Source: Rhodococcus jostii RHA1
GTDB taxonomy: Bacteria; Actinomycetota; Actinomycetes; Mycobacteriales; Mycobacteriaceae
Direction: 5' to 3'
NCBI RefSeq assembly: GCF_000014565.1
Contig: NC_008268.1
Location: forward strand, 4,654,501 to 4,718,500
Length of the DNA: 64,000 nt
A program made the position numbers and the translations under genes. The notes under the pieces were generated by a model. The model was not told where the DNA came from. It did not search any database and saw only the letters and a list, made by a program, of their open reading frames with translations. Of the stretch, positions 1 to 64,000 are shown in pieces (the stretch's first letter is position 1; each line of letters opens with the position of its first letter).

Positions 1-710
1 GCGAAGACCTCGACGCCTACCCGCGCACCCTCGACGCCGATCTCGAACTGCTGCGGGAGGCCGGAGTCGAGCTGGCGTTCGTGCCCACCGCAGCCACCAT
101 GTACCCGGCAGGACCGCGGACCACGATCCATCCCGGACCGCTGGGCGCCGAGCTGGAAGGCGTGTCCAGGCCGACGCACTTCGCGGGCATGCTCACCGTC
201 GTCGCCAAGCTGCTGCAGATCGCCGCGCCGAACGTCGCGTACTTCGGTGAGAAGGACTACCAGCAGCTGACGTTGATCCGGCAGATGGTGACCGACCTGA
301 ACTTCGACGTCCGGATCTTCGGCGTGCCCACGGTGCGTGAGCACGACGGACTGGCACTGTCTTCGCGCAATCGCTACCTCGACGAGGCGCAGCGCAGCGC
401 GGCGACGGCACTGTCCGCGGCCCTGATCGCCGGCGCCCACGCCGCGGCCGGGGGCGCCGAGGCGATCCTCGCCACCGCGCGCGAGGTGCTGGCGTCCGTC
501 CCTGAGGTGGAGGTCGACTACCTCGAGGTGCGGGGCGTCGATCTCGGCCCCGCCCCCGAGCGGGGCGACGGCAGGCTGCTCGTCGCAGCCAAGGTCGGGA
601 CCACCCGCCTGATCGACAACGTCGGTGTCGCCGTCGGCACCGGATTCCTCGAACGCGACGCCGAACCACCGTCGGACGCGTCGGCCGCAGACGAACTTCT
701 TTCCCGCTAG
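1..710 (+). CDS. panC: Pantothenate synthetase, C-terminal part (5' end outside window)
   Basis: Condenses pantoate and beta-alanine with ATP to make pantothenate in the cytoplasm. The reading frame is open from base 3, so the start lies upstream of the window. Visible family blocks are the ligase signature [16 protein letters not shown], the ATP-binding SSRNRYL segment, and [21 protein letters not shown] in the pantoate/ATP site region. It is followed 18 bp later by panD and then coaX, the usual actinobacterial pantothenate/CoA block. The C-terminal tail is Ala/Glu/Ser rich and not conserved. Identification is secure; only the N-terminal ATP-binding HIGH-type motif is missing from view. Confidence 0.96.
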
Positions 711-728
711 AAGAGTAAGGACCGGAAC

Positions 729-1175
729 ATGTTTCGCACCATGATGAAGTCGAAGATCCATCGCGCCACCGTCACGCACGCCGACCTGCACTACGTGGGC
801 TCGGTGACGGTCGACCAGGATCTGATGGACGCCGCCGACCTTCTCGAGGGCGAGCAGGTGTGCATCGTCGACATCGACAACGGCGCGCGGCTCGAAACGT
901 ATGTGATCGCCGGCGAGCGGGGAAGTGGTGTCATCGGGATCAACGGTGCGGCAGCGCATCTGGTCAAGCCCGGCGACCTCGTCATCCTCATCGCGTACGG
1001 CGTCATGAACGAGCAGGAGGTGCGCGACTACGAGCCGCGTGTCGTGTTCGTCGACGCCGCCAACTCACCGATCGAGCTCGGCGCCGACCCCGCGCACGCG
1101 CCGGAGGGCTCCGGTCTCATCACCCCGCGCATGCTGTCGACGCTCGACGCCGAGCGCGAATCCAGTTTGGTGTAA
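729..1175 (+). CDS. panD: Aspartate 1-decarboxylase proenzyme
   Basis: Decarboxylates L-aspartate to beta-alanine, the precursor used by the preceding panC product. The 148-residue protein begins [20 protein letters not shown] and has the self-cleavage site Gly24-Ser25 in YVGSVTVD; cleavage there generates the pyruvoyl cofactor at Ser25. The ATG is preceded by an AAGGA ribosome-binding site. The body ([21 protein letters not shown]) is typical of the family. The acidic C-terminal tail is the variable part seen in actinobacterial versions. It lies between panC and coaX with very short gaps, so it is probably cotranscribed. Confidence 0.97.
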
Positions 1176-1178
1176 CCC

Positions 1179-1994
1179 ATGCTCCTCACCGTCGACGTCC
1201 GGAACACGAACATCGTTCTCGGACTGTTCACCGGGTCCGGCGAACACTCGAAGTTGGTGCAGGACTGGCGGATGCGCACCGACGCGAGGATGACGGCGGA
1301 CGAGCTGGCCCTCATCTTCCGGGGCCTCCTCGGCGCGCACACGGATCAGATCACCGGTGTGTCCGCGCTGTCGACGGTGCCGTCGGTGCTGCGGGAGATC
1401 CGCGTGATGCTGACGCGGTACTGGGGGCACGTCCCGCACGTGCTGGTGGAACCCGGGGTGCGAACCGGTGTTCCGCTGCTCGTCGACAACCCCAAGGAGG
1501 TGGGCGCCGACCGGATCGTGAACAGTCTTGCGGCGCATCACCTCTACGACGCACCGTGCATCGTGGTCGACTTCGGGACGTCCACATGTGTCGACGTCGT
1601 GTCCGCCAAGGGCGAGTTTCTCGGCGGCGCCATCGCGCCCGGCCTCGAGATCTCCTCGGACGCACTCGCGTCGCAGTCGGCGGCGCTGCGCAAGGTCGAA
1701 CTGGTGCGGCCCCGCTCCGTCGTCGGCAAGAACACCGTCGAGTGCATGCAGTCGGGTGCGGTGTTCGGTTTCGCCGGTCTCGTCGACGGGTTGGTCCGCC
1801 GCGTGCGCAAGGAACTGCCCGCCTTCTCCGGTTCCGACGTGGTGGTGATCGCGACCGGTGACCGCGCGCCGCTGATCATGCCCGAGACGGAAACCGTCGA
1901 CGAGCACGAACCGGATCTCACGCTCGAAGGCCTGCGCCTGGTCTACGAGCGGAATCAGGCTCGCCGGGGTGCGCGTCGCAGCCCGCTCGAGTGA
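1179..1994 (+). CDS. coaX: Type III pantothenate kinase
   Basis: Phosphorylates pantothenate, the first committed step of CoA synthesis; the type III enzyme belongs to the ASKHA fold. The 271-residue protein has the N-terminal phosphate loop [17 protein letters not shown] (the usual DxGNT is DVRNT here, as in mycobacterial orthologues), [13 protein letters not shown] and [11 protein letters not shown]. It starts 3 bp after the panD stop, so the three genes form one unit that makes and activates pantothenate. The C-terminus is basic ([11 protein letters not shown]). Identification is secure. Confidence 0.96.
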
Positions 1995-1998
1995 CGGG

Positions 1999-2034
1999 TT
2001 CCCTCTTCGCGGAAGTTATGTCAGAATGGTCCCC
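1999..2034 (+). promoter_or_regulatory. Leaderless-type promoter of the cysteine dioxygenase operon
   Basis: A -10-like hexamer CAGAAT (2022-2027) sits exactly 7 bp before a GTG codon at 2035, and a weak -35-like TTCCCT (1999-2004) lies 17 bp further up. This spacing is what actinobacterial leaderless transcripts show, so transcription would start at the GTG of the small leader ORF. There is no convincing ribosome-binding site before that GTG, which fits leaderless translation. Confidence 0.5.
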
Positions 2035-2076
2035 GTGAATCTCTGCACGAGTGCTCAGGAGTGTTGTCGAGGCTGA
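2035..2076 (+). CDS. Cys-rich leader peptide (probable cysteine attenuator uORF)
   Basis: A 13-codon ORF, GTG to TGA, encodes MNLCTSAQECCRG: three Cys in 13 residues, two of them adjacent and close to the stop. It ends 40 bp before the likely start of the cysteine dioxygenase gene, with a probable transcription start at its own first base. Actinobacteria are known to carry short Cys-rich uORFs before cysteine and sulfur genes, where ribosome stalling at Cys codons reports cysteine supply. The position before a cysteine-degrading enzyme fits such a role. Expression and regulation are inferred, not seen. Confidence 0.6.
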   Translation: MNLCTSAQECCRG

Positions 2077-2116
2077 ACGCTGCCTTGACCAATTCACACT
2101 TCTGGGAGTCTCTCTC

Positions 2117-2650
2117 GTGCTCGCAACGTATTCTTCTGCATCTGTACCCACCCGTCTTCGCCCGGCTGACCTGCTGCGCATCACCGATCAGGGTGCTTCC
2201 GAGGTCCTCGACGGCCGCCACGACGTCCTGCTCCCGCAGAGCTGGCCCACCGACGAGCGCTGGTCGACCCGGCTCTACTCGGACGACGACGTCGACGTCT
2301 GGCTGATCAGCTGGGTTCCCGACCGGAACACCGAATTGCACGACCACGCAGGCTCTTTCGGCGCACTCACGGTTCTCAGTGGTGCACTGTCCGAGTTTCG
2401 TTGGGCGGGTGACCGTCTGCGTCACCGCACTCTCGAGGCCGGCGATCAGGCCTCGTTCCCGCTCGGCTGGGTCCACGACGTGGTGCGGGCGCCGGACGCG
2501 CCCGGGGCGGAGGTGGTGACGCCGACGCTGAGCGTGCACGCCTACTCACCGCCACTATCGGCCATGTCCTATTACGAGGTCACCGACCACGGCACGCTGC
2601 GCCGTACCCGGACCGAGCTCACCGATCTCCCCGAGGGTGGTTCGAAGTGA
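2117..2650 (+). CDS. Cysteine dioxygenase family protein
   Basis: Cupin-fold non-haem iron enzyme expected to oxidise L-cysteine to cysteine sulfinate with O2. The iron triad is visible: H75 and H77 in NTELHDHAGSFGALTVLSG and H120 in FPLGWVHDV. I chose GTG 2117 (177 residues, MLATYSSASVPTR) because a GGGAG ribosome-binding site precedes it by 8 bases; an in-frame ATG at 2051 would add 22 residues that do not look like family sequence. It overlaps the next gene, a rhodanese, by 4 bp (GTGA), so both are translationally coupled and act on cysteine-derived sulfur. A Cys-rich leader peptide lies just upstream. Confidence 0.88.
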   Translation: MLATYSSASVPTRLRPADLLRITDQGASEVLDGRHDVLLPQSWPTDERWSTRLYSDDDVDVWLISWVPDRNTELHDHAGSFGALTVLSGALSEFRWAGDRLRHRTLEAGDQASFPLGWVHDVVRAPDAPGAEVVTPTLSVHAYSPPLSAMSYYEVTDHGTLRRTRTELTDLPEGGSK

Positions 2651-3069
2651 ACATCGACCAGATGCTCGAAGAGGCCCGCACCCAGATCGACCGCATGTAC
2701 GCATTCGAGCTGCCCGAGGCCGTGGCGCGTGGCGCGATCGTCGTGGACATCCGCCCGCAGGCGCAGCGGGCGATCGAGGGAACGCTCCCCGGCGCACTCG
2801 CCATCGAACGCAACGTCCTCGAGTGGCGTTGCGATCCCACCAGCTCGGCGCACCTGGCGCTCGCGGTGGACCACGACGTCGAGTGGATCATCGTCTGCTC
2901 CGAGGGCTACACGTCGAGTCTCGCCGCGGCGGCGCTGCAGCAGCTGGGTCTGCACAAGGCGACCGATCTCGTCGGCGGGTACAAGGCGATCAAGGCTGCG
3001 GGGTTGCTGGGCTCGCTCATCGCCACGCAGCACTGCGTGCGGGAGCTGGCCACCGTCTCGGCTCACTAA
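2647..3069 (+). CDS. Rhodanese-like sulfurtransferase
   Basis: Single-domain rhodanese of 140 residues, expected to carry sulfane sulfur on a Cys persulfide. The domain shows VVDIRPQAQRAIEGTLPGALAI, then the active-site loop IIVCSEGYTSSLAA with the catalytic Cys, and the C-terminal LVGGYKAIKAAGL helix. The GTG start overlaps the stop of the cysteine dioxygenase gene (GTGA). Pairing of a thiol dioxygenase with a rhodanese is common and suggests handling of cysteine-derived sulfur or persulfides. The stop is followed at once by a tandem palindromic repeat. Confidence 0.88.
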   Translation: MNIDQMLEEARTQIDRMYAFELPEAVARGAIVVDIRPQAQRAIEGTLPGALAIERNVLEWRCDPTSSAHLALAVDHDVEWIIVCSEGYTSSLAAAALQQLGLHKATDLVGGYKAIKAAGLLGSLIATQHCVRELATVSAH

Positions 3070-3156
3070 CGGCGAGCCGTCGCATGACGCTGACGGCGAG
3101 CCGTCGCATGACGCTGACGGCGAGCCGTCGCATGACGCCGACGGCGAGCCGTCGAG
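3070..3156. repeat. Tandem 24-bp palindromic repeat, about 3.6 copies
   Basis: Three full 24-bp units (3070-3093, 3094-3117, 3118-3141; the third has one base change) and a partial fourth (3142-3156). From the second unit on, each copy carries the core GACGGCGAGCCGTC (six-base arms around GA), so the RNA could form a row of small hairpins. It starts on the base after the rhodanese stop and ends about 55 bp before lysS. It may act as a terminator or processing site, or be a simple slippage repeat. Confidence 0.9.
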
Positions 3157-3211
3157 TTGGTGCTGACCTCTGAATAGGGGCACGCGCGGGCGTCGATTAG
3201 GCTGGTGACCC

Positions 3212-4723
3212 GTGAGTGAAGTAGCAGCCCAGCCAGTCGACGACACCCCCGAGCAGCTTCGCATCCGCCAGGAGAAGCGTGAGCGCATCCTCGCGGAGGG
3301 ACGCGAGGCGTACCCGGTGTCGGTGGCGCGCACCCACTCGCTGGCGGAGATCCGGGCCAAGTACCCGGAACTCGAGCCCGACACGGCCACCGGCGACCAG
3401 GTCGGTGTCGTCGGCCGGGTGATCTTCGTGCGCAACACGGGCAAGTTGTGCTTCGCGACGCTGCAGGAAGGCGACGGCACCCAGCTGCAGGCGATGATCA
3501 GTCTCGCCGCTGTCGGTGAGGATGCTCTCGCGTTGTGGAAGGCCGATGTCGACCTCGGTGACTTCGTGTTCGTGCACGGCGAGGTGATCAGTTCCCGTCG
3601 CGGTGAGCTGAGCGTGATGGCCGATTCGTGGCAGATCGCGTCCAAGTCGCTCCGGCCCCTGCCGGTTGCGCACAAGGAGATGAACGAGGAGTCGCGGGTC
3701 CGGCAGCGTTACGCCGATCTGATCGTGCGCTCCGAGGCGCGGGAGAATGCGCGTAAGCGGGTGGCTGTCGTCCGTGAGCTCCGGAACGCGCTCGAGCTGC
3801 GCGGGTTCCTCGAGGTCGAGACGCCGATGCTGCAGACGGTGGCGGGTGGCGCCGCGGCCCGCCCGTTCATCACTCATTCCAATGCCCTGGATATCGACCT
3901 CTATCTCCGTATCGCTCCCGAACTGTTCCTGAAGCGGTGCGTCGTCGGCGGTATCGAGAAGGTCTTCGAGATCAACCGGAATTTCCGCAACGAGGGTGTC
4001 GATTCGACGCACTCGCCGGAATTCGCGATGCTCGAGACATACGAGGCGTACGGCACGTACGACGATTCCGCCGTGATGATCCGCGAACTCGTCCAGGAAG
4101 TGGCGCAGGCCGCTTTCGGTTCGCAGGTCGTCACACTCGCCGACGGCACCGAATACGACCTCAGTGGTGAATGGAAGACCCTCGAGATGTACCCGTCGCT
4201 GTCGCAGGCGATCGGTGTCGAGGTCACTCCGGATACCACCGTCGAGGAATTGCTGGCGCTCGCCGAGAAGGTGGGCCTCGAGGTCCCCAAGGACAAGGGT
4301 TACGGGCACGGGAAGCTCGTCGAGGAACTGTGGGAGCACCAGTGCGGCGACCAGCTGTTCGAGCCGACGTTCGTCCGTGATTTCCCGGTCGAGACGTCGC
4401 CGCTGACTCGTGACCACCGCAGCAAGGCCGGGGTCACCGAGAAGTGGGACCTCTACATCCGCGGGTTCGAGTTGGCCACGGGCTATTCGGAATTGGTCGA
4501 TCCGGTCATCCAGCGTGAGCGGTTCGTCGATCAGGCGCGTCTCGCGTCGGCTGGTGACGACGAGGCGATGGCCCTCGACGAAGAATTCCTCGCCGCTATG
4601 GAGCAGGGAATGCCGCCGACCACCGGCACCGGAATGGGAATCGACCGTCTGCTGATGGCTTTGACGGGATTGGGAATCCGCGAAACAATCCTCTTTCCCA
4701 TTGTTCGCCCTTCTTCTCGCTGA
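3212..4723 (+). CDS. lysS: Lysyl-tRNA synthetase, class II
   Basis: Charges tRNA-Lys. The 503-residue protein has an N-terminal OB-fold anticodon-binding domain (about 60-170, [22 protein letters not shown]) and a class II catalytic core: motif 1 around [10 protein letters not shown], motif 2 [18 protein letters not shown], motif 3 [15 protein letters not shown]. The GTG start at 3212 has no clear ribosome-binding site, but a TAGGCT hexamer at 3198-3203 stands 8 bp before it, so a leaderless transcript is likely. The next gene downstream is lsr2, as in mycobacteria. Length and motifs are normal. Confidence 0.97.
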
Positions 4724-4861
4724 TTCACCAGGGTGAATTCGCGCGGATAAATTCGATCCATTCCTCGTATTCCGAATCGGAAGAACAGGGGTATGGTTAC
4801 CTCCGGGTCGTAGCTCACGTTGACGATGAGACGTCGCTTCATTCGAGAGGAATTTCATCCC

Positions 4862-5212
4862 ATGGCTAAGAAGGTCACTGTCACCCTGATCGACGATGTC
4901 GATCAAGAGGCGTCTGCCGACGAGACGGTCGAGTTCGGCCTCGACGGTGTTCAGTACGAGATCGACCTTTCCTCGGAGAATGCGGCGAAATTGCGCGAGC
5001 AACTCGACGTGTGGGTTTCCCACGCGCGCAAGGTGAGCTCGCGCAAGCGCGGCAAGGCCGTGGCGGCTCCGGCCGCCACCAAGTCCCGAGTTTCGGTCGA
5101 TCGAGAACAGAGCGCCGCTATCCGGGAATGGGCGCGCAAGAACAACAAAAAGGTTTCTGCGCGCGGACGTATCTCCGCGGAAATTATCGACGCCTACAAC
5201 AAGGCGAACTGA
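4862..5212 (+). CDS. lsr2: Lsr2 nucleoid-associated protein (H-NS-like xenogeneic silencer)
   Basis: Small basic DNA-bridging protein of 116 residues that coats AT-rich, often foreign DNA and silences it. The N-terminal dimerisation domain ([29 protein letters not shown]) and the C-terminal DNA-binding domain with the AT-hook-like RGR ([15 protein letters not shown]) are both present, joined by a basic linker ([17 protein letters not shown]). The ATG at 4862 follows a GAGAGGAA ribosome-binding site. It stands alone, with its own 139-bp upstream region, between lysS and a lipase. The less GC-rich biosynthetic island in this window is a plausible target, but that is inference. Confidence 0.97.
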
Positions 5213-5311
5213 AAGTTAGCTGGGGACAGAATTTGCTGATTCGCTCCGCGAGGTGACCTGCACTGTTACCGTCCCGCACTGATTCGTTAATCGGGAAGTC
5301 GGGGGGTAGCT

Positions 5312-6247
5312 GTGCGGCGCTGCGTGACCGTTTCAGGGATTCTGTTCCTGGCGTTCGTGATGTGGGCCGGGGTGGCGTCCGCGGCGCCGACCTATCCGGT
5401 GCCGGATTCGTTCCTCGCCGGCGTGCCTCTCGAATTGCGAAATCCGGGCGGTTCGGCCCCGGGTTCGAACGACTGGTCCTGCCGACCGAGTGACGCGCAT
5501 CCCGAACCGGTGGTCCTCGTCCACGGCACGGGAGGCGCACGCCAGACCAACTGGGCGGTGTACGCACCGCTCATCGCCAACGAGGGCTACTGCGTGTATT
5601 CCCTCACCTACGGCAACTTCCCCGACCTGCCGTGGCCGCTCGATGCGATCGGCGGGATGACTCCCATCGACACGGGCACCGCTCAGATCGCCGTATTCGT
5701 CGATCAGGTGCTGTCGAGCACAGGCGCCTCGAAAGTCGACCTGGTGGGACATTCCCAGGGCACTCTGCAGGCGAACAACTACGTGAAGTTCTTCGGCGGA
5801 GCAGACAAGGTCGCGAAGGTCGTGTCACTGGCACCGCCGTGGCACGGCACGTACGGCACCGATCAGGTCAGCGTCGGGCGGTACATGCGGTCGCTCGGCA
5901 TCGACGACGAGGTGGCGGCAGGTTTCCCCGTCTGCCGGGCCTGCCCCGAGATGCTGCAGGGTTCCGCGTTCATCGACCGCATGCGGGCGGACGGGGTCTA
6001 CGTCCCCGGCGTCGAGTACACGAACATCGCCACCCGCTACGACGAACTGGTCGTCCCGTACACGAGCGGCATCGAGCCGGGCCCCGACACGACGAACATC
6101 GTCGTCCAGGACGGTTGTGAGCAGGACTACTCCGACCACGTCGCCGTCGCCGGTTCTGCGCGGGCCGCGGGATTCGTGCTGAACGCGCTGGATCCCGCGC
6201 ACCCGCGCGACGTGCCCTGCCGGTTCGTCGCCCCCATCGCGGGGTAA
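5312..6247 (+). CDS. Secreted triacylglycerol lipase/esterase (alpha/beta hydrolase)
   Basis: 311-residue protein with a Sec signal peptide (MRRCVTVSGILFLAFVMWAG, cleavage near ASA-AP) and an alpha/beta-hydrolase fold of the lipase class 2 type. The oxyanion region is VVLVHGTGGARQTNW, the nucleophile elbow is VDLVGHSQGTL, and a C-terminal His (probably YSDHVAVAGSARA) would complete the triad. Cys pairs suggest disulfides outside the membrane. It likely hydrolyses lipid esters at the cell surface or in the medium. The start is GTG 5312 after a GGGGGG stretch. Substrate range cannot be told from sequence. Confidence 0.87.
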   Translation: MRRCVTVSGILFLAFVMWAGVASAAPTYPVPDSFLAGVPLELRNPGGSAPGSNDWSCRPSDAHPEPVVLVHGTGGARQTNWAVYAPLIANEGYCVYSLTYGNFPDLPWPLDAIGGMTPIDTGTAQIAVFVDQVLSSTGASKVDLVGHSQGTLQANNYVKFFGGADKVAKVVSLAPPWHGTYGTDQVSVGRYMRSLGIDDEVAAGFPVCRACPEMLQGSAFIDRMRADGVYVPGVEYTNIATRYDELVVPYTSGIEPGPDTTNIVVQDGCEQDYSDHVAVAGSARAAGFVLNALDPAHPRDVPCRFVAPIAG

Positions 6248-6851
6248 CCTTTTCTGGCCTCGTCGCCGGTTACCGGGAGAGTCCTGAGCAACCCGCTGGG
6301 TATCGCGGTCGCCGCCGGCGGAAACGTAAGGGTGGCGAACTCACAGCTCATCGACATACCCTGTCCGGACACGCAGGTCTGGCTTCGTTCGAAAAGCGGG
6401 CCGCGAACTTCGCGGGCAAGCGGTTGTCGCATTTCTGTGACACCACGGCCAGGACGTGCCCGGAGGATCCCGTCCAGGACCGTCTGGATGGGGAACAACT
6501 GGAAAGAAGTGTCCATTCGAGCCGGTCCCGGCGGCTACGACATGGTGGTCCGCATCGGCATCGCGGAACCTGTTCGCTCCAGGCGTACAGCGAAGGGGAA
6601 ACGATTGCCGGAGCTGGGGCGTTAAATACGGGTAAGCAGGCCTGCACTTCCATCTAAAGGGGTGGAGGGGCAGCAGGTCGATCGGCAGCCAACTAGAGTA
6701 ATAGCTGGGGTCGTGGAACCTTCGTCGGTTCGGGGCTTCGGCCCTCGCAGCAGGCGCTGGCGATCTGCTTGTAGTGCCGGAGCGAAACGCGGCGAACAGG
6801 AACGAGACACCCGGTCTCGTGACTGCACGTCGGAAAGTGTGAGGGAGAGCG
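6248..6851. other. 604-bp gap before clpC: promoter region, no supported gene
   Basis: No reading frame here has convincing codon use or family similarity. The last 190 bp hold the likely clpC promoter: a -10-like TAGAGT (about 6694-6699) and a GAGGGAGAG ribosome-binding site just before the clpC start. A stretch around 6298-6358 contains GGGTAT and ATACCC that could pair around a GC-rich interior, so a structured leader or small RNA is possible, but I could not match it to a known riboswitch class. Confidence 0.4.
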
Positions 6852-9389
<2,538 letters not shown>

Positions 9390-9410
9390 ACAGGCAGTAG
9401 TCGAACGACA

Positions 9411-9444
9411 ACGGGCCGCCGGTGGTTTTCCACCGGCGGCCCGT
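9411..9444. terminator. Bidirectional hairpin terminator between clpC and TIGR03086 gene
   Basis: A perfect 15-bp stem, ACGGGCCGCCGGTGG with its complement, around a TTTT loop. It lies between two convergent genes and would serve both. No long U tract follows, which is normal in actinobacteria. Confidence 0.9.
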
Positions 9445-9457
9445 TCGTGTGTGCGGG

Positions 9458-10042
9458 TCAGATGCTCTTGCGTCCCGACCAGTTGGCGAGTCGCTCGGTG
9501 GGTCCGGCGGTGGGGTGCGGTTCGACCACGTCCGCGAACGGCACGTGGCCGCCGCGTGTCTCCGCCGGGATCGCGTGCCGTGCGACGGCGAGCATGGCCT
9601 CGGCGAGCTCAGGGCGGGTTTCGGAGGGCTGGCCGGTGGCGACGGCCAGGTCCCAGCCGTGCACGAGAGTCTCGTTGATGTAGCCCCAGATCGCGGCCCG
9701 GCCGGGGACGGTGCCCCACGGCGCGGTCACCGTCGCGTCGAGCCGGCTGTCGTCGGCCCAGACGGGCCACATGCGGTCCGTTGCGGACCGGTAGGTGTCT
9801 GCGTAGCCATCGTCGGGGATGTCGGTGACGACGAGCGGAACGGTGCCCGGGTCGCCGCCCTCACCGATCACGCGGGCACGCTCCACGGTGGCGACGAGGT
9901 GGCCGAGCAGGGTGCGGACGTCGAAGTCGGCGCAGGGAGTGGCTGCCGTCAGCTGGTCGTCGCGGACTTTCTCGACGAGGGCGGTGGTCCAGGCGAGGGC
10001 TTCGCGGTACAGGGGCCGGGGGTCTGTCGTGTTGTTTGTCAT
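9458..10042 (-). CDS. TIGR03086 family metal-binding protein (DinB/MDMPI fold)
   Basis: 194-residue protein resembling the N-terminal domain of mycothiol-dependent maleylpyruvate isomerase, a DinB-like four-helix fold with a three-His metal site. Candidate ligands are the His in VRTLLGHLVATVERA and those in WGYINETLVHGWDLAVATG. Members are thought to be mycothiol- or metal-linked enzymes of unknown substrate. It is transcribed divergently from a WYL-domain regulator, and a perfect palindrome lies between the two, so that regulator probably controls this gene. Start ATG 10042 gives MTNNTTDPRPLYREAL. Confidence 0.85.
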   Translation of the reverse strand: MTNNTTDPRPLYREALAWTTALVEKVRDDQLTAATPCADFDVRTLLGHLVATVERARVIGEGGDPGTVPLVVTDIPDDGYADTYRSATDRMWPVWADDSRLDATVTAPWGTVPGRAAIWGYINETLVHGWDLAVATGQPSETRPELAEAMLAVARHAIPAETRGGHVPFADVVEPHPTAGPTERLANWSGRKSI

Positions 10043-10062
10043 GAGGCAACTATCGCCGTGAA

Positions 10063-10083
10063 ACATGACATCTCCTGTCATGT
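10063..10083. promoter_or_regulatory. Candidate operator between TIGR03086 and WYL regulator genes
   Basis: Perfect inverted repeat ACATGACA-N5-TGTCATGT, 8-bp arms and 5-bp spacer, in the 61-bp gap between two divergent genes. It lies 20 bp from each start, where binding by the WYL regulator would block both promoters. Confidence 0.65.
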
Positions 10084-10103
10084 ATTTCTGCCAGACTTTC
10101 CGC

Positions 10104-11054
10104 ATGCGCGCCGACCGTCTGCTCTCGCTCGTCCTCCTGCTCCGTAACCGCGGGCGTATGTCGGCGTCGGCGCTGGCCCGCGAACTCGAGGTGTCCCCGC
10201 GCACCGTGTTGCGGGACATCGACGCACTGTCGACGGCGGGAATACCGGTGTACGCCGAACGCGGTCGTGACGGCGGCTTCGAGTTGCTTCCGGGATTCAC
10301 CACCGACCTCACGGGCCTGACCGTCGACGAGGCCAAGGCCCTGCTGGCGGCAGGCTCGGCGATGACGTCGGAATCGCTGGGCATGGCGCCGGCGTTCGCG
10401 TCGGCGATGCGCAAGGTGGTGGCGGCGATGCCCGACGCACACCGGGCGGCGGCGACGAAGGTGGCGGAGCGGGTGTACGTCACCCAGGGATCGTGGCTGA
10501 CCGATCCGGAACCGGTGGACGATCACCTCGGGCTCATCCAGCAGGCGGTGTTCGTGGGCCGGCGGCTGAGCATCCTGTACCCGTCGCGGGGCAACGACGC
10601 GGTGTGGCGCGTCATCGACCCGCAGGGGCTCATCCACGCGGCGGGACGGTGGTATCTGGTGGCGACGGACGCCGGCCGCGACCGGACGTACCGGCTCGAG
10701 CGCATCGAGGACGTCCGTGAACTCGACGAGCCGGCGCAGCGATCTGCCGACATCGACCTCGCCGCGATCTGGGAGCGTCGCCGTTCGGCGTTCCGGGCGC
10801 GCGGGACGCCGGTGGTCGCCGACGTTCTCGTGGACCGTGAGCGCCGCGACGACCTGGTGGAGCGTGCCTACGCCGTCCGCTCCGAGCGGTCGGTCGGCGA
10901 CGACCGGGTGCGGCTGGAAGCGGTGTTCGGCGACGACTCCCACGCACGCGGGGTTCTGTGGGCGTTCGGCGAGGCCGCGGAAGTGCTGGCACCGGACGCT
11001 CTGCGGGCCGCCCTGCGTTCCCGCGCGCTGCGCATGTCCGCCCGGTACGAGTAG
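10104..11054 (+). CDS. WYL-domain transcriptional regulator (YafY family)
   Basis: 316-residue regulator with an N-terminal DeoR-type winged helix (MRADRLLSLVLLLRNRGRMS, then ALARELEVSPRTVLRDIDAL) and a WYL domain in the second half (IDPQGLIHAAGRWYLVATD), followed by a WCX-type C-terminal region. WYL domains sense ligands such as nucleic-acid or small-molecule signals. I chose ATG 10104 because the helix-turn-helix starts right after it; an upstream start would run through the palindrome. It probably represses itself and the divergent TIGR03086 gene through that palindrome. Confidence 0.88.
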   Translation: MRADRLLSLVLLLRNRGRMSASALARELEVSPRTVLRDIDALSTAGIPVYAERGRDGGFELLPGFTTDLTGLTVDEAKALLAAGSAMTSESLGMAPAFASAMRKVVAAMPDAHRAAATKVAERVYVTQGSWLTDPEPVDDHLGLIQQAVFVGRRLSILYPSRGNDAVWRVIDPQGLIHAAGRWYLVATDAGRDRTYRLERIEDVRELDEPAQRSADIDLAAIWERRRSAFRARGTPVVADVLVDRERRDDLVERAYAVRSERSVGDDRVRLEAVFGDDSHARGVLWAFGEAAEVLAPDALRAALRSRALRMSARYE

Positions 11055-11093
11055 GTTCGACACGTAAACCGAAGAACCACGAGAGGATGTGGC

Positions 11094-11531
11094 ATGCCGA
11101 CACGTACCGCACGGACCGCTTGGAACGGATCGCTCGAACAGGGAAGCGGTCAGGTGGAACTCACCAGTTCCGGTGTCGCGACCTTCGACGTCTCGTTCCC
11201 GAAGCGGGCGGCCGAGGAGGCTGGTGGAACCACCAGCCCGGAGGAGCTGATCGCCGCGGCGCATTCCTCCTGCTATGCGATGCAGTTGTCCGCGCTCATC
11301 GCGGAGGCAGGCGGCACCCCGCAGAGCCTCGAGGTGAAGGCGGATGTCTCACTCGGACCGGACAATCCGGGTTTCAAGCTCACCGGCATCAAGCTGACGG
11401 TCCGCGGCGAGGTTGACGGTCTCGACGCCGACGGATTCGCGAAGGCCGCTCAGGCCGCGAAGGAGTCGTGCCCGGTGAGCAAGGCGCTCACCGGAGTCGA
11501 GATCACGCTGGACGCCGCACTCGAGGCCTGA
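11094..11531 (+). CDS. OsmC family peroxiredoxin
   Basis: 145-residue thiol peroxidase of the OsmC/Ohr family, expected to reduce organic hydroperoxides. The two catalytic Cys sit in AAHSSCYAMQLSALI and KESCPVSKALTGV, the order and spacing typical for OsmC. The conserved N-terminal TSPEELIAAAH block is present. The ATG follows a GAGAGG ribosome-binding site. It converges with the hydrolase operon on the other strand, 10 bp apart. Confidence 0.92.
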   Translation: MPTRTARTAWNGSLEQGSGQVELTSSGVATFDVSFPKRAAEEAGGTTSPEELIAAAHSSCYAMQLSALIAEAGGTPQSLEVKADVSLGPDNPGFKLTGIKLTVRGEVDGLDADGFAKAAQAAKESCPVSKALTGVEITLDAALEA

Positions 11532-11541
11532 GTGCAGTCGG

Positions 11542-11877
11542 CTACTGACGGTTGAACCGTGCGCGCACTTCCTCCATCTTCGCCTCGAGTTCGTCCGGGC
11601 TGATGACGCCCTTGTCCATCAACGCGTGAGCGGTGGCGACGACGGACCGGGAGCGGACGGGGAAGTCGCGGTAGATGGTTTCGCCCAGTTGGTCCTCGGT
11701 GTGGCGCCTGTCGAGATTGTCCCAGGCGCCACGCCAGGACAGGCATTCCGCGGTGGCTTGCATGCTCGATTCCCACGGGTCGGGCTTGCGGTCGAGGTCC
11801 GGTAGCGTGACGTCGTCGCGGGTCGTCTCCGGCGTCAGCGTGTTCAGGATGACGTCGTAGGCCTTGTCCGTCATCAT
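11542..11877 (-). CDS. Cobalt nitrile hydratase/thiocyanate hydrolase activator-like protein (P15K/NhlE type)
   Basis: 111-residue protein resembling the N-terminal half of nitrile hydratase beta subunits (TAECLSWRGAWDNLDRR, GVISPDELEAKMEEVRARF) and related to the 147-residue gene four positions upstream. In Thiobacillus thioparus the thiocyanate hydrolase activator P15K follows the gamma-subunit gene, and cobalt nitrile hydratases use similar beta-like activators (NhlE, P14K) to insert oxidised-Cys cobalt. Position and size fit that role. The ATG overlaps the previous stop (ATGA), so it is coupled to the catalytic subunit. A second structural beta-like subunit is the alternative. Confidence 0.72.
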   Translation of the reverse strand: MMTDKAYDVILNTLTPETTRDDVTLPDLDRKPDPWESSMQATAECLSWRGAWDNLDRRHTEDQLGETIYRDFPVRSRSVVATAHALMDKGVISPDELEAKMEEVRARFNRQ

Positions 11878-12563
11878 CGCGCGGTTCCTCCGTTGTCCGA
11901 GGGTGGTGTGGTCGCGGTCCAGTCGACCTGCGGTACGGCGACACCGATCATGGTGTCGCGGGTGACGATCGACGCCAGTTGCTCCTCACTCCACCCGTCG
12001 GTGCCCTCGGGGCGCATCGGCATCACCATGAACCGCGATTTCTGGTTCGAATCATGCACGCGCACTTCGACATCCGGTGGGAAGTGTAAGCCGAATTCGG
12101 CGATCACCTCGCGGGGCCAGCGCACCAACCGGCGGCGATAGTTGGGGGTGCGGTACCAGTCCGGAGACATACCGAGGACGGGCCGCGGATAGCACGAACA
12201 CAGCGTGCAGACGATGACGTTGTGGACTTTCGGGGTGTTCTCCAGCACGTAGAAGTACGTGTAGTCGCTCGGCGTGCCCGATCCGGTCGGGTCGCGCCAG
12301 TCGATCCCCACTTCCTTGCACGTTTCGGTGCCGTCGGCCAGCAGTCGCTTCTTGAACTCCGGGTCGACCCACGCCTTCGCGACCAATTTCGAACCACCCG
12401 ACGGCCCTACCGATTCGGCCCATTCGGAGAAACGGCGGTGATCCTCGCGGGAGAACAGTCCGTGCTCGATGGACAGTTCCCGAATGGCGGTCTCCAGGAT
12501 CTCGAACTCGCTAACCTCCTCCGAGGCCTGGATGGGGGCGTGATCGTCGTGCGAATGCGTCAT
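11874..12563 (-). CDS. Cobalt-type nitrile hydratase alpha / thiocyanate hydrolase gamma subunit
   Basis: 229-residue catalytic subunit. The metal claw is C119-T-L-C122-S-C124 inside VIVCTLCSCYPRPVLGMSPDW; CTLCSC (Thr) is the cobalt type, CSLCSC the iron type. In this family C122 and C124 are oxidised to sulfinic and sulfenic acid. The enzyme would hydrate a nitrile, or hydrolyse thiocyanate to COS and ammonia. The beta partner is split into two genes upstream, the arrangement of thiocyanate hydrolase (scnB-scnA-scnC) and of three-subunit toyocamycin nitrile hydratase. Starts overlap by 4 bp on both sides. Substrate cannot be decided from sequence. Confidence 0.88.
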   Translation of the reverse strand: MTHSHDDHAPIQASEEVSEFEILETAIRELSIEHGLFSREDHRRFSEWAESVGPSGGSKLVAKAWVDPEFKKRLLADGTETCKEVGIDWRDPTGSGTPSDYTYFYVLENTPKVHNVIVCTLCSCYPRPVLGMSPDWYRTPNYRRRLVRWPREVIAEFGLHFPPDVEVRVHDSNQKSRFMVMPMRPEGTDGWSEEQLASIVTRDTMIGVAVPQVDWTATTPPSDNGGTAR

Positions 12564-12859
12564 GTGTCCGCCTCTCCTGCCGGCTCGAGCCAGCGCTCGG
12601 AGCACTCGGTTTCCAACGTGTCGATCTCGAATCCGGTGTAGCGGGGCCAGAGGTCGGTCTGCCGGAAGCGGACGACGTAGAACGGCTCGGTTCGGCCGTC
12701 CTCCACGCGTCCCCACGCCTCGTCCTCGGGAATCACCCACTCCGGGCGATGTTCGACGACCACGCCGGTGTGCCCGCGGATGAATGCCTGAGTCCGGGTG
12801 TGGAACATCGACGTCGCGTCCTTGACGGTGACCCGGTCGCCGATCTCGAACTTCGTCAT
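12560..12859 (-). CDS. Nitrile hydratase beta C-terminal-like subunit (thiocyanate hydrolase alpha type)
   Basis: 99-residue protein matching the SH3-like C-terminal half of nitrile hydratase beta: FEIGDRVTVKD, then RGHTGVVVEH and EPFYVVRFRQTDLW. In thiocyanate hydrolase this half is a separate alpha subunit that sits against the cobalt subunit. ATG 12859 overlaps the previous stop by 4 bp and its own stop overlaps the next ATG, so the subunits are made in step. It lacks an N-terminal beta domain, which is encoded by the gene just upstream. Confidence 0.85.
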   Translation of the reverse strand: MTKFEIGDRVTVKDATSMFHTRTQAFIRGHTGVVVEHRPEWVIPEDEAWGRVEDGRTEPFYVVRFRQTDLWPRYTGFEIDTLETECSERWLEPAGEADT

Positions 12860-13299
12860 GACTGGCCTCCAGTCGCGTTCCCGCCACCCGACCGGGCGCG
12901 GACCTCGTCGATCTTGGCGGACAGTTCGTCGGGCGTGATCAGGCCCTTGTTGATGAGCGTCTTGGCGGCCACCGTGATCCACCGCGCGTAGTACGGCAGC
13001 CCGAAGTAGAGCGTGGCGCCCAGGTCGTTCTCGGCGCGGCGGCGCTCCTCGGAGTTCCACACACCGCGCCACCCGAGGCATTCGCACGTGACGTATGTGC
13101 TCATCTCCCAGTCCTCTTCGACCTTCTCCTCGTACTTGACGGGAAGGGCGGCCTGGCCGCCGACGTCGTGGAGAACGTGCCGCAACGCGTCGAACGCGGA
13201 ATTGGACAGGTAATACGGCGAATCCATCTCGACGTGATGGATCGGGCCGTACTCCGCGACCCTGTTCGCCTGTGCTTCGAAATCTGCTGGAGAGTTCAT
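12856..13299 (-). CDS. Nitrile hydratase beta N-terminal-like subunit (thiocyanate hydrolase beta type)
   Basis: 147-residue helical protein matching the N-terminal half of nitrile hydratase beta (VTCECLGWRGVWNSEERRRAENDLGATLYFGLPYYARW, shown here only in outline; C-terminal GLITPDELSAKIDEVRAR). It is the counterpart of thiocyanate hydrolase beta. Gene order N-half, C-half, catalytic subunit, activator matches scnB-scnA-scnC-P15K of Thiobacillus. The cobalt transporter gene cbtB ends 22 bp upstream, so five genes form one operon. Confidence 0.82.
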   Translation of the reverse strand: MNSPADFEAQANRVAEYGPIHHVEMDSPYYLSNSAFDALRHVLHDVGGQAALPVKYEEKVEEDWEMSTYVTCECLGWRGVWNSEERRRAENDLGATLYFGLPYYARWITVAAKTLINKGLITPDELSAKIDEVRARSGGGNATGGQS

Positions 13300-13321
13300 C
13301 GCGTGCTCCGTCGTGGTGGAA

Positions 13322-13516
13322 CTAGTGACAGGGAACTCCCAGGAGGTGGCGGCCGTCGTGCATCAATTCGTGCAGGTACATGCCACTTCGGGAGATCGCA
13401 CCCTGGTCGAATCCGACCAGGTAGAGGGTGAGCAGAGCGAGCAGGACGACTCCGACGGCGATCAACACGATTCCGAGTGACTCGACGGGCTTGCTCGGTG
13501 AGGAGACGTAAACCAT
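13322..13516 (-). CDS. cbtB: CbtB family cobalt transporter subunit, first gene of the hydrolase operon
   Basis: 64-residue protein with one transmembrane helix (about 14-36) and the diagnostic C-terminal metal motif LHELMHDGRHLLGVPCH. CbtB is the small partner of CbtA in predicted cobalt uptake. Here it has no adjacent cbtA and instead heads the cobalt-type hydrolase operon, with an AGGAG ribosome-binding site. The CbtA partner may come from 16 kb in this window, where a near-identical CbtB is also encoded. No cobalamin riboswitch is visible before this copy. Confidence 0.88.
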   Translation of the reverse strand: MVYVSSPSKPVESLGIVLIAVGVVLLALLTLYLVGFDQGAISRSGMYLHELMHDGRHLLGVPCH

Positions 13517-13769
13517 GGCTACTCCTGGAGGAGTTCGGATTCCACGATCTTCGGGTTCAATGATCATCGAACCGCCGATTGTCCGGGCATCGCGACGAGC
13601 GCCCCTCACTCAGCGGCACGATCGATACGACGTTACTCTCGCCGTGTCGATCCCCTCACCGTACCGTTCGGTCGAATCCGGCGTGCGGAAATGCAGCGCG
13701 GCGAACCAAGACAAACACCGCGTCGAACCTGGCGGAACAGAATGCACCATCGATTCGTTCCACTGAACT

Positions 13770-14435
13770 GTGAAGACACAGCAGAACACCGACAGCGACA
13801 TCGAGATCGAGATCTGGTCTGACGTCGCCTGCCCCTGGTGCTACATCGGCAAGCACCGTTTCCTGTCGGCCCTCGCGGAGTTCGAGGGGGGCGACCGGGT
13901 GAACGTGGTGTGGCGGTCGTATCAGCTGTCGCCGGAGACACCGGTGGGGGAACGGCGCAGTGAACTCGACGCCCTGGTGGAGAGCAAGGGTATGCCCGCC
14001 GAGCAGGTCCGTCAGATGTTCGGTCACGTTGCGCGCACGGCGGCCGACGAGGGGCTGAGTCTCGACTTCGACACCGTGATCGCCGCCAACACCTTCGACG
14101 CCCACCGGTTGATCCACTTGGCGGGCGATGAGCGAGATGCCGTGGTGGAGGCACTGTTCCGTGCCCACTTCGGTGAGGGGGCCGTGATCGACGACCGCGA
14201 GGTGCTCGTCGACATCGCGTCGCGCGCCGGCCTCGACGCCGACACCGTGCGCGCCGAACTCGAGTCCGATGCCGGTGCGGACGCGGTCCGCGCCGACCTC
14301 GAGACCGCCCGTCGACTACAGGTGTCGGCGGTGCCGTTCTTCGTCGCCAACCGCCGCGTCGCCGTGTCCGGCGCGCAACCGAAGGACGTGTTCCTGCAGC
14401 TTCTGACCCAGGCGAGCGCGGTGCCGGTGAACTAG
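13770..14435 (+). CDS. DsbA family oxidoreductase, FrnE-like
   Basis: 221-residue thioredoxin-fold protein with the redox motif CPWC in WSDVACPWCYIGKHRF and the cis-Pro loop VSAVPFFVANRRVAVSGAQP. No signal peptide, so cytoplasmic. FrnE-like proteins act as disulfide isomerases or in polyketide-related redox chemistry; the fold is shared with HCCA isomerases and glutathione S-transferase kappa. The GTG start has a poor ribosome-binding site. It is divergent from the cobalt hydrolase operon across 253 bp of non-coding DNA. Confidence 0.88.
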   Translation: MKTQQNTDSDIEIEIWSDVACPWCYIGKHRFLSALAEFEGGDRVNVVWRSYQLSPETPVGERRSELDALVESKGMPAEQVRQMFGHVARTAADEGLSLDFDTVIAANTFDAHRLIHLAGDERDAVVEALFRAHFGEGAVIDDREVLVDIASRAGLDADTVRAELESDAGADAVRADLETARRLQVSAVPFFVANRRVAVSGAQPKDVFLQLLTQASAVPVN

Positions 14436-14887
14436 CGGCGCGTGAAGTACCGGTTGGCGTCGGGCCGGAACATGAGTGCCACCGCCGCGATCACCGCCAC
14501 GAGATGGGTGAGCCGGGCGGTCGCGATCACCGCGGCGTCGAGGGTCAGGCCGGAGACGGCGGACATCGGGTCGTTGCCGGCCCACATCCAGGTGATCGGT
14601 TCCATCACGAGCGAAGCGACACCGAACACGCCGAGACCGATCGCGAGGGTGTTCCGCGCCCATGCCCTGCCACTGCGGAAACGGGTCATGACGAACAGCA
14701 CCGCGCCGTAGACGACGATGCGGACCACGAGTTGCCGGGCGAGGCTGGCGACGTCGGCGGCCGGGCCCTCCAATGCCGGCGACGTGTGCGCGATGGCCTC
14801 GACCTCGCCGGCGAACAGGGCGAGTCCGAGCAGCCGGTACGCGCGCTCGACCGGCTGCGGGACCGAGGGTGCAGTGCGAGTGGTCAT
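14432..14887 (-). CDS. Small integral membrane protein, function unknown
   Basis: 151-residue protein with four predicted membrane helices (LVVRIVVYGAVLFVM, NTLAIGLGVFGVASLVM, the segment near AAVIATARLTHLVAVIAAVALMF). I recognise no family with certainty. It converges on the frnE-like gene with a 4-bp overlap. Its ATG at 14887 lies 142 bp from the divergent DUF5996 gene, and a CsoR-like palindrome lies in that gap. Confidence 0.7.
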   Translation of the reverse strand: MTTRTAPSVPQPVERAYRLLGLALFAGEVEAIAHTSPALEGPAADVASLARQLVVRIVVYGAVLFVMTRFRSGRAWARNTLAIGLGVFGVASLVMEPITWMWAGNDPMSAVSGLTLDAAVIATARLTHLVAVIAAVALMFRPDANRYFTRR

Positions 14888-14941
14888 GTCCCAATGCTGG
14901 TATCGGCGACGTCGCGGCACATCACTCCGGGGAGTGGAGGC

Positions 14942-14963
14942 CACCCCTACCCGGGTATGGGTG
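14942..14963. promoter_or_regulatory. 22-bp palindrome resembling a CsoR/RcnR-type metal operator
   Basis: CACCCCTACCC followed directly by GGGTATGGGTG: an inverted repeat with one mismatch in 11 bp. The TACCC/GGGTA core is like sites of CsoR/RcnR-family metal sensors. It sits between a membrane-protein gene and the DUF5996 gene. No such regulator is encoded in the window. Confidence 0.35.
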
Positions 14964-15029
14964 CGACACGCTTGCCATCACCCCGTACGAGGGGCACATT
15001 GAAATGCACGTCGTCGGCAGGGAGGCACT

Positions 15030-15971
15030 GTGCGCGAGCAGACACGGTCCGGAGATGCGTGGCCGGCGTTGAAGGTGGACGACTGGACGTCGACGCGGAA
15101 CACCCTGCACATGTGGACGCAGATCGTCGGGAAGATCCGCTTGGCCCACGCACCGCTGATCAACCACTGGTGGCAGGTCCCGCTGTACGTGAGCCCCCGC
15201 GGTCTCACGACGTCGACGATTCCGTACGGCACCGACTGTTTCGACATCGAATTCGACTTCGCCGACCATCGACTGGTGATCCGCACCAGCACGGGCGGCA
15301 CCGGGACGGTCGCCCTCGAACCGAAGTCGGTGGCCGATTTCTATGCGGAGACGATGGACACGCTGGCCGAACTGGGTGTGGCGACGACCATTCTGGCCCG
15401 GCCCAACGAGGTGGACCCCGCCGTCCCGTTCGCGGAGGACACGCAGCACTGTTCGTACGACGGTGAGTCGGTGCACCAGTTCTGGCGGCAGCTCGTGCAG
15501 GCCGACCGCGTCCTGCACGAGTTCCGTTCCCATTTCATCGGGAAGGTCAGTCCCGTGCACTTCTTCTGGGGTGCGCTCGACCTGGCCTGTACGCGGTTCT
15601 CCGGAAGAACAGCACCGACTCATCCTGGGGGAGCGCCGAACTGCGGCGACTGGGTGATGGTCGAGGGTTACTCGCATGAGCTGAGCAGCTGCGGTTTCTG
15701 GCCCGGTGGTGGCGTCGAAGGCGCGTTCTACGCGTACGCCTACCCGGAGCCGGACGGGTTCGCCGACTACCCGGTCAGGCCCGACGGAGCCTTCTACAGC
15801 AAGGAGAACGGCCAGTTCCTGCTGCCGTACGAGACCGTGCGCACCGCAGACGATCCCGATGCCGCACTGCTGAAGTTCCTGCACAGCACGTATGACGCGG
15901 CCGCCGAGCGGGGTGCCTGGGACCGGGCCGCCCTGGAGGCGGACCCGGCCCGATGGGACAAATCCCGCTGA
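15030..15971 (+). CDS. DUF5996 family protein
   Basis: 313-residue cytoplasmic protein matching the DUF5996 pattern: WPALKVDDWTSTRNTLHMWTQIVGKIRL at the start, HPLI/NHWWQVPLYVSPRGLTT, and repeated Trp/Tyr-rich segments near the C-terminus (VEGAFYAYAYPEPDGF). No catalytic motif is known to me and no function should be assigned. It is a single gene, ending 11 bp before the convergent cbtA. Confidence 0.8.
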   Translation: MREQTRSGDAWPALKVDDWTSTRNTLHMWTQIVGKIRLAHAPLINHWWQVPLYVSPRGLTTSTIPYGTDCFDIEFDFADHRLVIRTSTGGTGTVALEPKSVADFYAETMDTLAELGVATTILARPNEVDPAVPFAEDTQHCSYDGESVHQFWRQLVQADRVLHEFRSHFIGKVSPVHFFWGALDLACTRFSGRTAPTHPGGAPNCGDWVMVEGYSHELSSCGFWPGGGVEGAFYAYAYPEPDGFADYPVRPDGAFYSKENGQFLLPYETVRTADDPDAALLKFLHSTYDAAAERGAWDRAALEADPARWDKSR

Positions 15972-15982
15972 CGCCCTGTGGG

Positions 15983-16777
15983 TCAGGCGGCGTTCGCCGG
16001 CGCGGGTGCCGTGGCCCGGGTGGCGCGCTCCGTGAGGAACGCGAATGCCAGTCCGAGAACCAGCCACAACGTGGCCTGCGTTGCGAGGGACGACAGCCGG
16101 AACTGCCACAGCAGCACTGCGGGGAAGTCGTCGCCCACTTCGTCGACGGTGGGCAGCACGAGGTAGCCGATGGTCACCACGACGAGGAAGGCGAGAACCG
16201 GCGCCGCGATTCGCAGCGACAGGAATTCCTGCGCCGCGACGGCCTTCGCCGCGAAGACCGAGGTCACCACCGCGAGCAGACCCAGCACGACTGCGGCGAG
16301 CCACAGCCAGGTGCGCTGGGTGATCGTTTCGGGGTCTCCGACAGCCGGTGGGTTGGCGGGGTACTTGAAGAACGGCACCGCCTCGATTGCCAACCAGCCC
16401 AATGTGGCCAATGTCAGACCGAGCAACGGCCCGGACAGCGTCGTCACTCGACGTGCGTAATTCGCGACGACGGCGAAGATCGCCCCCAGAGCCAGGCCCG
16501 CAAGGGACGTGGCGAGGAACAGCCCGAAGCGCTGTCCGTCACGGCTGACCAGTGCCTCTTCCTCGTCGTGCGAGTGCCCGGCCGGCTCGGCCGCCTGAGT
16601 GGCGTCGTGTGAGTGGACTTCGGCTTCGGCGGCGCTGTTCGACTCTTCGATCGCGATGGCCGCATCGATGTGCGACTCACCGAGGACGAACGCGACGCCA
16701 CCGGCCAGGATGCCTGCGATCAGGCCGGCCAGCAGGCCGCGGATGAGGAGTTTCGCGAAGGAATCGGTCAGTGGCAT
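15983..16777 (-). CDS. cbtA: CbtA family cobalt transporter
   Basis: 264-residue membrane protein with about five helices (LLIRGLLAGLIAGILAGGVA at the start) and a His-rich loop between the first two (VHSHDATQAAEPAGHSHDEE) suited to metal capture. CbtA works with CbtB in predicted cobalt uptake. Its ATG overlaps the end of cbtB by 10 bp. The pair lies downstream of a cobalamin riboswitch, so the genes should be shut down when B12 is plentiful. Confidence 0.92.
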   Translation of the reverse strand: MPLTDSFAKLLIRGLLAGLIAGILAGGVAFVLGESHIDAAIAIEESNSAAEAEVHSHDATQAAEPAGHSHDEEEALVSRDGQRFGLFLATSLAGLALGAIFAVVANYARRVTTLSGPLLGLTLATLGWLAIEAVPFFKYPANPPAVGDPETITQRTWLWLAAVVLGLLAVVTSVFAAKAVAAQEFLSLRIAAPVLAFLVVVTIGYLVLPTVDEVGDDFPAVLLWQFRLSSLATQATLWLVLGLAFAFLTERATRATAPAPANAA

Positions 16778-16962
16778 GGCAGACCCAGGAGGTGGCGGCC
16801 GTCGTGCATCAGTTCATGCATGTACATGCCACTGCGCGAAATCGCGCCCTGGTCGAAACCAACGAGGTAGAGAGCGAGCATCGCGAACAGAACGATCGCG
16901 AAAGAGATGACGGCGAGACGGGTCGTGTCGACCGACGAGCCGGGTGCGTAGGCGAGTGCCAT
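16768..16962 (-). CDS. cbtB: CbtB family cobalt transporter subunit, riboswitch-controlled copy
   Basis: 64-residue protein with one membrane helix and the C-terminal motif MHELMHDGRHLLGLPCH, nearly identical to the copy at 13.3 kb from the middle of the helix onward (LYLVGFDQGAISRSGMY is shared). The N-termini differ, so they are old duplicates under different control rather than a recent copy. It is followed by cbtA with an overlap. An AGGAGG ribosome-binding site precedes the ATG, and a cobalamin riboswitch fills the leader. Confidence 0.92.
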   Translation of the reverse strand: MALAYAPGSSVDTTRLAVISFAIVLFAMLALYLVGFDQGAISRSGMYMHELMHDGRHLLGLPCH

Positions 16963-16984
16963 AGTTCCTCCTGGGATTTCGCGT

Positions 16985-17120
16985 CCCCTAGGTCCAGGCG
17001 ATGGCCGCAGTATCTGGCTGTCGAGGTGGCTCCCGTGAAGGACTACTCCGATTTACAGTGGCGCGACCGCTCCGGGATTGCACCGGATTCCTGCCGAACC
17101 ATCGCTTTGTCCTGCGAACT
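16985..17120 (-). promoter_or_regulatory. Cobalamin riboswitch upstream of cbtB-cbtA
   Basis: Read on the minus strand, the leader contains GAATCCGGTGCAATCCCGG (17072-17090), then CGCGCCACTGTAA, a GGGAGCCACC segment, and the B12-box AGCCAGATACTGCGGCC (17003-17020). Order, spacing and sequence are those of adenosylcobalamin riboswitches. It should reduce cbtBA expression when cobalamin is abundant. Confidence 0.92.
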
Positions 17121-17169
17121 TTTGCACCCGGCGGGCCGTCGTGTCAATCCTCCCGCTCGGCCCCGTCTC

Positions 17170-17484
17170 TCAGCCCTTGTTCGCTGCCGCGACGTCGAGA
17201 ACGACCTCGAACTCCAGCAGAGACGCTCCGGACGCCACCGGCTTCTTCTGCTCACCCGCGTGTGCTTCCCGGGCCGGACCGTCGCGCCACGCCGCGAATG
17301 CCTCTTCGCTCTCCCACTGGGTGACGACGAAGTAGCGGTTCTCGCCCTTGACGGGGCGCAGAAGCTGGAATCCGAGGAAGCCGGGGGAGTTCTCCACGGC
17401 GTGCGCGCGCGCTGCGAAGCGCTTCTCGAGTTCGGGGCCTGAGCCCTCGGGGATTTCGATTGCGTTGATCTTTACCACTGCCAT
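17170..17484 (-). CDS. mhuD: Haem-degrading monooxygenase MhuD
   Basis: 104-residue antibiotic-biosynthesis-monooxygenase-fold protein, closely matching M. tuberculosis MhuD (Rv3592) as I remember it. It degrades haem to release iron, in mycobacteria giving mycobilin without CO loss. The residues known to matter are conserved in number: N7, R26, W66 and the haem ligand H75. The next gene, divergent, is the Rv3591c-type hydrolase as in mycobacteria. The haem-using enzyme of the nearby island is not obviously linked. Confidence 0.94.
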   Translation of the reverse strand: MAVVKINAIEIPEGSGPELEKRFAARAHAVENSPGFLGFQLLRPVKGENRYFVVTQWESEEAFAAWRDGPAREAHAGEQKKPVASGASLLEFEVVLDVAAANKG

Positions 17485-17516
17485 GCGGGCGAGATTACTC
17501 CGCTAGCGTCGGAGGG

Positions 17517-18272
17517 GTGGCAGGTGAGAGTGCGTTGCACGACGAGGGTGGGACGGGGCAGCAGATTCTGCTGTTGCACGGGCTGATGGGCAGCGCGCGG
17601 ACCTGGGGTCGGCACGTGCCGTGGTTGCGCGAGCACGGCCACGTCTTCACGTTCGACGCCGCAGGTCACGGCAGGCCCGCACCGTCGCGGTTGACGACGG
17701 AAGCGTTCGTGGCAGATCTGGCCGCCGCACTCGCGCCCTTCGCCGAGCCGTGGGTGGTGATCGGTCATTCGATGGGCGCCCTGCACGCGTGGTGCCTGGC
17801 GGCCGAACACCCCGAGAAGGTGTCGGCGCTCGTGCTCGAAGACATGGCCCCCGACTTCCGGGGCCGGACCGCCGCGGACTGGGCGGCGATGATCTCGAAC
17901 TGGCCGCAGCCGTTCGCGACACGGGAAGACCTCTTCGAGTTCTTCGGTCCGGTTGCCGGACAGTACTTCCTGGACTCGTTCGAGCAGCGCGCCGACGGCT
18001 GGTACCTACACGGGGACGTCGACACGTTCCGCGACATCTCCGAGGAGTGGGGCGGCAGGCACTTCTGGGACCAGTGGGCGTCGATCACCGTTCCTGCCCT
18101 GCTGATCGAGGGGGAGTTCACGATCACCCCCGACGGTCAGATGCGGACCATGGCGGAGCGGCATCCCGGCGCCGAGTACGTCCGCATCGAGGACGCCGGG
18201 CACCTCGTCCACGACGACCAGCCGGAGCAGTACCGGAAAGTGGTCGAGGAGTTCCTCCACGGGCTGGGCTGA
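17517..18272 (+). CDS. Alpha/beta hydrolase (Rv3591c-type)
   Basis: 251-residue alpha/beta-fold hydrolase with the oxyanion segment ILLLHGLMGSARTWG, nucleophile elbow VVIGHSMGALHAW, acid in LLIEGEFTITPDGQM and C-terminal His in EDAGHLVHDDQPEQY. Catalytic triad is complete. Start GTG 17517, 32 bp from divergent mhuD. It marks the left core boundary of accessory slot 2: in mycobacteria the next conserved gene is mutY, here 13.8 kb away. Substrate unknown. Confidence 0.9.
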   Translation: MAGESALHDEGGTGQQILLLHGLMGSARTWGRHVPWLREHGHVFTFDAAGHGRPAPSRLTTEAFVADLAAALAPFAEPWVVIGHSMGALHAWCLAAEHPEKVSALVLEDMAPDFRGRTAADWAAMISNWPQPFATREDLFEFFGPVAGQYFLDSFEQRADGWYLHGDVDTFRDISEEWGGRHFWDQWASITVPALLIEGEFTITPDGQMRTMAERHPGAEYVRIEDAGHLVHDDQPEQYRKVVEEFLHGLG

Positions 18273-18399
18273 GAGCCACCTCGTCCGCTGCGCAGGAGAT
18301 TGTGTTCGTTTTTTTCGCTTCATGGTTGAGGTATGGCCGCTCGGATGAACCACACGGTGTTGCCGCCGGGCGCCGACGATCGGGACCTTCTCACCCGCG

Positions 18400-18790
18400 T
18401 TGAAGTATGTTATCGCTGGTCAGGATGATGTGACGATCTCGACTCCGGAGGGTTCGGCGCCGTTGCCGGACAGTGTCCGGAGGCTGCTCGTCGACGCGGT
18501 CACGGCTCTGGATCGGGGGCAGGCGGTGACGGTGGAGCCGCATCGGACGGTGTTGACGACGCAGGAGGCCGCGGAACTGCTGGGCATTACCCGGCCGACG
18601 TTGGTGCGGTTGCTGGGCCGGGAAGATTCCGTACTCGTCGCCGGGCAGGCACCGGCGGGTGGAGTTGGCGGACGTGCCGGCCTTTCGACAACACGAGCGC
18701 GCGCGATGCGGTCAGGTGTTCGAGGAGATGGCGCACGAGGAAACCCCAGACCCCGGCGACGCCGCTGACGGCTTCGTCTCGACCCGCTGA
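18400..18790 (+). pseudogene. Frameshifted antitoxin-like helix-turn-helix gene
   Basis: The first frame has a MerR/excisionase-type helix-turn-helix typical of actinobacterial PIN-toxin antitoxins (LTTQEAAELLGITRPTLVRLLGRED). After about 18650 the family continues in another frame, with GRHRRVELADVPAFRQHERA and a tail ending at 18790. One or more indels have therefore split the gene. The intact module would bind DNA and neutralise a PIN ribonuclease. It is the first item in a zone of broken genes between core DNA and the biosynthetic island. Confidence 0.72.
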
Positions 18791-18808
18791 TCGAGGGGCA
18801 GGGCAACC

Positions 18809-19268
18809 ATGGCTGCCTGTCGGGTGGTTCTCGACGCGTGCGTCCGGCTTCCGCAGCTGACCGACGAGCAGATCGACTCGTTGCCGCCCGAGGTCCGGCA
18901 GACGTACCGGCAGCTTCGTGCGGTGGATCCGGCCGAATGTGGATCCCGACTTCCGGGCGGTACTGGCGCAGAAGTGGGTGCGTGACAACCACTGTCAGTT
19001 GACTGTTGACTGTTGACGGTTGGGAAAGTGAGGCGGTTGAGGCCGCCCTTGCCGGGCCGGTGCCGGCTCATCCGCTGTGGGTGCCTTTCGACCAGGATGG
19101 TCGCCCCATAGGTCGAGGCGCTCTACGTACTCGACGCCTCGGCGCTGGAGGGCGGTCTGTGGCAGCCGAACGATCCCCGGTACGTGTGCCCGGTCCTCGT
19201 GCATCTCGTCGACGGGCGTTGGCTGGTGCGAAATCTGGGGTCGGAGTCGGACCCTGCGACTACCACCT
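18809..19268 (+). pseudogene. Gene remnants: truncated PIN-toxin start and further fragments
   Basis: An ATG at 18809 opens MAACRVVLDACVRLPQLTD, where VVLDACV resembles the first strand of PIN-domain toxins, but the frame stops at 18985 after 58 residues. A second frame reads DPDFRAVLAQKWVRDNHCQ to a stop near 19016. A third region, 19006-19268, gives EAVEAALAGPVPAHPLWVPF and then, after a shift near 19110, VEALYVLDASALEGGLWQP up to a stop at 19268. None forms a whole gene. This looks like decayed mobile or toxin-antitoxin DNA at the island edge. Confidence 0.6.
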
Positions 19269-19416
19269 GAACCTACGTCGGTGCGGGCGGGGGTGGATGG
19301 TTGCCAGCCCCTGGGTATCTATCGCGCGATGCGGTGAAACCTCACGCTGGTTGAACGCCCGGCAGTCCGGGAGTTCCACGTATTGCTGTACTCCACAACC
19401 TATTCGAAGGCGCACA

Positions 19417-20436
19417 ATGTATTTCGACTTCCGTGACAAGCCCGACCGTCTCTGTGTCAAAGAAATGGTTCATGGCTACAACATATCCAGCTGCTTGTTC
19501 GTAGCCGTCGAGCTGGAGCTCGCCGATCTGCTGGCGGCGGGCCCAATGGCGCTTGCCGACCTCGCCCAACGAAGCGGCACTGATCCCGATGCGCTGAAGC
19601 GGATCCTCCGCCTACTCATGAGCGCGGGGATCTTCTCCGTGGACGAGCAGGACAGATGCGCACTCACGCCGCGAGCCGAATTCTTGCGCAGGGATAATCC
19701 GGAATCGATCGCAAGCGAGGTGGAGCTCTTTGCCGGCGCAGAAACGTACCTGGCCTGGAGTGAGCTGCTCCAATGCGCACGTACGGGACAGACAGGATTC
19801 GGCCAGTTCTTCGGCAAATCCCTCTTCGAGTACCTGGCCGAGCACCCCGACTCCGCCCAGCGCTTCCATCTGGGCTGGCACGAGATCTCGATCCGCGCCG
19901 GTCTCGAGACCGCGGAAGCGATCGATTTCACGGACAATCGGCACGTCGTCGATGTCGGCGGTGGCTACGGCATCGTGACCGCCCAGCTGTTGCACAAACA
20001 CGATCATCTGCGGGGCACGATTTACGACTTGGAGTTCTCGCTGGCCAGGGCCGGTCACACGTTGCGGGAATATGGCGTCGATGAGCGGTGTGGCATTGTG
20101 CCCGGCGACGGTTTCACAGAGGTGCCTGGCGGGGGCGACGTCCACCTGCTCAAGAGCGTTCTCCACACGATGAACGACGACGACTCGGTACGCGTCCTCA
20201 TCAATTGCGCGAACGCACTCGAGCCCGGCGGCAGGATCCTGGTCCTGGAGCGGGTGATCAGCGGGGACGGCGGATACGTCTGGGGAAATGTGGTGGACGT
20301 CGCCATGCTGGTCATGACGGGCGGCCGGGAGCGAACGATTCAGGACTACGCGCGCCTATACGAGCGCGCAGGCCTCGAACTCACCGGCAGTACGCTCCTG
20401 CCCTGCGGCTTCAGCGTAATCGAGGGCCGGAAGTGA
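19417..20436 (+). CDS. SAM-dependent O-methyltransferase (PF00891 type), first gene of island
   Basis: 339-residue small-molecule methyltransferase. An N-terminal helical dimerisation/winged-helix domain (about 15-95: LELADLLAAGPMALADLAQR, TDPDALKRILRLLMSAGIF) precedes the Rossmann domain with SAM motif HVVDVGGGYGIVTAQLL and the catalytic-region HLLKSVLHTMNDDDS. The general-base His region is LHTMND rather than the common LHDW. ATG 19417 follows GAAGG; the preceding 400 bp are gene remnants. It is related to the second methyltransferase of the island at 31.06 kb. It lies 58 bp before an ATP-grasp gene in the same direction. The acceptor is unknown; O-methylation of a phenol or enol is most likely. 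Confidence 0.87.
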   Translation: MYFDFRDKPDRLCVKEMVHGYNISSCLFVAVELELADLLAAGPMALADLAQRSGTDPDALKRILRLLMSAGIFSVDEQDRCALTPRAEFLRRDNPESIASEVELFAGAETYLAWSELLQCARTGQTGFGQFFGKSLFEYLAEHPDSAQRFHLGWHEISIRAGLETAEAIDFTDNRHVVDVGGGYGIVTAQLLHKHDHLRGTIYDLEFSLARAGHTLREYGVDERCGIVPGDGFTEVPGGGDVHLLKSVLHTMNDDDSVRVLINCANALEPGGRILVLERVISGDGGYVWGNVVDVAMLVMTGGRERTIQDYARLYERAGLELTGSTLLPCGFSVIEGRK

Positions 20437-20494
20437 GACCGGCCGGACGAGCGCGACCTCCGGGAATCAGCGGACCTCGAGGAGCTGGGTCGGC

Positions 20495-21721
20495 ATGGCT
20501 CACATTTTGATCGTCGGCGGACATGACGAGACTTTCCGAAGGATCGAAGATCTACCGGTCGAGCTGTCTGTGTTTCAGAATTCCGAATCGGTCACCGCGC
20601 GGCAGGCCAGGCGCGCCCACCGGCTGTGCGTATTCGATTACCGCAACCAGGCAGAGGCGCTCAGCATGGCGCAGGAGCTGCACGAGGTTGAACCCGTCGA
20701 TGCCGTCGTGTCATTCACCGAGCACGGCCTCATGCCGGCCGCCGTGATCAAAGAGGCATTGGGCATCAAGGGCAATGCGCGGGAAGCCGTCCGGTTGACC
20801 CGCGACAAGATCGCCATGCGCGAGCACCTGGCCGGCCGTGATCTCGGAGCTGTGCTGACCCGAAGCTGCGATTCGGCCTCCGAGGTACGGAGCTTTCTTC
20901 GGTCAGTGGGCGGCCCGATCATCGTCAAGCCGGCTGAAGGCGCCGGCAGCTCCGGTGTTTTTCGCGTCTCCAGCCTTGACCAGGTCGAATCCGCATTCGC
21001 CTGCTCTCGCGGCGAGTGCCCCGGGCCGACCCTCGTCGAAGAGTTCATCGACGGCCCCGAATACAGCGTCGAATCCTTCACCACGGATGGCCGGCACGAC
21101 ATCATCGCGGTGACCGCAAAAACCACCACCGGCCCGCCACGGTATATCGAAACCGGTCATCTGATGCCGGCCGCGCTCGCGGCATCGGCCCTTGCCGAGC
21201 TCCGCCGTCTCGTCACCGATTTCCTCAGTTCGATCGGTCATTCCTTCGGGCCGGCTCATACCGAAGTGCGTATCGGTTCGGCCGGGCCCCGGATCATCGA
21301 GGGCAATACCCGTCCTGGAGGCGATTTCATTTGGGAGCTGGTGCACCGTGCGATGGGTCGCGATCTGGTCCGGGAGTCGATCTGTCATCTTGCCGGGCTG
21401 CCGCCGCAATCGCGAGCACCCGGGCGCGGTGCAGGCTGCGTCGCATTCTTTGGTTACGAGAATGTGGTGATCGAACGCGTGCAGGGCATCGAAGCCGCGC
21501 GTCAGGTCGAGGGGGTCATCCGGTTGCAGTGTTCTCTCGAACCAGGGCAACACCTCGGTCCACTCCGGTCCTCTGCGGATCGTCAAGGTGTCATAGTCGC
21601 GGTCGGCACTGATCTCGTGGACGCCGAGCGCCGCTTGGCTGAGGCGCAGGCTCGGATTCGGGTGGAGACGAGCGCCTACGTAGATCTCGTACTATCTGCC
21701 ACTGGTGTGGCTGATGGTTGA
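20495..21721 (+). CDS. ATP-grasp ligase 1
   Basis: 408-residue ATP-grasp enzyme. It has an N-terminal pre-ATP-grasp domain (MAHILIVGGHDETFRRIEDL), a lid/ATP-binding region (GGPIIVKPAEGAGSSGVFRV; VEEFIDGPEYSVESF) and the metal/catalytic end PRIIEGNTRPGGDFIWELV. Such ligases activate a carboxylate as acyl phosphate and join it to an amine, often making dipeptides outside NRPS systems. GGAG precedes ATG 20495. The stop overlaps a small ORF. A second, only distantly similar ATP-grasp is convergent, so the island could make two amide bonds. Substrates are unknown. Confidence 0.87.
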   Translation: MAHILIVGGHDETFRRIEDLPVELSVFQNSESVTARQARRAHRLCVFDYRNQAEALSMAQELHEVEPVDAVVSFTEHGLMPAAVIKEALGIKGNAREAVRLTRDKIAMREHLAGRDLGAVLTRSCDSASEVRSFLRSVGGPIIVKPAEGAGSSGVFRVSSLDQVESAFACSRGECPGPTLVEEFIDGPEYSVESFTTDGRHDIIAVTAKTTTGPPRYIETGHLMPAALAASALAELRRLVTDFLSSIGHSFGPAHTEVRIGSAGPRIIEGNTRPGGDFIWELVHRAMGRDLVRESICHLAGLPPQSRAPGRGAGCVAFFGYENVVIERVQGIEAARQVEGVIRLQCSLEPGQHLGPLRSSADRQGVIVAVGTDLVDAERRLAEAQARIRVETSAYVDLVLSATGVADG

Positions 21722-21905
21722 GATGTACGTGTGTCACGGCTACCCGCATCACCGTGTGGTGGTGTGGGTTGGACCGTGTCCCACACCGACGCTTGTGGTG
21801 CAGGAACATGCTGTGTCGGAGTCACCCCCGCCCGCGGCGTTGTGGTGCGGAGGCTGCGGCGGACCCGGCGACAAATACGAGAATCCGATAGATAGCTTTA
21901 GATAA
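21714..21905 (+). CDS. Small Cys/His/Pro-rich ORF overlapping the ATP-grasp 1 stop
   Basis: Possible 63-residue protein starting MVEMYVCHGYPHHRVVVWVG, with Cys in CHGYPHH, GPCPTP and LWCGGCGG; CGGCGG and the early CxxxxxH could bind metal. The ATG lies inside the end of the ATP-grasp gene (8-bp overlap), suggesting translational coupling, and an alternative ATG is at 21723. Codon third positions are GC-rich for most of its length but the last codons are AT-rich. I recognise no family. It may be a small metal-binding protein, a peptide substrate, or chance. Confidence 0.35.
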   Translation: MVEMYVCHGYPHHRVVVWVGPCPTPTLVVQEHAVSESPPPAALWCGGCGGPGDKYENPIDSFR

Positions 21906-21935
21906 ATTGACAACAGCTGACAGCCCTCTCCCGCA

Positions 21936-21968
21936 CTGACCGGGCAGATTCACGTTCTGTCCGGTCAG
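21936..21968. terminator. Hairpin between convergent ATP-grasp operons
   Basis: CTGACCGG-G-CAGA pairs with TCTG-T-CCGGTCAG around a 7-base loop, giving a 12-bp stem with one G-T pair. It separates the rightward methyltransferase/ATP-grasp genes from the leftward five-gene operon and overlaps the stop codon of the latter. Confidence 0.8.
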
Positions 21969-23224
21969 CCAGTTGTGGGGCATTGCGTGGGCTGCTCAAT
22001 CGGTACGACTTGCACGGTCGTCAGGATTTCGCGAATGAGTGAGGTCACTTCAGAGCTCGACCGGCCGGCGACGATGCCGCTGACGGGCAATTCGAAATCG
22101 AAATAGCTCACGGTCTCCGGAAGAGAAGCGCCCGCATCCAGCTCCTTCCATCGAACAACGTCTGGGTGGGCCTGAAACCGTTCTCCACCCGATATCGCGC
22201 AGTACCGCGACGGAAGCAGGTGACCCGGGAACATGAAATCCCCGTAGACCGTACTGCTCGCCGTACTTTCGAACCACCGTTTCAGTGGATTGATTTCGAG
22301 AGGTGACCAATCGAGGTTGCAGGCCAAACCGGCCGCGACCAAGTCGATGCCTGTGGCAAGCCTGAATGTCTCCTTGATATGTCCGCCGCCAGGGCGGGCG
22401 CCGACCTCCAGGAAAACCATTCCATCTGCGGCCTCAATCATTTCGAGATGGAATGGGCCATTGTCGATACCCACGGCCCGAAGGTACTCGACCGCTACCT
22501 TGCAACGCCCACCGTCGTCGTCGACTTGAATCGATCCCTGCGGAACTCCCTGGGCAAACTCGAGGCAAGTGCCCAGATATCTGCTGGCGACGATCGCCAC
22601 CGGCGCACCGGCAAGCATCACGCCATCGAAGTGGAAGATCGGCCCCTCCACATATTCTTCGAGCTGGAAGCGTTCCGGATCCCAGTCCTCCAGACCCGTA
22701 GGGTGGTTGAGAATCGCAGTGCCGGCGTCAGCGTAGGTGGCGAAAACGAAAACATCCTTGCTGGCGGTTCCATCGAGTGGTTTGAGCACCGTCTTCCCAG
22801 CCCAGGGAGTGACATCGGCGGAGGAAGCGGTGAGCGCCTCATCGCAGCGAACAAATCTGGGCACGCGAAGTCCGCATCCTGCGACTGCGGCTTTCATCGC
22901 TACCTTGTCGTTCACGATGTGGACCTGCTCCGGTGATACTCCTTCTACTCCGAGGCTCCGTCTTATCTGCGCTGCCTCCATCATCTCGTACTGGGAGACG
23001 CTGATGACTCGGTCGAAGGCATCGTCGGGGGAGAACAGGGTGCGAACTTCCTCGGCCAGACCCGCTCGACCCGGGCGTTCAACCCTCGTGCAAGGAAGTT
23101 CGGGCGGCACGGTCGCAAGTTGCGCACTCGAGCCCACGTAGACGACATCGTGAATTCCATGATCGATTACACGATGGTATTCGATGAAGGAATACGGAAC
23201 GCGATGGAGAATGAGCAGTTTCAT
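21965..23224 (-). CDS. ATP-grasp ligase 2
   Basis: 419-residue ATP-grasp enzyme of the carboxylate-amine ligase group. N-terminal domain MKLLILHRVPYSFIEYHRVI; ATP-binding strands GKTVLKPLDGTASKDVFVF and FQLEEYVEGPIFHFDGVML; metal end DGMVFLEVGARPGGGHIKET. The E-x-x-A-RPGGG block is like that of amino-acid and dapdiamide-type ligases. It is the last gene of the leftward operon, 125 bp after the aminotransferase, with a weak ribosome-binding site. It shares only the fold-level motifs with ATP-grasp 1, so the two probably use different substrates. Confidence 0.87.
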   Translation of the reverse strand: MKLLILHRVPYSFIEYHRVIDHGIHDVVYVGSSAQLATVPPELPCTRVERPGRAGLAEEVRTLFSPDDAFDRVISVSQYEMMEAAQIRRSLGVEGVSPEQVHIVNDKVAMKAAVAGCGLRVPRFVRCDEALTASSADVTPWAGKTVLKPLDGTASKDVFVFATYADAGTAILNHPTGLEDWDPERFQLEEYVEGPIFHFDGVMLAGAPVAIVASRYLGTCLEFAQGVPQGSIQVDDDGGRCKVAVEYLRAVGIDNGPFHLEMIEAADGMVFLEVGARPGGGHIKETFRLATGIDLVAAGLACNLDWSPLEINPLKRWFESTASSTVYGDFMFPGHLLPSRYCAISGGERFQAHPDVVRWKELDAGASLPETVSYFDFELPVSGIVAGRSSSEVTSLIREILTTVQVVPIEQPTQCPTTG

Positions 23225-23349
23225 TCAGAAGACCCCACTGGATGGAATATCGTTCGGCGAAATGGACTTTCACCTTCCAGTACTATCCCGGGCCGACGGC
23301 CGTGAAACTAGGAACCCTGGGGGGAAGGATGACCCACCTTGCTTGGTCG

Positions 23350-24204
23350 TCATCGGATCGCGGACCGGCCGTTGGTCAAGTGCCGATACTCGGTTGCAAT
23401 CGCATCGACCACTGCGGACTTCGCATACCGGATCTCGTCGATGCCGGAAACCTCCATGATTTCGATCGCAGTCCCGCACAGAAACGCGGCGTCGAACGAT
23501 CCGATCTCGTCGTAGGCGATGTCGCGTTCCGTTACCGAGAGCTTCAGTCGCGGACACAGCTCATCGATTATCACCCTTCGGGTAATTCCGTCGAGGGCCA
23601 ATTCGGCAGTCGGCGTGAACAATGCGTTTCCCTTGACGAAGAACACGTTCGAGCCGCTCGACTCGCACACAGCGTCGGCTGTCGAGAGGAAGAGCACATC
23701 ATCGTAGCCGTCGGCCCGCCCGCGGTGGCTCAAGTAGCTCAACGCGTAGGTAGACGACGTTTTCGCCTGATACGGGTGGCACGAGGCGGGTGCACGCCGC
23801 CACGTTGCCGTCGAGAGCCGATATTGCTCCGCGGCCGAATTCGAAGGAAAGGGCAGGGCGAACAGGACCACCTTGCTGGAAGAGCCCTGCGCCTTGAAAC
23901 TCACATCGGTGTCGTCATAGAAGACCAAGCACTTGATGTACGCATCGGCCAGATCGTTGGCCCTCACCAATTCGTGGCACGCGTCGGCCAAGTCCGCATT
24001 CGAATAGTGCACGGTGTGCCCGAACAACTCGGCGGACCGTCGCAACCTCGCTATGTGGTCGTCGCATTTGAAGATGCTGCCGCCGTATGTGCGGATACCG
24101 TCGAACACCGAGGTGGCATAGGACAACCCATGGGTGGCAGGTGACAGGATCACCTCGTCGAATCGCACGCATCTTCCATCTGCCCAGGCTATTTCGCTGA
24201 TCAT
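23350..24204 (-). CDS. Class IV PLP-dependent aminotransferase
   Basis: 284-residue fold-type IV PLP enzyme related to branched-chain aminotransferase, D-amino-acid aminotransferase and aminodeoxychorismate lyase. The PLP lysine is K148 in CHPYQAKTSSTYALSYLS; the cofactor-binding acid is in CESSGSNVFFVKG; GTAIEIMEV replaces the usual G-T-A/T phosphate loop. ATG 24204 is favoured over 24216 because GGAG sits 8 bases before it; the start overlaps the previous stop region. In the pathway it could install or remove an amine on an oxidised intermediate, or cleave a C-N/C-C bond as a lyase. Confidence 0.86.
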   Translation of the reverse strand: MISEIAWADGRCVRFDEVILSPATHGLSYATSVFDGIRTYGGSIFKCDDHIARLRRSAELFGHTVHYSNADLADACHELVRANDLADAYIKCLVFYDDTDVSFKAQGSSSKVVLFALPFPSNSAAEQYRLSTATWRRAPASCHPYQAKTSSTYALSYLSHRGRADGYDDVLFLSTADAVCESSGSNVFFVKGNALFTPTAELALDGITRRVIIDELCPRLKLSVTERDIAYDEIGSFDAAFLCGTAIEIMEVSGIDEIRYAKSAVVDAIATEYRHLTNGRSAIR

Positions 24205-24205
24205 C

Positions 24206-25132
24206 TCAGTCTCCATGTCGCGATCTCGCGTAGTCTTGCATCGCCTGTGTACGCTGTGTGTTGACCGGAATCAGCCAGTTGTCCAGGTCGACAATGTGAA
24301 TTGCGCCCACCCGGACCTTCGCGTCGATGGCGCCTCGGCCGAGACAGACGTCCGCGAAACCCAGCCGATCCGCGAAATGATACATTTGGTAGTAGTCGGC
24401 GATATACAGATTCAACCCACGCGGAATTCGGTCATGGTCCAGTCCCCGAACGAGTTTCGTAAACACGCCACGGTGATCGTCGGCGTAGCTCAGTGATCCG
24501 GCCAACGGAGTATTCGAATACTTGTCGTAGTCCAGCTTCACGAAGTATTTCTCACCTTCGGACGAGCGTGCCAGCATACGCAGCACATCGCTCGTATAGA
24601 GGTTCTTGGCGTGTCGGTACTTGGCCACATTCAAGGCCTGAAGGCAGGCGAAATCGCGCAGGACCCGATTGTCTTCTGCCACGTCCGAGAGACGGTGTAT
24701 CTCGGTTGTGCACGCCGCTTCGGCCTTCCTCGTGAGCCTGACGATTGATTTGTATTGGCTGGCTCCTACCGCGGTTCGCAGGGCGAGGTCCACACTTCGC
24801 GAAGACCGGAAGAATGCCGCCTTCATGAATGGAACTGCAATGACGTCGGCGCGCCGACGGCGATCGGATCTGCGAAGGGAAGGGACCAACAACCAGTCGG
24901 CGGTTGACGCCAGGCTCGACAACTCCGCCAATGTCCGATCGTCGGGCTCGTCGCACACGGGCATGTAGAAGTATCCGGGTGCGACGTACGCTCGCTCGTG
25001 ATGCAGGGCGTCATTGCTCCTCACGCTGCCCTGGAGTACCGCGTTCCAGTGCGCGATGTTCCTCAGCGGAAGTTGTGGCCGTGGAACGTTGTGACTGTTA
25101 CAGAACGCATCGCGTTGGGGCAGCCATTCCAT
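24206..25132 (-). CDS. GNAT-fold acyl- or aminoacyltransferase-like protein
   Basis: 308-residue protein with a C-terminal FemAB/GNAT-like domain: YFVKLDYDKYSNTPLAGSLS, then DHDRIPRGLNLYIADYYQMY and HFADRLGFADVCLGRGAIDAK resemble the strand-helix-strand end of large GNATs that share the FemAB fold. It may transfer an acyl or aminoacyl group to an amine of the island product. ATG 25132 has a perfect AGGAGGA site and lies inside the end of the ABC gene (35-bp overlap). The N-terminal 100 residues match nothing I know. Family-level assignment is tentative. Confidence 0.6.
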   Translation of the reverse strand: MEWLPQRDAFCNSHNVPRPQLPLRNIAHWNAVLQGSVRSNDALHHERAYVAPGYFYMPVCDEPDDRTLAELSSLASTADWLLVPSLRRSDRRRRADVIAVPFMKAAFFRSSRSVDLALRTAVGASQYKSIVRLTRKAEAACTTEIHRLSDVAEDNRVLRDFACLQALNVAKYRHAKNLYTSDVLRMLARSSEGEKYFVKLDYDKYSNTPLAGSLSYADDHRGVFTKLVRGLDHDRIPRGLNLYIADYYQMYHFADRLGFADVCLGRGAIDAKVRVGAIHIVDLDNWLIPVNTQRTQAMQDYARSRHGD

Positions 25133-28100
25133 GGTCTTCCTCCTGTCCATTCCAGTTCCGATCGGCTGTCGTGTGCGACTGGCCAGAATCCTCGAGGAGG
25201 CGTCGCTGGCCGTTGAAGTGGAAGACTCGGTTGGCAAGTTCGGTCAGCTCGGGATTGTGCGTGATGATGAAGAAGAGCGTGTCCGGCAAGGCAGAGATCA
25301 CGGCCTGCAATATCGAGAGCTCCGCTGTTGTACTCAACTCGGAAGTCGCTTCGTCGAGAATTGCGACCGCCGGGCGATTGATCAACAGGTCGAGGAGCGC
25401 CAGCCGCTGCAGTTCCGTCTTGCTCAGATTCAACTGACCGGTGGCAGGGACGGGCTCGTCGAATCCGGACGGTAGTCGCCCGACGACGTCTGCCACGTCG
25501 AGATAGTCGACGACGCGAGCCAATTCGAGCGGTAACGGGCTGTTGAAGTGTTCGATCAATCTGCCTGGCTTGAAGATCGGACTCGACGTCAGGAGGAGGA
25601 TGTCTTCGGCGTGGGAATTCGAGACGTATCCCGTCGTCCGGCCCAATGTCGAGAGGACGCCTGTTGTCGGCTGCAGACTGCCCACAACCAGCTTCGCAAA
25701 TGTCGACTTACCGACCCCGCTCGGGCCCATGACGACCACGACGTCTCGGCTGGCAAAGGACTCGGAAAGCTCTTCCAGTAGCACCGCCCCGGTGTGCGGC
25801 GCGACGTACGTTACCTCCGAAAACGATACGAGCGCTGCGTCTTCAACTGCTGAGCGGGTCCAGCACTGCGCCGGGCCGGTCGGAGGCGTGAGGAGACGAT
25901 CCGCGCTGTCGAGAACCTGTCTGAGGTCCACCAGGCAACGGCCCACTCGGGCGAAGACAGCGATGAGGCTGTACGAGAGACTGAGCGCGAGAACACCGCT
26001 GAGACCGGATCCGCCGCCGGCCTGGACAAACACAGTTGAACCGACGACGACCGACAGGAAGAGCACACCCATCAAATCGAGCTTGTAATTGAACCAGCGG
26101 CGCGCGCCCGCATTGTCCATCGAAGCGAAGGCGCGATTCATCAAACTCTTGTTCAGCCAATTGACGAGGGCCGAGTTGTCGCGTGCCAAGTCGAATCTCG
26201 CTGAGCTCCAGGTAATGGCCTCGACCCGCTCCAACACGGTCGACGTCGTACCGATCTCTCTATCGTTGAAGTCCTGCAGTCGCCTTCCCGATCGCTTCGA
26301 ACTGTGCCAGTAGGCGAAGCACATCCCGACAAGGGGCAGCAGGACGAAAATGTTCTTGCTCAATACGAACGCGGCGGTCGTGAGCAGCAATGTAACCGCA
26401 CCCAGCGTATTCAGAAGTACTTCTGGCAGAAGTTCGTCGATACGTCGTTGATCCCAGGTCAGTTTGCTCTGATAGTCCTGATCGACCTCGTCGAAGGCCG
26501 GCCTGGGCTTTGGACTCATGACGGTCGAGAAGTAATTCCGACATTTGCGGGATGCCGCCACGATGCTGCGTTTGACTATGAACAGGGAGGTGAAAATCGA
26601 CAGGAGGGCCCCGGCGGACAGTGCGGCGATGAGGGTTGTCGCTGCTGTCCGCGCATTCGTGGTCGAAATTCCGCTGGCAGCTGTGTAGTCACCGACAATC
26701 GTCAGAACGTCGCGGCACGCAAACAGGACGCATGCGACAACCGCGACCTTCGCGACGCCCAGGCTCATCAGACTGCGGCGTGACGAAGTCGAGAGTTCCG
26801 CTCGGTCCACGCCCTGGGGACGGCGAGCGACCGACCGATCCTCTGGAGCGAGAAGCCTTTTGCGTTCTCGAGCAGGGTTCGCCGCACGTGGTGTGAGGTT
26901 TCGCATCACCTCCACGACTTCGCCTCCGGCCACTACCCATATCTCGTCTGCAGCATCTTTTTCATCGGGCTTGTCCGTTGCATAAATGACCGTGGTGTCG
27001 TGCCACGGCCCGCGCAGAAGGGAGGCCAACAGCCCATTCGCCAGGTCGTCGTCCAGCCCTGCTGTGGGCTGATCCAGGTAAACGAACTTCGGTTCGGCCA
27101 GTATTGCCCGTGCCAGTTCCAGCCGCTTCCCCTGCCCGCGGGACACGTTCCAGCCCTCGGTCCGGTCGCGTGACTTGCTCGAGAGGTAGTCGCCGTAGAA
27201 GGTTCCGGGAAGTCGGGACAGTGCCAAGGCTCGACGGGCCTCGTCGTCGGTGAATTCGCTTCGATAGAGACACAAATTCTCGTAGAGCCCGCCAGGGAAT
27301 ATCCACGGTTCATCCGGTACGAAGAACGTTTTGCTGTTCACCTGGCTGCTGTGGCGTGCACCGATTTTCAGAACGGACGTCTTGCCACTGCCTGCGGCGC
27401 CGACGACGGCGATGTGCTTCGCCGTTGTTGCCGGTAGGCGCGTTGCGGTCGCATCGGTGTCCAGCGAGTGCGGACTGGATAGATACTTCGCAACGTTGGT
27501 GTGCCCGACAATGCCCTGGGACAGACTCTGAACAATGAAGGGGATATTGTTGGCGACGGATTTCAAGCCTCCGACCAGCGCCATTGTGGACAACAGGCCT
27601 GCTGGATCGACGTAACCAACGTGGGCCAGCTGGGTAAACACCGCGGCAAGCATGGCAACGATCGGAGTGAGTGTCGATATGAGGTTGATCCGCGCGATGA
27701 GACGCGCCGCTTTCAGGAGCGCGCGCTCCTCGCCATCTCGCTTGTCGGCATAGCGCCGAAAGAGTTCGTCGTTCCAGTTCTTGAGCCACGCGAGCAGGCG
27801 ATTGTTCAGCGAAAACAGGCCGACTTCGATGCGATCTGCCGCCGTCGCCGACAGTGCAGCGTGCGCGGCATTCAATTGTTTGGCGTTCCAGTAGATCACC
27901 GCGGAACTGACGAGAATCACCGACAGGGCCGCCAGAGCGCTCAGTCCCAACGCCACGAAGAAGTACGCGGAGGTAAAGGTGATGGTTGCGAGTGCCAAAA
28001 TGATGAAAATGATTCCCGACCAAGCATTTTCGACGCGTGCTGCCTCCCGGTCCAGAAGGGTGACCAGGTCGGCCGGTTGGTCGGAAGGGGCAATGCTGCG

Positions 28101-28538
28101 TTTCTTGTGCAGCAGCCTTTGTTCGATGTATGTCCGGGCTCCGATGCCTACCACGTCGGCTTGCATGAAGGTGTGATTCAATGCAAGCCACGCCAAGTAG
28201 GTCAGCACGATGCAGGTGATACCAAGCGTGAGGTTCGTCGTGAGTGCTGAATCGCCGGTGACGAGGTGCTGGATAAGCGATTTCAGCGTGATCGCAGCAC
28301 CGAAGGCGCATCCTGCATTGACCGCGATGGCCACGAGCCCGAGCATGATGTCACGACGAAGTCCGCCGAAGACGGATCTGCTCAGTCGCTCGCCTCGGAG
28401 CGCGTTCACGCTGTCCCGCTGCGCCGCGTCACACCACCGCTGCCATCTGGCAAGGTGCGAGGCGTTGGGCACAGGGTCGAGTCGAGTTCGGGGTTTGGGA
28501 ACCTCGAACCAGACGACTTTCCTGAGGACGCTCAGCAT
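25098..28538 (-). CDS. Full-length ABC exporter (TMD-NBD-TMD-NBD) with degenerate first ATPase
   Basis: 1146 residues: two exporter halves in one chain. NBD1 has Walker A GAAGSGKTS (about 379) but a weak signature (VSRGQGKRLELARAIL), Walker B ending FVYLDQPTAGLD with Gln where the catalytic Glu belongs (about 489), and YATDKP instead of an H-loop His. NBD2 is normal: GPSGVGKST (about 937), LNLSKTELQRLALLDLL, VAILDEATSEL, IITHNPEL. This asymmetry is known from heterodimeric ABC exporters. Membrane segments fill about 30-330 and 600-880. ATG 28538 overlaps the upstream stop (ATGCTGA). It most likely exports the island product and gives self-protection. Confidence 0.9.
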   Translation of the reverse strand: MLSVLRKVVWFEVPKPRTRLDPVPNASHLARWQRWCDAAQRDSVNALRGERLSRSVFGGLRRDIMLGLVAIAVNAGCAFGAAITLKSLIQHLVTGDSALTTNLTLGITCIVLTYLAWLALNHTFMQADVVGIGARTYIEQRLLHKKRSIAPSDQPADLVTLLDREAARVENAWSGIIFIILALATITFTSAYFFVALGLSALAALSVILVSSAVIYWNAKQLNAAHAALSATAADRIEVGLFSLNNRLLAWLKNWNDELFRRYADKRDGEERALLKAARLIARINLISTLTPIVAMLAAVFTQLAHVGYVDPAGLLSTMALVGGLKSVANNIPFIVQSLSQGIVGHTNVAKYLSSPHSLDTDATATRLPATTAKHIAVVGAAGSGKTSVLKIGARHSSQVNSKTFFVPDEPWIFPGGLYENLCLYRSEFTDDEARRALALSRLPGTFYGDYLSSKSRDRTEGWNVSRGQGKRLELARAILAEPKFVYLDQPTAGLDDDLANGLLASLLRGPWHDTTVIYATDKPDEKDAADEIWVVAGGEVVEVMRNLTPRAANPARERKRLLAPEDRSVARRPQGVDRAELSTSSRRSLMSLGVAKVAVVACVLFACRDVLTIVGDYTAASGISTTNARTAATTLIAALSAGALLSIFTSLFIVKRSIVAASRKCRNYFSTVMSPKPRPAFDEVDQDYQSKLTWDQRRIDELLPEVLLNTLGAVTLLLTTAAFVLSKNIFVLLPLVGMCFAYWHSSKRSGRRLQDFNDREIGTTSTVLERVEAITWSSARFDLARDNSALVNWLNKSLMNRAFASMDNAGARRWFNYKLDLMGVLFLSVVVGSTVFVQAGGGSGLSGVLALSLSYSLIAVFARVGRCLVDLRQVLDSADRLLTPPTGPAQCWTRSAVEDAALVSFSEVTYVAPHTGAVLLEELSESFASRDVVVVMGPSGVGKSTFAKLVVGSLQPTTGVLSTLGRTTGYVSNSHAEDILLLTSSPIFKPGRLIEHFNSPLPLELARVVDYLDVADVVGRLPSGFDEPVPATGQLNLSKTELQRLALLDLLINRPAVAILDEATSELSTTAELSILQAVISALPDTLFFIITHNPELTELANRVFHFNGQRRLLEDSGQSHTTADRNWNGQEEDHGMAAPTRCVL

Positions 28539-29584
28539 GTGGAGTACGTGGGGACCGCCGTGTCGGCCAGGGCGATCGACGCGATTCTGTCGCACAATTG
28601 CGTGATCATCTTCCATCCCTCGGCGAGTGCTTCGCGGAGTTCTCGAATCTCGGCCGGCGTTGCGCGATCGAGCAGATCGATCCCCATACTCACGTGCTGG
28701 CCGTCGTCTTCTCCGTGTTCTTGGAAGTGCGGAATTGCCGGAAACGCTCGCGCCGCTTCCCGGTGCCAGATTTCGCCACTACCTTCAAGCACCACATGCA
28801 TCAGCAGAGTGCGCACCATGTCGCTCCGGTACAGCATTTGATGCCTGAACCACTCCATTGTCGATACGAACGTCTCATCGGTGACCGGCGCGTGCGCTGA
28901 TCCCCGTTGGTTGCGCAGGTTGTCGTTATGGCCCAGTTCCTCGACCAGATGGTCGAGCGCCACCTGCTTGTGCGCCGTATCGGTGGTCATCGCGACACGC
29001 AGGTGCAGCAGGTCCTGAAACACGTCCGACCAGGTCTGCTGGCAGTCGAGCAGCCGTTCCCGAACGTGGGGGTCGTCGAACGAGGGGTCATCGATCAGCC
29101 GCAACAGGCTGCTGGTACCAAATTGCTGCAGGTACTTCTCGTTGTCCGCCAGGAGCACAGCCGCCCGATTCGGTACCTCGCCTGCAAACACCGCGTTGGG
29201 CTTCTCGGCGTCCTCGTAGAGTGCCTTGCCGTTGAACTGGATCGAGAGCGCCCAGAAACCGTCCCGGGTTCCTTCGAAGCCGTGCCAGGAGTCGCCGGGG
29301 ACGAGGATCATGTCTCCCGCACCGACCTCCTGCTCAGCACTGCCCATCGTTCGTCCGGAACCCTCGCAGATCAGGATCAGACTGGGCTCCGGGTGCTTGT
29401 GCACCGCCAGCACCTCACCGCACTCCAACCTGACCCAGCTGATCGCCAAATTGCTGGAGGCAGGAATGAATTGCGCCAACTGAGGGTGTTGGCTGAATAT
29501 CTTGACGACACCCAGGTTGTGGACGCTCCCGCCGACAACGGCTTCGTTGATCGTCTCGAGTGCGCTTCTGGCGATTATGTGCAT
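28532..29584 (-). CDS. Cupin fused to haem-oxygenase-like diiron oxygenase (HDO) domain
   Basis: 350 residues, first gene of the leftward operon. Residues about 45-120 are a cupin (VHKHPEPSLILICEGSG; VPGDSWHGFEG) with likely metal ligands H62, H64 and H101. Residues about 145-335 are helical and carry an HDO ligand set: E216-x2-H219 (EELGHND), E267 or E271 (LEGSGEIW), and H290-x3-D294-x2-H297 (EHGEDDGQH). HDOs such as SznF, UndA and CADD perform N-oxygenation or oxidative C-C cleavage; SznF is HDO followed by cupin, the reverse order. ATG 29584 has an AGGAAG site. N-oxidation of an amine is my best guess. Confidence 0.78.
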   Translation of the reverse strand: MHIIARSALETINEAVVGGSVHNLGVVKIFSQHPQLAQFIPASSNLAISWVRLECGEVLAVHKHPEPSLILICEGSGRTMGSAEQEVGAGDMILVPGDSWHGFEGTRDGFWALSIQFNGKALYEDAEKPNAVFAGEVPNRAAVLLADNEKYLQQFGTSSLLRLIDDPSFDDPHVRERLLDCQQTWSDVFQDLLHLRVAMTTDTAHKQVALDHLVEELGHNDNLRNQRGSAHAPVTDETFVSTMEWFRHQMLYRSDMVRTLLMHVVLEGSGEIWHREAARAFPAIPHFQEHGEDDGQHVSMGIDLLDRATPAEIRELREALAEGWKMITQLCDRIASIALADTAVPTYSTC

Positions 29585-29801
29585 AGATTTCTTCCTTCTG
29601 TGGGATCGACCTGCCTCGAGTTCTGTATCGCTCCCAATCCTGGGCACGTGCCTGCGGGCGGAACAGGCACCCCAGGGTTGAAAACGTCACCCCCCCAGCG
29701 GAAAGGGTGTCGAGAAGTCTCCCTAGGGTGTCTATCCGCATTCGCCACGCGTCGTCGAAGCTAGCTGAACACCGCAGTACGGATGAGAGGCGAGTTTCGC
29801 A
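29585..29801. promoter_or_regulatory. Divergent promoter region of the biosynthetic island
   Basis: 217 bp between the leftward five-gene operon and the rightward haem-oxygenase/methyltransferase pair, so promoters for both must lie here or just inside. It includes a C-rich run near 29691-29697 and CTAGGG/CTAGCT segments, but no clear palindrome. No regulator gene is found in the island. Confidence 0.5.
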
Positions 29802-31058
29802 TTGATTTCCGAAACGCTGCTCGAAGCCGAGCAGAAATTTGTTCGTTCCGGCGTGATCGGCGTCGGAGGCGCGTGCCTTCAGGCTGCTGAAGCGACGACC
29901 GATGAATTGTCTGGACGCAATATCGAGAATGCGCTCCGACAATGGGAGGCGGGACACGCGGAGTTTCCCCATGCGGCTGTCGCGGCCCATTATCAGACGG
30001 TCGGGCGTAGCGGGGTCCGGCCCCACCTGGTCGCCATGCTGCAAAACTTCCATGACAACAACCGTGCGCATCCTGTTCTCGGTGCCTGGCTACCGATGAC
30101 GTTCGATGCTCAGAATGGCGACTATCTGTCATATGTCGGGCTCGACTATTTCGACCAGGTCGTCCGGTCCGATGACGCGCAGCGCGTGGACGCATTCGTT
30201 GCTGCCGCGGCCATGGACCTCGCGTTGTTGGAGGCGCGAGCACTCGGGAGGTCGGCACACGCCCCCCAGGTGGTCCGGACGCGCGCAGTGACACGGGTCG
30301 TGACCCAACTCGACAGGCTCGCACCCGATTTCTCGCTCGATCCTTCCGTCGCTGCGGCCGGTCTTGCGGCGCTGGCTCAGCCGGGCGCCGACTACAGTTC
30401 GTTTGCTTCACACGCCGCGCCGGCGCTGAACGGTGTCCCCGAAGAGATCGGAAGTGCAGTTCGGCTGACGTTGTTGCCGACGACGCGCCTGCACGACGAG
30501 CAGATGTTCATCCGCTGCATCCAGATCTTCGAAGGTCTGTATCGGCAAGTCGCGATAGCGATTTCGATGGCGATCCGTGACCTGGGTCATGGTCTGGCCG
30601 CAGTGGCAAAGAGTCGCCTCGACCGGGCGTCGATCCGCCTCGAAGCGGTGCCTGCGCTCTTCCGGGTTCTCACGACGATGCCGGTTGACGCCTTCTCGAT
30701 TATTCGCGGCTTCACCCATGGGCGGAGCGCGGTGCAGTCGCGCGCGTTTCGTGAAGTGGAGTTCGCCTGCGCTCCACTCGATCCCCGTGACTTCGAGCAT
30801 AATGGGAAGATCGATGTCGGGGACACTACGTTGCAGGACGTGTATCTCTCGATGCGGAAGACGCATCCGGATGCACACGTTCTCGAGGAGGCGATGCGGC
30901 GCCTGGACCGTGCGTGGGTTGCGATGAAGCGCGGCCACTGGGGCATCACCCTGAAAGTCATCGGAACGGTACCTGGCACCGGCGGTACGGCAGGCGCGTC
31001 GTATTTGAAAGATGCTGCGATGATGTCACTCTTCCCGCGGCTGTCCGAGGTGGCGTGA
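29802..31058 (+). CDS. Tryptophan 2,3-dioxygenase/PrnB-superfamily haem-dependent oxygenase
   Basis: 418 residues. The C-terminal half aligns by eye with tryptophan 2,3-dioxygenase: LHDEQMFIRCIQIFEGLYRQ, then LEAVPALFRVLTTMPVDAFS, SRAFREVEF, and WVAMKRGHWGITLKVIG leading to PGTGGTAGASYLK and FPRLSEV. H379 matches the proximal haem ligand and R302 the carboxylate-binding Arg. The distal His of TDO (FxxxHQ) is Ile240 here and SGFQS is changed, so it is not a normal TDO; a PrnB-like or other oxidative reaction on a Trp- or aryl-type substrate is likely. About 200 N-terminal residues are extra. TTG start, supported by GAGAGG upstream; it is followed directly by a methyltransferase. Confidence 0.72.
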   Translation: MISETLLEAEQKFVRSGVIGVGGACLQAAEATTDELSGRNIENALRQWEAGHAEFPHAAVAAHYQTVGRSGVRPHLVAMLQNFHDNNRAHPVLGAWLPMTFDAQNGDYLSYVGLDYFDQVVRSDDAQRVDAFVAAAAMDLALLEARALGRSAHAPQVVRTRAVTRVVTQLDRLAPDFSLDPSVAAAGLAALAQPGADYSSFASHAAPALNGVPEEIGSAVRLTLLPTTRLHDEQMFIRCIQIFEGLYRQVAIAISMAIRDLGHGLAAVAKSRLDRASIRLEAVPALFRVLTTMPVDAFSIIRGFTHGRSAVQSRAFREVEFACAPLDPRDFEHNGKIDVGDTTLQDVYLSMRKTHPDAHVLEEAMRRLDRAWVAMKRGHWGITLKVIGTVPGTGGTAGASYLKDAAMMSLFPRLSEVA

Positions 31059-31060
31059 AC

Positions 31061-32056
31061 ATGAGCGATGTCAACCACCGAGTGAGAAAGCAGATCATGG
31101 GATACATCGTGTCCCAATCTATTTCAGCCGTCTGCGAACTGGGTGTGCCCGACCGATTGGCGGACGGTGCGTGCTTGCTCGGCGATCTCGCGGCGAGCGT
31201 GGGCGCCGACGCCGACGCACTCGGTCGATTCCTGCGGGTCCTCGTCGCGGAAGGCTTGTTTGCGGAAGTCGGTGGAGGGCGATTTGCGTTGACGGAGGCC
31301 GGTGAGCTTCTGCGGGCAGACGCTCCGGGCTCGCTTCGTCACTTGGTCGGCTTGATGTCGAACGAGGCCTACCTCGTGTGGGGGCACGCAGCGCATTCGA
31401 TCCGGACGGGGAAGGAGTCGTTTTCAACGGCGTTCGGAAACCCGTACTTCGAATGGTTGTCCGAGAATCCGTCGGCAGCCGATGAGTTCGCACGGGGCCA
31501 AGCAGGGCTGGTCGAGTTGCGTTTGCTGCCTTTGCTCGACCACGACTGGTCTGACGTGGGAACGGTCGTCGACGTCGGTGGCGGGACCGGCGCGCTGATC
31601 ACCCGGTTGCTCGATCGGCACGCGCATCTACGCGGAGTTTTGTTCGATCTGCCTCATGTGGTCGCGGAAGCGCCGTCGACGTTTGGTTCGGCGGGCATCG
31701 GTGAACGAACGACAGTCGTGGGCGGAAGCTTCTTCGACGACGTCCCAGGCGATGGTGACGTGTACGTGCTGTCTCAGATTCTCCACGACTGGGATGACGC
31801 GTCCGCCGGCAAGATTCTCGGCAGTTGCCGGCAAGCGATCCCGCCAGGTGGACGATTGATGATTGTCGAGCAGGTCCTGCCGGAATCGGCGACAACCCAC
31901 CCCATGGCTCTGCTGGATCTCCACATGCTGGTTCTCCTGGGAGGTCGCGAGCGCACGATCACCGAATGGCGCCGACTGTTGACCGACCACGGATTCACGC
32001 TGGATTCGATCACGCAAGGTCCCCGGTCATCCGTCATCGAAGCGGTTCCGGTGTGA
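31061..32056 (+). CDS. SAM-dependent O-methyltransferase (PF00891 type), second copy in island
   Basis: 331 residues. N-terminal helical domain (VSQSISAVCELGVPDRLADG, LGRFLRVLVAEGLFAEVGGG), SAM motif TVVDVGGGTGALITRLL, catalytic region VLSQILHDWDDASAGKIL with the usual LHDWDD, and a C-terminal dimer segment. The ATG is 3 bp after the haem-oxygenase stop (a GTG at 31055 would overlap it), so the two are translated together. Its closest relative in the window is the methyltransferase at 19.4 kb. The stop is 1 bp from the mutY stop on the other strand, the sharp right edge of the island. Confidence 0.9.
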   Translation: MSDVNHRVRKQIMGYIVSQSISAVCELGVPDRLADGACLLGDLAASVGADADALGRFLRVLVAEGLFAEVGGGRFALTEAGELLRADAPGSLRHLVGLMSNEAYLVWGHAAHSIRTGKESFSTAFGNPYFEWLSENPSAADEFARGQAGLVELRLLPLLDHDWSDVGTVVDVGGGTGALITRLLDRHAHLRGVLFDLPHVVAEAPSTFGSAGIGERTTVVGGSFFDDVPGDGDVYVLSQILHDWDDASAGKILGSCRQAIPPGGRLMIVEQVLPESATTHPMALLDLHMLVLLGGRERTITEWRRLLTDHGFTLDSITQGPRSSVIEAVPV

Positions 32057-32057
32057 G

Positions 32058-32936
32058 CTAGCTGCCCTCGCCCGCGAGGGCGAAGAGTCCGTCGTCGGTC
32101 TGTTCGACGAGGCCGTCGATCAGCAGGGAGTGGAGGGCGCGGTCGCGTTGGCCCGGATCGCCCGGCCACACCTGGTCGAGCCGCACGCGTTCGACCGGGG
32201 AGGAGCTCTCACGGAGTACGGCCATGAGCTTGCCGCGCACCTGACGGTCGGTTCCGGCGAATTTTTGGACCTTCCGGCGCTCACCGGTGTGCGCGGGACG
32301 TCCGGCATCCACCCAGGCGCAGCTGGGGAGCGGGCAGCGGGCGCATTCGGGGGAGCGTGCGGTGCACACGGTGGCCCCGAGTTCCATCAGGGCCGCGGAG
32401 AACGTGGCGGCCCGCGCGCGGGTGCGGGGGAGCAGCGCGGACACGTCGGCGAGGTCACGCGTCGTCGACGGATTTCCCGGCTCGGCGCTTCCGTGCACGG
32501 CCCTGGCCACCACTCGCCGGACGTTCGTGTCGACGACGGGGACCCGCTGTCCATAGGCGAAGCAGGCGACGGCGCGCGCAGTGTAGGCACCGATACCCGG
32601 CAGGCCGAGGAGAGTGTCGACGTCGCTCGGAACCACGTCGCCGTGTTCGGCGGCCAGCACGCCGGCGCACTCGTGGAGCCTCAGCGCGCGACGCGGGTAG
32701 CCCAGCTTGCCCCATGCGCGCAGTACGTCGGCCTGGCTCGACGCGGCCATGCGGGACGGGACGGGCCAGCGCCGCACCCATTCCTCCCAGATCGGGGCCA
32801 CTCGGACGACGGGCGTCTGCTGCAGCATGATCTCGCTCATCAGGATGTGCCAGGCGGTGACGCCGTCGCGGCGCCACGGCAAATCCCGGGCCTGTACGTC
32901 GTACCAGTTGATCAGCGCGGCGGAGTCAACGGCCAC
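32058..32936 (-). CDS. mutY: A/G-specific adenine DNA glycosylase
   Basis: Removes adenine mispaired with 8-oxoguanine or G. 292 residues from GTG 32936 (GAGGA site before it). Helix-hairpin-helix and active site region SEIMLQQTPVVRVAPIWEEW, LLGLPGIGAYTARAVACFAYGQRVPVVDTNVRRV (shown in outline), and a [4Fe-4S] cluster motif C-x6-C-x2-C-x4-C in VCTARSPECARCPLPSC; the last spacing is one shorter than in E. coli. The C-terminal domain is shorter than in E. coli MutY. It faces the carbonic anhydrase gene divergently, as in mycobacteria, and marks the return to core synteny. Confidence 0.95.
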   Translation of the reverse strand: MAVDSAALINWYDVQARDLPWRRDGVTAWHILMSEIMLQQTPVVRVAPIWEEWVRRWPVPSRMAASSQADVLRAWGKLGYPRRALRLHECAGVLAAEHGDVVPSDVDTLLGLPGIGAYTARAVACFAYGQRVPVVDTNVRRVVARAVHGSAEPGNPSTTRDLADVSALLPRTRARAATFSAALMELGATVCTARSPECARCPLPSCAWVDAGRPAHTGERRKVQKFAGTDRQVRGKLMAVLRESSSPVERVRLDQVWPGDPGQRDRALHSLLIDGLVEQTDDGLFALAGEGS

Positions 32937-33036
32937 TTCGTCCTCACAAGTCCCTTCGTTCACGGGGGAAACAGATTTTCCGCGGTTGTCACATTCCCGT
33001 CGCGACGGTGCGTCACGCCCGGTGCACAATGATCCC

Positions 33037-33663
33037 ATGCCTAATTCCAACCCCGTGTCCGCGTGGAAGGCCCTGCGTCAGGGTAACGACAGATTCGTGA
33101 GCGGTACCTCGCTCCATCCCAGCCAGGGCATCGCCGATCGCGCGAAGCTCGTCGGCGGCCAGCACCCCACGGCCGTCCTGTTCGGATGCGGAGACTCCCG
33201 CGTCGCCGCCGAGATCATCTTCGACCAGGGTCTGGGCGACATGTTCGTCGTCCGCACCGCCGGTCACGTGATCGACGACGCCGTGCTCGGGTCCATCGAG
33301 TATGCCGTCGGCGTGCTGAACGTGCCGCTTATCGTCGTGCTCGGTCACGACAGCTGCGGGGCCGTCAAGGCGACGCTCGACGCCCTCGACGACGGCAACG
33401 TGCCGCCCGGATTCATCCGCAGCATCGTGGAACGGGTCGCGCCGTCGATCCTCATGGGACGCCGCGAGGGCCTCAGCACCGTCGACGAACTCGAGGGCCG
33501 CCACGTGGTGGAGACCGGTGCCCTGCTCATGCAGCGGTCGCGCATCATCGCGGAGAAGGTGGAGAGCGGCGCGTGCGCCATCGCGGGTGTCACCTACAAG
33601 CTGTCCGACGGCCGCACCCACCTGCAGGGCGCTGTCGGTGACATCGGTGAGCTCACGGACTGA
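33037..33663 (+). CDS. Beta-carbonic anhydrase
   Basis: Zinc enzyme interconverting CO2 and bicarbonate. 208 residues with the zinc/proton motifs CGDSRVAAE and GHDSCGAVKA, i.e. Cys-x-Asp-x-Arg and His-x2-Cys. The ATG at 33037 sits 100 bp from divergent mutY. It is the orthologue by position of mycobacterial Rv3588c (CanB). Supplies bicarbonate for carboxylases; no regulatory site is obvious. Confidence 0.95.
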   Translation: MPNSNPVSAWKALRQGNDRFVSGTSLHPSQGIADRAKLVGGQHPTAVLFGCGDSRVAAEIIFDQGLGDMFVVRTAGHVIDDAVLGSIEYAVGVLNVPLIVVLGHDSCGAVKATLDALDDGNVPPGFIRSIVERVAPSILMGRREGLSTVDELEGRHVVETGALLMQRSRIIAEKVESGACAIAGVTYKLSDGRTHLQGAVGDIGELTD

Positions 33664-33722
33664 CCGCGACACGCCGCACCCGCTGAGCCGTTGCCGCGCG
33701 ACGCCGAACTACCGTTGACGTC

Positions 33723-34487
33723 GTGCTGGAACCGAATGGACCGTTGCCCCCCGAGATTTACTGGCGCCGCAGGGCGCTGGCGATCGGCGGCGCCATCGTC
33801 GTGTTGCTGCTCGTGGTGTGGTTGATCAACTCACTTCGTGGTGGCGGTGACTCCGAGACGGATCCGGCGGCAGCGAGTTCCTCGTTGACCACTCCTGTGT
33901 CGATTTCCCCGACAGCCTCGGGTTCGTCCACGTCCAGTGGCGGATCGGGCGGTTCCGGTGGCGGCGGCGGTGGCGCCGCTGCCGCCGGCGGGGAGGCCGC
34001 CTCGGGCACGTCCGGTTCGTCCGGGGCGTCGAGCAGCGGTGCCTCGAGCAGCGCTGCTCCGAGCGGTCAGCCGGTCGCGGCGGGACAGTGCCCGGACCAG
34101 TCGCTGGCCATCAAGGTGGCCGCCGACAAGCCGACGTACCTGGCAGGTGAGGAGCCGAGCTTCACCACGGTCGTCACCAACATCGGCACCACACCGTGCG
34201 AACGTGATCTGGGCAGCAGCCTCCAGCAGGTGCTCGTCTACACGATCGACGGCGCCGTGCGGCTGTGGTCCAACATCGACTGCTTCCCGCAGTCCGCTGC
34301 CGACGTGCGGACCCTCGCGCCCGGCGAGCAGGCTCAGTTCACCGTGAAGTGGTCGGCCAAGACGTCCGCTCCCGACTGCCTGACGCAACCGGAACCCCAG
34401 CGCGATCCGGTGGGGCCCGGTGCGTACACCGTGGTCGGCCAGCTCGGTCAGCTCCGCAGCGCGCCGGAGCCGTTCAACCTCAGCTGA
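33723..34487 (+). CDS. Membrane-anchored protein with Ser/Gly linker (Rv3587c-like)
   Basis: 254 residues: short cytoplasmic N-terminus, one membrane helix (ALAIGGAIVVLLLVVWLI), a long Ser/Gly/Ala/Thr linker (about 40-120), and an extracytoplasmic beta-type domain (VAADKPTYLAGEEPSFTTVV to the end) with paired Cys. Position and layout match mycobacterial Rv3587c, of unknown function. GTG start. Its end overlaps the convergent ansA stop by 8 bp. Confidence 0.8.
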   Translation: MLEPNGPLPPEIYWRRRALAIGGAIVVLLLVVWLINSLRGGGDSETDPAAASSSLTTPVSISPTASGSSTSSGGSGGSGGGGGGAAAAGGEAASGTSGSSGASSSGASSSAAPSGQPVAAGQCPDQSLAIKVAADKPTYLAGEEPSFTTVVTNIGTTPCERDLGSSLQQVLVYTIDGAVRLWSNIDCFPQSAADVRTLAPGEQAQFTVKWSAKTSAPDCLTQPEPQRDPVGPGAYTVVGQLGQLRSAPEPFNLS

Positions 34488-35442
34488 TCCTCGGTGCGGG
34501 GTCGATGCGTGAGCGTCGATCGAATTCCTTGTCGAGGTCGGTGTGCTCGGGGTCGGCGAGCAGCGCCGCGAGGAGGATGCGGGCCTGACCTGCTCTGAGG
34601 TCGGTGGAGAACAGTGCACCCGCCGAGACGAGGTCGTGCCCGCCGCCCCCACCGCCGTACGTGGCGGAGGTCGGGCCGTTCGGCACCCGGGTGGTGACCA
34701 CGACCGGGATCCCGGCGGACGCGCAGTCCCGCACCGCCTCGACGATCGCCGGGTTCGCATTTCCGGATCCGAGCCCGTCGAGCACCAGCCCCTGGGCCCC
34801 GGCGGCCCGGCACGCGTCGATCTGGACGCGGTCGGCCCCCGGATAGGCGGCGACGATGTCGACGCGGGTTCCGGAGATCGGATGCCACGGCAGTGGATCG
34901 AGACGTCGCCGCGGGGTGACACCGGCGGGGTGGACGGATCGGAACGCGTCGAGTGACGTCGTGTCGACCTTCCGCGTACCCGACGCCGGGTGCAGGGCGC
35001 CTCCGAACGCGATGAGCACACCTGCTCCGCGCAGAGCGGGGTCCGATCCCGCGGCGACCGCGTCGGCCAGATTGGTCTGGGCATCGGATTCCGGGTGGTC
35101 GAACGTGCGTTGCGCACCCGTGAACACCACCGGCCGCGGGTCGGCGTGGTGGAGGTCGACCAGGAAGGCCGTCTCCTCCATGGTGTCGGTTCCGTGGAGC
35201 ACGACTACCGCGTCGAGATCGGGATCGCGAAGTTCCGCGGTGACGGCGTCGCGCACCCGGTCCATATCGGCGAACGTGATGCTCGAACTGTCCTTCGACA
35301 TCACGTCGACGACACGGAGTTCCGTCCCGGTCCACGCATTGCCCAGCAGGTCCGGGCCTGCGACCACCGGCCTGCTGACACCCTGCCCGTCCCGCATGCT
35401 GGCGATGGTGCCTCCGGTGGTGACGATGGCGACTTTCGGCAC
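34480..35442 (-). CDS. ansA: L-asparaginase (type I/II family)
   Basis: Hydrolyses asparagine to aspartate and ammonia. 320 residues with both catalytic Thr motifs: TTGGTIASMRDGQG near the start and VVLHGTDTMEETAF (about 90). No signal peptide, so cytoplasmic. It is the last gene of aspA-ansP-ansA, 15 bp after the permease gene. Together these import asparagine, cut it to aspartate and deaminate that to fumarate. The divergent GntR gene is the likely regulator. Confidence 0.92.
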   Translation of the reverse strand: MPKVAIVTTGGTIASMRDGQGVSRPVVAGPDLLGNAWTGTELRVVDVMSKDSSSITFADMDRVRDAVTAELRDPDLDAVVVLHGTDTMEETAFLVDLHHADPRPVVFTGAQRTFDHPESDAQTNLADAVAAGSDPALRGAGVLIAFGGALHPASGTRKVDTTSLDAFRSVHPAGVTPRRRLDPLPWHPISGTRVDIVAAYPGADRVQIDACRAAGAQGLVLDGLGSGNANPAIVEAVRDCASAGIPVVVTTRVPNGPTSATYGGGGGGHDLVSAGALFSTDLRAGQARILLAALLADPEHTDLDKEFDRRSRIDPAPRIS

Positions 35443-35457
35443 TGTTGTCCTCTCTCG

Positions 35458-36903
35458 CTATCCGGTCGGGCGGTCCGAGGCCAGGCTGCGGATGCGGTTC
35501 CGCGCGCCGAACCAGCCGATCACCAACAGTGGGGCGATGATCGCGATGGACCCGACGGTCCAGGTTCCGACGGGGTGATCGAACGCCATCAGTATGACGA
35601 CGCATCCGAGGAAGGCCAGCGTCAGGAGCCCGGTGTAGGGGGCGCCGAACATCCGGAAACCGGGCCGGGTGAGTTTCCCTTCTTTGGCGAATTTCCACAG
35701 TTTCAGCTGGCACAGTACGATCACGGCCCAAGCGCTGATGATCCCGAGCGCGGCGAGGTTCAGCACGATCTCGAACGCCTGTGCGGGGACGACGGCGTTG
35801 AGTCCGACGCCGAGCAGGATGACGAATCCGGTGAGGGCGATGCCGCCGTACGGCACTCCGGATTTGTTCATCCGGGCGGCGAACGAGGGCGCCGATCCGG
35901 CCATGGCCATGGAGTGCAGTATTCGGCCGGTGGAGTACAGGCCCGCATTGAGTGAGGAGAGCGCGGCCGTGAGCACCACGAGGTTCATGATCGCGTCGGC
36001 GCCCTGCACGTTGATGGAGCCGAAGAACGTGACGAACGGGCTCTCGCCGGCGTGGTACTCGGTGTAGGGGAGCAGCAGCGACAGCAGCAGGACGGACCCG
36101 ACGTAGAAGACCAGGATCCGGATGATGACCGTGTTGATCGCCTTGGGGATGACCTTCTGTGGGTTCTTCGTCTCGCCCGCAGTGGTTCCCACGAGTTCGA
36201 TCGAGGCGTAGGCGAAGACGACGCCCTGGATCACCACGACGGCGGGCAGGATTCCGTTGGGGAAGAGTCCGCCGTTGTCGGTGATCATGCTGAAGCCCGA
36301 CGAATGTCCTTCGATCGGCGTTCCGAACAGTACGAAGTAGATGCCGAAGCCGAGGAACGCGGCGAGGGCGACGACCTTGATGAGGGCGAACCAGAACTCC
36401 AGTTCACCGAACACTTTGACGGAGACGAGATTCAGTCCGAGGACCAGTACGACCGCGGCGAGGGCGAAGACCCATTGGTCGACGTTCCCGAGCGGTGCCC
36501 AGTACTTCTTGAAGAAGTTCATGTACAGCGCGACGGCGGTGACGTCGACGACGGCCGTCATCGCCCAGTTCATCCAGTACAGCCAGCCTGCGGCGAAGGC
36601 CATCTTCTCGCCGAAGAATTCGCGCGAGTACGACACGAACGACCCGGAGGTGGGTCGGTGCATCACGAGTTCGCCCAGGGCCCGCAGGATCAGGAATGCG
36701 AAGAACCCGCAGAGGGCGTAGACGAGCACGAGTGCGGGGCCGGCTTGCTGGAGGCGCCCGCCCGCGCCCATGAACAGGCCGGTGCCGATCGCTCCGCCGA
36801 TCGCGATCATCTGGATCTGTCTGGGGCCGAGCGCTTTCCGGTAGCCGAGGTCTTCCTCGACGAAGATGTCTGCGCCGGAGGTGTCGTCCTTCTCGATCGT
36901 CAC
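35458..36903 (-). CDS. ansP: Amino acid permease, probable L-asparagine/aspartate importer
   Basis: 481-residue APC-superfamily transporter with 12 predicted helices. The family signature is at the N-terminus: LGPRQIQMIAIGGAIGTGLF, plus the ELGELV-type loop (ILRALGELVMHRPTSGSF). It belongs to the AnsP/GabP-like group; asparagine is the likely substrate because the genes on either side encode aspartase and asparaginase. GTG start overlaps the aspA stop by 4 bp, so it is coupled. Confidence 0.88.
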   Translation of the reverse strand: MTIEKDDTSGADIFVEEDLGYRKALGPRQIQMIAIGGAIGTGLFMGAGGRLQQAGPALVLVYALCGFFAFLILRALGELVMHRPTSGSFVSYSREFFGEKMAFAAGWLYWMNWAMTAVVDVTAVALYMNFFKKYWAPLGNVDQWVFALAAVVLVLGLNLVSVKVFGELEFWFALIKVVALAAFLGFGIYFVLFGTPIEGHSSGFSMITDNGGLFPNGILPAVVVIQGVVFAYASIELVGTTAGETKNPQKVIPKAINTVIIRILVFYVGSVLLLSLLLPYTEYHAGESPFVTFFGSINVQGADAIMNLVVLTAALSSLNAGLYSTGRILHSMAMAGSAPSFAARMNKSGVPYGGIALTGFVILLGVGLNAVVPAQAFEIVLNLAALGIISAWAVIVLCQLKLWKFAKEGKLTRPGFRMFGAPYTGLLTLAFLGCVVILMAFDHPVGTWTVGSIAIIAPLLVIGWFGARNRIRSLASDRPTG

Positions 36904-38348
36904 GAGACCACCTCCGCGGCAGCGGCGACGGGTGTCTGCCGTGGCGAACCGGACGCTCTCAAGTTGGCGAGGTGCTCGGGGCTGAGGAGGCGGTCGAGTT
37001 CCTCGCGGTCGAGCAGACCCGCCTCGATCACGAGGTCGGCGACCCTGCGGCCGGAGACCAGCGCTTCCTGCGCGATCCGAGTCGAGGCGGTGTAGCCGAT
37101 GTACGGGTTGAGCGCGGTGACGAGTCCGATGGAGTCCTCGACCCGGGCACGCAGCAGATCGGTGTTGGCCGTGATGCCGAGTACGCAGCGGTCCGCCAGG
37201 ATCCGGCAGGCGGCGCCGAGGTGGCGCATCCCCTCGGACAGGGAGTGCACGATGATCGGCTCGAACGCATTGAGCTGGAGCTGCCCGGATTCGGCGGCCA
37301 TCGTGATGGTGACGTCGTTGCCGATGACCTCGTAGGCCACCTGGTTGAGGACTTCCGGGATCACCGGATTGACCTTGCCGGGCATGATCGACGAACCGGC
37401 CTGTACCGGTGGGAGATTGATCTCGTTCAGGCCCGCGCGCGGCCCCGACGACAGCAGGCGGAGGTCGTTGCACACCTTCGACAACTTGACCGCGATCCGC
37501 TTGAGCACGCCCGAGAGGTGGACGAACTGACCGACGTCCTGGGTTGCCTCGACCAGGTCTGTGGCCAGGACGAGGGGGAATCCGGTGAGTTCCCGCAGCG
37601 TGTCGCAGGCTGCCTCGGCGTAGCCGGCGGGTGCGTTCAGGCCCGTGCCGATCGCGGTGGCGCCGAGGTTGATCTCGTGGACGAGGAGAGCGGCCTCGTC
37701 GAGGCGGGTGCGGTCCTCGTCGATCATCACCGAGTAGGTGGCGAATTCCTGGCCGAGTGTCATCGGCACCGCGTCCTGGAGTTGGGTGCGCCCCATCTTC
37801 ACGGTGTCGGTGAACTCGACCGCCTTGGTCGCGAAGGCCTCCTGCAGGACGCGCATCGCGTCCAGCAGGTCGTCGATCGCGAAGATCGTCGCGATGTTGA
37901 CCGCGGTGGGGTAGACGTCGTTGGTCGACTGGCTGAGGTTCACGTGCTCGTTGGGATGGAGCTCCGCGTACTCCCCGCGCCCGTGTCCGAGGATCTCGAG
38001 TGCCCGGTTGGCGATCACCTCGTTGGCGTTCATGTTCGTCGACGTCCCGGCGCCGCCCTGGATGACGTCGACGACGAACTGCTCGTGCCAGCGGCCGTCG
38101 ACGATCTCCCGGCACGCCTGCCCGATGGCGTCGGCCCGGCGGTGGTCGAGGATCCCGAGTTTCTCGTTGGCGGTTGCCGCGGCCCATTTGACGTAGGCGA
38201 GCCCGCGGATCAGATACGGGTTGGTGGAGATCGGCCGGCCGGTGATGGGGAAGTTCTCCACGGCCCGCAGCGTGTGGATTCCCCAGTAGGAATCCGCAGG
38301 CACTTGGCGGTCGCCGAGCAGATCGTGTTCTGTTCGCGTTTCGAGCAC
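36900..38348 (-). CDS. aspA: Aspartate ammonia-lyase
   Basis: Converts aspartate to fumarate and ammonia. 482 residues of the fumarase/aspartase superfamily with the catalytic loop GSSIMPGKVNPVIPE, the TxH/S-type block HPNEHVNLSQSTNDVYPTA and GGAGTSTNMNANEV. Aspartase rather than fumarase is favoured by the asparagine-catabolic neighbours and the sequence of these blocks. GTG 38348 follows GAGGAA. The promoter region is shared with a divergent GntR regulator and contains a TGTCAGACA site. Confidence 0.92.
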   Translation of the reverse strand: MLETRTEHDLLGDRQVPADSYWGIHTLRAVENFPITGRPISTNPYLIRGLAYVKWAAATANEKLGILDHRRADAIGQACREIVDGRWHEQFVVDVIQGGAGTSTNMNANEVIANRALEILGHGRGEYAELHPNEHVNLSQSTNDVYPTAVNIATIFAIDDLLDAMRVLQEAFATKAVEFTDTVKMGRTQLQDAVPMTLGQEFATYSVMIDEDRTRLDEAALLVHEINLGATAIGTGLNAPAGYAEAACDTLRELTGFPLVLATDLVEATQDVGQFVHLSGVLKRIAVKLSKVCNDLRLLSSGPRAGLNEINLPPVQAGSSIMPGKVNPVIPEVLNQVAYEVIGNDVTITMAAESGQLQLNAFEPIIVHSLSEGMRHLGAACRILADRCVLGITANTDLLRARVEDSIGLVTALNPYIGYTASTRIAQEALVSGRRVADLVIEAGLLDREELDRLLSPEHLANLRASGSPRQTPVAAAAEVVS

Positions 38349-38467
38349 TTGATCATTCCTCACGGGGATTCGCGCGAGCTGCTGCTCTGCACGGATGCGG
38401 TGGACGGAGTCTGCTGCTCGAAGAGGTAGATTTCTCGGTCGAGCCACCCGGCTATCCACCTGCCAGG

Positions 38468-38478
38468 CTGTCAGACAG
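38468..38478. promoter_or_regulatory. Candidate GntR/FadR-type operator, site 1
   Basis: CTGTCAGACAG, a palindrome fitting the FadR-subfamily pattern GT-N3-AC, between divergent aspA and the GntR gene. The same 11 bp recur at 38575. Confidence 0.65.
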
Positions 38479-38568
38479 GTGCAATTGTTACCTCGCTCAC
38501 TTGCAGGCGTCAACCCCGGGGGGTGTTCCGTATTGACGCTGCGGGCGGGGCGTGAGCAGAATATCCCC

Positions 38569-39288
38569 ATGAACCTGTCAGACAGCTGGGCAGCCAGGCG
38601 TCCTGTCACGGCGCGGGTCAGCGCCGCGGAGGCGGTCCTCGCGGATCTTCGTGACGCGATCACGTCGGGTGAGCTGTCGGTCGGTGAACGACTTCCGTCG
38701 GAGGCATCCCTCGCGGCGCGGCACGGGGTCAGCCGGTCGGTGATCCGGGAGGCACTGCGGTCGTGCCATGCGCTCGGACTCACGGAGACGAAGTCGGGCC
38801 TCGGCACGTTCGTCGTCAGCGATTCGATCGCCCGAGACCTCGACTTCGGGAACTACGCGGCCAACGAACTCGTCGAGGCGCGCCCGCACGTGGAGATTCC
38901 CGCCGCCGGATGGGCGGCGCAGCGGCACACTGCGGAGGACCTGGCCGCCCTGCGCGGCCTGGTGGACCAGATGCGGGACGAGGACGATCCCCTCGTGTGG
39001 GTGTCCCTGGATGCGCAGTTCCATGCGTTCATCGCCCGGACGAGCCGGAACCGCGTGTTCGAATCCGTGATCGTCGACATCCGCGAGGCGCTCACCCGGC
39101 AGTCCGAAACGCTGAATCTCGTTGCGGGGCGGCAGCAGAAGTCGAACGACGAGCACGACCGGATCGTGGAGGGCATCGCCTCCGGAAGCTACGACAAGGC
39201 CGCCCGCGCCATGGCCGAACACCTGGACGCGGTCCGGGTCGCACTGGAATCCGTGGTCGGAGAAGCAGGCCCCGACCGCCGGCAGTAA
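38569..39288 (+). CDS. GntR/FadR family transcriptional regulator of asparagine/aspartate catabolism
   Basis: 239 residues: winged helix at about 15-80 (VLADLRDAITSGELSVGERL, ASLAARHGVSRSVIREALRS) and a C-terminal FCD ligand-binding domain (EARPHVEIPAAGWAAQRHTA; DAQFHAFIARTSRN; SNDEHDRIVEGIASG) with His/Asp residues that hold a metal and a carboxylate ligand. Divergent from aspA-ansP-ansA. Two identical palindromes, one between the genes and one over its own start codon, point to autoregulation and control of the operon; aspartate or asparagine is the likely effector. Confidence 0.88.
   Translation: MNLSDSWAARRPVTARVSAAEAVLADLRDAITSGELSVGERLPSEASLAARHGVSRSVIREALRSCHALGLTETKSGLGTFVVSDSIARDLDFGNYAANELVEARPHVEIPAAGWAAQRHTAEDLAALRGLVDQMRDEDDPLVWVSLDAQFHAFIARTSRNRVFESVIVDIREALTRQSETLNLVAGRQQKSNDEHDRIVEGIASGSYDKAARAMAEHLDAVRVALESVVGEAGPDRRQ
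38575..38585. promoter_or_regulatory. Candidate GntR/FadR-type operator, site 2 (over gene start)
   Basis: Second exact CTGTCAGACAG, 107 bp from site 1 and lying over codons 3-6 of the GntR gene, where binding would block its own expression. Confidence 0.6.
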
Positions 39289-39303
39289 GGACGAGAACAG
39301 GCC

Positions 39304-40389
39304 CTAGTCGTACGGGCCGGAGATCGACGTCTCGGCGAGCCGGGACAGGCCCTCGCGGATGTGCCGGGCCCACAGCCCGCCGATTCCCTCCACCGACTGC
39401 AGGTCGGCGGCGGTCGCGGCGAGCAGCGACTGCAGCGTCCCGAACGAGCCGACGAGCCGGTGAATCTGGTTGAACTGCAGTCGGGGAACGCGGGTGAGGA
39501 CGCGGTAGCCGCGAGGACTCATCGGCGCCTCGAGCGCTTCGATGGTGCCCGGATAGCCGAACGCCCGGGCCAGCGTCGTGAGGTCGAGAAGGTCTGCGTC
39601 CGTGATCCGGTCGAGCGCAGAGAGCGATTTCGCGACATCCTCGGCCGGTGCCGGGCCGGTGCCGGCCAGGTAGTCGCGCACGATGAGTTCCCTCGCCACG
39701 TCGTTGTCGCCGACGAGTTCCTCGAGCTGCAGTGCGAGCTGACGCCCGTCCGTGCCGAGTTCGAGGACGTCCTGCTCGATCTCGACGGACACGCGGCGCA
39801 CCATCTCCAGGCGCTGCACCACGGTCAGGGCGTCGCGGAGTGTCACGAAATCCTCGATCTCGACCACCGACAGCTGACGGGTCACCTCGTCGAGCCGTGC
39901 CTTGTACCGCTCGAGGGTGGCCACCGCCTGATTGGCACGCGACAGGATCGTCGCGGACCCGTCGATGACGTGCCGGATGCCGCCGACGTACACGCTGACG
40001 ATGCTCATCGACTGACTGACCGACACCACGGGGTACCCGGTCTGCATGGCCGTCCGCTCGGCGGCGCGGTGACGCGTGCCGGACTCGACGGTCGGGATCT
40101 TGTGGTCGGGGACCAGCTGGACGTTGGCGCGCACGATGCGGGACCCGTCGGTGGACAGGACCACGGCGCCGTCCATCTTCGACAGCTCACGCAGACGGGT
40201 CGGCGCGAACTCGACGTCGAGCTCGAAGCCGCCGTCGCAGATCTCTTCCATCTGCTCGTCGTAGCCGAGGACGATCAGCGCGCCCGTGCGACCGCGCAGA
40301 ATGCGCTCCAGGCCGTCGCGAAGTGCCGTACCGGGAGCCAGCCGGGCTATCGTTTCGCGCAGCGCAGACGACGACTCGGCATCGTTCAT
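39304..40389 (-). CDS. disA: DNA integrity scanning protein DisA, diadenylate cyclase
   Basis: Makes cyclic di-AMP from two ATP and links its level to DNA damage. 361 residues: N-terminal DAC domain with [15 protein letters not shown] (DGA) and [12 protein letters not shown] (RHR), helical middle, and a C-terminal helix-hairpin-helix domain ([39 protein letters not shown]). Next to radA (separated by one gene on the other strand), whose product is known to affect DisA activity. Position equals Rv3586. Confidence 0.97.
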
Positions 40390-40474
40390 CGCGCAATACT
40401 CCCGCTGAGGTAGACGTCACTTGTCGGGGACCGCCGCGTAAACACGTCCGGACCCGCGTTTAGATTACCTATCC

Positions 40475-41038
40475 ATGAGTAGTACCTGGACTTTGCCCGA
40501 CGACCTGACCCTGCCCGCACCGGTCGGCAGCTTCCCCGCCGCAGGTCAGCCCGTGCCGCAGCACTGGTCACGGTGCTTCGGGTGCGGCGACCAGTCGCCT
40601 GCCGGGATGTCGATGAGCTTCACGGCCGGGGAGGGGCTCGACGTGTGGGGCCGACTCGAGGTGGCACCCCGCTACCAGGGCGGTCCGGGAGTGATCCACG
40701 GGGGCATCCTCTCGACCGCGTTCGACGAGGCGCTGGGCATGGTGTGCCGATCGATCGTCGACGGTCCGGTGGTCACGGGTCATCTGGAGATCGACTTCGC
40801 CAGGCCCATCCCGCTGGGTTCCGTCCTCGAATTCCACGCACGCATCGACGGATCGGTCCGCCGCAAGGTGTATGCGAGCGCCGAGGCGCGCATCGTCGAG
40901 GGGCCGACGGCCGACCCCGACGTGGTGGTGGCGACGTCGCGGGGACTGTTTCTCACCGTCACCGCCGAGCACTTCGAGAAGACCAAGGATTTCGTGGACG
41001 GCGTGCCGGAGCGTCCGTTCGGCACGTCGTCGATCTGA
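40475..41038 (+). CDS. PaaI-type hotdog-fold thioesterase
   Basis: 187-residue acyl-CoA thioesterase-like protein. The hotdog helix motif is GGPGVIHGGILSTAFDEALG, with the HGG and the acidic residue typical for PaaI-type enzymes. A Cys pair (SRCFGCGD) precedes it, seen in several actinobacterial members. It is inserted in opposite orientation between disA and radA. Substrate unknown. Confidence 0.85.
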   Translation: MSSTWTLPDDLTLPAPVGSFPAAGQPVPQHWSRCFGCGDQSPAGMSMSFTAGEGLDVWGRLEVAPRYQGGPGVIHGGILSTAFDEALGMVCRSIVDGPVVTGHLEIDFARPIPLGSVLEFHARIDGSVRRKVYASAEARIVEGPTADPDVVVATSRGLFLTVTAEHFEKTKDFVDGVPERPFGTSSI

Positions 41039-41058
41039 GCGACATCTCGATCCGACCG

Positions 41059-42441
41059 TCACCGCAGTGACGCGATGGCTGCCCCCAGGTTCCCGACCTC
41101 GGTGACCTTCATGCCCTTCGGGGCCGCCCCGGAGTCGAGGGGAACGATGGCGCGGGTGAATCCGAGGCGGTGGGCCTCCGCGAGCCTGCGCCCGACGCCG
41201 GGTACCCGGCGGACCTCGCCGGCCAGTCCCACCTCGCCGAGGATCACCAGTCCGTCCGGAACCGGCTTGTCCTTCACCGCGGACGCGACGGCGAGGGCCA
41301 GCGCGAGATCGGCGGACGGTTCGGTCATCCGCATTCCGCCGACGGTGGCCGCGTAGACGTCGTTCTTCGCGATCGGCACCCCGCACCGGCGGTCGAGCAC
41401 GGCCAGGACCATGGCCACGCGGGCGCTGTCGAGCCCGCTCACGGCGCGCCGGGGTGCGGGCATGGACGTGGCCGCCACAAGCGCCTGCACCTCGCCGAGG
41501 AGGGGCCGTTTGCCGTCCATCATGACGGTGACGGCGGTACCGGGAACGGCCTCGGCGCGGTGGTGGAGGAACAGTCCGGACGGGTCGCTGATGCCGGCGA
41601 TGCCGTCTTCCCGCAGTTCGAAGCAACCGACCTCGTCGGCGGCGCCGAAACGGTTCTTGACGCCGCGCACCATCCGCAGCGTGGAGTGCTTGTCGCCCTC
41701 GAAGTGCAGCACCACGTCGACGAGATGCTCGAGCGACCGTGGTCCGGCGACCGCACCGTCCTTGGTGACGTGGCCGATGAGGAGCACCGGCACGCCGCTT
41801 GCCTTCGCGAGGGAGGTGAGGGCGCTGGTGACTGCCTTCACCTGGGTGACTCCGCCGACCACGCCGTCGACGTCTGCGGCCAGCATGGTCTGCACCGAGT
41901 CGACGATCAGCAGGGTGGGACGCACCTGCTCGACGTGGCCGAGGATGGTCGCGAGGTCGGATTCGGCGGCGAGGTAGACCCGCTCGTGGACGGCGCCGGT
42001 GCGGTCGGCGCGCAGTCGCACCTGCCCAGCGGATTCCTCACCGGTGACGTAGAGGGAACGGTCGTCCGGGCCGCGGCGGGCCCACTGGTGGACCACCTCG
42101 AGGAGGAGGGTGGACTTGCCGACGCCGGGTTCGCCGGCGAGGAGAACGACGGAACCGGGCACCACGCCGCCGCCGAGAACACGGTCCAGTTCGTCGATGC
42201 CCGTGGGCTTGGCGCGGGTGGACGTGCTGTCGATCCGCGTGATCGGAGTGGCGGGGGTGGACGGAAGTACCGCTCCGGCGCCGGCTTTCGCGAGCGAGGC
42301 GCCGGGGCGGCTCGCGACGGACGCGACGATCGGGGCCTCGTCCATCGATCCCCAGCTACCGCACTCGGGGCACCGGCCGACCCATTTGGGAACCGTGCAC
42401 TGGCACGACGAGCAGCGGAAGCTGGTTTTGAGTTTGGCCAC
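41059..42441 (-). CDS. radA: DNA repair protein RadA/Sms
   Basis: Recombination ATPase that helps branch migration. 460 residues: N-terminal zinc finger ([20 protein letters not shown]), RecA-like core with Walker [10 protein letters not shown], the RadA-specific KNRFG motif ([13 protein letters not shown]) and a C-terminal Lon-like domain (about 280-450). Normal length. It lies 46 bp downstream of nothing else on its strand except lpqE, from which a hairpin separates it. Confidence 0.97.
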
Positions 42442-42454
42442 CGGGCCAGCCTAG

Positions 42455-42482
42455 GTATCGGGTCCGACAGCGGACCCGATAC
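42455..42482. terminator. Hairpin terminator between lpqE and radA
   Basis: Perfect 12-bp stem GTATCGGGTCCG with its complement around ACAG. It lies 5 bp after the lpqE stop (minus strand) and 13 bp before the radA start. Confidence 0.85.
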
Positions 42483-42487
42483 GGCCG

Positions 42488-43120
42488 TTAGTGTCCGCCG
42501 CCCTCGGCTTCGGATCCGGGCGACGTGTCGGAGACGTGGCGCTCGGTCTCGTGGCCCGCGTCGACGGGAACGGACACGGTGACGTCGCCGGCCTTCTCGA
42601 ACGCAAACGTGACGGGGAAGGTGAGGCCCGGGCGGACGCCCTCCTTCAGGCCGTCCAGGGTGACGAGGACGACGTCGACCGGTGCGTCGGCGCTCTCGTC
42701 CGTCTGACCGGCGGCCTCGGCGCTCGCTTCGGCGTCCTCGCCCGGCTGGCCGGCGACGAGAGCGGTCTGCGGCGCGATCTCCAGCCCGCCCGCCTTGTCG
42801 CCGAGGGTGACGGACTGCGCGAAGTCGGTGCTGATCCGGGTCAGCTTGTCCGGGGTGTCCTCGTTGTTGTTGATCGCGATGAACGAGAGGACGGCGTTGC
42901 CGCCCGGCTCGAGGCTGTACTCGGCGGAGTTGGGGTAGACCACGTGCACGTTGCGCAGGGCGATCGAGCCGACGTTCGCGCTGTTGCCGTTGACCGCGGC
43001 GACCTGACTCGACGTCTGAGTGATCTGGCCCGCGCTGCAGGCGGACAGCACGAGTGCTGCGCCGGCAGCGAGAGCGACGGCGGTAGCGACTCGGCGAGTC
43101 GACTTGTCGAGAGCAGTCAC
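42488..43120 (-). CDS. lpqE: Lipoprotein LpqE-like (PCuAC-related)
   Basis: 210-residue exported lipoprotein. Signal with lipobox LVLSACSAG (Cys about 29); then one beta-rich domain (SIALRNVHVVYPNSAEYSLE, AVLSFIAINNNEDTPDKLTR, KEGVRPGLTFPVTFAFEKAG) related to copper-chaperone PCuAC/DUF461 proteins, and an acidic linker (EDAEASAEAAGQTDESAD). The C-terminal tail is His/Glu-rich and could bind metal. GTG 43120 start. Divergent from carD, as Rv3584 is from Rv3583c. Confidence 0.85.
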   Translation of the reverse strand: MTALDKSTRRVATAVALAAGAALVLSACSAGQITQTSSQVAAVNGNSANVGSIALRNVHVVYPNSAEYSLEPGGNAVLSFIAINNNEDTPDKLTRISTDFAQSVTLGDKAGGLEIAPQTALVAGQPGEDAEASAEAAGQTDESADAPVDVVLVTLDGLKEGVRPGLTFPVTFAFEKAGDVTVSVPVDAGHETERHVSDTSPGSEAEGGGH

Positions 43121-43350
43121 GAGTTGTCCTCCGGTGTCAGGTTCGCACTTCAACTAGGCAGAGTAGTAGTTCGCCCGCGTGGCCTGCTCGCTGGGTACTC
43201 ACAATGGTTGTCTGCGTGCGGTTTCGGCGCTGGAGAACCGCCCGATCGGGGTGTCCGGAATGCACGTATCGGGGACCCTGTCAACCCCTACGGTCAGGCC
43301 ATGATGCCCCTGACCTGCACCGTTGATGCGACCAGCTTCCGGACACGTGT

Positions 43351-43872
<522 letters not shown>

Positions 43873-43890
43873 ACAGTCGCGATACACACA

Positions 43891-45047
<1,157 letters not shown>

Positions 45048-45058
45048 GATCGCTGGTC

Positions 45059-46453
45059 GTGACCCTGCGCCTATTCGACACCGAGACGCGGGCCTTGCGT
45101 GACTTCGTTCCGCTGGCCCCTGGACACGCATCGGTGTACCTGTGTGGCGCCACGGTGCAGGGCGACCCCCATATCGGCCACGTACGCAGCGGCGTCGCAT
45201 TCGACGTGCTGCGGCGGTGGCTGCTCGCCCACGACTACGACGTGGCGTTCGTCCGCAACGTCACGGACATCGAAGACAAGATCCTGAACAAGGCCGCGGA
45301 GGCGGGCAGGCCGTGGTGGGAGTGGGCCGCCACCTTCGAGCGGTCCTTCACCTGGGCCTACCAGCAGCTGGGTGTGCTGCCGCCGTCCGTCGAGCCGCGA
45401 GCCACCGGCCACATCACGCAGATGGTCGAGATGATGCAGCGCCTCATCGACAACGGCCATGCGTACGCGGCGGGCGGGGACGTCTACTTCGACGTCCGCA
45501 GCTACCCCCGGTACGGCAGCCTGTCCGGGCACAAGCTCGACGACGTCCACCAGGGCGAGAGCGCAGGCGAATGCAAGCGCGATCCCCGCGACTTCACGCT
45601 GTGGAAGGCGGAGAAGCCGGGAGAGCCGTCGTGGCCGACGCCGTGGGGCCGGGGCCGTCCCGGCTGGCACCTCGAATGCTCCGCGATGGCCGAGTTCTAC
45701 CTCGGCGCCGCGTTCGACATCCACTGCGGTGGTCTGGACCTGGTGTTCCCGCACCACGAGAACGAGATCGCGCAGGCCAAGTGCGCCGGCGACGACTTTG
45801 CGCAGTACTGGCTGCACAACGGCTGGGTCACCATGGGTGGCGAGAAGATGTCGAAGTCGCTCGGCAACGTTCTCTCGGTGCCGAACGTGCTGAAAAAGGT
45901 TCGCCCGCAAGAGCTTCGGTACTACCTGGGCAGTGCCCACTACCGGTCGATGCTCGAATACTCCGACACCGCGCTCGACGAGGGGGCTGCGGCGTTCCGT
46001 CGGATCGAGTCGTTCGTCCTGCGCACGCAGGAACGTGCCGGTGAGGTTCCGGTCGGCCTGTGGACCGAGGCGTTCGCTCGCGCGCTCGACGACGACCTCG
46101 CCGTCCCCGCCGCGCTCGCCGAGGTGCATGGAAAGGTCCGCGAGGGCAACATCGCCCTCGACGGCGGAGATCTCGAGGGTGCGCGCGGGATCGCGTCGCA
46201 GGTCCGGGCCATGCTCGGAATCCTCGGCGTCGACCCGCTGGACGAGCACTGGACTCAGGAGACCGCGGACGCGTCCGCGGCAACCGATGCCCTGGACGTT
46301 CTGGTCCGGGCCGAACTCGAGCGCAGGCAGAGTGCCCGCGCCGAGAAGAACTGGGCTGTGGCCGACGAGGTGCGTGACCGTCTCATCCGGGCGGGCATCG
46401 AGGTCACCGATACCCCCAACGGGCCCGAGTGGTCTCTCAAGGCAGGACAGTAG
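45059..46453 (+). CDS. cysS: Cysteinyl-tRNA synthetase
   Basis: Class I synthetase, 464 residues. HIGH motif as [11 protein letters not shown], zinc ligands including CGATV near the start and HLECSAM plus [15 protein letters not shown], and KMSKS in [13 protein letters not shown] start 11 bp after ispF. The TrmH-type methylase follows within 2 bp, as in mycobacteria (Rv3580c-Rv3579c). Confidence 0.97.
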
Positions 46454-46455
46454 TA

Positions 46456-47424
46456 ATGGCTGGAAATTCGAGTAGGCGTGGAGCCATCCGCAAGACCGGT
46501 ACCAAGAAGGGGCAGGTCGCCGGTTCCGGTGGCCAGCGCCGCAAGGGGCTGGAAGGCCGCGGCGCCACCCCGCCCGCGGAGGCCCGCACCAAACACCCCG
46601 CCGCCAAGCGCGCCGCCCGCGCAGCCAGGGAAGCCGACAAGCAGCCCGGCCGCGGTCGTCAGACCGCCGGACGCAAGGTGCTCGACGGCCCCGAGAACGT
46701 GCTGGGCCGCAACCCCGTCGTCGAGTGCCTGCGCGCCGGTGTCCCCGCGACCGCGCTGTACGTCGCGGTCGGGACCGAGAGCGACGATCGCCTGAAGGAA
46801 TCCGTTCAGCGGGCGGCCGACGCGGGCATCTCCATCCTCGAGGTTCCCCGGAGCGATCTGGACCGGCTCAGCGCCAACGGCATGCATCAGGGCATCGCGT
46901 TGCAGGTGCCGCCGTACCGCTACGCGCACCCCGACGACCTGATCGCGGAAGCGCGCAAGCACCAGGAGGCGCCGCTACTCGTGGCCCTCGACAACATCAC
47001 CGATCCCCGCAACCTCGGTGCCGTCGTGCGGTCGGTGGCCGCGTTCGGCGGTCACGGTGTGGTGATCCCGGAGCGCCGCAGTGCGTCGGTCACCGCGGTC
47101 GCGTGGCGGACGAGTGCCGGCGCGGCAGCCCGCCTGCCGATCGCCCGCGCTACCAATCTCACTCGCACGCTGAAGGATTGGGCGTCCAAGGGCGTTCAGG
47201 TGGTCGGTCTCGATGCGGGTGGCGACACCACACTCGACGAGTTCGACGGCAGCGGCCCCGTGGTGGTCGTGGTCGGCTCCGAGGGCAAGGGACTGTCGCG
47301 TCTCGTCCGCGAGAACTGCGACGCCATCCTCAGCATCCCGATGGCAGGCCCCGTCGAATCGCTCAACGCGTCCGTCGCCGCGGGTGTCGTGCTTGCCGAC
47401 ATCGCTCGCCGTCGCCGCGGCTAG
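46456..47424 (+). CDS. SpoU/TrmH family rRNA 2'-O-methyltransferase (RlmB-like)
   Basis: 322 residues. A basic, low-complexity N-terminal tail of about 80 residues (Lys/Arg/Ala/Gly) precedes an RNA-binding substrate domain ([15 protein letters not shown]) and the SPOUT knot with the three motifs [31 protein letters not shown] and [17 protein letters not shown]. It methylates a ribose in tRNA or 23S rRNA. The RlmB-like layout suggests 23S rRNA. Last gene of the carD-ispDF-cysS run. Confidence 0.93.
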
Positions 47425-47500
47425 GCTGCGGATCCGCGAACAGCAGGGCGTCCTCGGGGCCGCTTGGCCCGCACAGCCGGTAGTGATCCGAGGGCGTCGC

Positions 47501-47543
47501 TGTCAACGCTGTCGGCACCTACCGTAGACCTACAGTGTTGACA
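47501..47543. promoter_or_regulatory. Inverted repeat upstream of desaturase gene
   Basis: TGTCAACGCTGT and ACAGTGTTGACA, 11 of 12 bases complementary, 19 bp apart, 59 bp before the desaturase start. The right arm contains a TTGACA that may be a -35. A TetR-type fatty-acid regulator could bind here, but no regulator gene is adjacent. Confidence 0.4.
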
Positions 47544-47601
47544 GGCTGCTACCAGCGGCGTTCACTGAGATCATCAGTGGCCGCGAGGTTGGAGGCCGGT
47601 C

Positions 47602-48784
47602 ATGGCAATCACCGATATCAAGGAATACGCGCACCTCACCCAGCAGGACGTCGAGGCGCTCGGATTCGAACTCGACGCACTTCGCCGCGACGTCGCGGAG
47701 TCCCTCGGGGAGAAGGACGCGACGTACATCCGCCGCACCATCGCGTTCCAGCGCGTGCTCGACGGACATCCACGGCAGCCGGACGACCACGGGCGTGGTT
47801 CTCGGTACGACCGCACTGGGTGCGGCCAAGAGCATCGAGAACATGGAGATCAGCCACAACGTCTCGCACGGCCAGTGGGACTGGATGAACGATCCCGAGA
47901 TCCACTCGAGTACCTGGGAGTGGGATCAGGTAGGGCCGTCGTCGCAGTGGAAGTATGCGCACAACTTCCGTCACCACAAGTACACCAACGTGCTCGGAAT
48001 GGACGAGGACGTCGGGTTCGGCGTCATGCGGGTCACTCGTGATCAGGAATGGCGTCCGATCCACCTGCTGCAGCCGATTCAAAATCTGCTGCTCGCGGCG
48101 TCGTTCGAATGGGGCATCGCGCTCCACGATCTGCTTCCGCCCAGTGCCGAAGACAAGGCGAGTCGGCGTCTGCGTCCACCGGTGCGAGATCTGCTCGGCA
48201 AGATCGCGCGGCAGATGGGCAAGGACTACGTGCTGTTCCCCGTTCTCAGTGGGCGGCGGTGGCGGCGAACGCTGAAGGCGAATCTCGTCGCCAACCTCCT
48301 GCGGAACGTGTGGTCGTACGTCGTGATCTTCTGCGGGCACTTCCCCGACGGAGCGGAGAAGTTCACGCTCGCGGAGCTCGAGCACGAAAACCGGGCCGAG
48401 TGGTATCTCCGCCAGATGCTCGGCACCGCGAACTTCCGGGCCGGCGCCGTCATGGCCTTCATGAGCGGCAACCTGTGCTATCAGATCGAGCACCACCTCT
48501 TCCCCGACCTTCCCAGCAATCGGTACGCCGAGATCTCGACCGCGGTGCGCGGCTTGTGCGAGAAGTACGACTTGCCGTACACCACCGGTTCGCTTGCGCG
48601 GCAGTACCTTCTGACGCTGCGCACCATTCACAAACTGGCGCTGCCCAACCGGTTCCTCCGGGCGACGTCCGACGACGCGCCGGAGACGGCGTCGGAAGTG
48701 AAGTTCCGCGGGCGGTCGGCGCTCGGCGCCGATCCCGTGACCGGACGCCTTCGCGGGCTCCGGACCGCCCTGGCCGCGAGGTAG
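47602..48784 (+). pseudogene. Frameshifted acyl-CoA/fatty acid desaturase (DesA3-like)
   Basis: The start MAITDIKEYAHLTQQDVEAL and IRRTIAFQRVL match mycobacterial DesA3-type membrane desaturases, then the frame is lost near 47760. The rest continues in another frame from about 47765 (VLGTTALGAAKSIENMEI to the end at 48784) and holds all three His boxes: HNVSHGQWDW, HNFRHHKYTN and YQIEHHLFPD. Between the two parts about 40 bases stand where homologues have about 18 residues, so a short deletion plus frameshift removed part of the first membrane helix. A GTG at 47795 could start a truncated product. Pseudogene, or a sequencing error. Confidence 0.78.
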
Positions 48785-48788
48785 ACCG

Positions 48789-49670
48789 TCACCGCGGGAT
48801 GGTCGACGCCACCGTTCGGTGGAAGCGGACCCGGTGCCCGGGACGCAATTGCGCGGCCACCGGCAGATCGGCCTCGGCCACCACGGCGATCACCGGATAG
48901 CCACCGGTCACCGGATGATCGGCCAGGAACAGGATGGGCCGACCGTTGGGCGGCACCTGCAACGCCCCCGCCACCATCGCCTCGCTCGGCATCTCTTCCG
49001 TCACGGCGCGGTGCAACGGTCCCGGACCTTCGAGCCGCGCCCCCACGCGATTGGTGTCGGAGCTGACCGTCCACGTCTCGCGGAGAAGGGCCTCGACGGA
49101 CGCTGGTGTGAACCAGTCGTCCCGCGGTCCGAGCCGAACGCGCATCATCAGGGGATCCTCGGGAGCGACGGGTGGGGGGATGATCTCGTCCGCAGGCCAG
49201 TCGCCGGCATCCGCACCGACCAGCAGCCGATCACCCTCGGCGACAGGATCGGGGCCGATCCCCGACAGAGTGTCGGTGGACCGGCTCCCCATCACCGCGG
49301 GCACGTCGAAACCTCCGCGCACCGCGACGTAGCTGCGAAGTCCCTCCGACGCGAACGCGATCTCCAGCAGGTCGCCGGTCGTCAGGTGCAGCATTGTGTA
49401 GTCGGGCCGGGGTTCGGAGTTGACGGTAACGGGGTTGCGGGCGCCAGTGACGGCGACGGAGACGGTCCCGGCCGCACGCACCGCGAGCCCACCCAGCGTG
49501 ACCTCCAGCGTAGCTGCGCCGGAGTGGTTGCCCACCAACCTGTTTGCGCTGTCGTGCGCGTCTCGGTCGGCGGCCCCCGACTCGCCGACGCCGATCGACG
49601 CGTAACCGGGGCGGCCCCGATCCTGCACGGTGGTGAAGGGTCCGGTGCGCACGACCTCGAGCCAAGCCAT
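48789..49670 (-). CDS. pxpC: 5-oxoprolinase subunit C (biotin-dependent carboxyltransferase-like)
   Basis: 293 residues of the KipA/PxpC family: LEVVRTGPFTTVQDRGRPGY at the start, NRLVGNHSGAATLEVTLGG, and the C-terminal RPILFLADHPVTGGYPVIA. With PxpA and PxpB it hydrolyses 5-oxoproline (pyroglutamate) to glutamate using ATP. The usual pxpBCA cluster is broken: pxpA and pxpB lie 9.3 kb to the right on the same strand. ATG 49670. It converges on the broken desaturase 4 bp away. Confidence 0.9.
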   Translation of the reverse strand: MAWLEVVRTGPFTTVQDRGRPGYASIGVGESGAADRDAHDSANRLVGNHSGAATLEVTLGGLAVRAAGTVSVAVTGARNPVTVNSEPRPDYTMLHLTTGDLLEIAFASEGLRSYVAVRGGFDVPAVMGSRSTDTLSGIGPDPVAEGDRLLVGADAGDWPADEIIPPPVAPEDPLMMRVRLGPRDDWFTPASVEALLRETWTVSSDTNRVGARLEGPGPLHRAVTEEMPSEAMVAGALQVPPNGRPILFLADHPVTGGYPVIAVVAEADLPVAAQLRPGHRVRFHRTVASTIPR

Positions 49671-49727
49671 CGTTCGATTGTCCCGCATCCACACGTCTGC
49701 TGGATACGCTCTCGTCGGATCAGTCGC

Positions 49728-50825
49728 TCAGGAGACTGCGGTGTAGCCGTGCGCGGCAGCGACTTCGGCGGACAGCAGCTGTCCGTCGTGGGTGGACAGT
49801 CCCGCGGCGAGTCCGGGGACGGTCGCGGTGGCTTCCTTCCAGCCCTTGTCGGCGAGCGCCACGACGTAGGGGAGGGTGGCGTTGGTGAGGGCGTAGGTGG
49901 AGGTGCGGGGGACGGCGCCGGGCATGTTGGCGACGCAGTAGAAGACGGAGTCGTGGACCTGGTAGGTGGGCTCGGCGTGGGTGGTGGGTCGTGAGTCCTC
50001 GAAGCAGCCGCCCTGGTCGATGGCGATGTCGACGAGCACCGAGCCGGGCTTCATCCGTGAGACGAGGTTGTTGGAGACGAGGGTGGGGGCCTTGGCGCCG
50101 GGGACGAGGACGGCGCCGATGACGAGGTCGGCGCCCTGGACGGCCTGTTCGAGTTCGAGGCTGTTCGAAGCGATGGTCTTGACCTGGCCGTGGTAGAGGG
50201 CGTCGATCTCTCGGAGGCGGGCGATGGACAGGTCCAGGACGGTGACGTCGGCCTGCATGCCGTAGGCGATCGCGATCGCGTTCTTGCCGGAGACGCCGGC
50301 GCCGATGACGACGACCTTGGCGGGGCGCACGCCGGGGACGCCGCCCATCAGGACGCCGCGGCCGCCGCCGTGGCGCATGAGGTGGTAGGCGCCGGCCTGT
50401 GGGGCGAGGCGTCCGGCGACCTCGCTCATCGGGGCGAGCAGCGGGAGGGAACCGTCGGCGCCGACGACGGTTTCGTAGGCGATGGAGGTGGTCTTCGACG
50501 CGAGCAGTGCGTCGGTGCACTCCTTCGATGCGGCCAGGTGCAGGTAGGTGAACAGCACCTGGTCCTGGCGCAGGCGGGCGTATTCCTCGGCGATGGGTTC
50601 CTTGACCTTCAGGAGCAGGTCGGCGGTGTCCCATACCTGGTCGGCGGCCTGGAGGATCTGGGCGCCTGCGGCTTTGAAGTCTTCGTCGGCGAAGGACGAG
50701 CCGATGCCTGCGCCGGATTCGATGACGACCTCGTGGCCGCGTTCGTTGAGTTCGTGGACACCGGCGGGGCTGATGGCCACGCGGTACTCGTGGTTCTTGA
50801 TTTCGCGGGGGATGCCGATCTTCAT
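49728..50825 (-). CDS. ald: Alanine dehydrogenase
   Basis: NAD-dependent interconversion of alanine with pyruvate and ammonia. 365 residues: MKIGIPREIKNHEYRVAISP signature at the start, substrate-site block LFTYLHLAASKECTDAL, and Rossmann motif VVVIGAGVSGKNAIAIAYGM. ATG 50825 chosen by family start. It could regenerate pyruvate for the class III aminotransferase at 54 kb. Two TGCCAATAGT direct repeats lie in its upstream region. Confidence 0.95.
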   Translation of the reverse strand: MKIGIPREIKNHEYRVAISPAGVHELNERGHEVVIESGAGIGSSFADEDFKAAGAQILQAADQVWDTADLLLKVKEPIAEEYARLRQDQVLFTYLHLAASKECTDALLASKTTSIAYETVVGADGSLPLLAPMSEVAGRLAPQAGAYHLMRHGGGRGVLMGGVPGVRPAKVVVIGAGVSGKNAIAIAYGMQADVTVLDLSIARLREIDALYHGQVKTIASNSLELEQAVQGADLVIGAVLVPGAKAPTLVSNNLVSRMKPGSVLVDIAIDQGGCFEDSRPTTHAEPTYQVHDSVFYCVANMPGAVPRTSTYALTNATLPYVVALADKGWKEATATVPGLAAGLSTHDGQLLSAEVAAAHGYTAVS

Positions 50826-50860
50826 GAGAGCTCCGTGCTGTCGAAAATTCGATTGGTAGG

Positions 50861-50898
50861 TGCCAATAGTGAAGAAAGCAACCATTCATGCCAATAGT
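50861..50898 (-). promoter_or_regulatory. Direct repeats upstream of ald
   Basis: TGCCAATAGT at 50861-50870 and again at 50889-50898, a 28-bp period close to three helical turns, 36-73 bp before the ald start. The first is part of ATTGG-N6-CCAAT. Could be sites for an Lrp/AsnC-type AldR regulator; none is encoded here. Confidence 0.4.
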
Positions 50899-50990
50899 TG
50901 TGAAGATAATTCTCAACATGTCGGTGCTGGCTCGCGACTATTCGAATACGGGCACCCTGAGCCGTTCCTTGCCGAAGGATGTTCGAGAAT

Positions 50991-51054
50991 GGCTTCGCCC
51001 CGTGAGTACTTGTTAACCGCCCGACGTTAATAAGTACTCACGGGTGGCGGAGCC
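50991..51054. repeat. Large palindromic element, copy 1
   Basis: Inner stem CGTGAGTACTTGTTAAC pairs with GTTAATAAGTACTCACG (one G-T pair) around loop CGCCCGAC; outer arms GGCTTCGCC and GGCGGAGCC continue the stem after a 2-base bulge. It supplies the TGA stop of the pucR gene. A second copy, with its loop in the opposite orientation, lies at 58981. Confidence 0.88.
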
Positions 51055-52645
51055 GCAGGATCAGCATGGCCGCGTGCAGCGACGTCCGGGACTCGGCGTC
51101 GTCGAGGCCGACACCGAGCAGTCGCTGGATCGTGGCCAGTTTCGCGTAGAGCGTGGGGCGGGAGAGATGGAGCTGTTTCGCGAGTTCCGTCTTGTTGCCA
51201 CCGAGTTCGAGGAAGCTGCGCAGGACGTCGACGCTGTCGCCGCCGTGCCGCGCCTGATGCTCCAGCAGGCCGCGGAGTTCGGTCTCGGCGAAAGCCTGCA
51301 CACGCGGATCGGTCCGGATGAGGGCGAGGAGACCGCGCAACCGGATGTCGGCTGCTCGGTGAAAGACCTTGTCGCCCGGTGGCAACGACAGCGCGACCTC
51401 GGCGATGTGAGCGGATTCCGTCAGGCCGCCTGCGGCGTCCAGGAGCCGGGTCGATTCGGGACCGACGCCGATCGTGCACTGCAGGACGCCGTCCAGCCGG
51501 ATGAGTGCGGCACGGATCGCCGCGCAGAGTTCGGGCAGCGCGTCGGGTGTGGACGCCGGTGGATGGGACAGGAGCAGGTCGATCTGCCCGGCGCGGGTGT
51601 TCGCGGTGAGTGCGGTTTGCCGCGACGTCCGGACCGCGTGGCGGACGGCGTCCAGCATGTTCACTCGGCGTCGCTGCGCGAGAACCTGGTCGGCGCTGGC
51701 GGTTTCGCTGACCCGGATGGTCATCGGCAGGTAGGTCAGCGCCGGCCGGAGGCCGAGCGCATGGGCACGCGCGGTCGCTTCGGCCTCGTCCTGGATGCGT
51801 CCGCGGCGGAGTTCGTCGACGAGTCCGCTCTGGGCCTGCTGCTCGAGTGCGGTCCGGTCCTGCTCGACCATGCGGTTCAGTGCGAGCGCCTGCGCGGCAC
51901 GTTCGAGGGTCATCCGCGCCCGACCTTCGGCGGCGACGGGTCGGGGGGCGACGAGTCGTCCCCATTCCTGCCGATGTGCGCCGACGGGCGTCGTCGTCCA
52001 CGACTCCGGGCCGTCGACCGCGGTCTGGTGCGACACGGGCGTCAGCCGCGATCGACGTTCCCACTCGGCGAGGAGGTCCGCCGCCGTGGTTCCCTGCGCC
52101 GCGAACGCCAGTACCTGCCGGTTGAGGTCCTCGAGGACGATCGGGGCGCCGAGCATGCCGGCTGCGGCGTCGACGATCTCACCGAGTGACGCCCGTTTCA
52201 TGCTCAGGTCGGTGAAGACCTCGTGCGCGTGCCGTGCGAAGGCGACCTCGTCGTACTGCTCCGCGACGATCGAGCGGTGCACTTCCTCGGTGACCTCGAC
52301 GAACCGGATCTGACGGTGCAGTGCGACGACGGGGAACGACAGTCTGTCGGCGGCGCGTGCCACCCCGTCCGGCACCGTGTCGACGTGCACGCCGAGTTCG
52401 ACGACGAGTCCGGCTGCGCCCGCCGCGGCCAGTCCCTCGAGGTACGCCACGCTCGACGAGTCGTCTGCGAGGGGTTGGCCGGTGGTGAGGACGAGTTCGC
52501 CACCCTGGAGAAGGTTCGACAGGTCGGGTAGATCGCTGACGTGCACCCATCGGACCGGTCTGTCGAGCGGTCCGCCGCCGATCAACTCGGGTGTTCCCGC
52601 CTGCACGACCGGGAGCGCCAGGATGTCGACGATGGTGGGCTGCAT
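51038..52645 (-). CDS. PucR family transcriptional regulator
   Basis: 535 residues: N-terminal PucR/purine-catabolism domain (MQPTIVDILALPVVQAGTPE; WVHVSDLPDLSNLLQGGELV), a middle GGDEF-like region, and C-terminal PucR helix-turn-helix (VDVLRSFLELGGNKTELAKQ; LHLSRPTLYAKLATIQRLLG). Such regulators control purine, proline, GABA or polyamine catabolism. It is divergent from the semialdehyde dehydrogenase-aminotransferase pair, which it most likely regulates. A palindrome covers its start codon. The last codon and stop lie inside the large palindrome. Confidence 0.92.
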   Translation of the reverse strand: MQPTIVDILALPVVQAGTPELIGGGPLDRPVRWVHVSDLPDLSNLLQGGELVLTTGQPLADDSSSVAYLEGLAAAGAAGLVVELGVHVDTVPDGVARAADRLSFPVVALHRQIRFVEVTEEVHRSIVAEQYDEVAFARHAHEVFTDLSMKRASLGEIVDAAAGMLGAPIVLEDLNRQVLAFAAQGTTAADLLAEWERRSRLTPVSHQTAVDGPESWTTTPVGAHRQEWGRLVAPRPVAAEGRARMTLERAAQALALNRMVEQDRTALEQQAQSGLVDELRRGRIQDEAEATARAHALGLRPALTYLPMTIRVSETASADQVLAQRRRVNMLDAVRHAVRTSRQTALTANTRAGQIDLLLSHPPASTPDALPELCAAIRAALIRLDGVLQCTIGVGPESTRLLDAAGGLTESAHIAEVALSLPPGDKVFHRAADIRLRGLLALIRTDPRVQAFAETELRGLLEHQARHGGDSVDVLRSFLELGGNKTELAKQLHLSRPTLYAKLATIQRLLGVGLDDAESRTSLHAAMLILRLRHP

Positions 52646-52660
52646 TTACGTAGTGTAAAT
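52644..52660. promoter_or_regulatory. Palindrome at pucR start, candidate autoregulatory operator
   Basis: ATTTAC-N5-GTAAAT, 6-bp perfect arms, adjoining the pucR start codon in the intergenic region shared with the dehydrogenase gene. Confidence 0.45.
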
Positions 52661-52777
52661 CAGATGTCGGATTTCCTTACAGATCGTCGGGCTCGAGTGC
52701 TTGGTTCAGGGACCAGAGTGAAGACATCGCACTTCGCGCGGAGTTTCCGCGTATCGGCTCTCTCGGTAAGGACACCC

Positions 52778-54295
52778 ATGACACACAGCGATGGCGCAGC
52801 GCAGACCCGGACCATCACGCACTGGTTCGACAACAAGAGTTTCACGGGTACGAGTGGCAACACCGCTGCGGTGACGAATCCGGCGACCGGTGCCGTGACC
52901 GGTCAGGTCGCCCTCGCCAGCGTCGAGGACGCCCGCGCCGTCATCGACGCCGCCGCCGCCGCGTTCCCCGCCTGGCGCGACACCTCCCTTGCCAAGCGCA
53001 CCCAAGTGATCTTCACGTTCCGGGAACTGCTCAACGCCCGCAAGGGCGAACTCGCCGAAATCATCACCGCCGAGCACGGCAAGGTCGTCTCCGACGCACT
53101 CGGTGAGGTGTCCCGCGGCCAGGAGGTCGTCGAATTCGCCTGCGGCATCGCACACCTGCTCAAGGGCGGCATGACCGAAAACGCCTCCACCAACATCGAC
53201 GTCTCCTCCCTCCGCCAACCCGTCGGCCCGGTCGGGATCATCTCCCCGTTCAACTTCCCCGCCATGGTCCCGATGTGGTTCTTCCCCATCGCCATCGCCA
53301 CCGGCAACACCGTCGTCCTCAAACCCAGCGAGAAGGACCCGACCGCCGCGATCTGGATGGCCGAACTCTGGGCCGAGGCCGGCCTGCCCGCGGGGGTGTT
53401 CAACGTGCTGCAGGGCGACAAGACCGCCGTCGACGAACTGCTCACCAACCCCGCCATCAAGGCCATCAGCTTCGTCGGCTCCACCCCCATCGCCCAGTAC
53501 GTCTACGCCACCGGCACCGCCCACGGCAAACGCGTCCAAGCCCTCGGCGGGGCGAAGAACCACGCCATCGTCCTCCCCGACGCCGACCTCGACCTGGCCG
53601 CCGACGCCATGGTCAACGCCGGCTTCGGCTCCGCCGGGGAACGCTGCATGGCCATCAGTGCCCTGGTCGCGGTCGGCGACATCGCCGACGAACTCGTCGC
53701 CAAGATCAAGGACCGCACCGACACCCTCAAGATCGGCGACGGCACCCGGGACTCCGACATGGGACCACTGGTGACCAAGGTGCACCGCGACAAGGTCGCC
53801 TCCTACATCGACGCCGGCGAAAACGACGGCGCCACCATCGTCGTCGACGGGCGCACCGTGCAGGCCAATGGCGGCAAGGACGGGTTCTGGCTCGGCCCGA
53901 CCCTGATCGACCACGTCACCACCGACATGTCCGTCTACACCGACGAAATCTTCGGACCCGTCCTCTCCGTCATCCGCGTCGGCTCCTACGACGACGCCCT
54001 GGAACTGGTGAACTCCAGCCCGTTCGGCAACGGCACCGCCATCTTCACCAACGACGGCGGCGCCGCCCGACGATTCCAGAACGAGGTCGAGGTCGGCATG
54101 GTCGGCATCAACGTCCCCATCCCCGTCCCGATGGCGTACTACAGCTTCGGTGGCTGGAAGAACTCCCTCTTCGGCGACACCCACGCCCACGGCACCGAAG
54201 GCGTCCACTTCTTCACCCGCGGCAAGGTCGTCACCACCCGCTGGCTCGACCCCAGCCACGGCGGCCTCAACCTCGGATTCCCCCAGAACAACTGA
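52778..54295 (+). CDS. mmsA: CoA-acylating (methyl)malonate-semialdehyde dehydrogenase
   Basis: 505 residues of the aldehyde dehydrogenase family, MmsA type. Diagnostic SPFNFPAMVPMWFFPIAIA, and the catalytic Cys in GSAGERCMAISALV. MmsA enzymes convert malonate or methylmalonate semialdehyde plus CoA to acetyl- or propionyl-CoA with loss of CO2. The downstream class III aminotransferase can make malonate semialdehyde from beta-alanine, so the pair probably degrades beta-alanine. ATG 52778 follows GGTAAGGA. Divergent PucR regulator. Confidence 0.92.
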   Translation: MTHSDGAAQTRTITHWFDNKSFTGTSGNTAAVTNPATGAVTGQVALASVEDARAVIDAAAAAFPAWRDTSLAKRTQVIFTFRELLNARKGELAEIITAEHGKVVSDALGEVSRGQEVVEFACGIAHLLKGGMTENASTNIDVSSLRQPVGPVGIISPFNFPAMVPMWFFPIAIATGNTVVLKPSEKDPTAAIWMAELWAEAGLPAGVFNVLQGDKTAVDELLTNPAIKAISFVGSTPIAQYVYATGTAHGKRVQALGGAKNHAIVLPDADLDLAADAMVNAGFGSAGERCMAISALVAVGDIADELVAKIKDRTDTLKIGDGTRDSDMGPLVTKVHRDKVASYIDAGENDGATIVVDGRTVQANGGKDGFWLGPTLIDHVTTDMSVYTDEIFGPVLSVIRVGSYDDALELVNSSPFGNGTAIFTNDGGAARRFQNEVEVGMVGINVPIPVPMAYYSFGGWKNSLFGDTHAHGTEGVHFFTRGKVVTTRWLDPSHGGLNLGFPQNN

Positions 54296-54315
54296 GCCGG
54301 AAAGGACCTACGGTC

Positions 54316-55704
54316 ATGACGACGACAGTCTCCCAGGAACTCCTGCCCACCGGTCAGTCCCTCGATGCGGCGCGCGTCGAAGGGGAGCGCGCATATGCCC
54401 TCGACCGTGCGCACGTGTTCCACTCGTGGTCCGCGCAGGAGCAGATCACCCCGATGACGATCCTCGCGTCGGAGGGTTCGTACGTGTGGGACGGCGCCGG
54501 GAACCGCATGCTCGACTTCTCGTCCCAGCTCGTCAACACGAACATCGGGCACCAGCACCCCAAAGTCGTTGCCGCCATCCAGGATCAGGCCGCGAAGCTG
54601 TGTACCATCGCACCGCAGTACGCGAACGACGCCCGCTCCGAGGCCGCCCGGCTGATCGCCGAGCGGACCCCGGGTGACCTGAACAAGGTGTTCTTCACCA
54701 ACGGCGGCGCCGACGCCAACGAGCACGCCGTGCGCATGGCCCGGTTGCACACCGGCCGCTACAAGGTGCTGTCGCGGTACCGCTCGTACCACGGCGGCAC
54801 GGACACCGCGATCAACCTCACCGGCGACCCGCGCCGGTGGCCCAACGACTACGGCAACAGCGGAGTCGTCCACTTCCACGGGCCGTTCCTGTACCGGTCG
54901 CAGTTCCACTCGGAGAACGAGCAGCAGGAAACCGAGCGCGCGCTCGAGCACCTCGACCAGCTGATCCGCCTCGAGGGGCCGAACTCGATCGCTGCGATCG
55001 TGCTCGAATCGGTTCCCGGGACCGCGGGGATCATGGTGCCCCCGCCCGGCCACATGGCCGGTGTGCGCGAGATCTGCGACCGCTACGGCATCGTGTTCAT
55101 CGCCGACGAGGTGATGTCCGGGTTCGGCCGGACCGGAAAGTGGTTCGCGATCGACCATGTCGGTGTCGTTCCCGACCTGATCACGTTCGCGAAGGGGGTC
55201 AACTCCGGCTACGTGCCGCTCGGTGGTGTCGCGATCAGCGAGAAGATCGCGGCGACGTTCGCCGACCGGCCGTACCCCGGCGGGCTCACCTACTCGGGAC
55301 ACCCGCTCGCCACCGCGGCCGCCGTCGCGACGATCAACGCGATGGAGGACGAGCGGATCGTCGAGAACGCGGCCCGGATCGGCAGCGAGATCCTCGGCCC
55401 CGGACTGCGGGGCCTCGCCGACCGGCACCCGTCGATCGGTGAAGTCCGCGGACTCGGCGTGTTCTGGGCGATCGAACTCGTCGCCGACCGTGCCACGAAG
55501 GAACCGCTGGCTCCGTACGGCGCCTCCAGCCCGGCGATGAACGAGGTGATCGCGGCGTGCAAGGCAGGAGGATTGCTGCCGTTCGCCAACTTCAATCGCA
55601 TTCACGCCGTGCCGCCGTGCACCGTCACCGAGGCCGAGGCCCGTGAGGGGCTCGCGATCCTCGACACGGTTCTCGACATCGCGGACGCACACCGCAACTC
55701 CTGA
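54316..55704 (+). CDS. Class III (omega-type) aminotransferase, probable beta-alanine:pyruvate aminotransferase
   Basis: 462-residue fold-type I PLP enzyme. N-terminal HVFHSWSAQEQITPMTILAS, the AT-III signature region GIVFIADEVMSGFGRTGKWF and PLP lysine in LITFAKGVNSGYVPLGGV. Substrate motifs resemble taurine/beta-alanine:pyruvate aminotransferases. It follows mmsA by 20 bp, and alanine dehydrogenase is close by, so beta-alanine plus pyruvate to malonate semialdehyde plus alanine is a good guess. Taurine or GABA are alternatives. Ended by a strong hairpin. Confidence 0.88.
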   Translation: MTTTVSQELLPTGQSLDAARVEGERAYALDRAHVFHSWSAQEQITPMTILASEGSYVWDGAGNRMLDFSSQLVNTNIGHQHPKVVAAIQDQAAKLCTIAPQYANDARSEAARLIAERTPGDLNKVFFTNGGADANEHAVRMARLHTGRYKVLSRYRSYHGGTDTAINLTGDPRRWPNDYGNSGVVHFHGPFLYRSQFHSENEQQETERALEHLDQLIRLEGPNSIAAIVLESVPGTAGIMVPPPGHMAGVREICDRYGIVFIADEVMSGFGRTGKWFAIDHVGVVPDLITFAKGVNSGYVPLGGVAISEKIAATFADRPYPGGLTYSGHPLATAAAVATINAMEDERIVENAARIGSEILGPGLRGLADRHPSIGEVRGLGVFWAIELVADRATKEPLAPYGASSPAMNEVIAACKAGGLLPFANFNRIHAVPPCTVTEAEAREGLAILDTVLDIADAHRNS

Positions 55705-55739
55705 CACCCGTCTGCCGACACATCCGTGTCCTGACACTC

Positions 55740-55777
55740 GATCCGTCCCGCGGTCAATGGCGCCCGCGGGACGGATC
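55740..55777 (+). terminator. Rho-independent-type terminator after the aminotransferase
   Basis: 14-bp perfect stem GATCCGTCCCGCGG with its complement, 10-base loop, followed by TTTCTCGTTTT, unusually U-rich for this genome. Confidence 0.92.
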
Positions 55778-55830
55778 TTTCTCGTTTTCCACGACAACAC
55801 ACGGCGCCCGGATCTCAACGGAGAGAATCT

Positions 55831-58800
55831 ATGAGCTCGACCACGTCCACGCTCGCACTGTCCCTGCCGGAAGGCTATGTCGAAGAACGGGATCGGCCGC
55901 CCGTTCCCGACGTCGCGATCCTCGACCGCCTGACCGCCGACGCATTCGACCTGCACGTCGACACCGTCGGACCGAACGAGAACCGGCAACTGCGGGTCAC
56001 GCTCTACAGCGGAGACTCGACCGTGTCGCTCGAACGGGTGCTGCGACTTCTCGGGAGCCTCGACCTCGAGGTCGAGGGTCAGCGGACGTCGGTGTTCCGC
56101 CGCGCCGACGGACTGGTGTGCCGGCTCTACGACTTCCGGGTGTCCGCGGGACCGCTCGTCGCGTCCGCGGTGGCCTCGGGATCCGTCGAACCCGAGTCCG
56201 TCCTGGAGACGTTTCGTGCGATGTGGTCGGGCCGCGCGGAGGCGGATCGGTTCAACGTGCTGGTGCTCGCCGCCGGCCTGGACTGGCGGGAGGTGGTGCT
56301 CCTGCGCGCGTACGCACGCTTCCTGCGGCAGAGTGCTCTGCCGTACGACCAGGGCCGGATCGAGGCGGTCCTGCTGTCGCGTCCCGAGTTCGCGTCGGCG
56401 CTCGTCGAGCTGTTCCACGCGCATTTCGATCCATCCCGTCCCGGTGGCGGCACGTCCCGCGACGACGACGTCGAACAGTGTGCGCGCCGGGTCGAATTGC
56501 TGCTCGCCGACGTGGAGGGCCTCGACGCCGACCGTATCCTGCGCGCATACTCGGGCCTCGTCGCGGCGACGACCCGCACCAACTTCTATCGGGACGGCGC
56601 GCTCGGTCCGGCTCGTCCCCAGTTGTCGCTGAAGTTCCGCTCCGGCGAGATCGACGAACTTCCGCGGCCGCGGCCGTTCTACGAGGTCTTCGTGTATTCG
56701 CCGGACATGGAGGGCGTGCACCTGCGATACGGACCCGTCGCGCGCGGCGGGCTCCGCTGGTCCGACCGCCTCGACGACTACCGCACCGAGATCCTCGGTC
56801 TCGTCAAGGCGCAGGCAGTGAAGAACGCCGTCATCGTGCCCGCGGGCGCCAAGGGCGGTTTCGTCGTGCGCAACCCGTCGTCCACCGGCCAGGACTGCTA
56901 CCGGCAGTTCATCTCCGGGCTGCTCGACGTCACCGACAACCTTTCGGACACAGCCGAATCGGTTCATCCGGACGGTGTCGTCTGCCGGGACGGCGACGAC
57001 CCCTACCTCGTGGTGGCGGCGGACAAGGGCACTGCCACGTTCTCCTACACCGCCAACGATGTGGCCCGGACGTACGACTTCTGGCTCGGTGACGCGTTCG
57101 CGTCCGGTGGTTCGGTCGGCTACGACCACAAGAAGATGGGCATCACCGCGAAGGGTGCGTGGGTGAGCGTCACCCGGCATCTGGCCGAACTCGGAATCGA
57201 CGTCGACCCCACGCCCCGCCGGGAACAGGCCTGGCAGGAACGCCGCCGGTTGTTCGAGCTGCCGCGGTCGTCGTGGGCCGACTACGACCGGACTCTCATC
57301 AGTGAAGGCGGTGGCGTCTGGTCGCGTGAGAGCAAATCGATTCCGGTGAGCAGCCAGATGCGGACGGCGCTCGGTCTCGCCTCGTCGGTGACGACGCTGA
57401 CGCCGCCGGAGATGATCCGCGCCATCCTCGCCGCCCCGGTGGATCTCCTGTTCAACGGCGGCGTCGGGACGGACGTCAAGGCCTCGTCGGAGTCGCACAC
57501 GGACGCGGGTGACAAAGCGAACGACACCGTCCGGATCGATGCGGGCCGGCTGCGTGCACGCGCTGTCGCCGAGGGCGGCAACCTGGGTATGACGCCGCTC
57601 GCTCGCATCGAATTCGCCCGCACGGGTGGGCTCGTCAACACCGACGCACTGGACAATTCGGCCGGAGTGGACTGTTCCGACCACGAGGTCAACATCAAGA
57701 TCCTGCTCGACTCGCTGCCCGTCGACCGGCGGCTGGACCCGGTGCGGCGCTCGGACCTGCTCGGTTCGCTCACCGACGACGTGTCGGAACTCGTGCTCGC
57801 GAACAATCGCGCGCAGAACCGGGTACTCGGCGACGCCCGGTCGAATGCCCACCGGATGGTGGACGTGCACGCGAGGATGGTGAACGACCTGGTCGAAAAG
57901 CGCGGCCTGGACTGCGACCTGGAGGCGCTTCCGAACCCCGACGGCTTCGCCGAACTGTCGGAGGCAGGGGTCGGACTGACCTCGCCGGAACTGGCGACCC
58001 TCCTCGCCCACGCCAAGCTGGATCTGAAAGCGGAACTCGAGGATACGGACGTCTTCTCCGACGGGTACTTCTCCGAACGGCTCGGCGCGTACTTCCCCGC
58101 CGCGCTGCGCTCCGTCCTCCCCGTCGACGCGCACCCCCTCCGCCAGGAGATCCTCGCCACCGAGATCGTGAACGACATCTTCGCCCGCGGCGGGCTCACG
58201 TACGCGTACCGGCTGCGCGAGGAGACGGGGGCCGGACCCGCGGATGTGGTGCGCGCGTTCGTCATCGCGTCGGAGGTGTTCGGGCTTGCGGAACTCTGGT
58301 CCGACATCGCCGCGGCGAAGCTGCCGCCGGCGACGGAGTACGAACTGGTCGTCGAGGCCCGCAGGCTGCTCGACCGGGCGTCGCGGTGGTTCCTCGCCAA
58401 CCGTCGTCAGCCGCTGTCGGTGGACGCCGAGATCGACGATTTCCGGCGCCACGTCCACATCCATTCCGGTGACGTCGGCGGATGGCTCCGCGGCGCGGAG
58501 GTGCTGGCGATGGAGGACACGCGTCGCTCCTACGACGAGGCGGGCGTCGAGACGTCCATCGCCCGTCGTATCGCGGACGGCCTCTACCGGTTCAGCCTGC
58601 TCGACATCGTGGACGTCGCCCGCGAACTGGAGCACGACGTCGCCGAGGTGGCGCCGCTCTACTTCGCGCTCTCCGATCACCTCGGCGTGGATCGATGGCT
58701 GATCAAGGTGTCGGCGCTTCCGCGGGGCGAGCGGTGGCACACCCTCGCCCGGGTGGCGCTGCGGGACGACCTGTACCGCTCCGTCCGCCTCCTGACCCGG

Positions 58801-58980
58801 GACGTACTGTCGTCGGGGGAGCCCGGTGACGAACCGGACTCCCGGATTCTGCTGTGGGAGAGTACGAATCGAGCGAGGATCGAGCGTGCTCGCCGGACGC
58901 TGTCGGAGATCGACGCCGCGTCCACCCACGATCTCGCGTCGTTGTCGGTCGCGGCGCGCCACGTGCGATCGATGGCATAA
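55831..58980 (+). CDS. NAD-glutamate dehydrogenase family protein lacking the Rossmann NAD loop
   Basis: 1049 residues similar to the core and C-terminal parts of large bacterial NAD-GDHs (usually about 1500-1600). The glutamate-site region is intact (GGLRWSDRLDDYRTEILGLV, VPAGAKGGFVVRNP), as is LPRSSWADYDRTLISEGGGV and NTDALDNSAGVDCSDHEVNI. After HLAELGIDVD (about residue 459) homologues have some 40 residues containing the nucleotide motif GIGDMSGDVFGNG; here the chain jumps straight to PTPRREQAWQERRRLFELP. The N-terminal ACT-rich part is also absent. The frame is otherwise clean. It may be a non-catalytic or regulatory relative. ATG follows GGAGAG. Confidence 0.85.
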   Translation: MSSTTSTLALSLPEGYVEERDRPPVPDVAILDRLTADAFDLHVDTVGPNENRQLRVTLYSGDSTVSLERVLRLLGSLDLEVEGQRTSVFRRADGLVCRLYDFRVSAGPLVASAVASGSVEPESVLETFRAMWSGRAEADRFNVLVLAAGLDWREVVLLRAYARFLRQSALPYDQGRIEAVLLSRPEFASALVELFHAHFDPSRPGGGTSRDDDVEQCARRVELLLADVEGLDADRILRAYSGLVAATTRTNFYRDGALGPARPQLSLKFRSGEIDELPRPRPFYEVFVYSPDMEGVHLRYGPVARGGLRWSDRLDDYRTEILGLVKAQAVKNAVIVPAGAKGGFVVRNPSSTGQDCYRQFISGLLDVTDNLSDTAESVHPDGVVCRDGDDPYLVVAADKGTATFSYTANDVARTYDFWLGDAFASGGSVGYDHKKMGITAKGAWVSVTRHLAELGIDVDPTPRREQAWQERRRLFELPRSSWADYDRTLISEGGGVWSRESKSIPVSSQMRTALGLASSVTTLTPPEMIRAILAAPVDLLFNGGVGTDVKASSESHTDAGDKANDTVRIDAGRLRARAVAEGGNLGMTPLARIEFARTGGLVNTDALDNSAGVDCSDHEVNIKILLDSLPVDRRLDPVRRSDLLGSLTDDVSELVLANNRAQNRVLGDARSNAHRMVDVHARMVNDLVEKRGLDCDLEALPNPDGFAELSEAGVGLTSPELATLLAHAKLDLKAELEDTDVFSDGYFSERLGAYFPAALRSVLPVDAHPLRQEILATEIVNDIFARGGLTYAYRLREETGAGPADVVRAFVIASEVFGLAELWSDIAAAKLPPATEYELVVEARRLLDRASRWFLANRRQPLSVDAEIDDFRRHVHIHSGDVGGWLRGAEVLAMEDTRRSYDEAGVETSIARRIADGLYRFSLLDIVDVARELEHDVAEVAPLYFALSDHLGVDRWLIKVSALPRGERWHTLARVALRDDLYRSVRLLTRDVLSSGEPGDEPDSRILLWESTNRARIERARRTLSEIDAASTHDLASLSVAARHVRSMA

Positions 58981-59048
58981 TGCGCTTCGCGCCTGTGAGT
59001 ACTTATTAACGTCGGGCGGTTAATAAGTACTCACGGGCGCGAAGCGCA
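58981..59048. repeat. Large palindromic element, copy 2
   Basis: Outer arms TGCGCTTCGCGCC and GGCGCGAAGCGCA, inner stem GTGAGTACTTATTAAC and GTTAATAAGTACTCAC, loop GTCGGGCG: a 30-bp hairpin with only one T-G pair. The loop is the reverse complement of that of copy 1 shifted by one base, and the outer arms differ from copy 1 but remain self-complementary. It begins on the base after the GDH stop and supplies the end and stop codon of pxpB. Confidence 0.92.
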
Positions 59049-59640
59049 CGACGACGCCGGGGCGGAGCAGGGCGGGGGGAGTGCGTTCGGCATCCCAGAT
59101 CGGTTCGTCGGTGGTGCCGATGAGTTGCCACCCGCCGGGCGAGCTGCGGGGGTAGATTCCCGTGAACTCCCCGCCCAGTGCCACGGTCCCGGCGGGGACG
59201 GAGGTCCGAGGCGTCGCACGGCGCGGCACGTGCAGCTCGGGTGCGCCGCCGGTGAGGTAACAGAAACCCGGGGCGAAGCCGCAGAACGCCACCGTCCACG
59301 GTGTTCCGCTGTGTGCGGCGACGACGCCGTCGACACCGAGACCGGTCAGCTCGGCCACGTCCTCGAGGTCGGGACCGTCGTAGCGCACCGCTATCCGGAT
59401 CTCGTCCGGGGGATCCTCGGCGACAGTCGCCTCCGGTTCCGTGGTCCGCACCCACTTCGCGACGCGGTCACGACTGGTCGCGCCGTGGTCGAACCGCACC
59501 AGGACGGTGCGCGCCGCGGGGATCACCTCCACGACCCCGGGTGGCCGGGAGTCGTCCAGCGCACGAAAATGCGCGAGCACGGTGTCGAGGTCCTCGAACT
59601 CGGCGAGGACCGCGCTTTCTCCGACGTCGAGGATGCGCAT
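59020..59640 (-). CDS. pxpB: 5-oxoprolinase subunit B (KipI family)
   Basis: 206 residues: [20 protein letters not shown], the ATP/partner region VAFCGFAPGFCYLTGGAPEL and PRRATPRTSVPAGTVALGGE, GEFTGIYPRSSPGGWQLIG. Works with PxpA and PxpC in ATP-dependent pyroglutamate hydrolysis. Its start overlaps the pxpA stop (TGATG). The final residues VSTY and the stop come from the large palindromic element, so the original end was replaced or extended. Confidence 0.92.
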   Translation of the reverse strand: MRILDVGESAVLAEFEDLDTVLAHFRALDDSRPPGVVEVIPAARTVLVRFDHGATSRDRVAKWVRTTEPEATVAEDPPDEIRIAVRYDGPDLEDVAELTGLGVDGVVAAHSGTPWTVAFCGFAPGFCYLTGGAPELHVPRRATPRTSVPAGTVALGGEFTGIYPRSSPGGWQLIGTTDEPIWDAERTPPALLRPGVVVRFAPVSTY

Positions 59641-60398
59641 CACACGAACGGCTCCACCGTGATGCCCTCGGCGTCGAGCAACGACCGGATGGCGGTGGCC
59701 ATCTCGACGGCTGCGGGCGTATCGCCGTGGACGCAGACGGATTCGGCGGTGACCGCGAGGACCGTACCGTCGACCGCTTCGAGGGTGTGATCGACGACGA
59801 GTCTGCGGACCCGTTCGGCCACCACCGCGGGATCGTGCAGTACGGCCCCGTCCGTCGTGCGCGGCACCAGCGTCCCCTCGGGTGTGTACGCGCGGTCTGC
59901 GAACGCCTCGGTGACCGTCCGCAGTCCGGCCTTCTCGGCCTCCTCGAGGAACACCGAACCGGGCAGGCCGAGGACGGGCAGCGTCTCGTCGTACGCGCTG
60001 ACCGCCGCGACCACCGCGCGGGCCTGCTCACGATGGTGGACGATCGCGTTGTACAGCGCGCCGTGGGGTTTCACGTACGCCACCGCGGAGCCGGAAACCT
60101 GGGCGAGACCGTCGAGAGCACCGATCTGATAGACGACGTCGGCCGTCAGGTCACGCGGCGCGACGTCGATGAACCGGCGCCCGAACCCGGCGAGGTCGTG
60201 GTAGCCGACCTGCGCGCCGATCCGGACCGTCAGCTCGGACGCCGCCGAACAGGTGGCCGACAGGGTTGTGGGATCGCCCGCATGAAAGCCGCAGGCCACA
60301 TTGGCACTGGTCACGAGCTTCAGCATCGCCAGGTCGTCGCCGAGGGTCCAGGCGCCGTAGCTCTCGCCGAGGTCGCTGTTCAGATCGATTGCCGGCAC
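59640..60398 (-). CDS. pxpA: 5-oxoprolinase subunit A (LamB/YcsF family)
   Basis: 252 residues with the family start [27 protein letters not shown], and [28 protein letters not shown]. Opens the 5-oxoproline ring with PxpB and PxpC. GTG 60398 is the family start; longer frames upstream are not conserved. The PPE-type gene is divergent, 129 bp away. Confidence 0.93.
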
Positions 60399-60527
60399 AT
60401 ATTCGATACTAGGGTTCCGAGTGCAGTCTTGTAGATTCTCTCGCGGGGGCGGGCGGAACCGGTGAGGGCCCTGCTGCGTCAGAACAATTGACCGTGCGTG
60501 GTGGACTGCGCCATCGGAGGGGGACAC

Positions 60528-61676
60528 ATGACCGACCCTGCATACATCAAGGATCCCGAGAACTTTCACTCAGACCAGTGGGATCACGCGCGGATCGCGA
60601 GCGCCGTCGCCGGCATGAATGTCGAGAACGTCAGCGGCATCGCAAGAGCCTGGGCCGAACTGGGGACGACGGCCCACGACGCGATCGTCGAGTTCAGCGA
60701 CGCGATCAAGAAGACGATCAGCGAGAGCTGGCACGGTGCTGCCTCGTCGGCGGCCTACGGCGAGACCGAACGGTACTCGACCTCTGCGCCGCTGGCGCAG
60801 CAGCAACTTCACGGAGTGGCGGACGCGCTGACGCCTCTGGCGGAGACGGTCGCGTCGTTTCGATCGCAGGTTCCCGAAACCATCGGCACCGGCCTGTGGG
60901 ACAAGCTGACGCCCTGGGACACGGACACCGAAGACGAGTACTACCGGCGCGAGGGCGAAGCGCGCGAGAAGATGGCCACGATCTACAACCCCGGACTCGC
61001 GACGTCGGACGGAAACGTCCCGTCGTTCACGAAACCGGAGAGCATCGTCGACGTTCCTTCGGGTCCGGTCGGGCCCGGTGTCGACTACGCGAGCGGCAGC
61101 CCGAGTTCGAGCGACCAGTTCGGTGGACCGAGCGGCGGGCAGCCGACTTCCGGCGACGTGCCCGTCAGCGACCCGTCCGATGTGGACGGCGCACTCGCTG
61201 CGGACAGCACGCAGCAGAATGCGGCCACCGCTCCGTCGGCGGCCACCACACCGGCGACGACGGCCCCGGCCTCGGCGACGGGGGATCAGGCGCAGAACCG
61301 GTCGGGCATACCTTCCGGCGCCGATTCGTCCTCGGGTGCCGGCTCGCGCTCCGCGGGTGCGGGTGGGGGTTCCGGTGGAGGCGGACTGGGAGTCGGCCCC
61401 CTTGGCGGTGGTGTCGGCGCCGGAAATCGGCCGGGGGCCATGGCCCGGCCCGGCACCGCACCCGGGGTTCCGGGGGCCAACGCCGGAGGTCGCGCGGGAG
61501 CCGGGATGCGGGGCACCGGCCCGATGGGTGGGGGAATGATGGGAGGCGGAGGAGCTGCCAAGGGCGGCGGCGAGGACAACGAACACAAGACGCCCGACTA
61601 CCTGATCACCCTCGACAACGGCAACGAGTTGATCGGCAAACTGCCCCTCGTCTCGCCACCGGTGATCGGCGCATGA
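60528..61676 (+). CDS. PPE-like type VII secretion substrate with Gly-rich tail
   Basis: 382 residues. N-terminal helical hairpin with the WxG turn ([19 protein letters not shown], about 60-80), a second helical region, and a YxxxE-type secretion signal in EYYRREGEA near 145. From about 190 on it is Pro/Ser/Gly/Ala rich, with a Gly/Met-rich stretch, ending in [20 protein letters not shown]. Matches rhodococcal PPE-like ESX substrates. GGAGGGGG precedes ATG 60528. The stop overlaps espG by 4 bp; EspG chaperones bind PPE proteins, which supports the assignment. Confidence 0.8.
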
Positions 61677-62434
61677 ACATGCGAAACTGGCGGCTGCGTC
61701 CCGAACTGTTCGACGCCCTGTGGGCCGGCACCGGGCAGGACCGCATCCCGTATCCGTTCCGGATCGTGAGTGCGCATCCCGGGCTCAATGCCTATGTCGC
61801 CGAGCAGAACCGGATACGCGAAGCCTTCGCGGGAGCCGAGCACGACGATGTGAGGTCGGCGTTGGGTGTGCTCGCCGAGCCCGACGTGTATGTCGAGATC
61901 TCCGGTTCGACCGCCGACGAGACCCCGATCCGAATCGTCGGTGCACAACAGGGGCAACGGGTGGTGATCGCGTCGCAACTCCCCGGCCGGGCACCCCAGA
62001 TCGGTGGCGACGTGGTCATCGGCGCCGGTGCAGCCGGGCGTCTGGGCGCCCAACTGATCGGGCTGATCCCGCAGAACGCCGCCGGCCGACGCCGATTCCA
62101 GCGGCGCGACGAACAGGACACCCACTTCTCTCAGGGAATCCTGCAGGAGGTCAATCGGGCGGCCCCCGCCCCGCGACTCGAATCCGCCGTACAGAAGGGC
62201 TACGCGGGCCGTGGGAAGATCCGCGTCTACCGCGGCCCCCGCTACGGCACCGGCAGGGACGTCGGCATCATGCACTGGATCGACATCGCCGGCGACGGAC
62301 GCTACGCGATCGGACCGCACGACCCATCCGCTGCGCACCCGGCAGGCCCCGAACAACTCGTATCCTCGCTCGACACCCTGATCAGGGTCGGTACCACTCC
62401 TCGAGCGAGGTCGGTCGGTGCCCGCAGTTGGTAG
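61673..62434 (+). CDS. espG: ESX secretion-associated chaperone EspG
   Basis: 253 residues of the EspG family (WRLRPELFDALWAGTGQDRI; YPFRIVSAHPGLNAYVAEQN; a central beta-sheet; GTGRDVGIMHWIDIAGDGRY near the end). EspG binds PE-PPE substrates and keeps them soluble before secretion. ATG overlaps the upstream PPE stop. No ESX membrane (Ecc) genes are present in the window. Confidence 0.87.
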   Translation: MNMRNWRLRPELFDALWAGTGQDRIPYPFRIVSAHPGLNAYVAEQNRIREAFAGAEHDDVRSALGVLAEPDVYVEISGSTADETPIRIVGAQQGQRVVIASQLPGRAPQIGGDVVIGAGAAGRLGAQLIGLIPQNAAGRRRFQRRDEQDTHFSQGILQEVNRAAPAPRLESAVQKGYAGRGKIRVYRGPRYGTGRDVGIMHWIDIAGDGRYAIGPHDPSAAHPAGPEQLVSSLDTLIRVGTTPRARSVGARSW

Positions 62435-62497
62435 ATTGCCACGCGCCGGCGAAGGCACAGGTGGGGACACAGCACGACACACGGAGGGGACACCGAC

Positions 62498-62911
62498 ATG
62501 GCGGGGCCAGAAGCACCGGAAGCCGGATGGAAGGCTTTCACCGAGAACATCACCGGGGGAGGCAGGCTCGAACTCGACCCCGCAGGCATTGAGCAGTGCA
62601 TCAAGCTGTGCCAGGAGCATGCGGATCTGATGGGCGACTTGGCTGACAACGCTCGTCAGAAACTTCGCGCTGCTGATCTGGGAATTGGAGAGCAGGACAT
62701 CGACTCGGCGAAGCAGCTGGCACGCAAATTCGACGAGAAGGCCATCGGAGGCGGCGACATCGAGTTCGCGAATACCGCGGTGGGGCTATTCGGTGCGCAT
62801 CAAACGTATGCGAAGGACATGAAGTCGATGTTCGAGGCGGTCCTCGCGCGATACAACGAGCAGGATGCGGCCATCGCGTCGAGTCTGGGGTCGGTCGGAG
62901 GGAACTTGTGA
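62498..62911 (+). CDS. WXG100-like helical ESX-associated protein
   Basis: 137-residue acidic, all-helical protein (LDPAGIEQCIKLCQEHADLM, IDSAKQLARKFDEKAIGGGD, MKSMFEAVLARYNEQDAAIA) without a signal peptide. Size, helicity and its place between espG and a DUF3558 lipoprotein suggest an ESX substrate or partner, but no clear WxG is seen. The stop overlaps the next start (GTGA). Confidence 0.65.
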   Translation: MAGPEAPEAGWKAFTENITGGGRLELDPAGIEQCIKLCQEHADLMGDLADNARQKLRAADLGIGEQDIDSAKQLARKFDEKAIGGGDIEFANTAVGLFGAHQTYAKDMKSMFEAVLARYNEQDAAIASSLGSVGGNL

Positions 62912-63435
62912 AGCGTCGGTCCGGCGGAATCGCCTTCGTAACCGGCCTAATGGGTATTGGCGCAATTGCAGGCTGTTCAACTCCGGTGGATGGCGCAGCT
63001 GCGCAGCAACCGGCGAAGGCGATCGCGTTCCACCCCTGTGACGGTCTTACCCAGGAGGCACTCCAAGCGGCGCAGATCGACGTGCGCGCAGGATCGCGGC
63101 TTTCGGATGAGCCGGCGAATCGTTCATGCTCATTTCGATCGCGCAATCCTGACTACGGCGTTGTCATTTCCGCGCTTGCTGAAACCGTCAGCAGCGTGGA
63201 GTCGAGCGACCGCTTCCACGTCCTGAGTGAGACGGAGATCGGCGGGCGGCGTGCTCTGGTGTCGGATTTCCGTGGCGGGAGTGCGTGCACGGTGTCGGTG
63301 GCGATCGAGCCGGGGATTCTGGAGTTCATGATCGGGTACAGCGAGTTGGAGGATTTCACGACCGTCGACGCGGCGTGCGATCAGGCGACGAAGGTGGCGA
63401 CGACGTTGGCGCCCTATTTCCCCGACCACCTGTAG
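62908..63435 (+). CDS. DUF3558 family lipoprotein
   Basis: 175 residues. Lipoprotein signal with lipobox IGAIAGC (Cys about 23), then the DUF3558 domain with paired Cys (FHPCDGLTQEALQAAQID, RSCSFRSRNPDYGVVI, GSACTVSVAIEPG). Common in actinobacterial ESX neighbourhoods, function unknown. GTG start coupled to the preceding ORF. Ended by a long hairpin. Confidence 0.85.
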   Translation: MKRRSGGIAFVTGLMGIGAIAGCSTPVDGAAAQQPAKAIAFHPCDGLTQEALQAAQIDVRAGSRLSDEPANRSCSFRSRNPDYGVVISALAETVSSVESSDRFHVLSETEIGGRRALVSDFRGGSACTVSVAIEPGILEFMIGYSELEDFTTVDAACDQATKVATTLAPYFPDHL

Positions 63436-63448
63436 GGCAGATCTTGTA

Positions 63449-63515
63449 CTGAGCCTCCACTCTTCGGCGTGTGAGGGCCGGTTCGGCCTTCGGATTGCCG
63501 AGAGTGGCGGCTCAG
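63449..63515. terminator. Long bidirectional hairpin between DUF3558 gene and metal permease
   Basis: CTGAGCC-T-CCACTCTTCGGC pairs with GCCGAGAGTGG-C-GGCTCAG with a few mismatches; the apical part holds a second small stem (GGCCG/CGGCC). Lies between convergent genes and overlaps the stop of the permease gene. Confidence 0.8.
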
Positions 63516-64000
63516 TGCGTGTGTGCGTGGGTGGGGGTGATGCGTCCCGCGTTCTTGCGTCGTGAGGATCCGCTGAGCCGGCAGACGAGGTAGATGACGA
63601 ACGAGATCGTGGTGACGAAGCTCGATACGGGCACTCCCGGTGCGAGGGACAGCAGGATGCCGCCGACGGCGGCGAGTTCGGCGAACACGATCGACAGGAT
63701 CGTGGCCTTGAGTGGGCTGGCGGTGACGTAGGCGGCGGCCGCGGCGGGGGTGATGAGCAGTGCCATCACCAGCAGTGCCCCGACGATCTGGACGCCGAGC
63801 GCGGCCGTGATGCCGACGAGCACGGCGAACACGATCGACAGCGCACGCACCGGGACTCCGCGGGCCTCGGCGACGTCGGGATCGGTGCTCGCGAACAGGA
63901 GGGGGCGGTAGATCAGGCCGAGGACCCCGATGACCAGCACGGCGCAGAGCAGCAGCAGCTGGAGGCCGCTGTCTCCGGGTGCCACGATCTGGCCGATCAG
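63512..64000 (-). CDS. Metal ABC transporter permease, ZnuB/MntB type (5' end outside window)
   Basis: C-terminal about 163 residues of an ABC-3 family permease: GVPVRALSIVFAVLVGITAA, VGALLVMALLITPAAAAAYV and several helices, with a short His-rich tail (THAHTH) that could touch zinc or manganese. The frame stays open to the window edge. It transports Zn or Mn; which one cannot be told. Confidence 0.9.
   Translation of the reverse strand: MIGQIVAPGDSGLQLLLLCAVLVIGVLGLIYRPLLFASTDPDVAEARGVPVRALSIVFAVLVGITAALGVQIVGALLVMALLITPAAAAAYVTASPLKATILSIVFAELAAVGGILLSLAPGVPVSSFVTTISFVIYLVCRLSGSSRRKNAGRITPTHAHTH

Follow-up and report, generated by a model that had tools for sequence, protein, structure and literature searches.

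We favour reading a 13-kilobase stretch of Rhodococcus jostii RHA1 DNA as an NRPS-free, horizontally moved island in which two joined gene modules would make a small, exported, peptide-like metabolite, and put the probability of this reading at roughly 0.55. The stretch covers 19417-32056 of the window, i.e., of the 64,000 nucleotides analysed as a whole. Its nine genes are all present and intact, without internal stops. The island is GC-poor (0.608 vs. 0.673) and is flanked by an alpha/beta-hydrolase gene on one side and a mutY-like gene on the other; at this site merely 18-193 bp lie between the flanks in 4 of the 16 genomes searched. A first-pass annotation had proposed a self-contained, NRPS/PKS-free island with an exporter, directed at a modified amino acid or short peptide, and the present results support it. 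They also reproduce its three transcription units and gene order. With gene starts as chosen by us, its observation that most starts in the leftward operon overlap the preceding gene holds for three of four junctions (7, 35 and 11 nt); at the remaining one, a 125-nt gap separates AT4 and LIG2. The features are as follows.

19417..20436, + strand: MT1, class-I SAM methyltransferase with Methyltransf_2 (Pfam 2.4e-33) and dimerisation domain, 339 aa
20495..21721, + strand: LIG1, L-amino-acid-ligase-type ATP-grasp (ATP-grasp_4 + LAL_C2), 408 aa
21936..21968, no strand: inverted repeat with a 7-nt loop and arms of 13 nt that are 92% complementary
21965..23224, - strand: LIG2, divergent ATP-grasp ligase, 419 aa
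23350..24216, - strand: AT4, class-IV PLP aminotransferase, 288 aa (Pfam 7e-50)
24206..25132, - strand: Fem (the "GNAT"), double-GNAT protein of 308 aa, predicted to be a transferase dependent on aminoacyl-tRNA
25098..28538, - strand: ABC exporter, a single CydDC/type-I-exporter-like chain of 1146 aa with two nucleotide-binding halves
28532..29584, - strand: cHDO, N-terminal cupin (3 His) and C-terminal haem-oxygenase-like diiron domain (HDO), 350 aa
29585..29801, no strand: divergent intergenic (putative promoter) region with CCCTAGGG palindrome and repeated CCC..GGG half-sites
29802..31058, + strand: TDOL, TTG start, long haem protein of the TDO family that lacks the catalytic distal His, 418 aa
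31061..32056, + strand: MT2, SAM methyltransferase starting 2 nt past the TDOL stop, 331 aa

Pfam and NCBIfam identified Methyltransf_2 (twice), ATP-grasp, Aminotran_4, two ABC_tran domains in one chain, Cupin_2 and Trp_dioxygenase; the HDO half and the "GNAT" gave no profile match and their folds were settled by predicted structures. In the pathway that we propose, cHDO of the core module would oxidize an amino-acid-type substrate at two iron sites, AT4 would set or remove the alpha-amino group, Fem would move an amino acid from a charged tRNA onto the oxidized unit, an ATP-grasp ligase would add a further residue, and the double ABC protein would export the product. In the second module, TDOL would use haem and O2 to act on an aromatic, tryptophan-like amino acid held by a kept carboxylate Arg, MT2 (and MT1) would methylate the oxidized ring or hydroxyl, and LIG1/LIG2 would couple the TDOL-derived unit to the remainder. 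If true, this adds a peptide pathway that uses both charged tRNA and ATP-grasp ligases, with a little-studied cupin-HDO fusion at its centre. Searches of an open-access library showed no described cluster with the same gene set, in line with the first-pass annotation, to which no characterised cluster of this combination was known.

The predicted structure of cHDO divides into a cupin (residues 1-135) and an HDO domain (about 138-344). Foldseek gave cupins in the 50 PDB rows listed, and the HDO fold of the C-terminal half was found by VIA-align. The putative diiron ligand set E216, H219, E267, H290, D294 and H297 (3 His and 3 carboxylates, 3H/3C), assigned by residue spacing rather than coordinates, is kept in 27/27 rows of alignment A1 (the window protein plus 26 of 65 homologues), as are H62, H64 and H101 of the cupin. 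The sequence thereby retains ligand residues for two predicted sites that would each bind metal. In predicted fold and invariant 3H/3C set the C-terminal half is like AetD and the CADD/UndA/PolF/BesC HDOs, whereas the cupin domain is lacking in the matched chains of those proteins.

Because the nearest predicted folds, the nitrile synthase AetD and CADD, are tied (rows within 1 Z were counted as equal), N-oxygenation by the HDO half would be just one option of several. It is possible, if rather unlikely, that this half instead acts like AetD and turns the side chain of an aromatic amino acid into a nitrile, or breaks C-C bonds otherwise; the cupin would then act on the product or substrate and Fem and the ligases would decorate it, with no N-oxidation or N-N bond. 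Against this, a common fold proves no function, the match is a tie, and nothing in the matched AetD chains (229-238 residues) corresponds to the N-terminal cupin.

Of 28 Rhodococcus genomes, the own genome counted, nine carry cHDO, and precisely these nine also carry TDOL; the two are clustered in all nine loci read, so the genes treated as one set in the first-pass annotation do co-occur elsewhere. In G013 the cluster lies at a different chromosomal place. Partial gene order recurs in Pseudomonas, Nocardia, one cyanobacterium and Streptomyces. The Pseudomonas core order ligase-cHDO-ABC-Fem-PhyH-AT4 is seen in 5/5 loci (in L011 the ligase is two ORFs and AT4 extends past the contig end), with cHDO, ABC exporter, Fem and AT4 50-67% identical to the island proteins, and both Nocardia loci have cHDO-Fem-AT4. 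Two Streptomyces loci (L111 and L112, of three fetched at E <= 1e-40) carry TDOL-MT2 with LIG1- and LIG2-like genes, the gene adjoining TDOL being 61% identical to MT2. This TDOL quartet stands without cHDO in L111 and L112, and none of the five Pseudomonas loci shows TDOL beside the core within the stretch fetched. The island is two modules joined: a core of ligase, cHDO, ABC, Fem and AT4, and a set of TDOL, methyltransferase and two ATP-grasps. Such modules offer genome-mining anchors that NRPS/PKS rules would miss.

The occurrence of each module on its own would also be expected if two separate pathways were merely adjacent, the Pseudomonas-type core leading to one product and TDOL-MT2-LIG1-LIG2 to another, with only the locus and promoter region in common. 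We regard this as unlikely: the modules are together in 9/9 Rhodococcus carriers, even at the different place in G013, and R. tibetensis (L006) and G013 (L104) have a single visible ligase, between TDOL and cHDO, which the modules would therefore share. In these two loci the MT2 gene alone was matched, not MT1, which has 89-97% matches in Rhodococcus koreensis (L003), opacus (L004), sp. PMG_259 (L005), G006, G019 and G024.

Outside Rhodococcus, TDOL and Fem relatives probably share a contig in Mycolicibacterium moriokaense (P0018, P0166) and in one further source (P0021, P0180), as the contigs of each pair have the same listed length; two homologue searches scored just the ~8,000 candidates with the most words in common. 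Seven genomes (L097-L103) have more distant TDOL relatives, 23-31% identical where TDOL matched, and near them no MT2-like gene was found except in L097 (29-30%). The plasmid search gave four records that partially match TDOL, at 28-32% across 40-46% of its length, and one record, from Embleya, with cHDO; within the 31 kb fetched for the latter the other eight island proteins were unmatched. The phyla in which the cHDO family is present include Actinomycetota, Pseudomonadota and Cyanobacteriota. A genome contig scan found at least 36 loci, a lower bound because it used a single peptide pattern; the cHDO tree holds 29 of these (without L014, L019, L021, L034, L036, L037 and L038), Embleya and the window.

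The domain combination of cHDO recalls SznF, in which one chain holds a diiron HDO and a mononuclear 3-His cupin (H407, H409, H448) (PMC11705231). Like SznF/StzF, cHDO joins a diiron-type HDO domain and a 3-His cupin in one chain of an amino-acid-type pathway. SznF has an N-terminal domain, a central HDO and a C-terminal cupin, whereas cHDO has the opposite order, with the cupin N-terminal, and no third domain. No SznF chain was among the PDB sequence matches of cHDO or the 50 VIA-align rows listed; its absence from these 50 rows carries no weight against a resemblance. Hydrazine synthetases have a MetRS-like partner and a cupin Glu four residues past HxH (E56 in PyrN, E69 in RHS1; PMC8664883). 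A cupin of that kind was rejected for cHDO, which has Ser (26/27 rows) or Gly (1/27) at the key position, and no MetRS model was among the Pfam matches of the nine island proteins. Predicted oxygenase-cupin plus ATP-grasp operons with HDO-HDO-cupin proteins were described in Biol Direct 2010 (PMC2922099), and the island shares with them an HDO and cupin protein, ATP-grasp peptide ligases and an efflux transporter. In contrast to the island, the proteins there are HDO-HDO-cupin, and section 8 of that article mentions neither a Fem nor a TDO-like enzyme nor a class-IV aminotransferase; it does name a PLP enzyme and a methylase, under another theme.

The protein first labelled a GNAT does have the GNAT fold, twice in the chain, but a simple GNAT it appears not to be. 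Its predicted structure shows a double-GNAT fold across nearly the full length when compared with FemX, Sba18/Sbb17 and MprF; sequence similarity to solved FemX-type members is undetectable. Because of this likeness to FemX and tRNA-dependent peptide synthases, Fem is probably an aminoacyl-tRNA-dependent transferase, and peptide bonds may therefore be made in two ways, by Fem and by ATP-grasp. K271, near the C-terminus, is invariant in 16/16 rows of alignment A3 (window, 12 of 24 homologues and three loci) and is a candidate for the catalytic residue. The catalytic Lys is Lys305 in FemX and Lys329 in DhpH-C, and the pathways to valanimycin, dehydrophos, pacidamycin and BD-12 are known to use GNAT-fold tRNA-dependent transferases (PMC12945691). 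Judged against FemX, Sba18/Sbb17 and MprF, Fem has the predicted double-GNAT fold of the group formed by FemX, VlmA, DhpH/DhpK, PacB and Orf11/Sba18, and its invariant Lys near the C-terminus may correspond to their catalytic Lys; unlike these, it is paired with a cupin-HDO and ATP-grasps.

A more daring extension, which we consider doubtful, would make the cassette a tRNA-fed maker of N-N (or N-O-acyl) bonds: HDO would N-hydroxylate an amine, Fem would, like VlmA, place a tRNA-borne amino acid on the hydroxylamine as an ester, and the cupin would rearrange the ester to N-N. SznF, hydrazine-synthetase and valanimycin logic would then move between phyla as one cassette, with TDOL performing a new oxidation and the product being O-methylated.

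Peptide bonds in bacilysin-type pathways are made by ATP-grasp enzymes. By that analogy the "GNAT" could be a normal N-acetyltransferase that uses acetyl-CoA and protects the producer from a toxic dipeptide or amino acid, with ATP-grasp as the sole peptide-bond maker; this seems improbable. LIG1 combines ATP-grasp with the LAL C-terminal domain of L-amino acid ligases (Pfam LAL_C2 3.1e-18; PDB L-amino acid ligase BL00235 6.5e-19). LIG2 is weakly ATP-grasp (Pfam 0.0016, below cut-off; PDB L-amino acid ligase 4wd3 6.4e-06) and has no LAL_C2 match.

TDOL belongs to the TDO family (Pfam Trp_dioxygenase 8.9e-11), but residue mapping rejects an ordinary TDO. I240 aligns with the distal His, which is missing in 26/26 family rows (Ile 25, Leu 1). 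R302 aligns with the lid Arg and H379 with the proximal His, and both residues and the GTGGT loop are kept in 26/26 rows, in agreement with the proximal His, carboxylate Arg and GTGGS/T of TDOs. These counts are from alignment A2 (window plus 27 of 92) with the genuine TDOs P0088 and P0089 excluded; the match of profile A2 to TDO chains is flattered because the profile held these two rows. MarE 2-oxindole monooxygenases have His55, a DATG loop and an SLGGR loop (PMC11904535), where TDOL has Ile, GRSA and GTGGT. With TDO and MarE it shares the TDO core, proximal His, carboxylate Arg and two Tyr, and with TDO the GTGGT loop; unlike them it has Ile/Leu for the distal His, GRSA for the PASG (TDO) or DATG (MarE) loop, and about 200 residues ahead of the HDE segment. 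Since the distal His is lost and the lid loop changed, TDOL is, judged by its residues, neither TDO nor MarE and forms a subfamily with a changed lid loop. If true, this adds a TDO subfamily that lacks the catalytic His and keeps haem- and substrate-binding residues, a natural test of the role of the distal His.

The closest solved relative of MT2 is CalO6 (PDB 4.9e-76). Because CalO6 and other natural-product methyltransferases are the nearest solved proteins among the best 60 of 77 matches, predicted O-methylation is preferred, and C-methylation of the type performed by MppJ, a C-methyltransferase, is disfavoured. AT4 is nearest to branched-chain amino-acid aminotransferases (NCBIfam PRK07544, 221 bits vs. 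a cut-off of 396). The exporter matches ABC_tran in two stretches (best 1.1e-23), ABC_membrane in one stretch, below cut-off, and CydD/CydC-like NCBIfam models, also below cut-offs; the layout points to a second TM half.

The host is a degrader of aromatic compounds, and in other bacteria cHDO-family genes adjoin genes for a CoA-transferase, an MFS protein and a Rieske protein like that of anthranilate dioxygenase, but a catabolic or detoxifying island whose oxygenases degrade an aromatic compound is very improbable: the ATP-grasps and methyltransferases, together with Fem and an ABC protein of exporter type, suit synthesis rather than breakdown. The cyanobacterial cHDO locus L024 encodes a kynurenine-3-monooxygenase homologue (PDB 7.3e-91; best NCBIfam label VioC, below cut-off), which hinted at kynurenine substrates. 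We did not adopt this idea: TDO-family matches were present in 3 of 13 genomes searched, but in neither of the two cyanobacteria nor either of the two Nocardia included.

Among non-coding elements, no conserved RNA was found in 17500-33100 at gathering thresholds, and AACCCTGGGG, which occurs in two island gaps, has 4 matches in the window at <=1 mismatch vs. 3.01 expected, not above chance. The inverted repeat lies where the LIG1 and LIG2 units converge, its right arm entering the last LIG2 bases; it is terminator-like and may act as such. The CCCTAGGG palindrome between cHDO and TDOL is kept in 7/7 Rhodococcus sequences aligned, and it and the half-sites could have a regulatory role.

The conserved core of the island is the gene order ligase-cHDO-ABC-Fem-AT4, in which cHDO joins an N-terminal cupin to a haem-oxygenase-like diiron domain, ABC is an exporter with two nucleotide-binding domains, Fem is a double-GNAT protein and AT4 is a class-IV PLP aminotransferase. 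This order was found in all five Pseudomonas loci with one extra gene ahead of AT4 (PhyH-type in L007, homologous in the other four), although in L011 the ligase is present as two ORFs and AT4 is truncated by the contig end. Identity to the window proteins was 64-67% for cHDO, 50-53% for ABC, 50-51% for Fem and 59-61% for AT4, but only 29-35% between the Pseudomonas ligase and the ATP-grasp protein LIG1. In two Nocardia loci, cHDO is accompanied by a SnoaL-like gene, by Fem and AT4 (31-32% each) and by a gene homologous to a styrene-monooxygenase-like flavoprotein. Besides cHDO, Fem (29%) and two ATP-grasps, the cyanobacterial locus L024 has genes for a methyltransferase, a tryptophan halogenase, a class I/II aminotransferase and a homologue of KMO. 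In total, 12 of the 36 cHDO loci have a Fem relative within the fetched stretch; the remaining loci have other partners or are truncated at the end of a contig. The cHDO tree, built by a quick method and with some long branches elsewhere, places Rhodococcus and Pseudomonas in one group (SH-aLRT 100) separate from Nocardia. Since Nocardia is closer kin of Rhodococcus than Pseudomonas is, this grouping fits a transfer between phyla.

The island product is best read as a peptidic metabolite assembled without an NRPS, for which we infer each chemical step. cHDO would supply an oxidised unit, the aminotransferase would contribute a step, Fem would add an amino acid from tRNA, and ATP-grasp enzymes would carry out further coupling. 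The haem protein TDOL would oxidise a second, aromatic unit, which MT2 would methylate, and export would be the last step. On a bolder reading, Fem and cHDO would jointly form an N-N or N-O linkage. The first-pass annotation knew of no characterised cluster with this combination, and searches of an open-access library found none with the island gene set, so a product may already have been described elsewhere. The nearest published prediction found (PMC2922099, section 8) is an operon type of HDO-HDO-cupin plus ATP-grasp.

cHDO itself is not tied to peptide making, because it also occurs with Rieske, CoA-transferase, TauD, MFS and FMO-type genes. It adjoins an anthranilate-dioxygenase-like Rieske alpha subunit in Photorhabdus, Chromobacterium and Vibrio neptunius (L022, L023, L026 and L037, from 10 kb on); in L022 this subunit matches the AndAc model at 3.7e-102, below the model's cut-off. 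The same loci contain a small partner and homologues of a CoA-transferase, TauD and an MFS protein, their functions being annotated in L022 only. In Pseudoalteromonas, cHDO lies with Rieske and FMO-type genes. The Bdellovibrionota relatives of cHDO (L031-L036) are longer, at 492-543 aa, with an additional N-terminal part ahead of the cHDO match.

Alternatively, the two modules could make two products. The second module, TDOL-MT2 with ATP-grasps resembling LIG1 and LIG2, is present without cHDO in two loci of a Streptomyces group, L111 and L112, with identities to the window of 61% for MT2, 42-43% for TDOL and 30-32% for the ligases. Within Rhodococcus, TDOL and cHDO occur in the identical 9 of 28 genomes (the window's own counted), and clusters were read in all nine; the island genes, earlier described as a self-contained pathway, do co-occur in other genomes. 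In a wider draw of 401 genomes of the family, TDOL was found at E <= 1e-40 in those same nine only. At this threshold it was found in 3 of 392 genomes of the L111/L112 genus, the third of which (L113) has an NRPS gene adjoining TDOL and lacks an MT2-like gene. None of the partners accompanies a more distant TDOL relative (31%) found in L098 of this genus. L111 (2423-11432) and L112 represent a second unexplained cluster, in which no NRPS genes were seen: TDOL-MT2 adjoins two LAL-type (L-amino-acid ligase) ATP-grasps and one further ATP-grasp, together with an MFS protein, a radical SAM protein of HutW/HemW-like type and a homologue of AdoMet decarboxylase, with functions as annotated in L111.

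Cluster history is suggested by R. tibetensis (L006) and Rhodococcus genome G013 (L104), where a single ligase lies between TDOL and cHDO and the query with the methyltransferase MT1 matches the MT2 gene only. The window's MT1, LIG1 and LIG2 may thus reflect later alterations of a Rhodococcus cluster of seven genes, in an order of events that we infer. TDOL and Fem homologues whose contigs are listed with equal lengths, in Mycolicibacterium moriokaense (P0018/P0166) and likewise in another source (P0021/P0180), suggest further merged clusters beyond Rhodococcus.

The window (4,654,501-4,718,500 of contig 1, in a genome of 9,702,737 bases and four contigs) carries all nine island genes intact. 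The GC content of 19417-32056 is 0.608, versus 0.673 in the rest of the window minus the flanking gap 18273-32057. The insertion site is delimited by two genes:

17517-18272, left flank, alpha/beta-hydrolase gene (Abhydrolase_6, 8.1e-23)
32058-33050, right flank, mutY-like gene (TIGR01084, 4.1e-56, below the equivalog cut-off)

Their spacing is 13,785 bp in the window. Among the 16 Rhodococcus genomes searched, it is 14,296 bp in cluster-bearing G006, 18 bp in G016, 193 bp in G023, 25 bp in G002 and 101 bp in G013, whose site is empty and whose own cluster lies near 2.08 Mb. Because 11 of the 16 hold 3.2-5.4 kb of other DNA there, the site accepts other inserts too. The stretch of about 1.1 kb between the hydrolase and MT1 (18273-19416) has no gene recognisable by eye and possibly consists of remnants of earlier inserts.

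With the gene starts chosen in this analysis, the earlier observation that most starts in the leftward operon overlap the previous stop holds for three junctions (cHDO/ABC, 7 nt; ABC/Fem, 35 nt; Fem/AT4, 11 nt), while AT4 and LIG2 are separated by 125 nt; between the TDOL stop and the start of MT2 there are 2 nt. The divergent promoter region (29585-29801, 217 bp) contains the palindrome CCCTAGGG, kept in 7/7 aligned Rhodococcus sequences, and several ACCCC/GGGTG half-sites; from these motifs, a shared operator is a possible candidate.

The TDOL sequence alone matched TDO chains at 7.1e-06, whereas its family profile, which included two genuine TDO rows, gave 6.5e-46 for the best TDO chains and 1.6e-12 for MarE chains. 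Ungapped stretches of the alignments put I240 at the position of the distal His in 2nox, R302 at that of the lid Arg and H379 at that of the proximal His; in XcTDO these residues are His55, Arg117 and His240. The distal-His position is Ile in 25 and Leu in one of the 26 family rows, all of which have a GRSA lid loop and invariant Arg238 and Arg308, two arginines missing from the two TDO rows. For MarE, PMC11904535 names His55 and Arg118. Four more distant relatives have Leu at the distal-His position and a GASA loop, and two of them adjoin a short TDO-family gene with the His retained. On a Streptomyces sp. NBC_01343 plasmid (NZ_CP108363.1; L115, 8899-14207), such a short gene directly adjoins the long His-less relative within an NRPS cluster. 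On a Micromonospora zamorensis plasmid (NZ_CP107937.1; L116, 5852-14109), genes for nitric oxide synthase, a globin, a short TDO-family protein, a class-V aminotransferase, the His-less long relative and MFS proteins all lie on one strand. Elsewhere, the window's genome has another TDO-family match, a 300-aa frame at G000:C1:1901878, which is probably the housekeeping enzyme.
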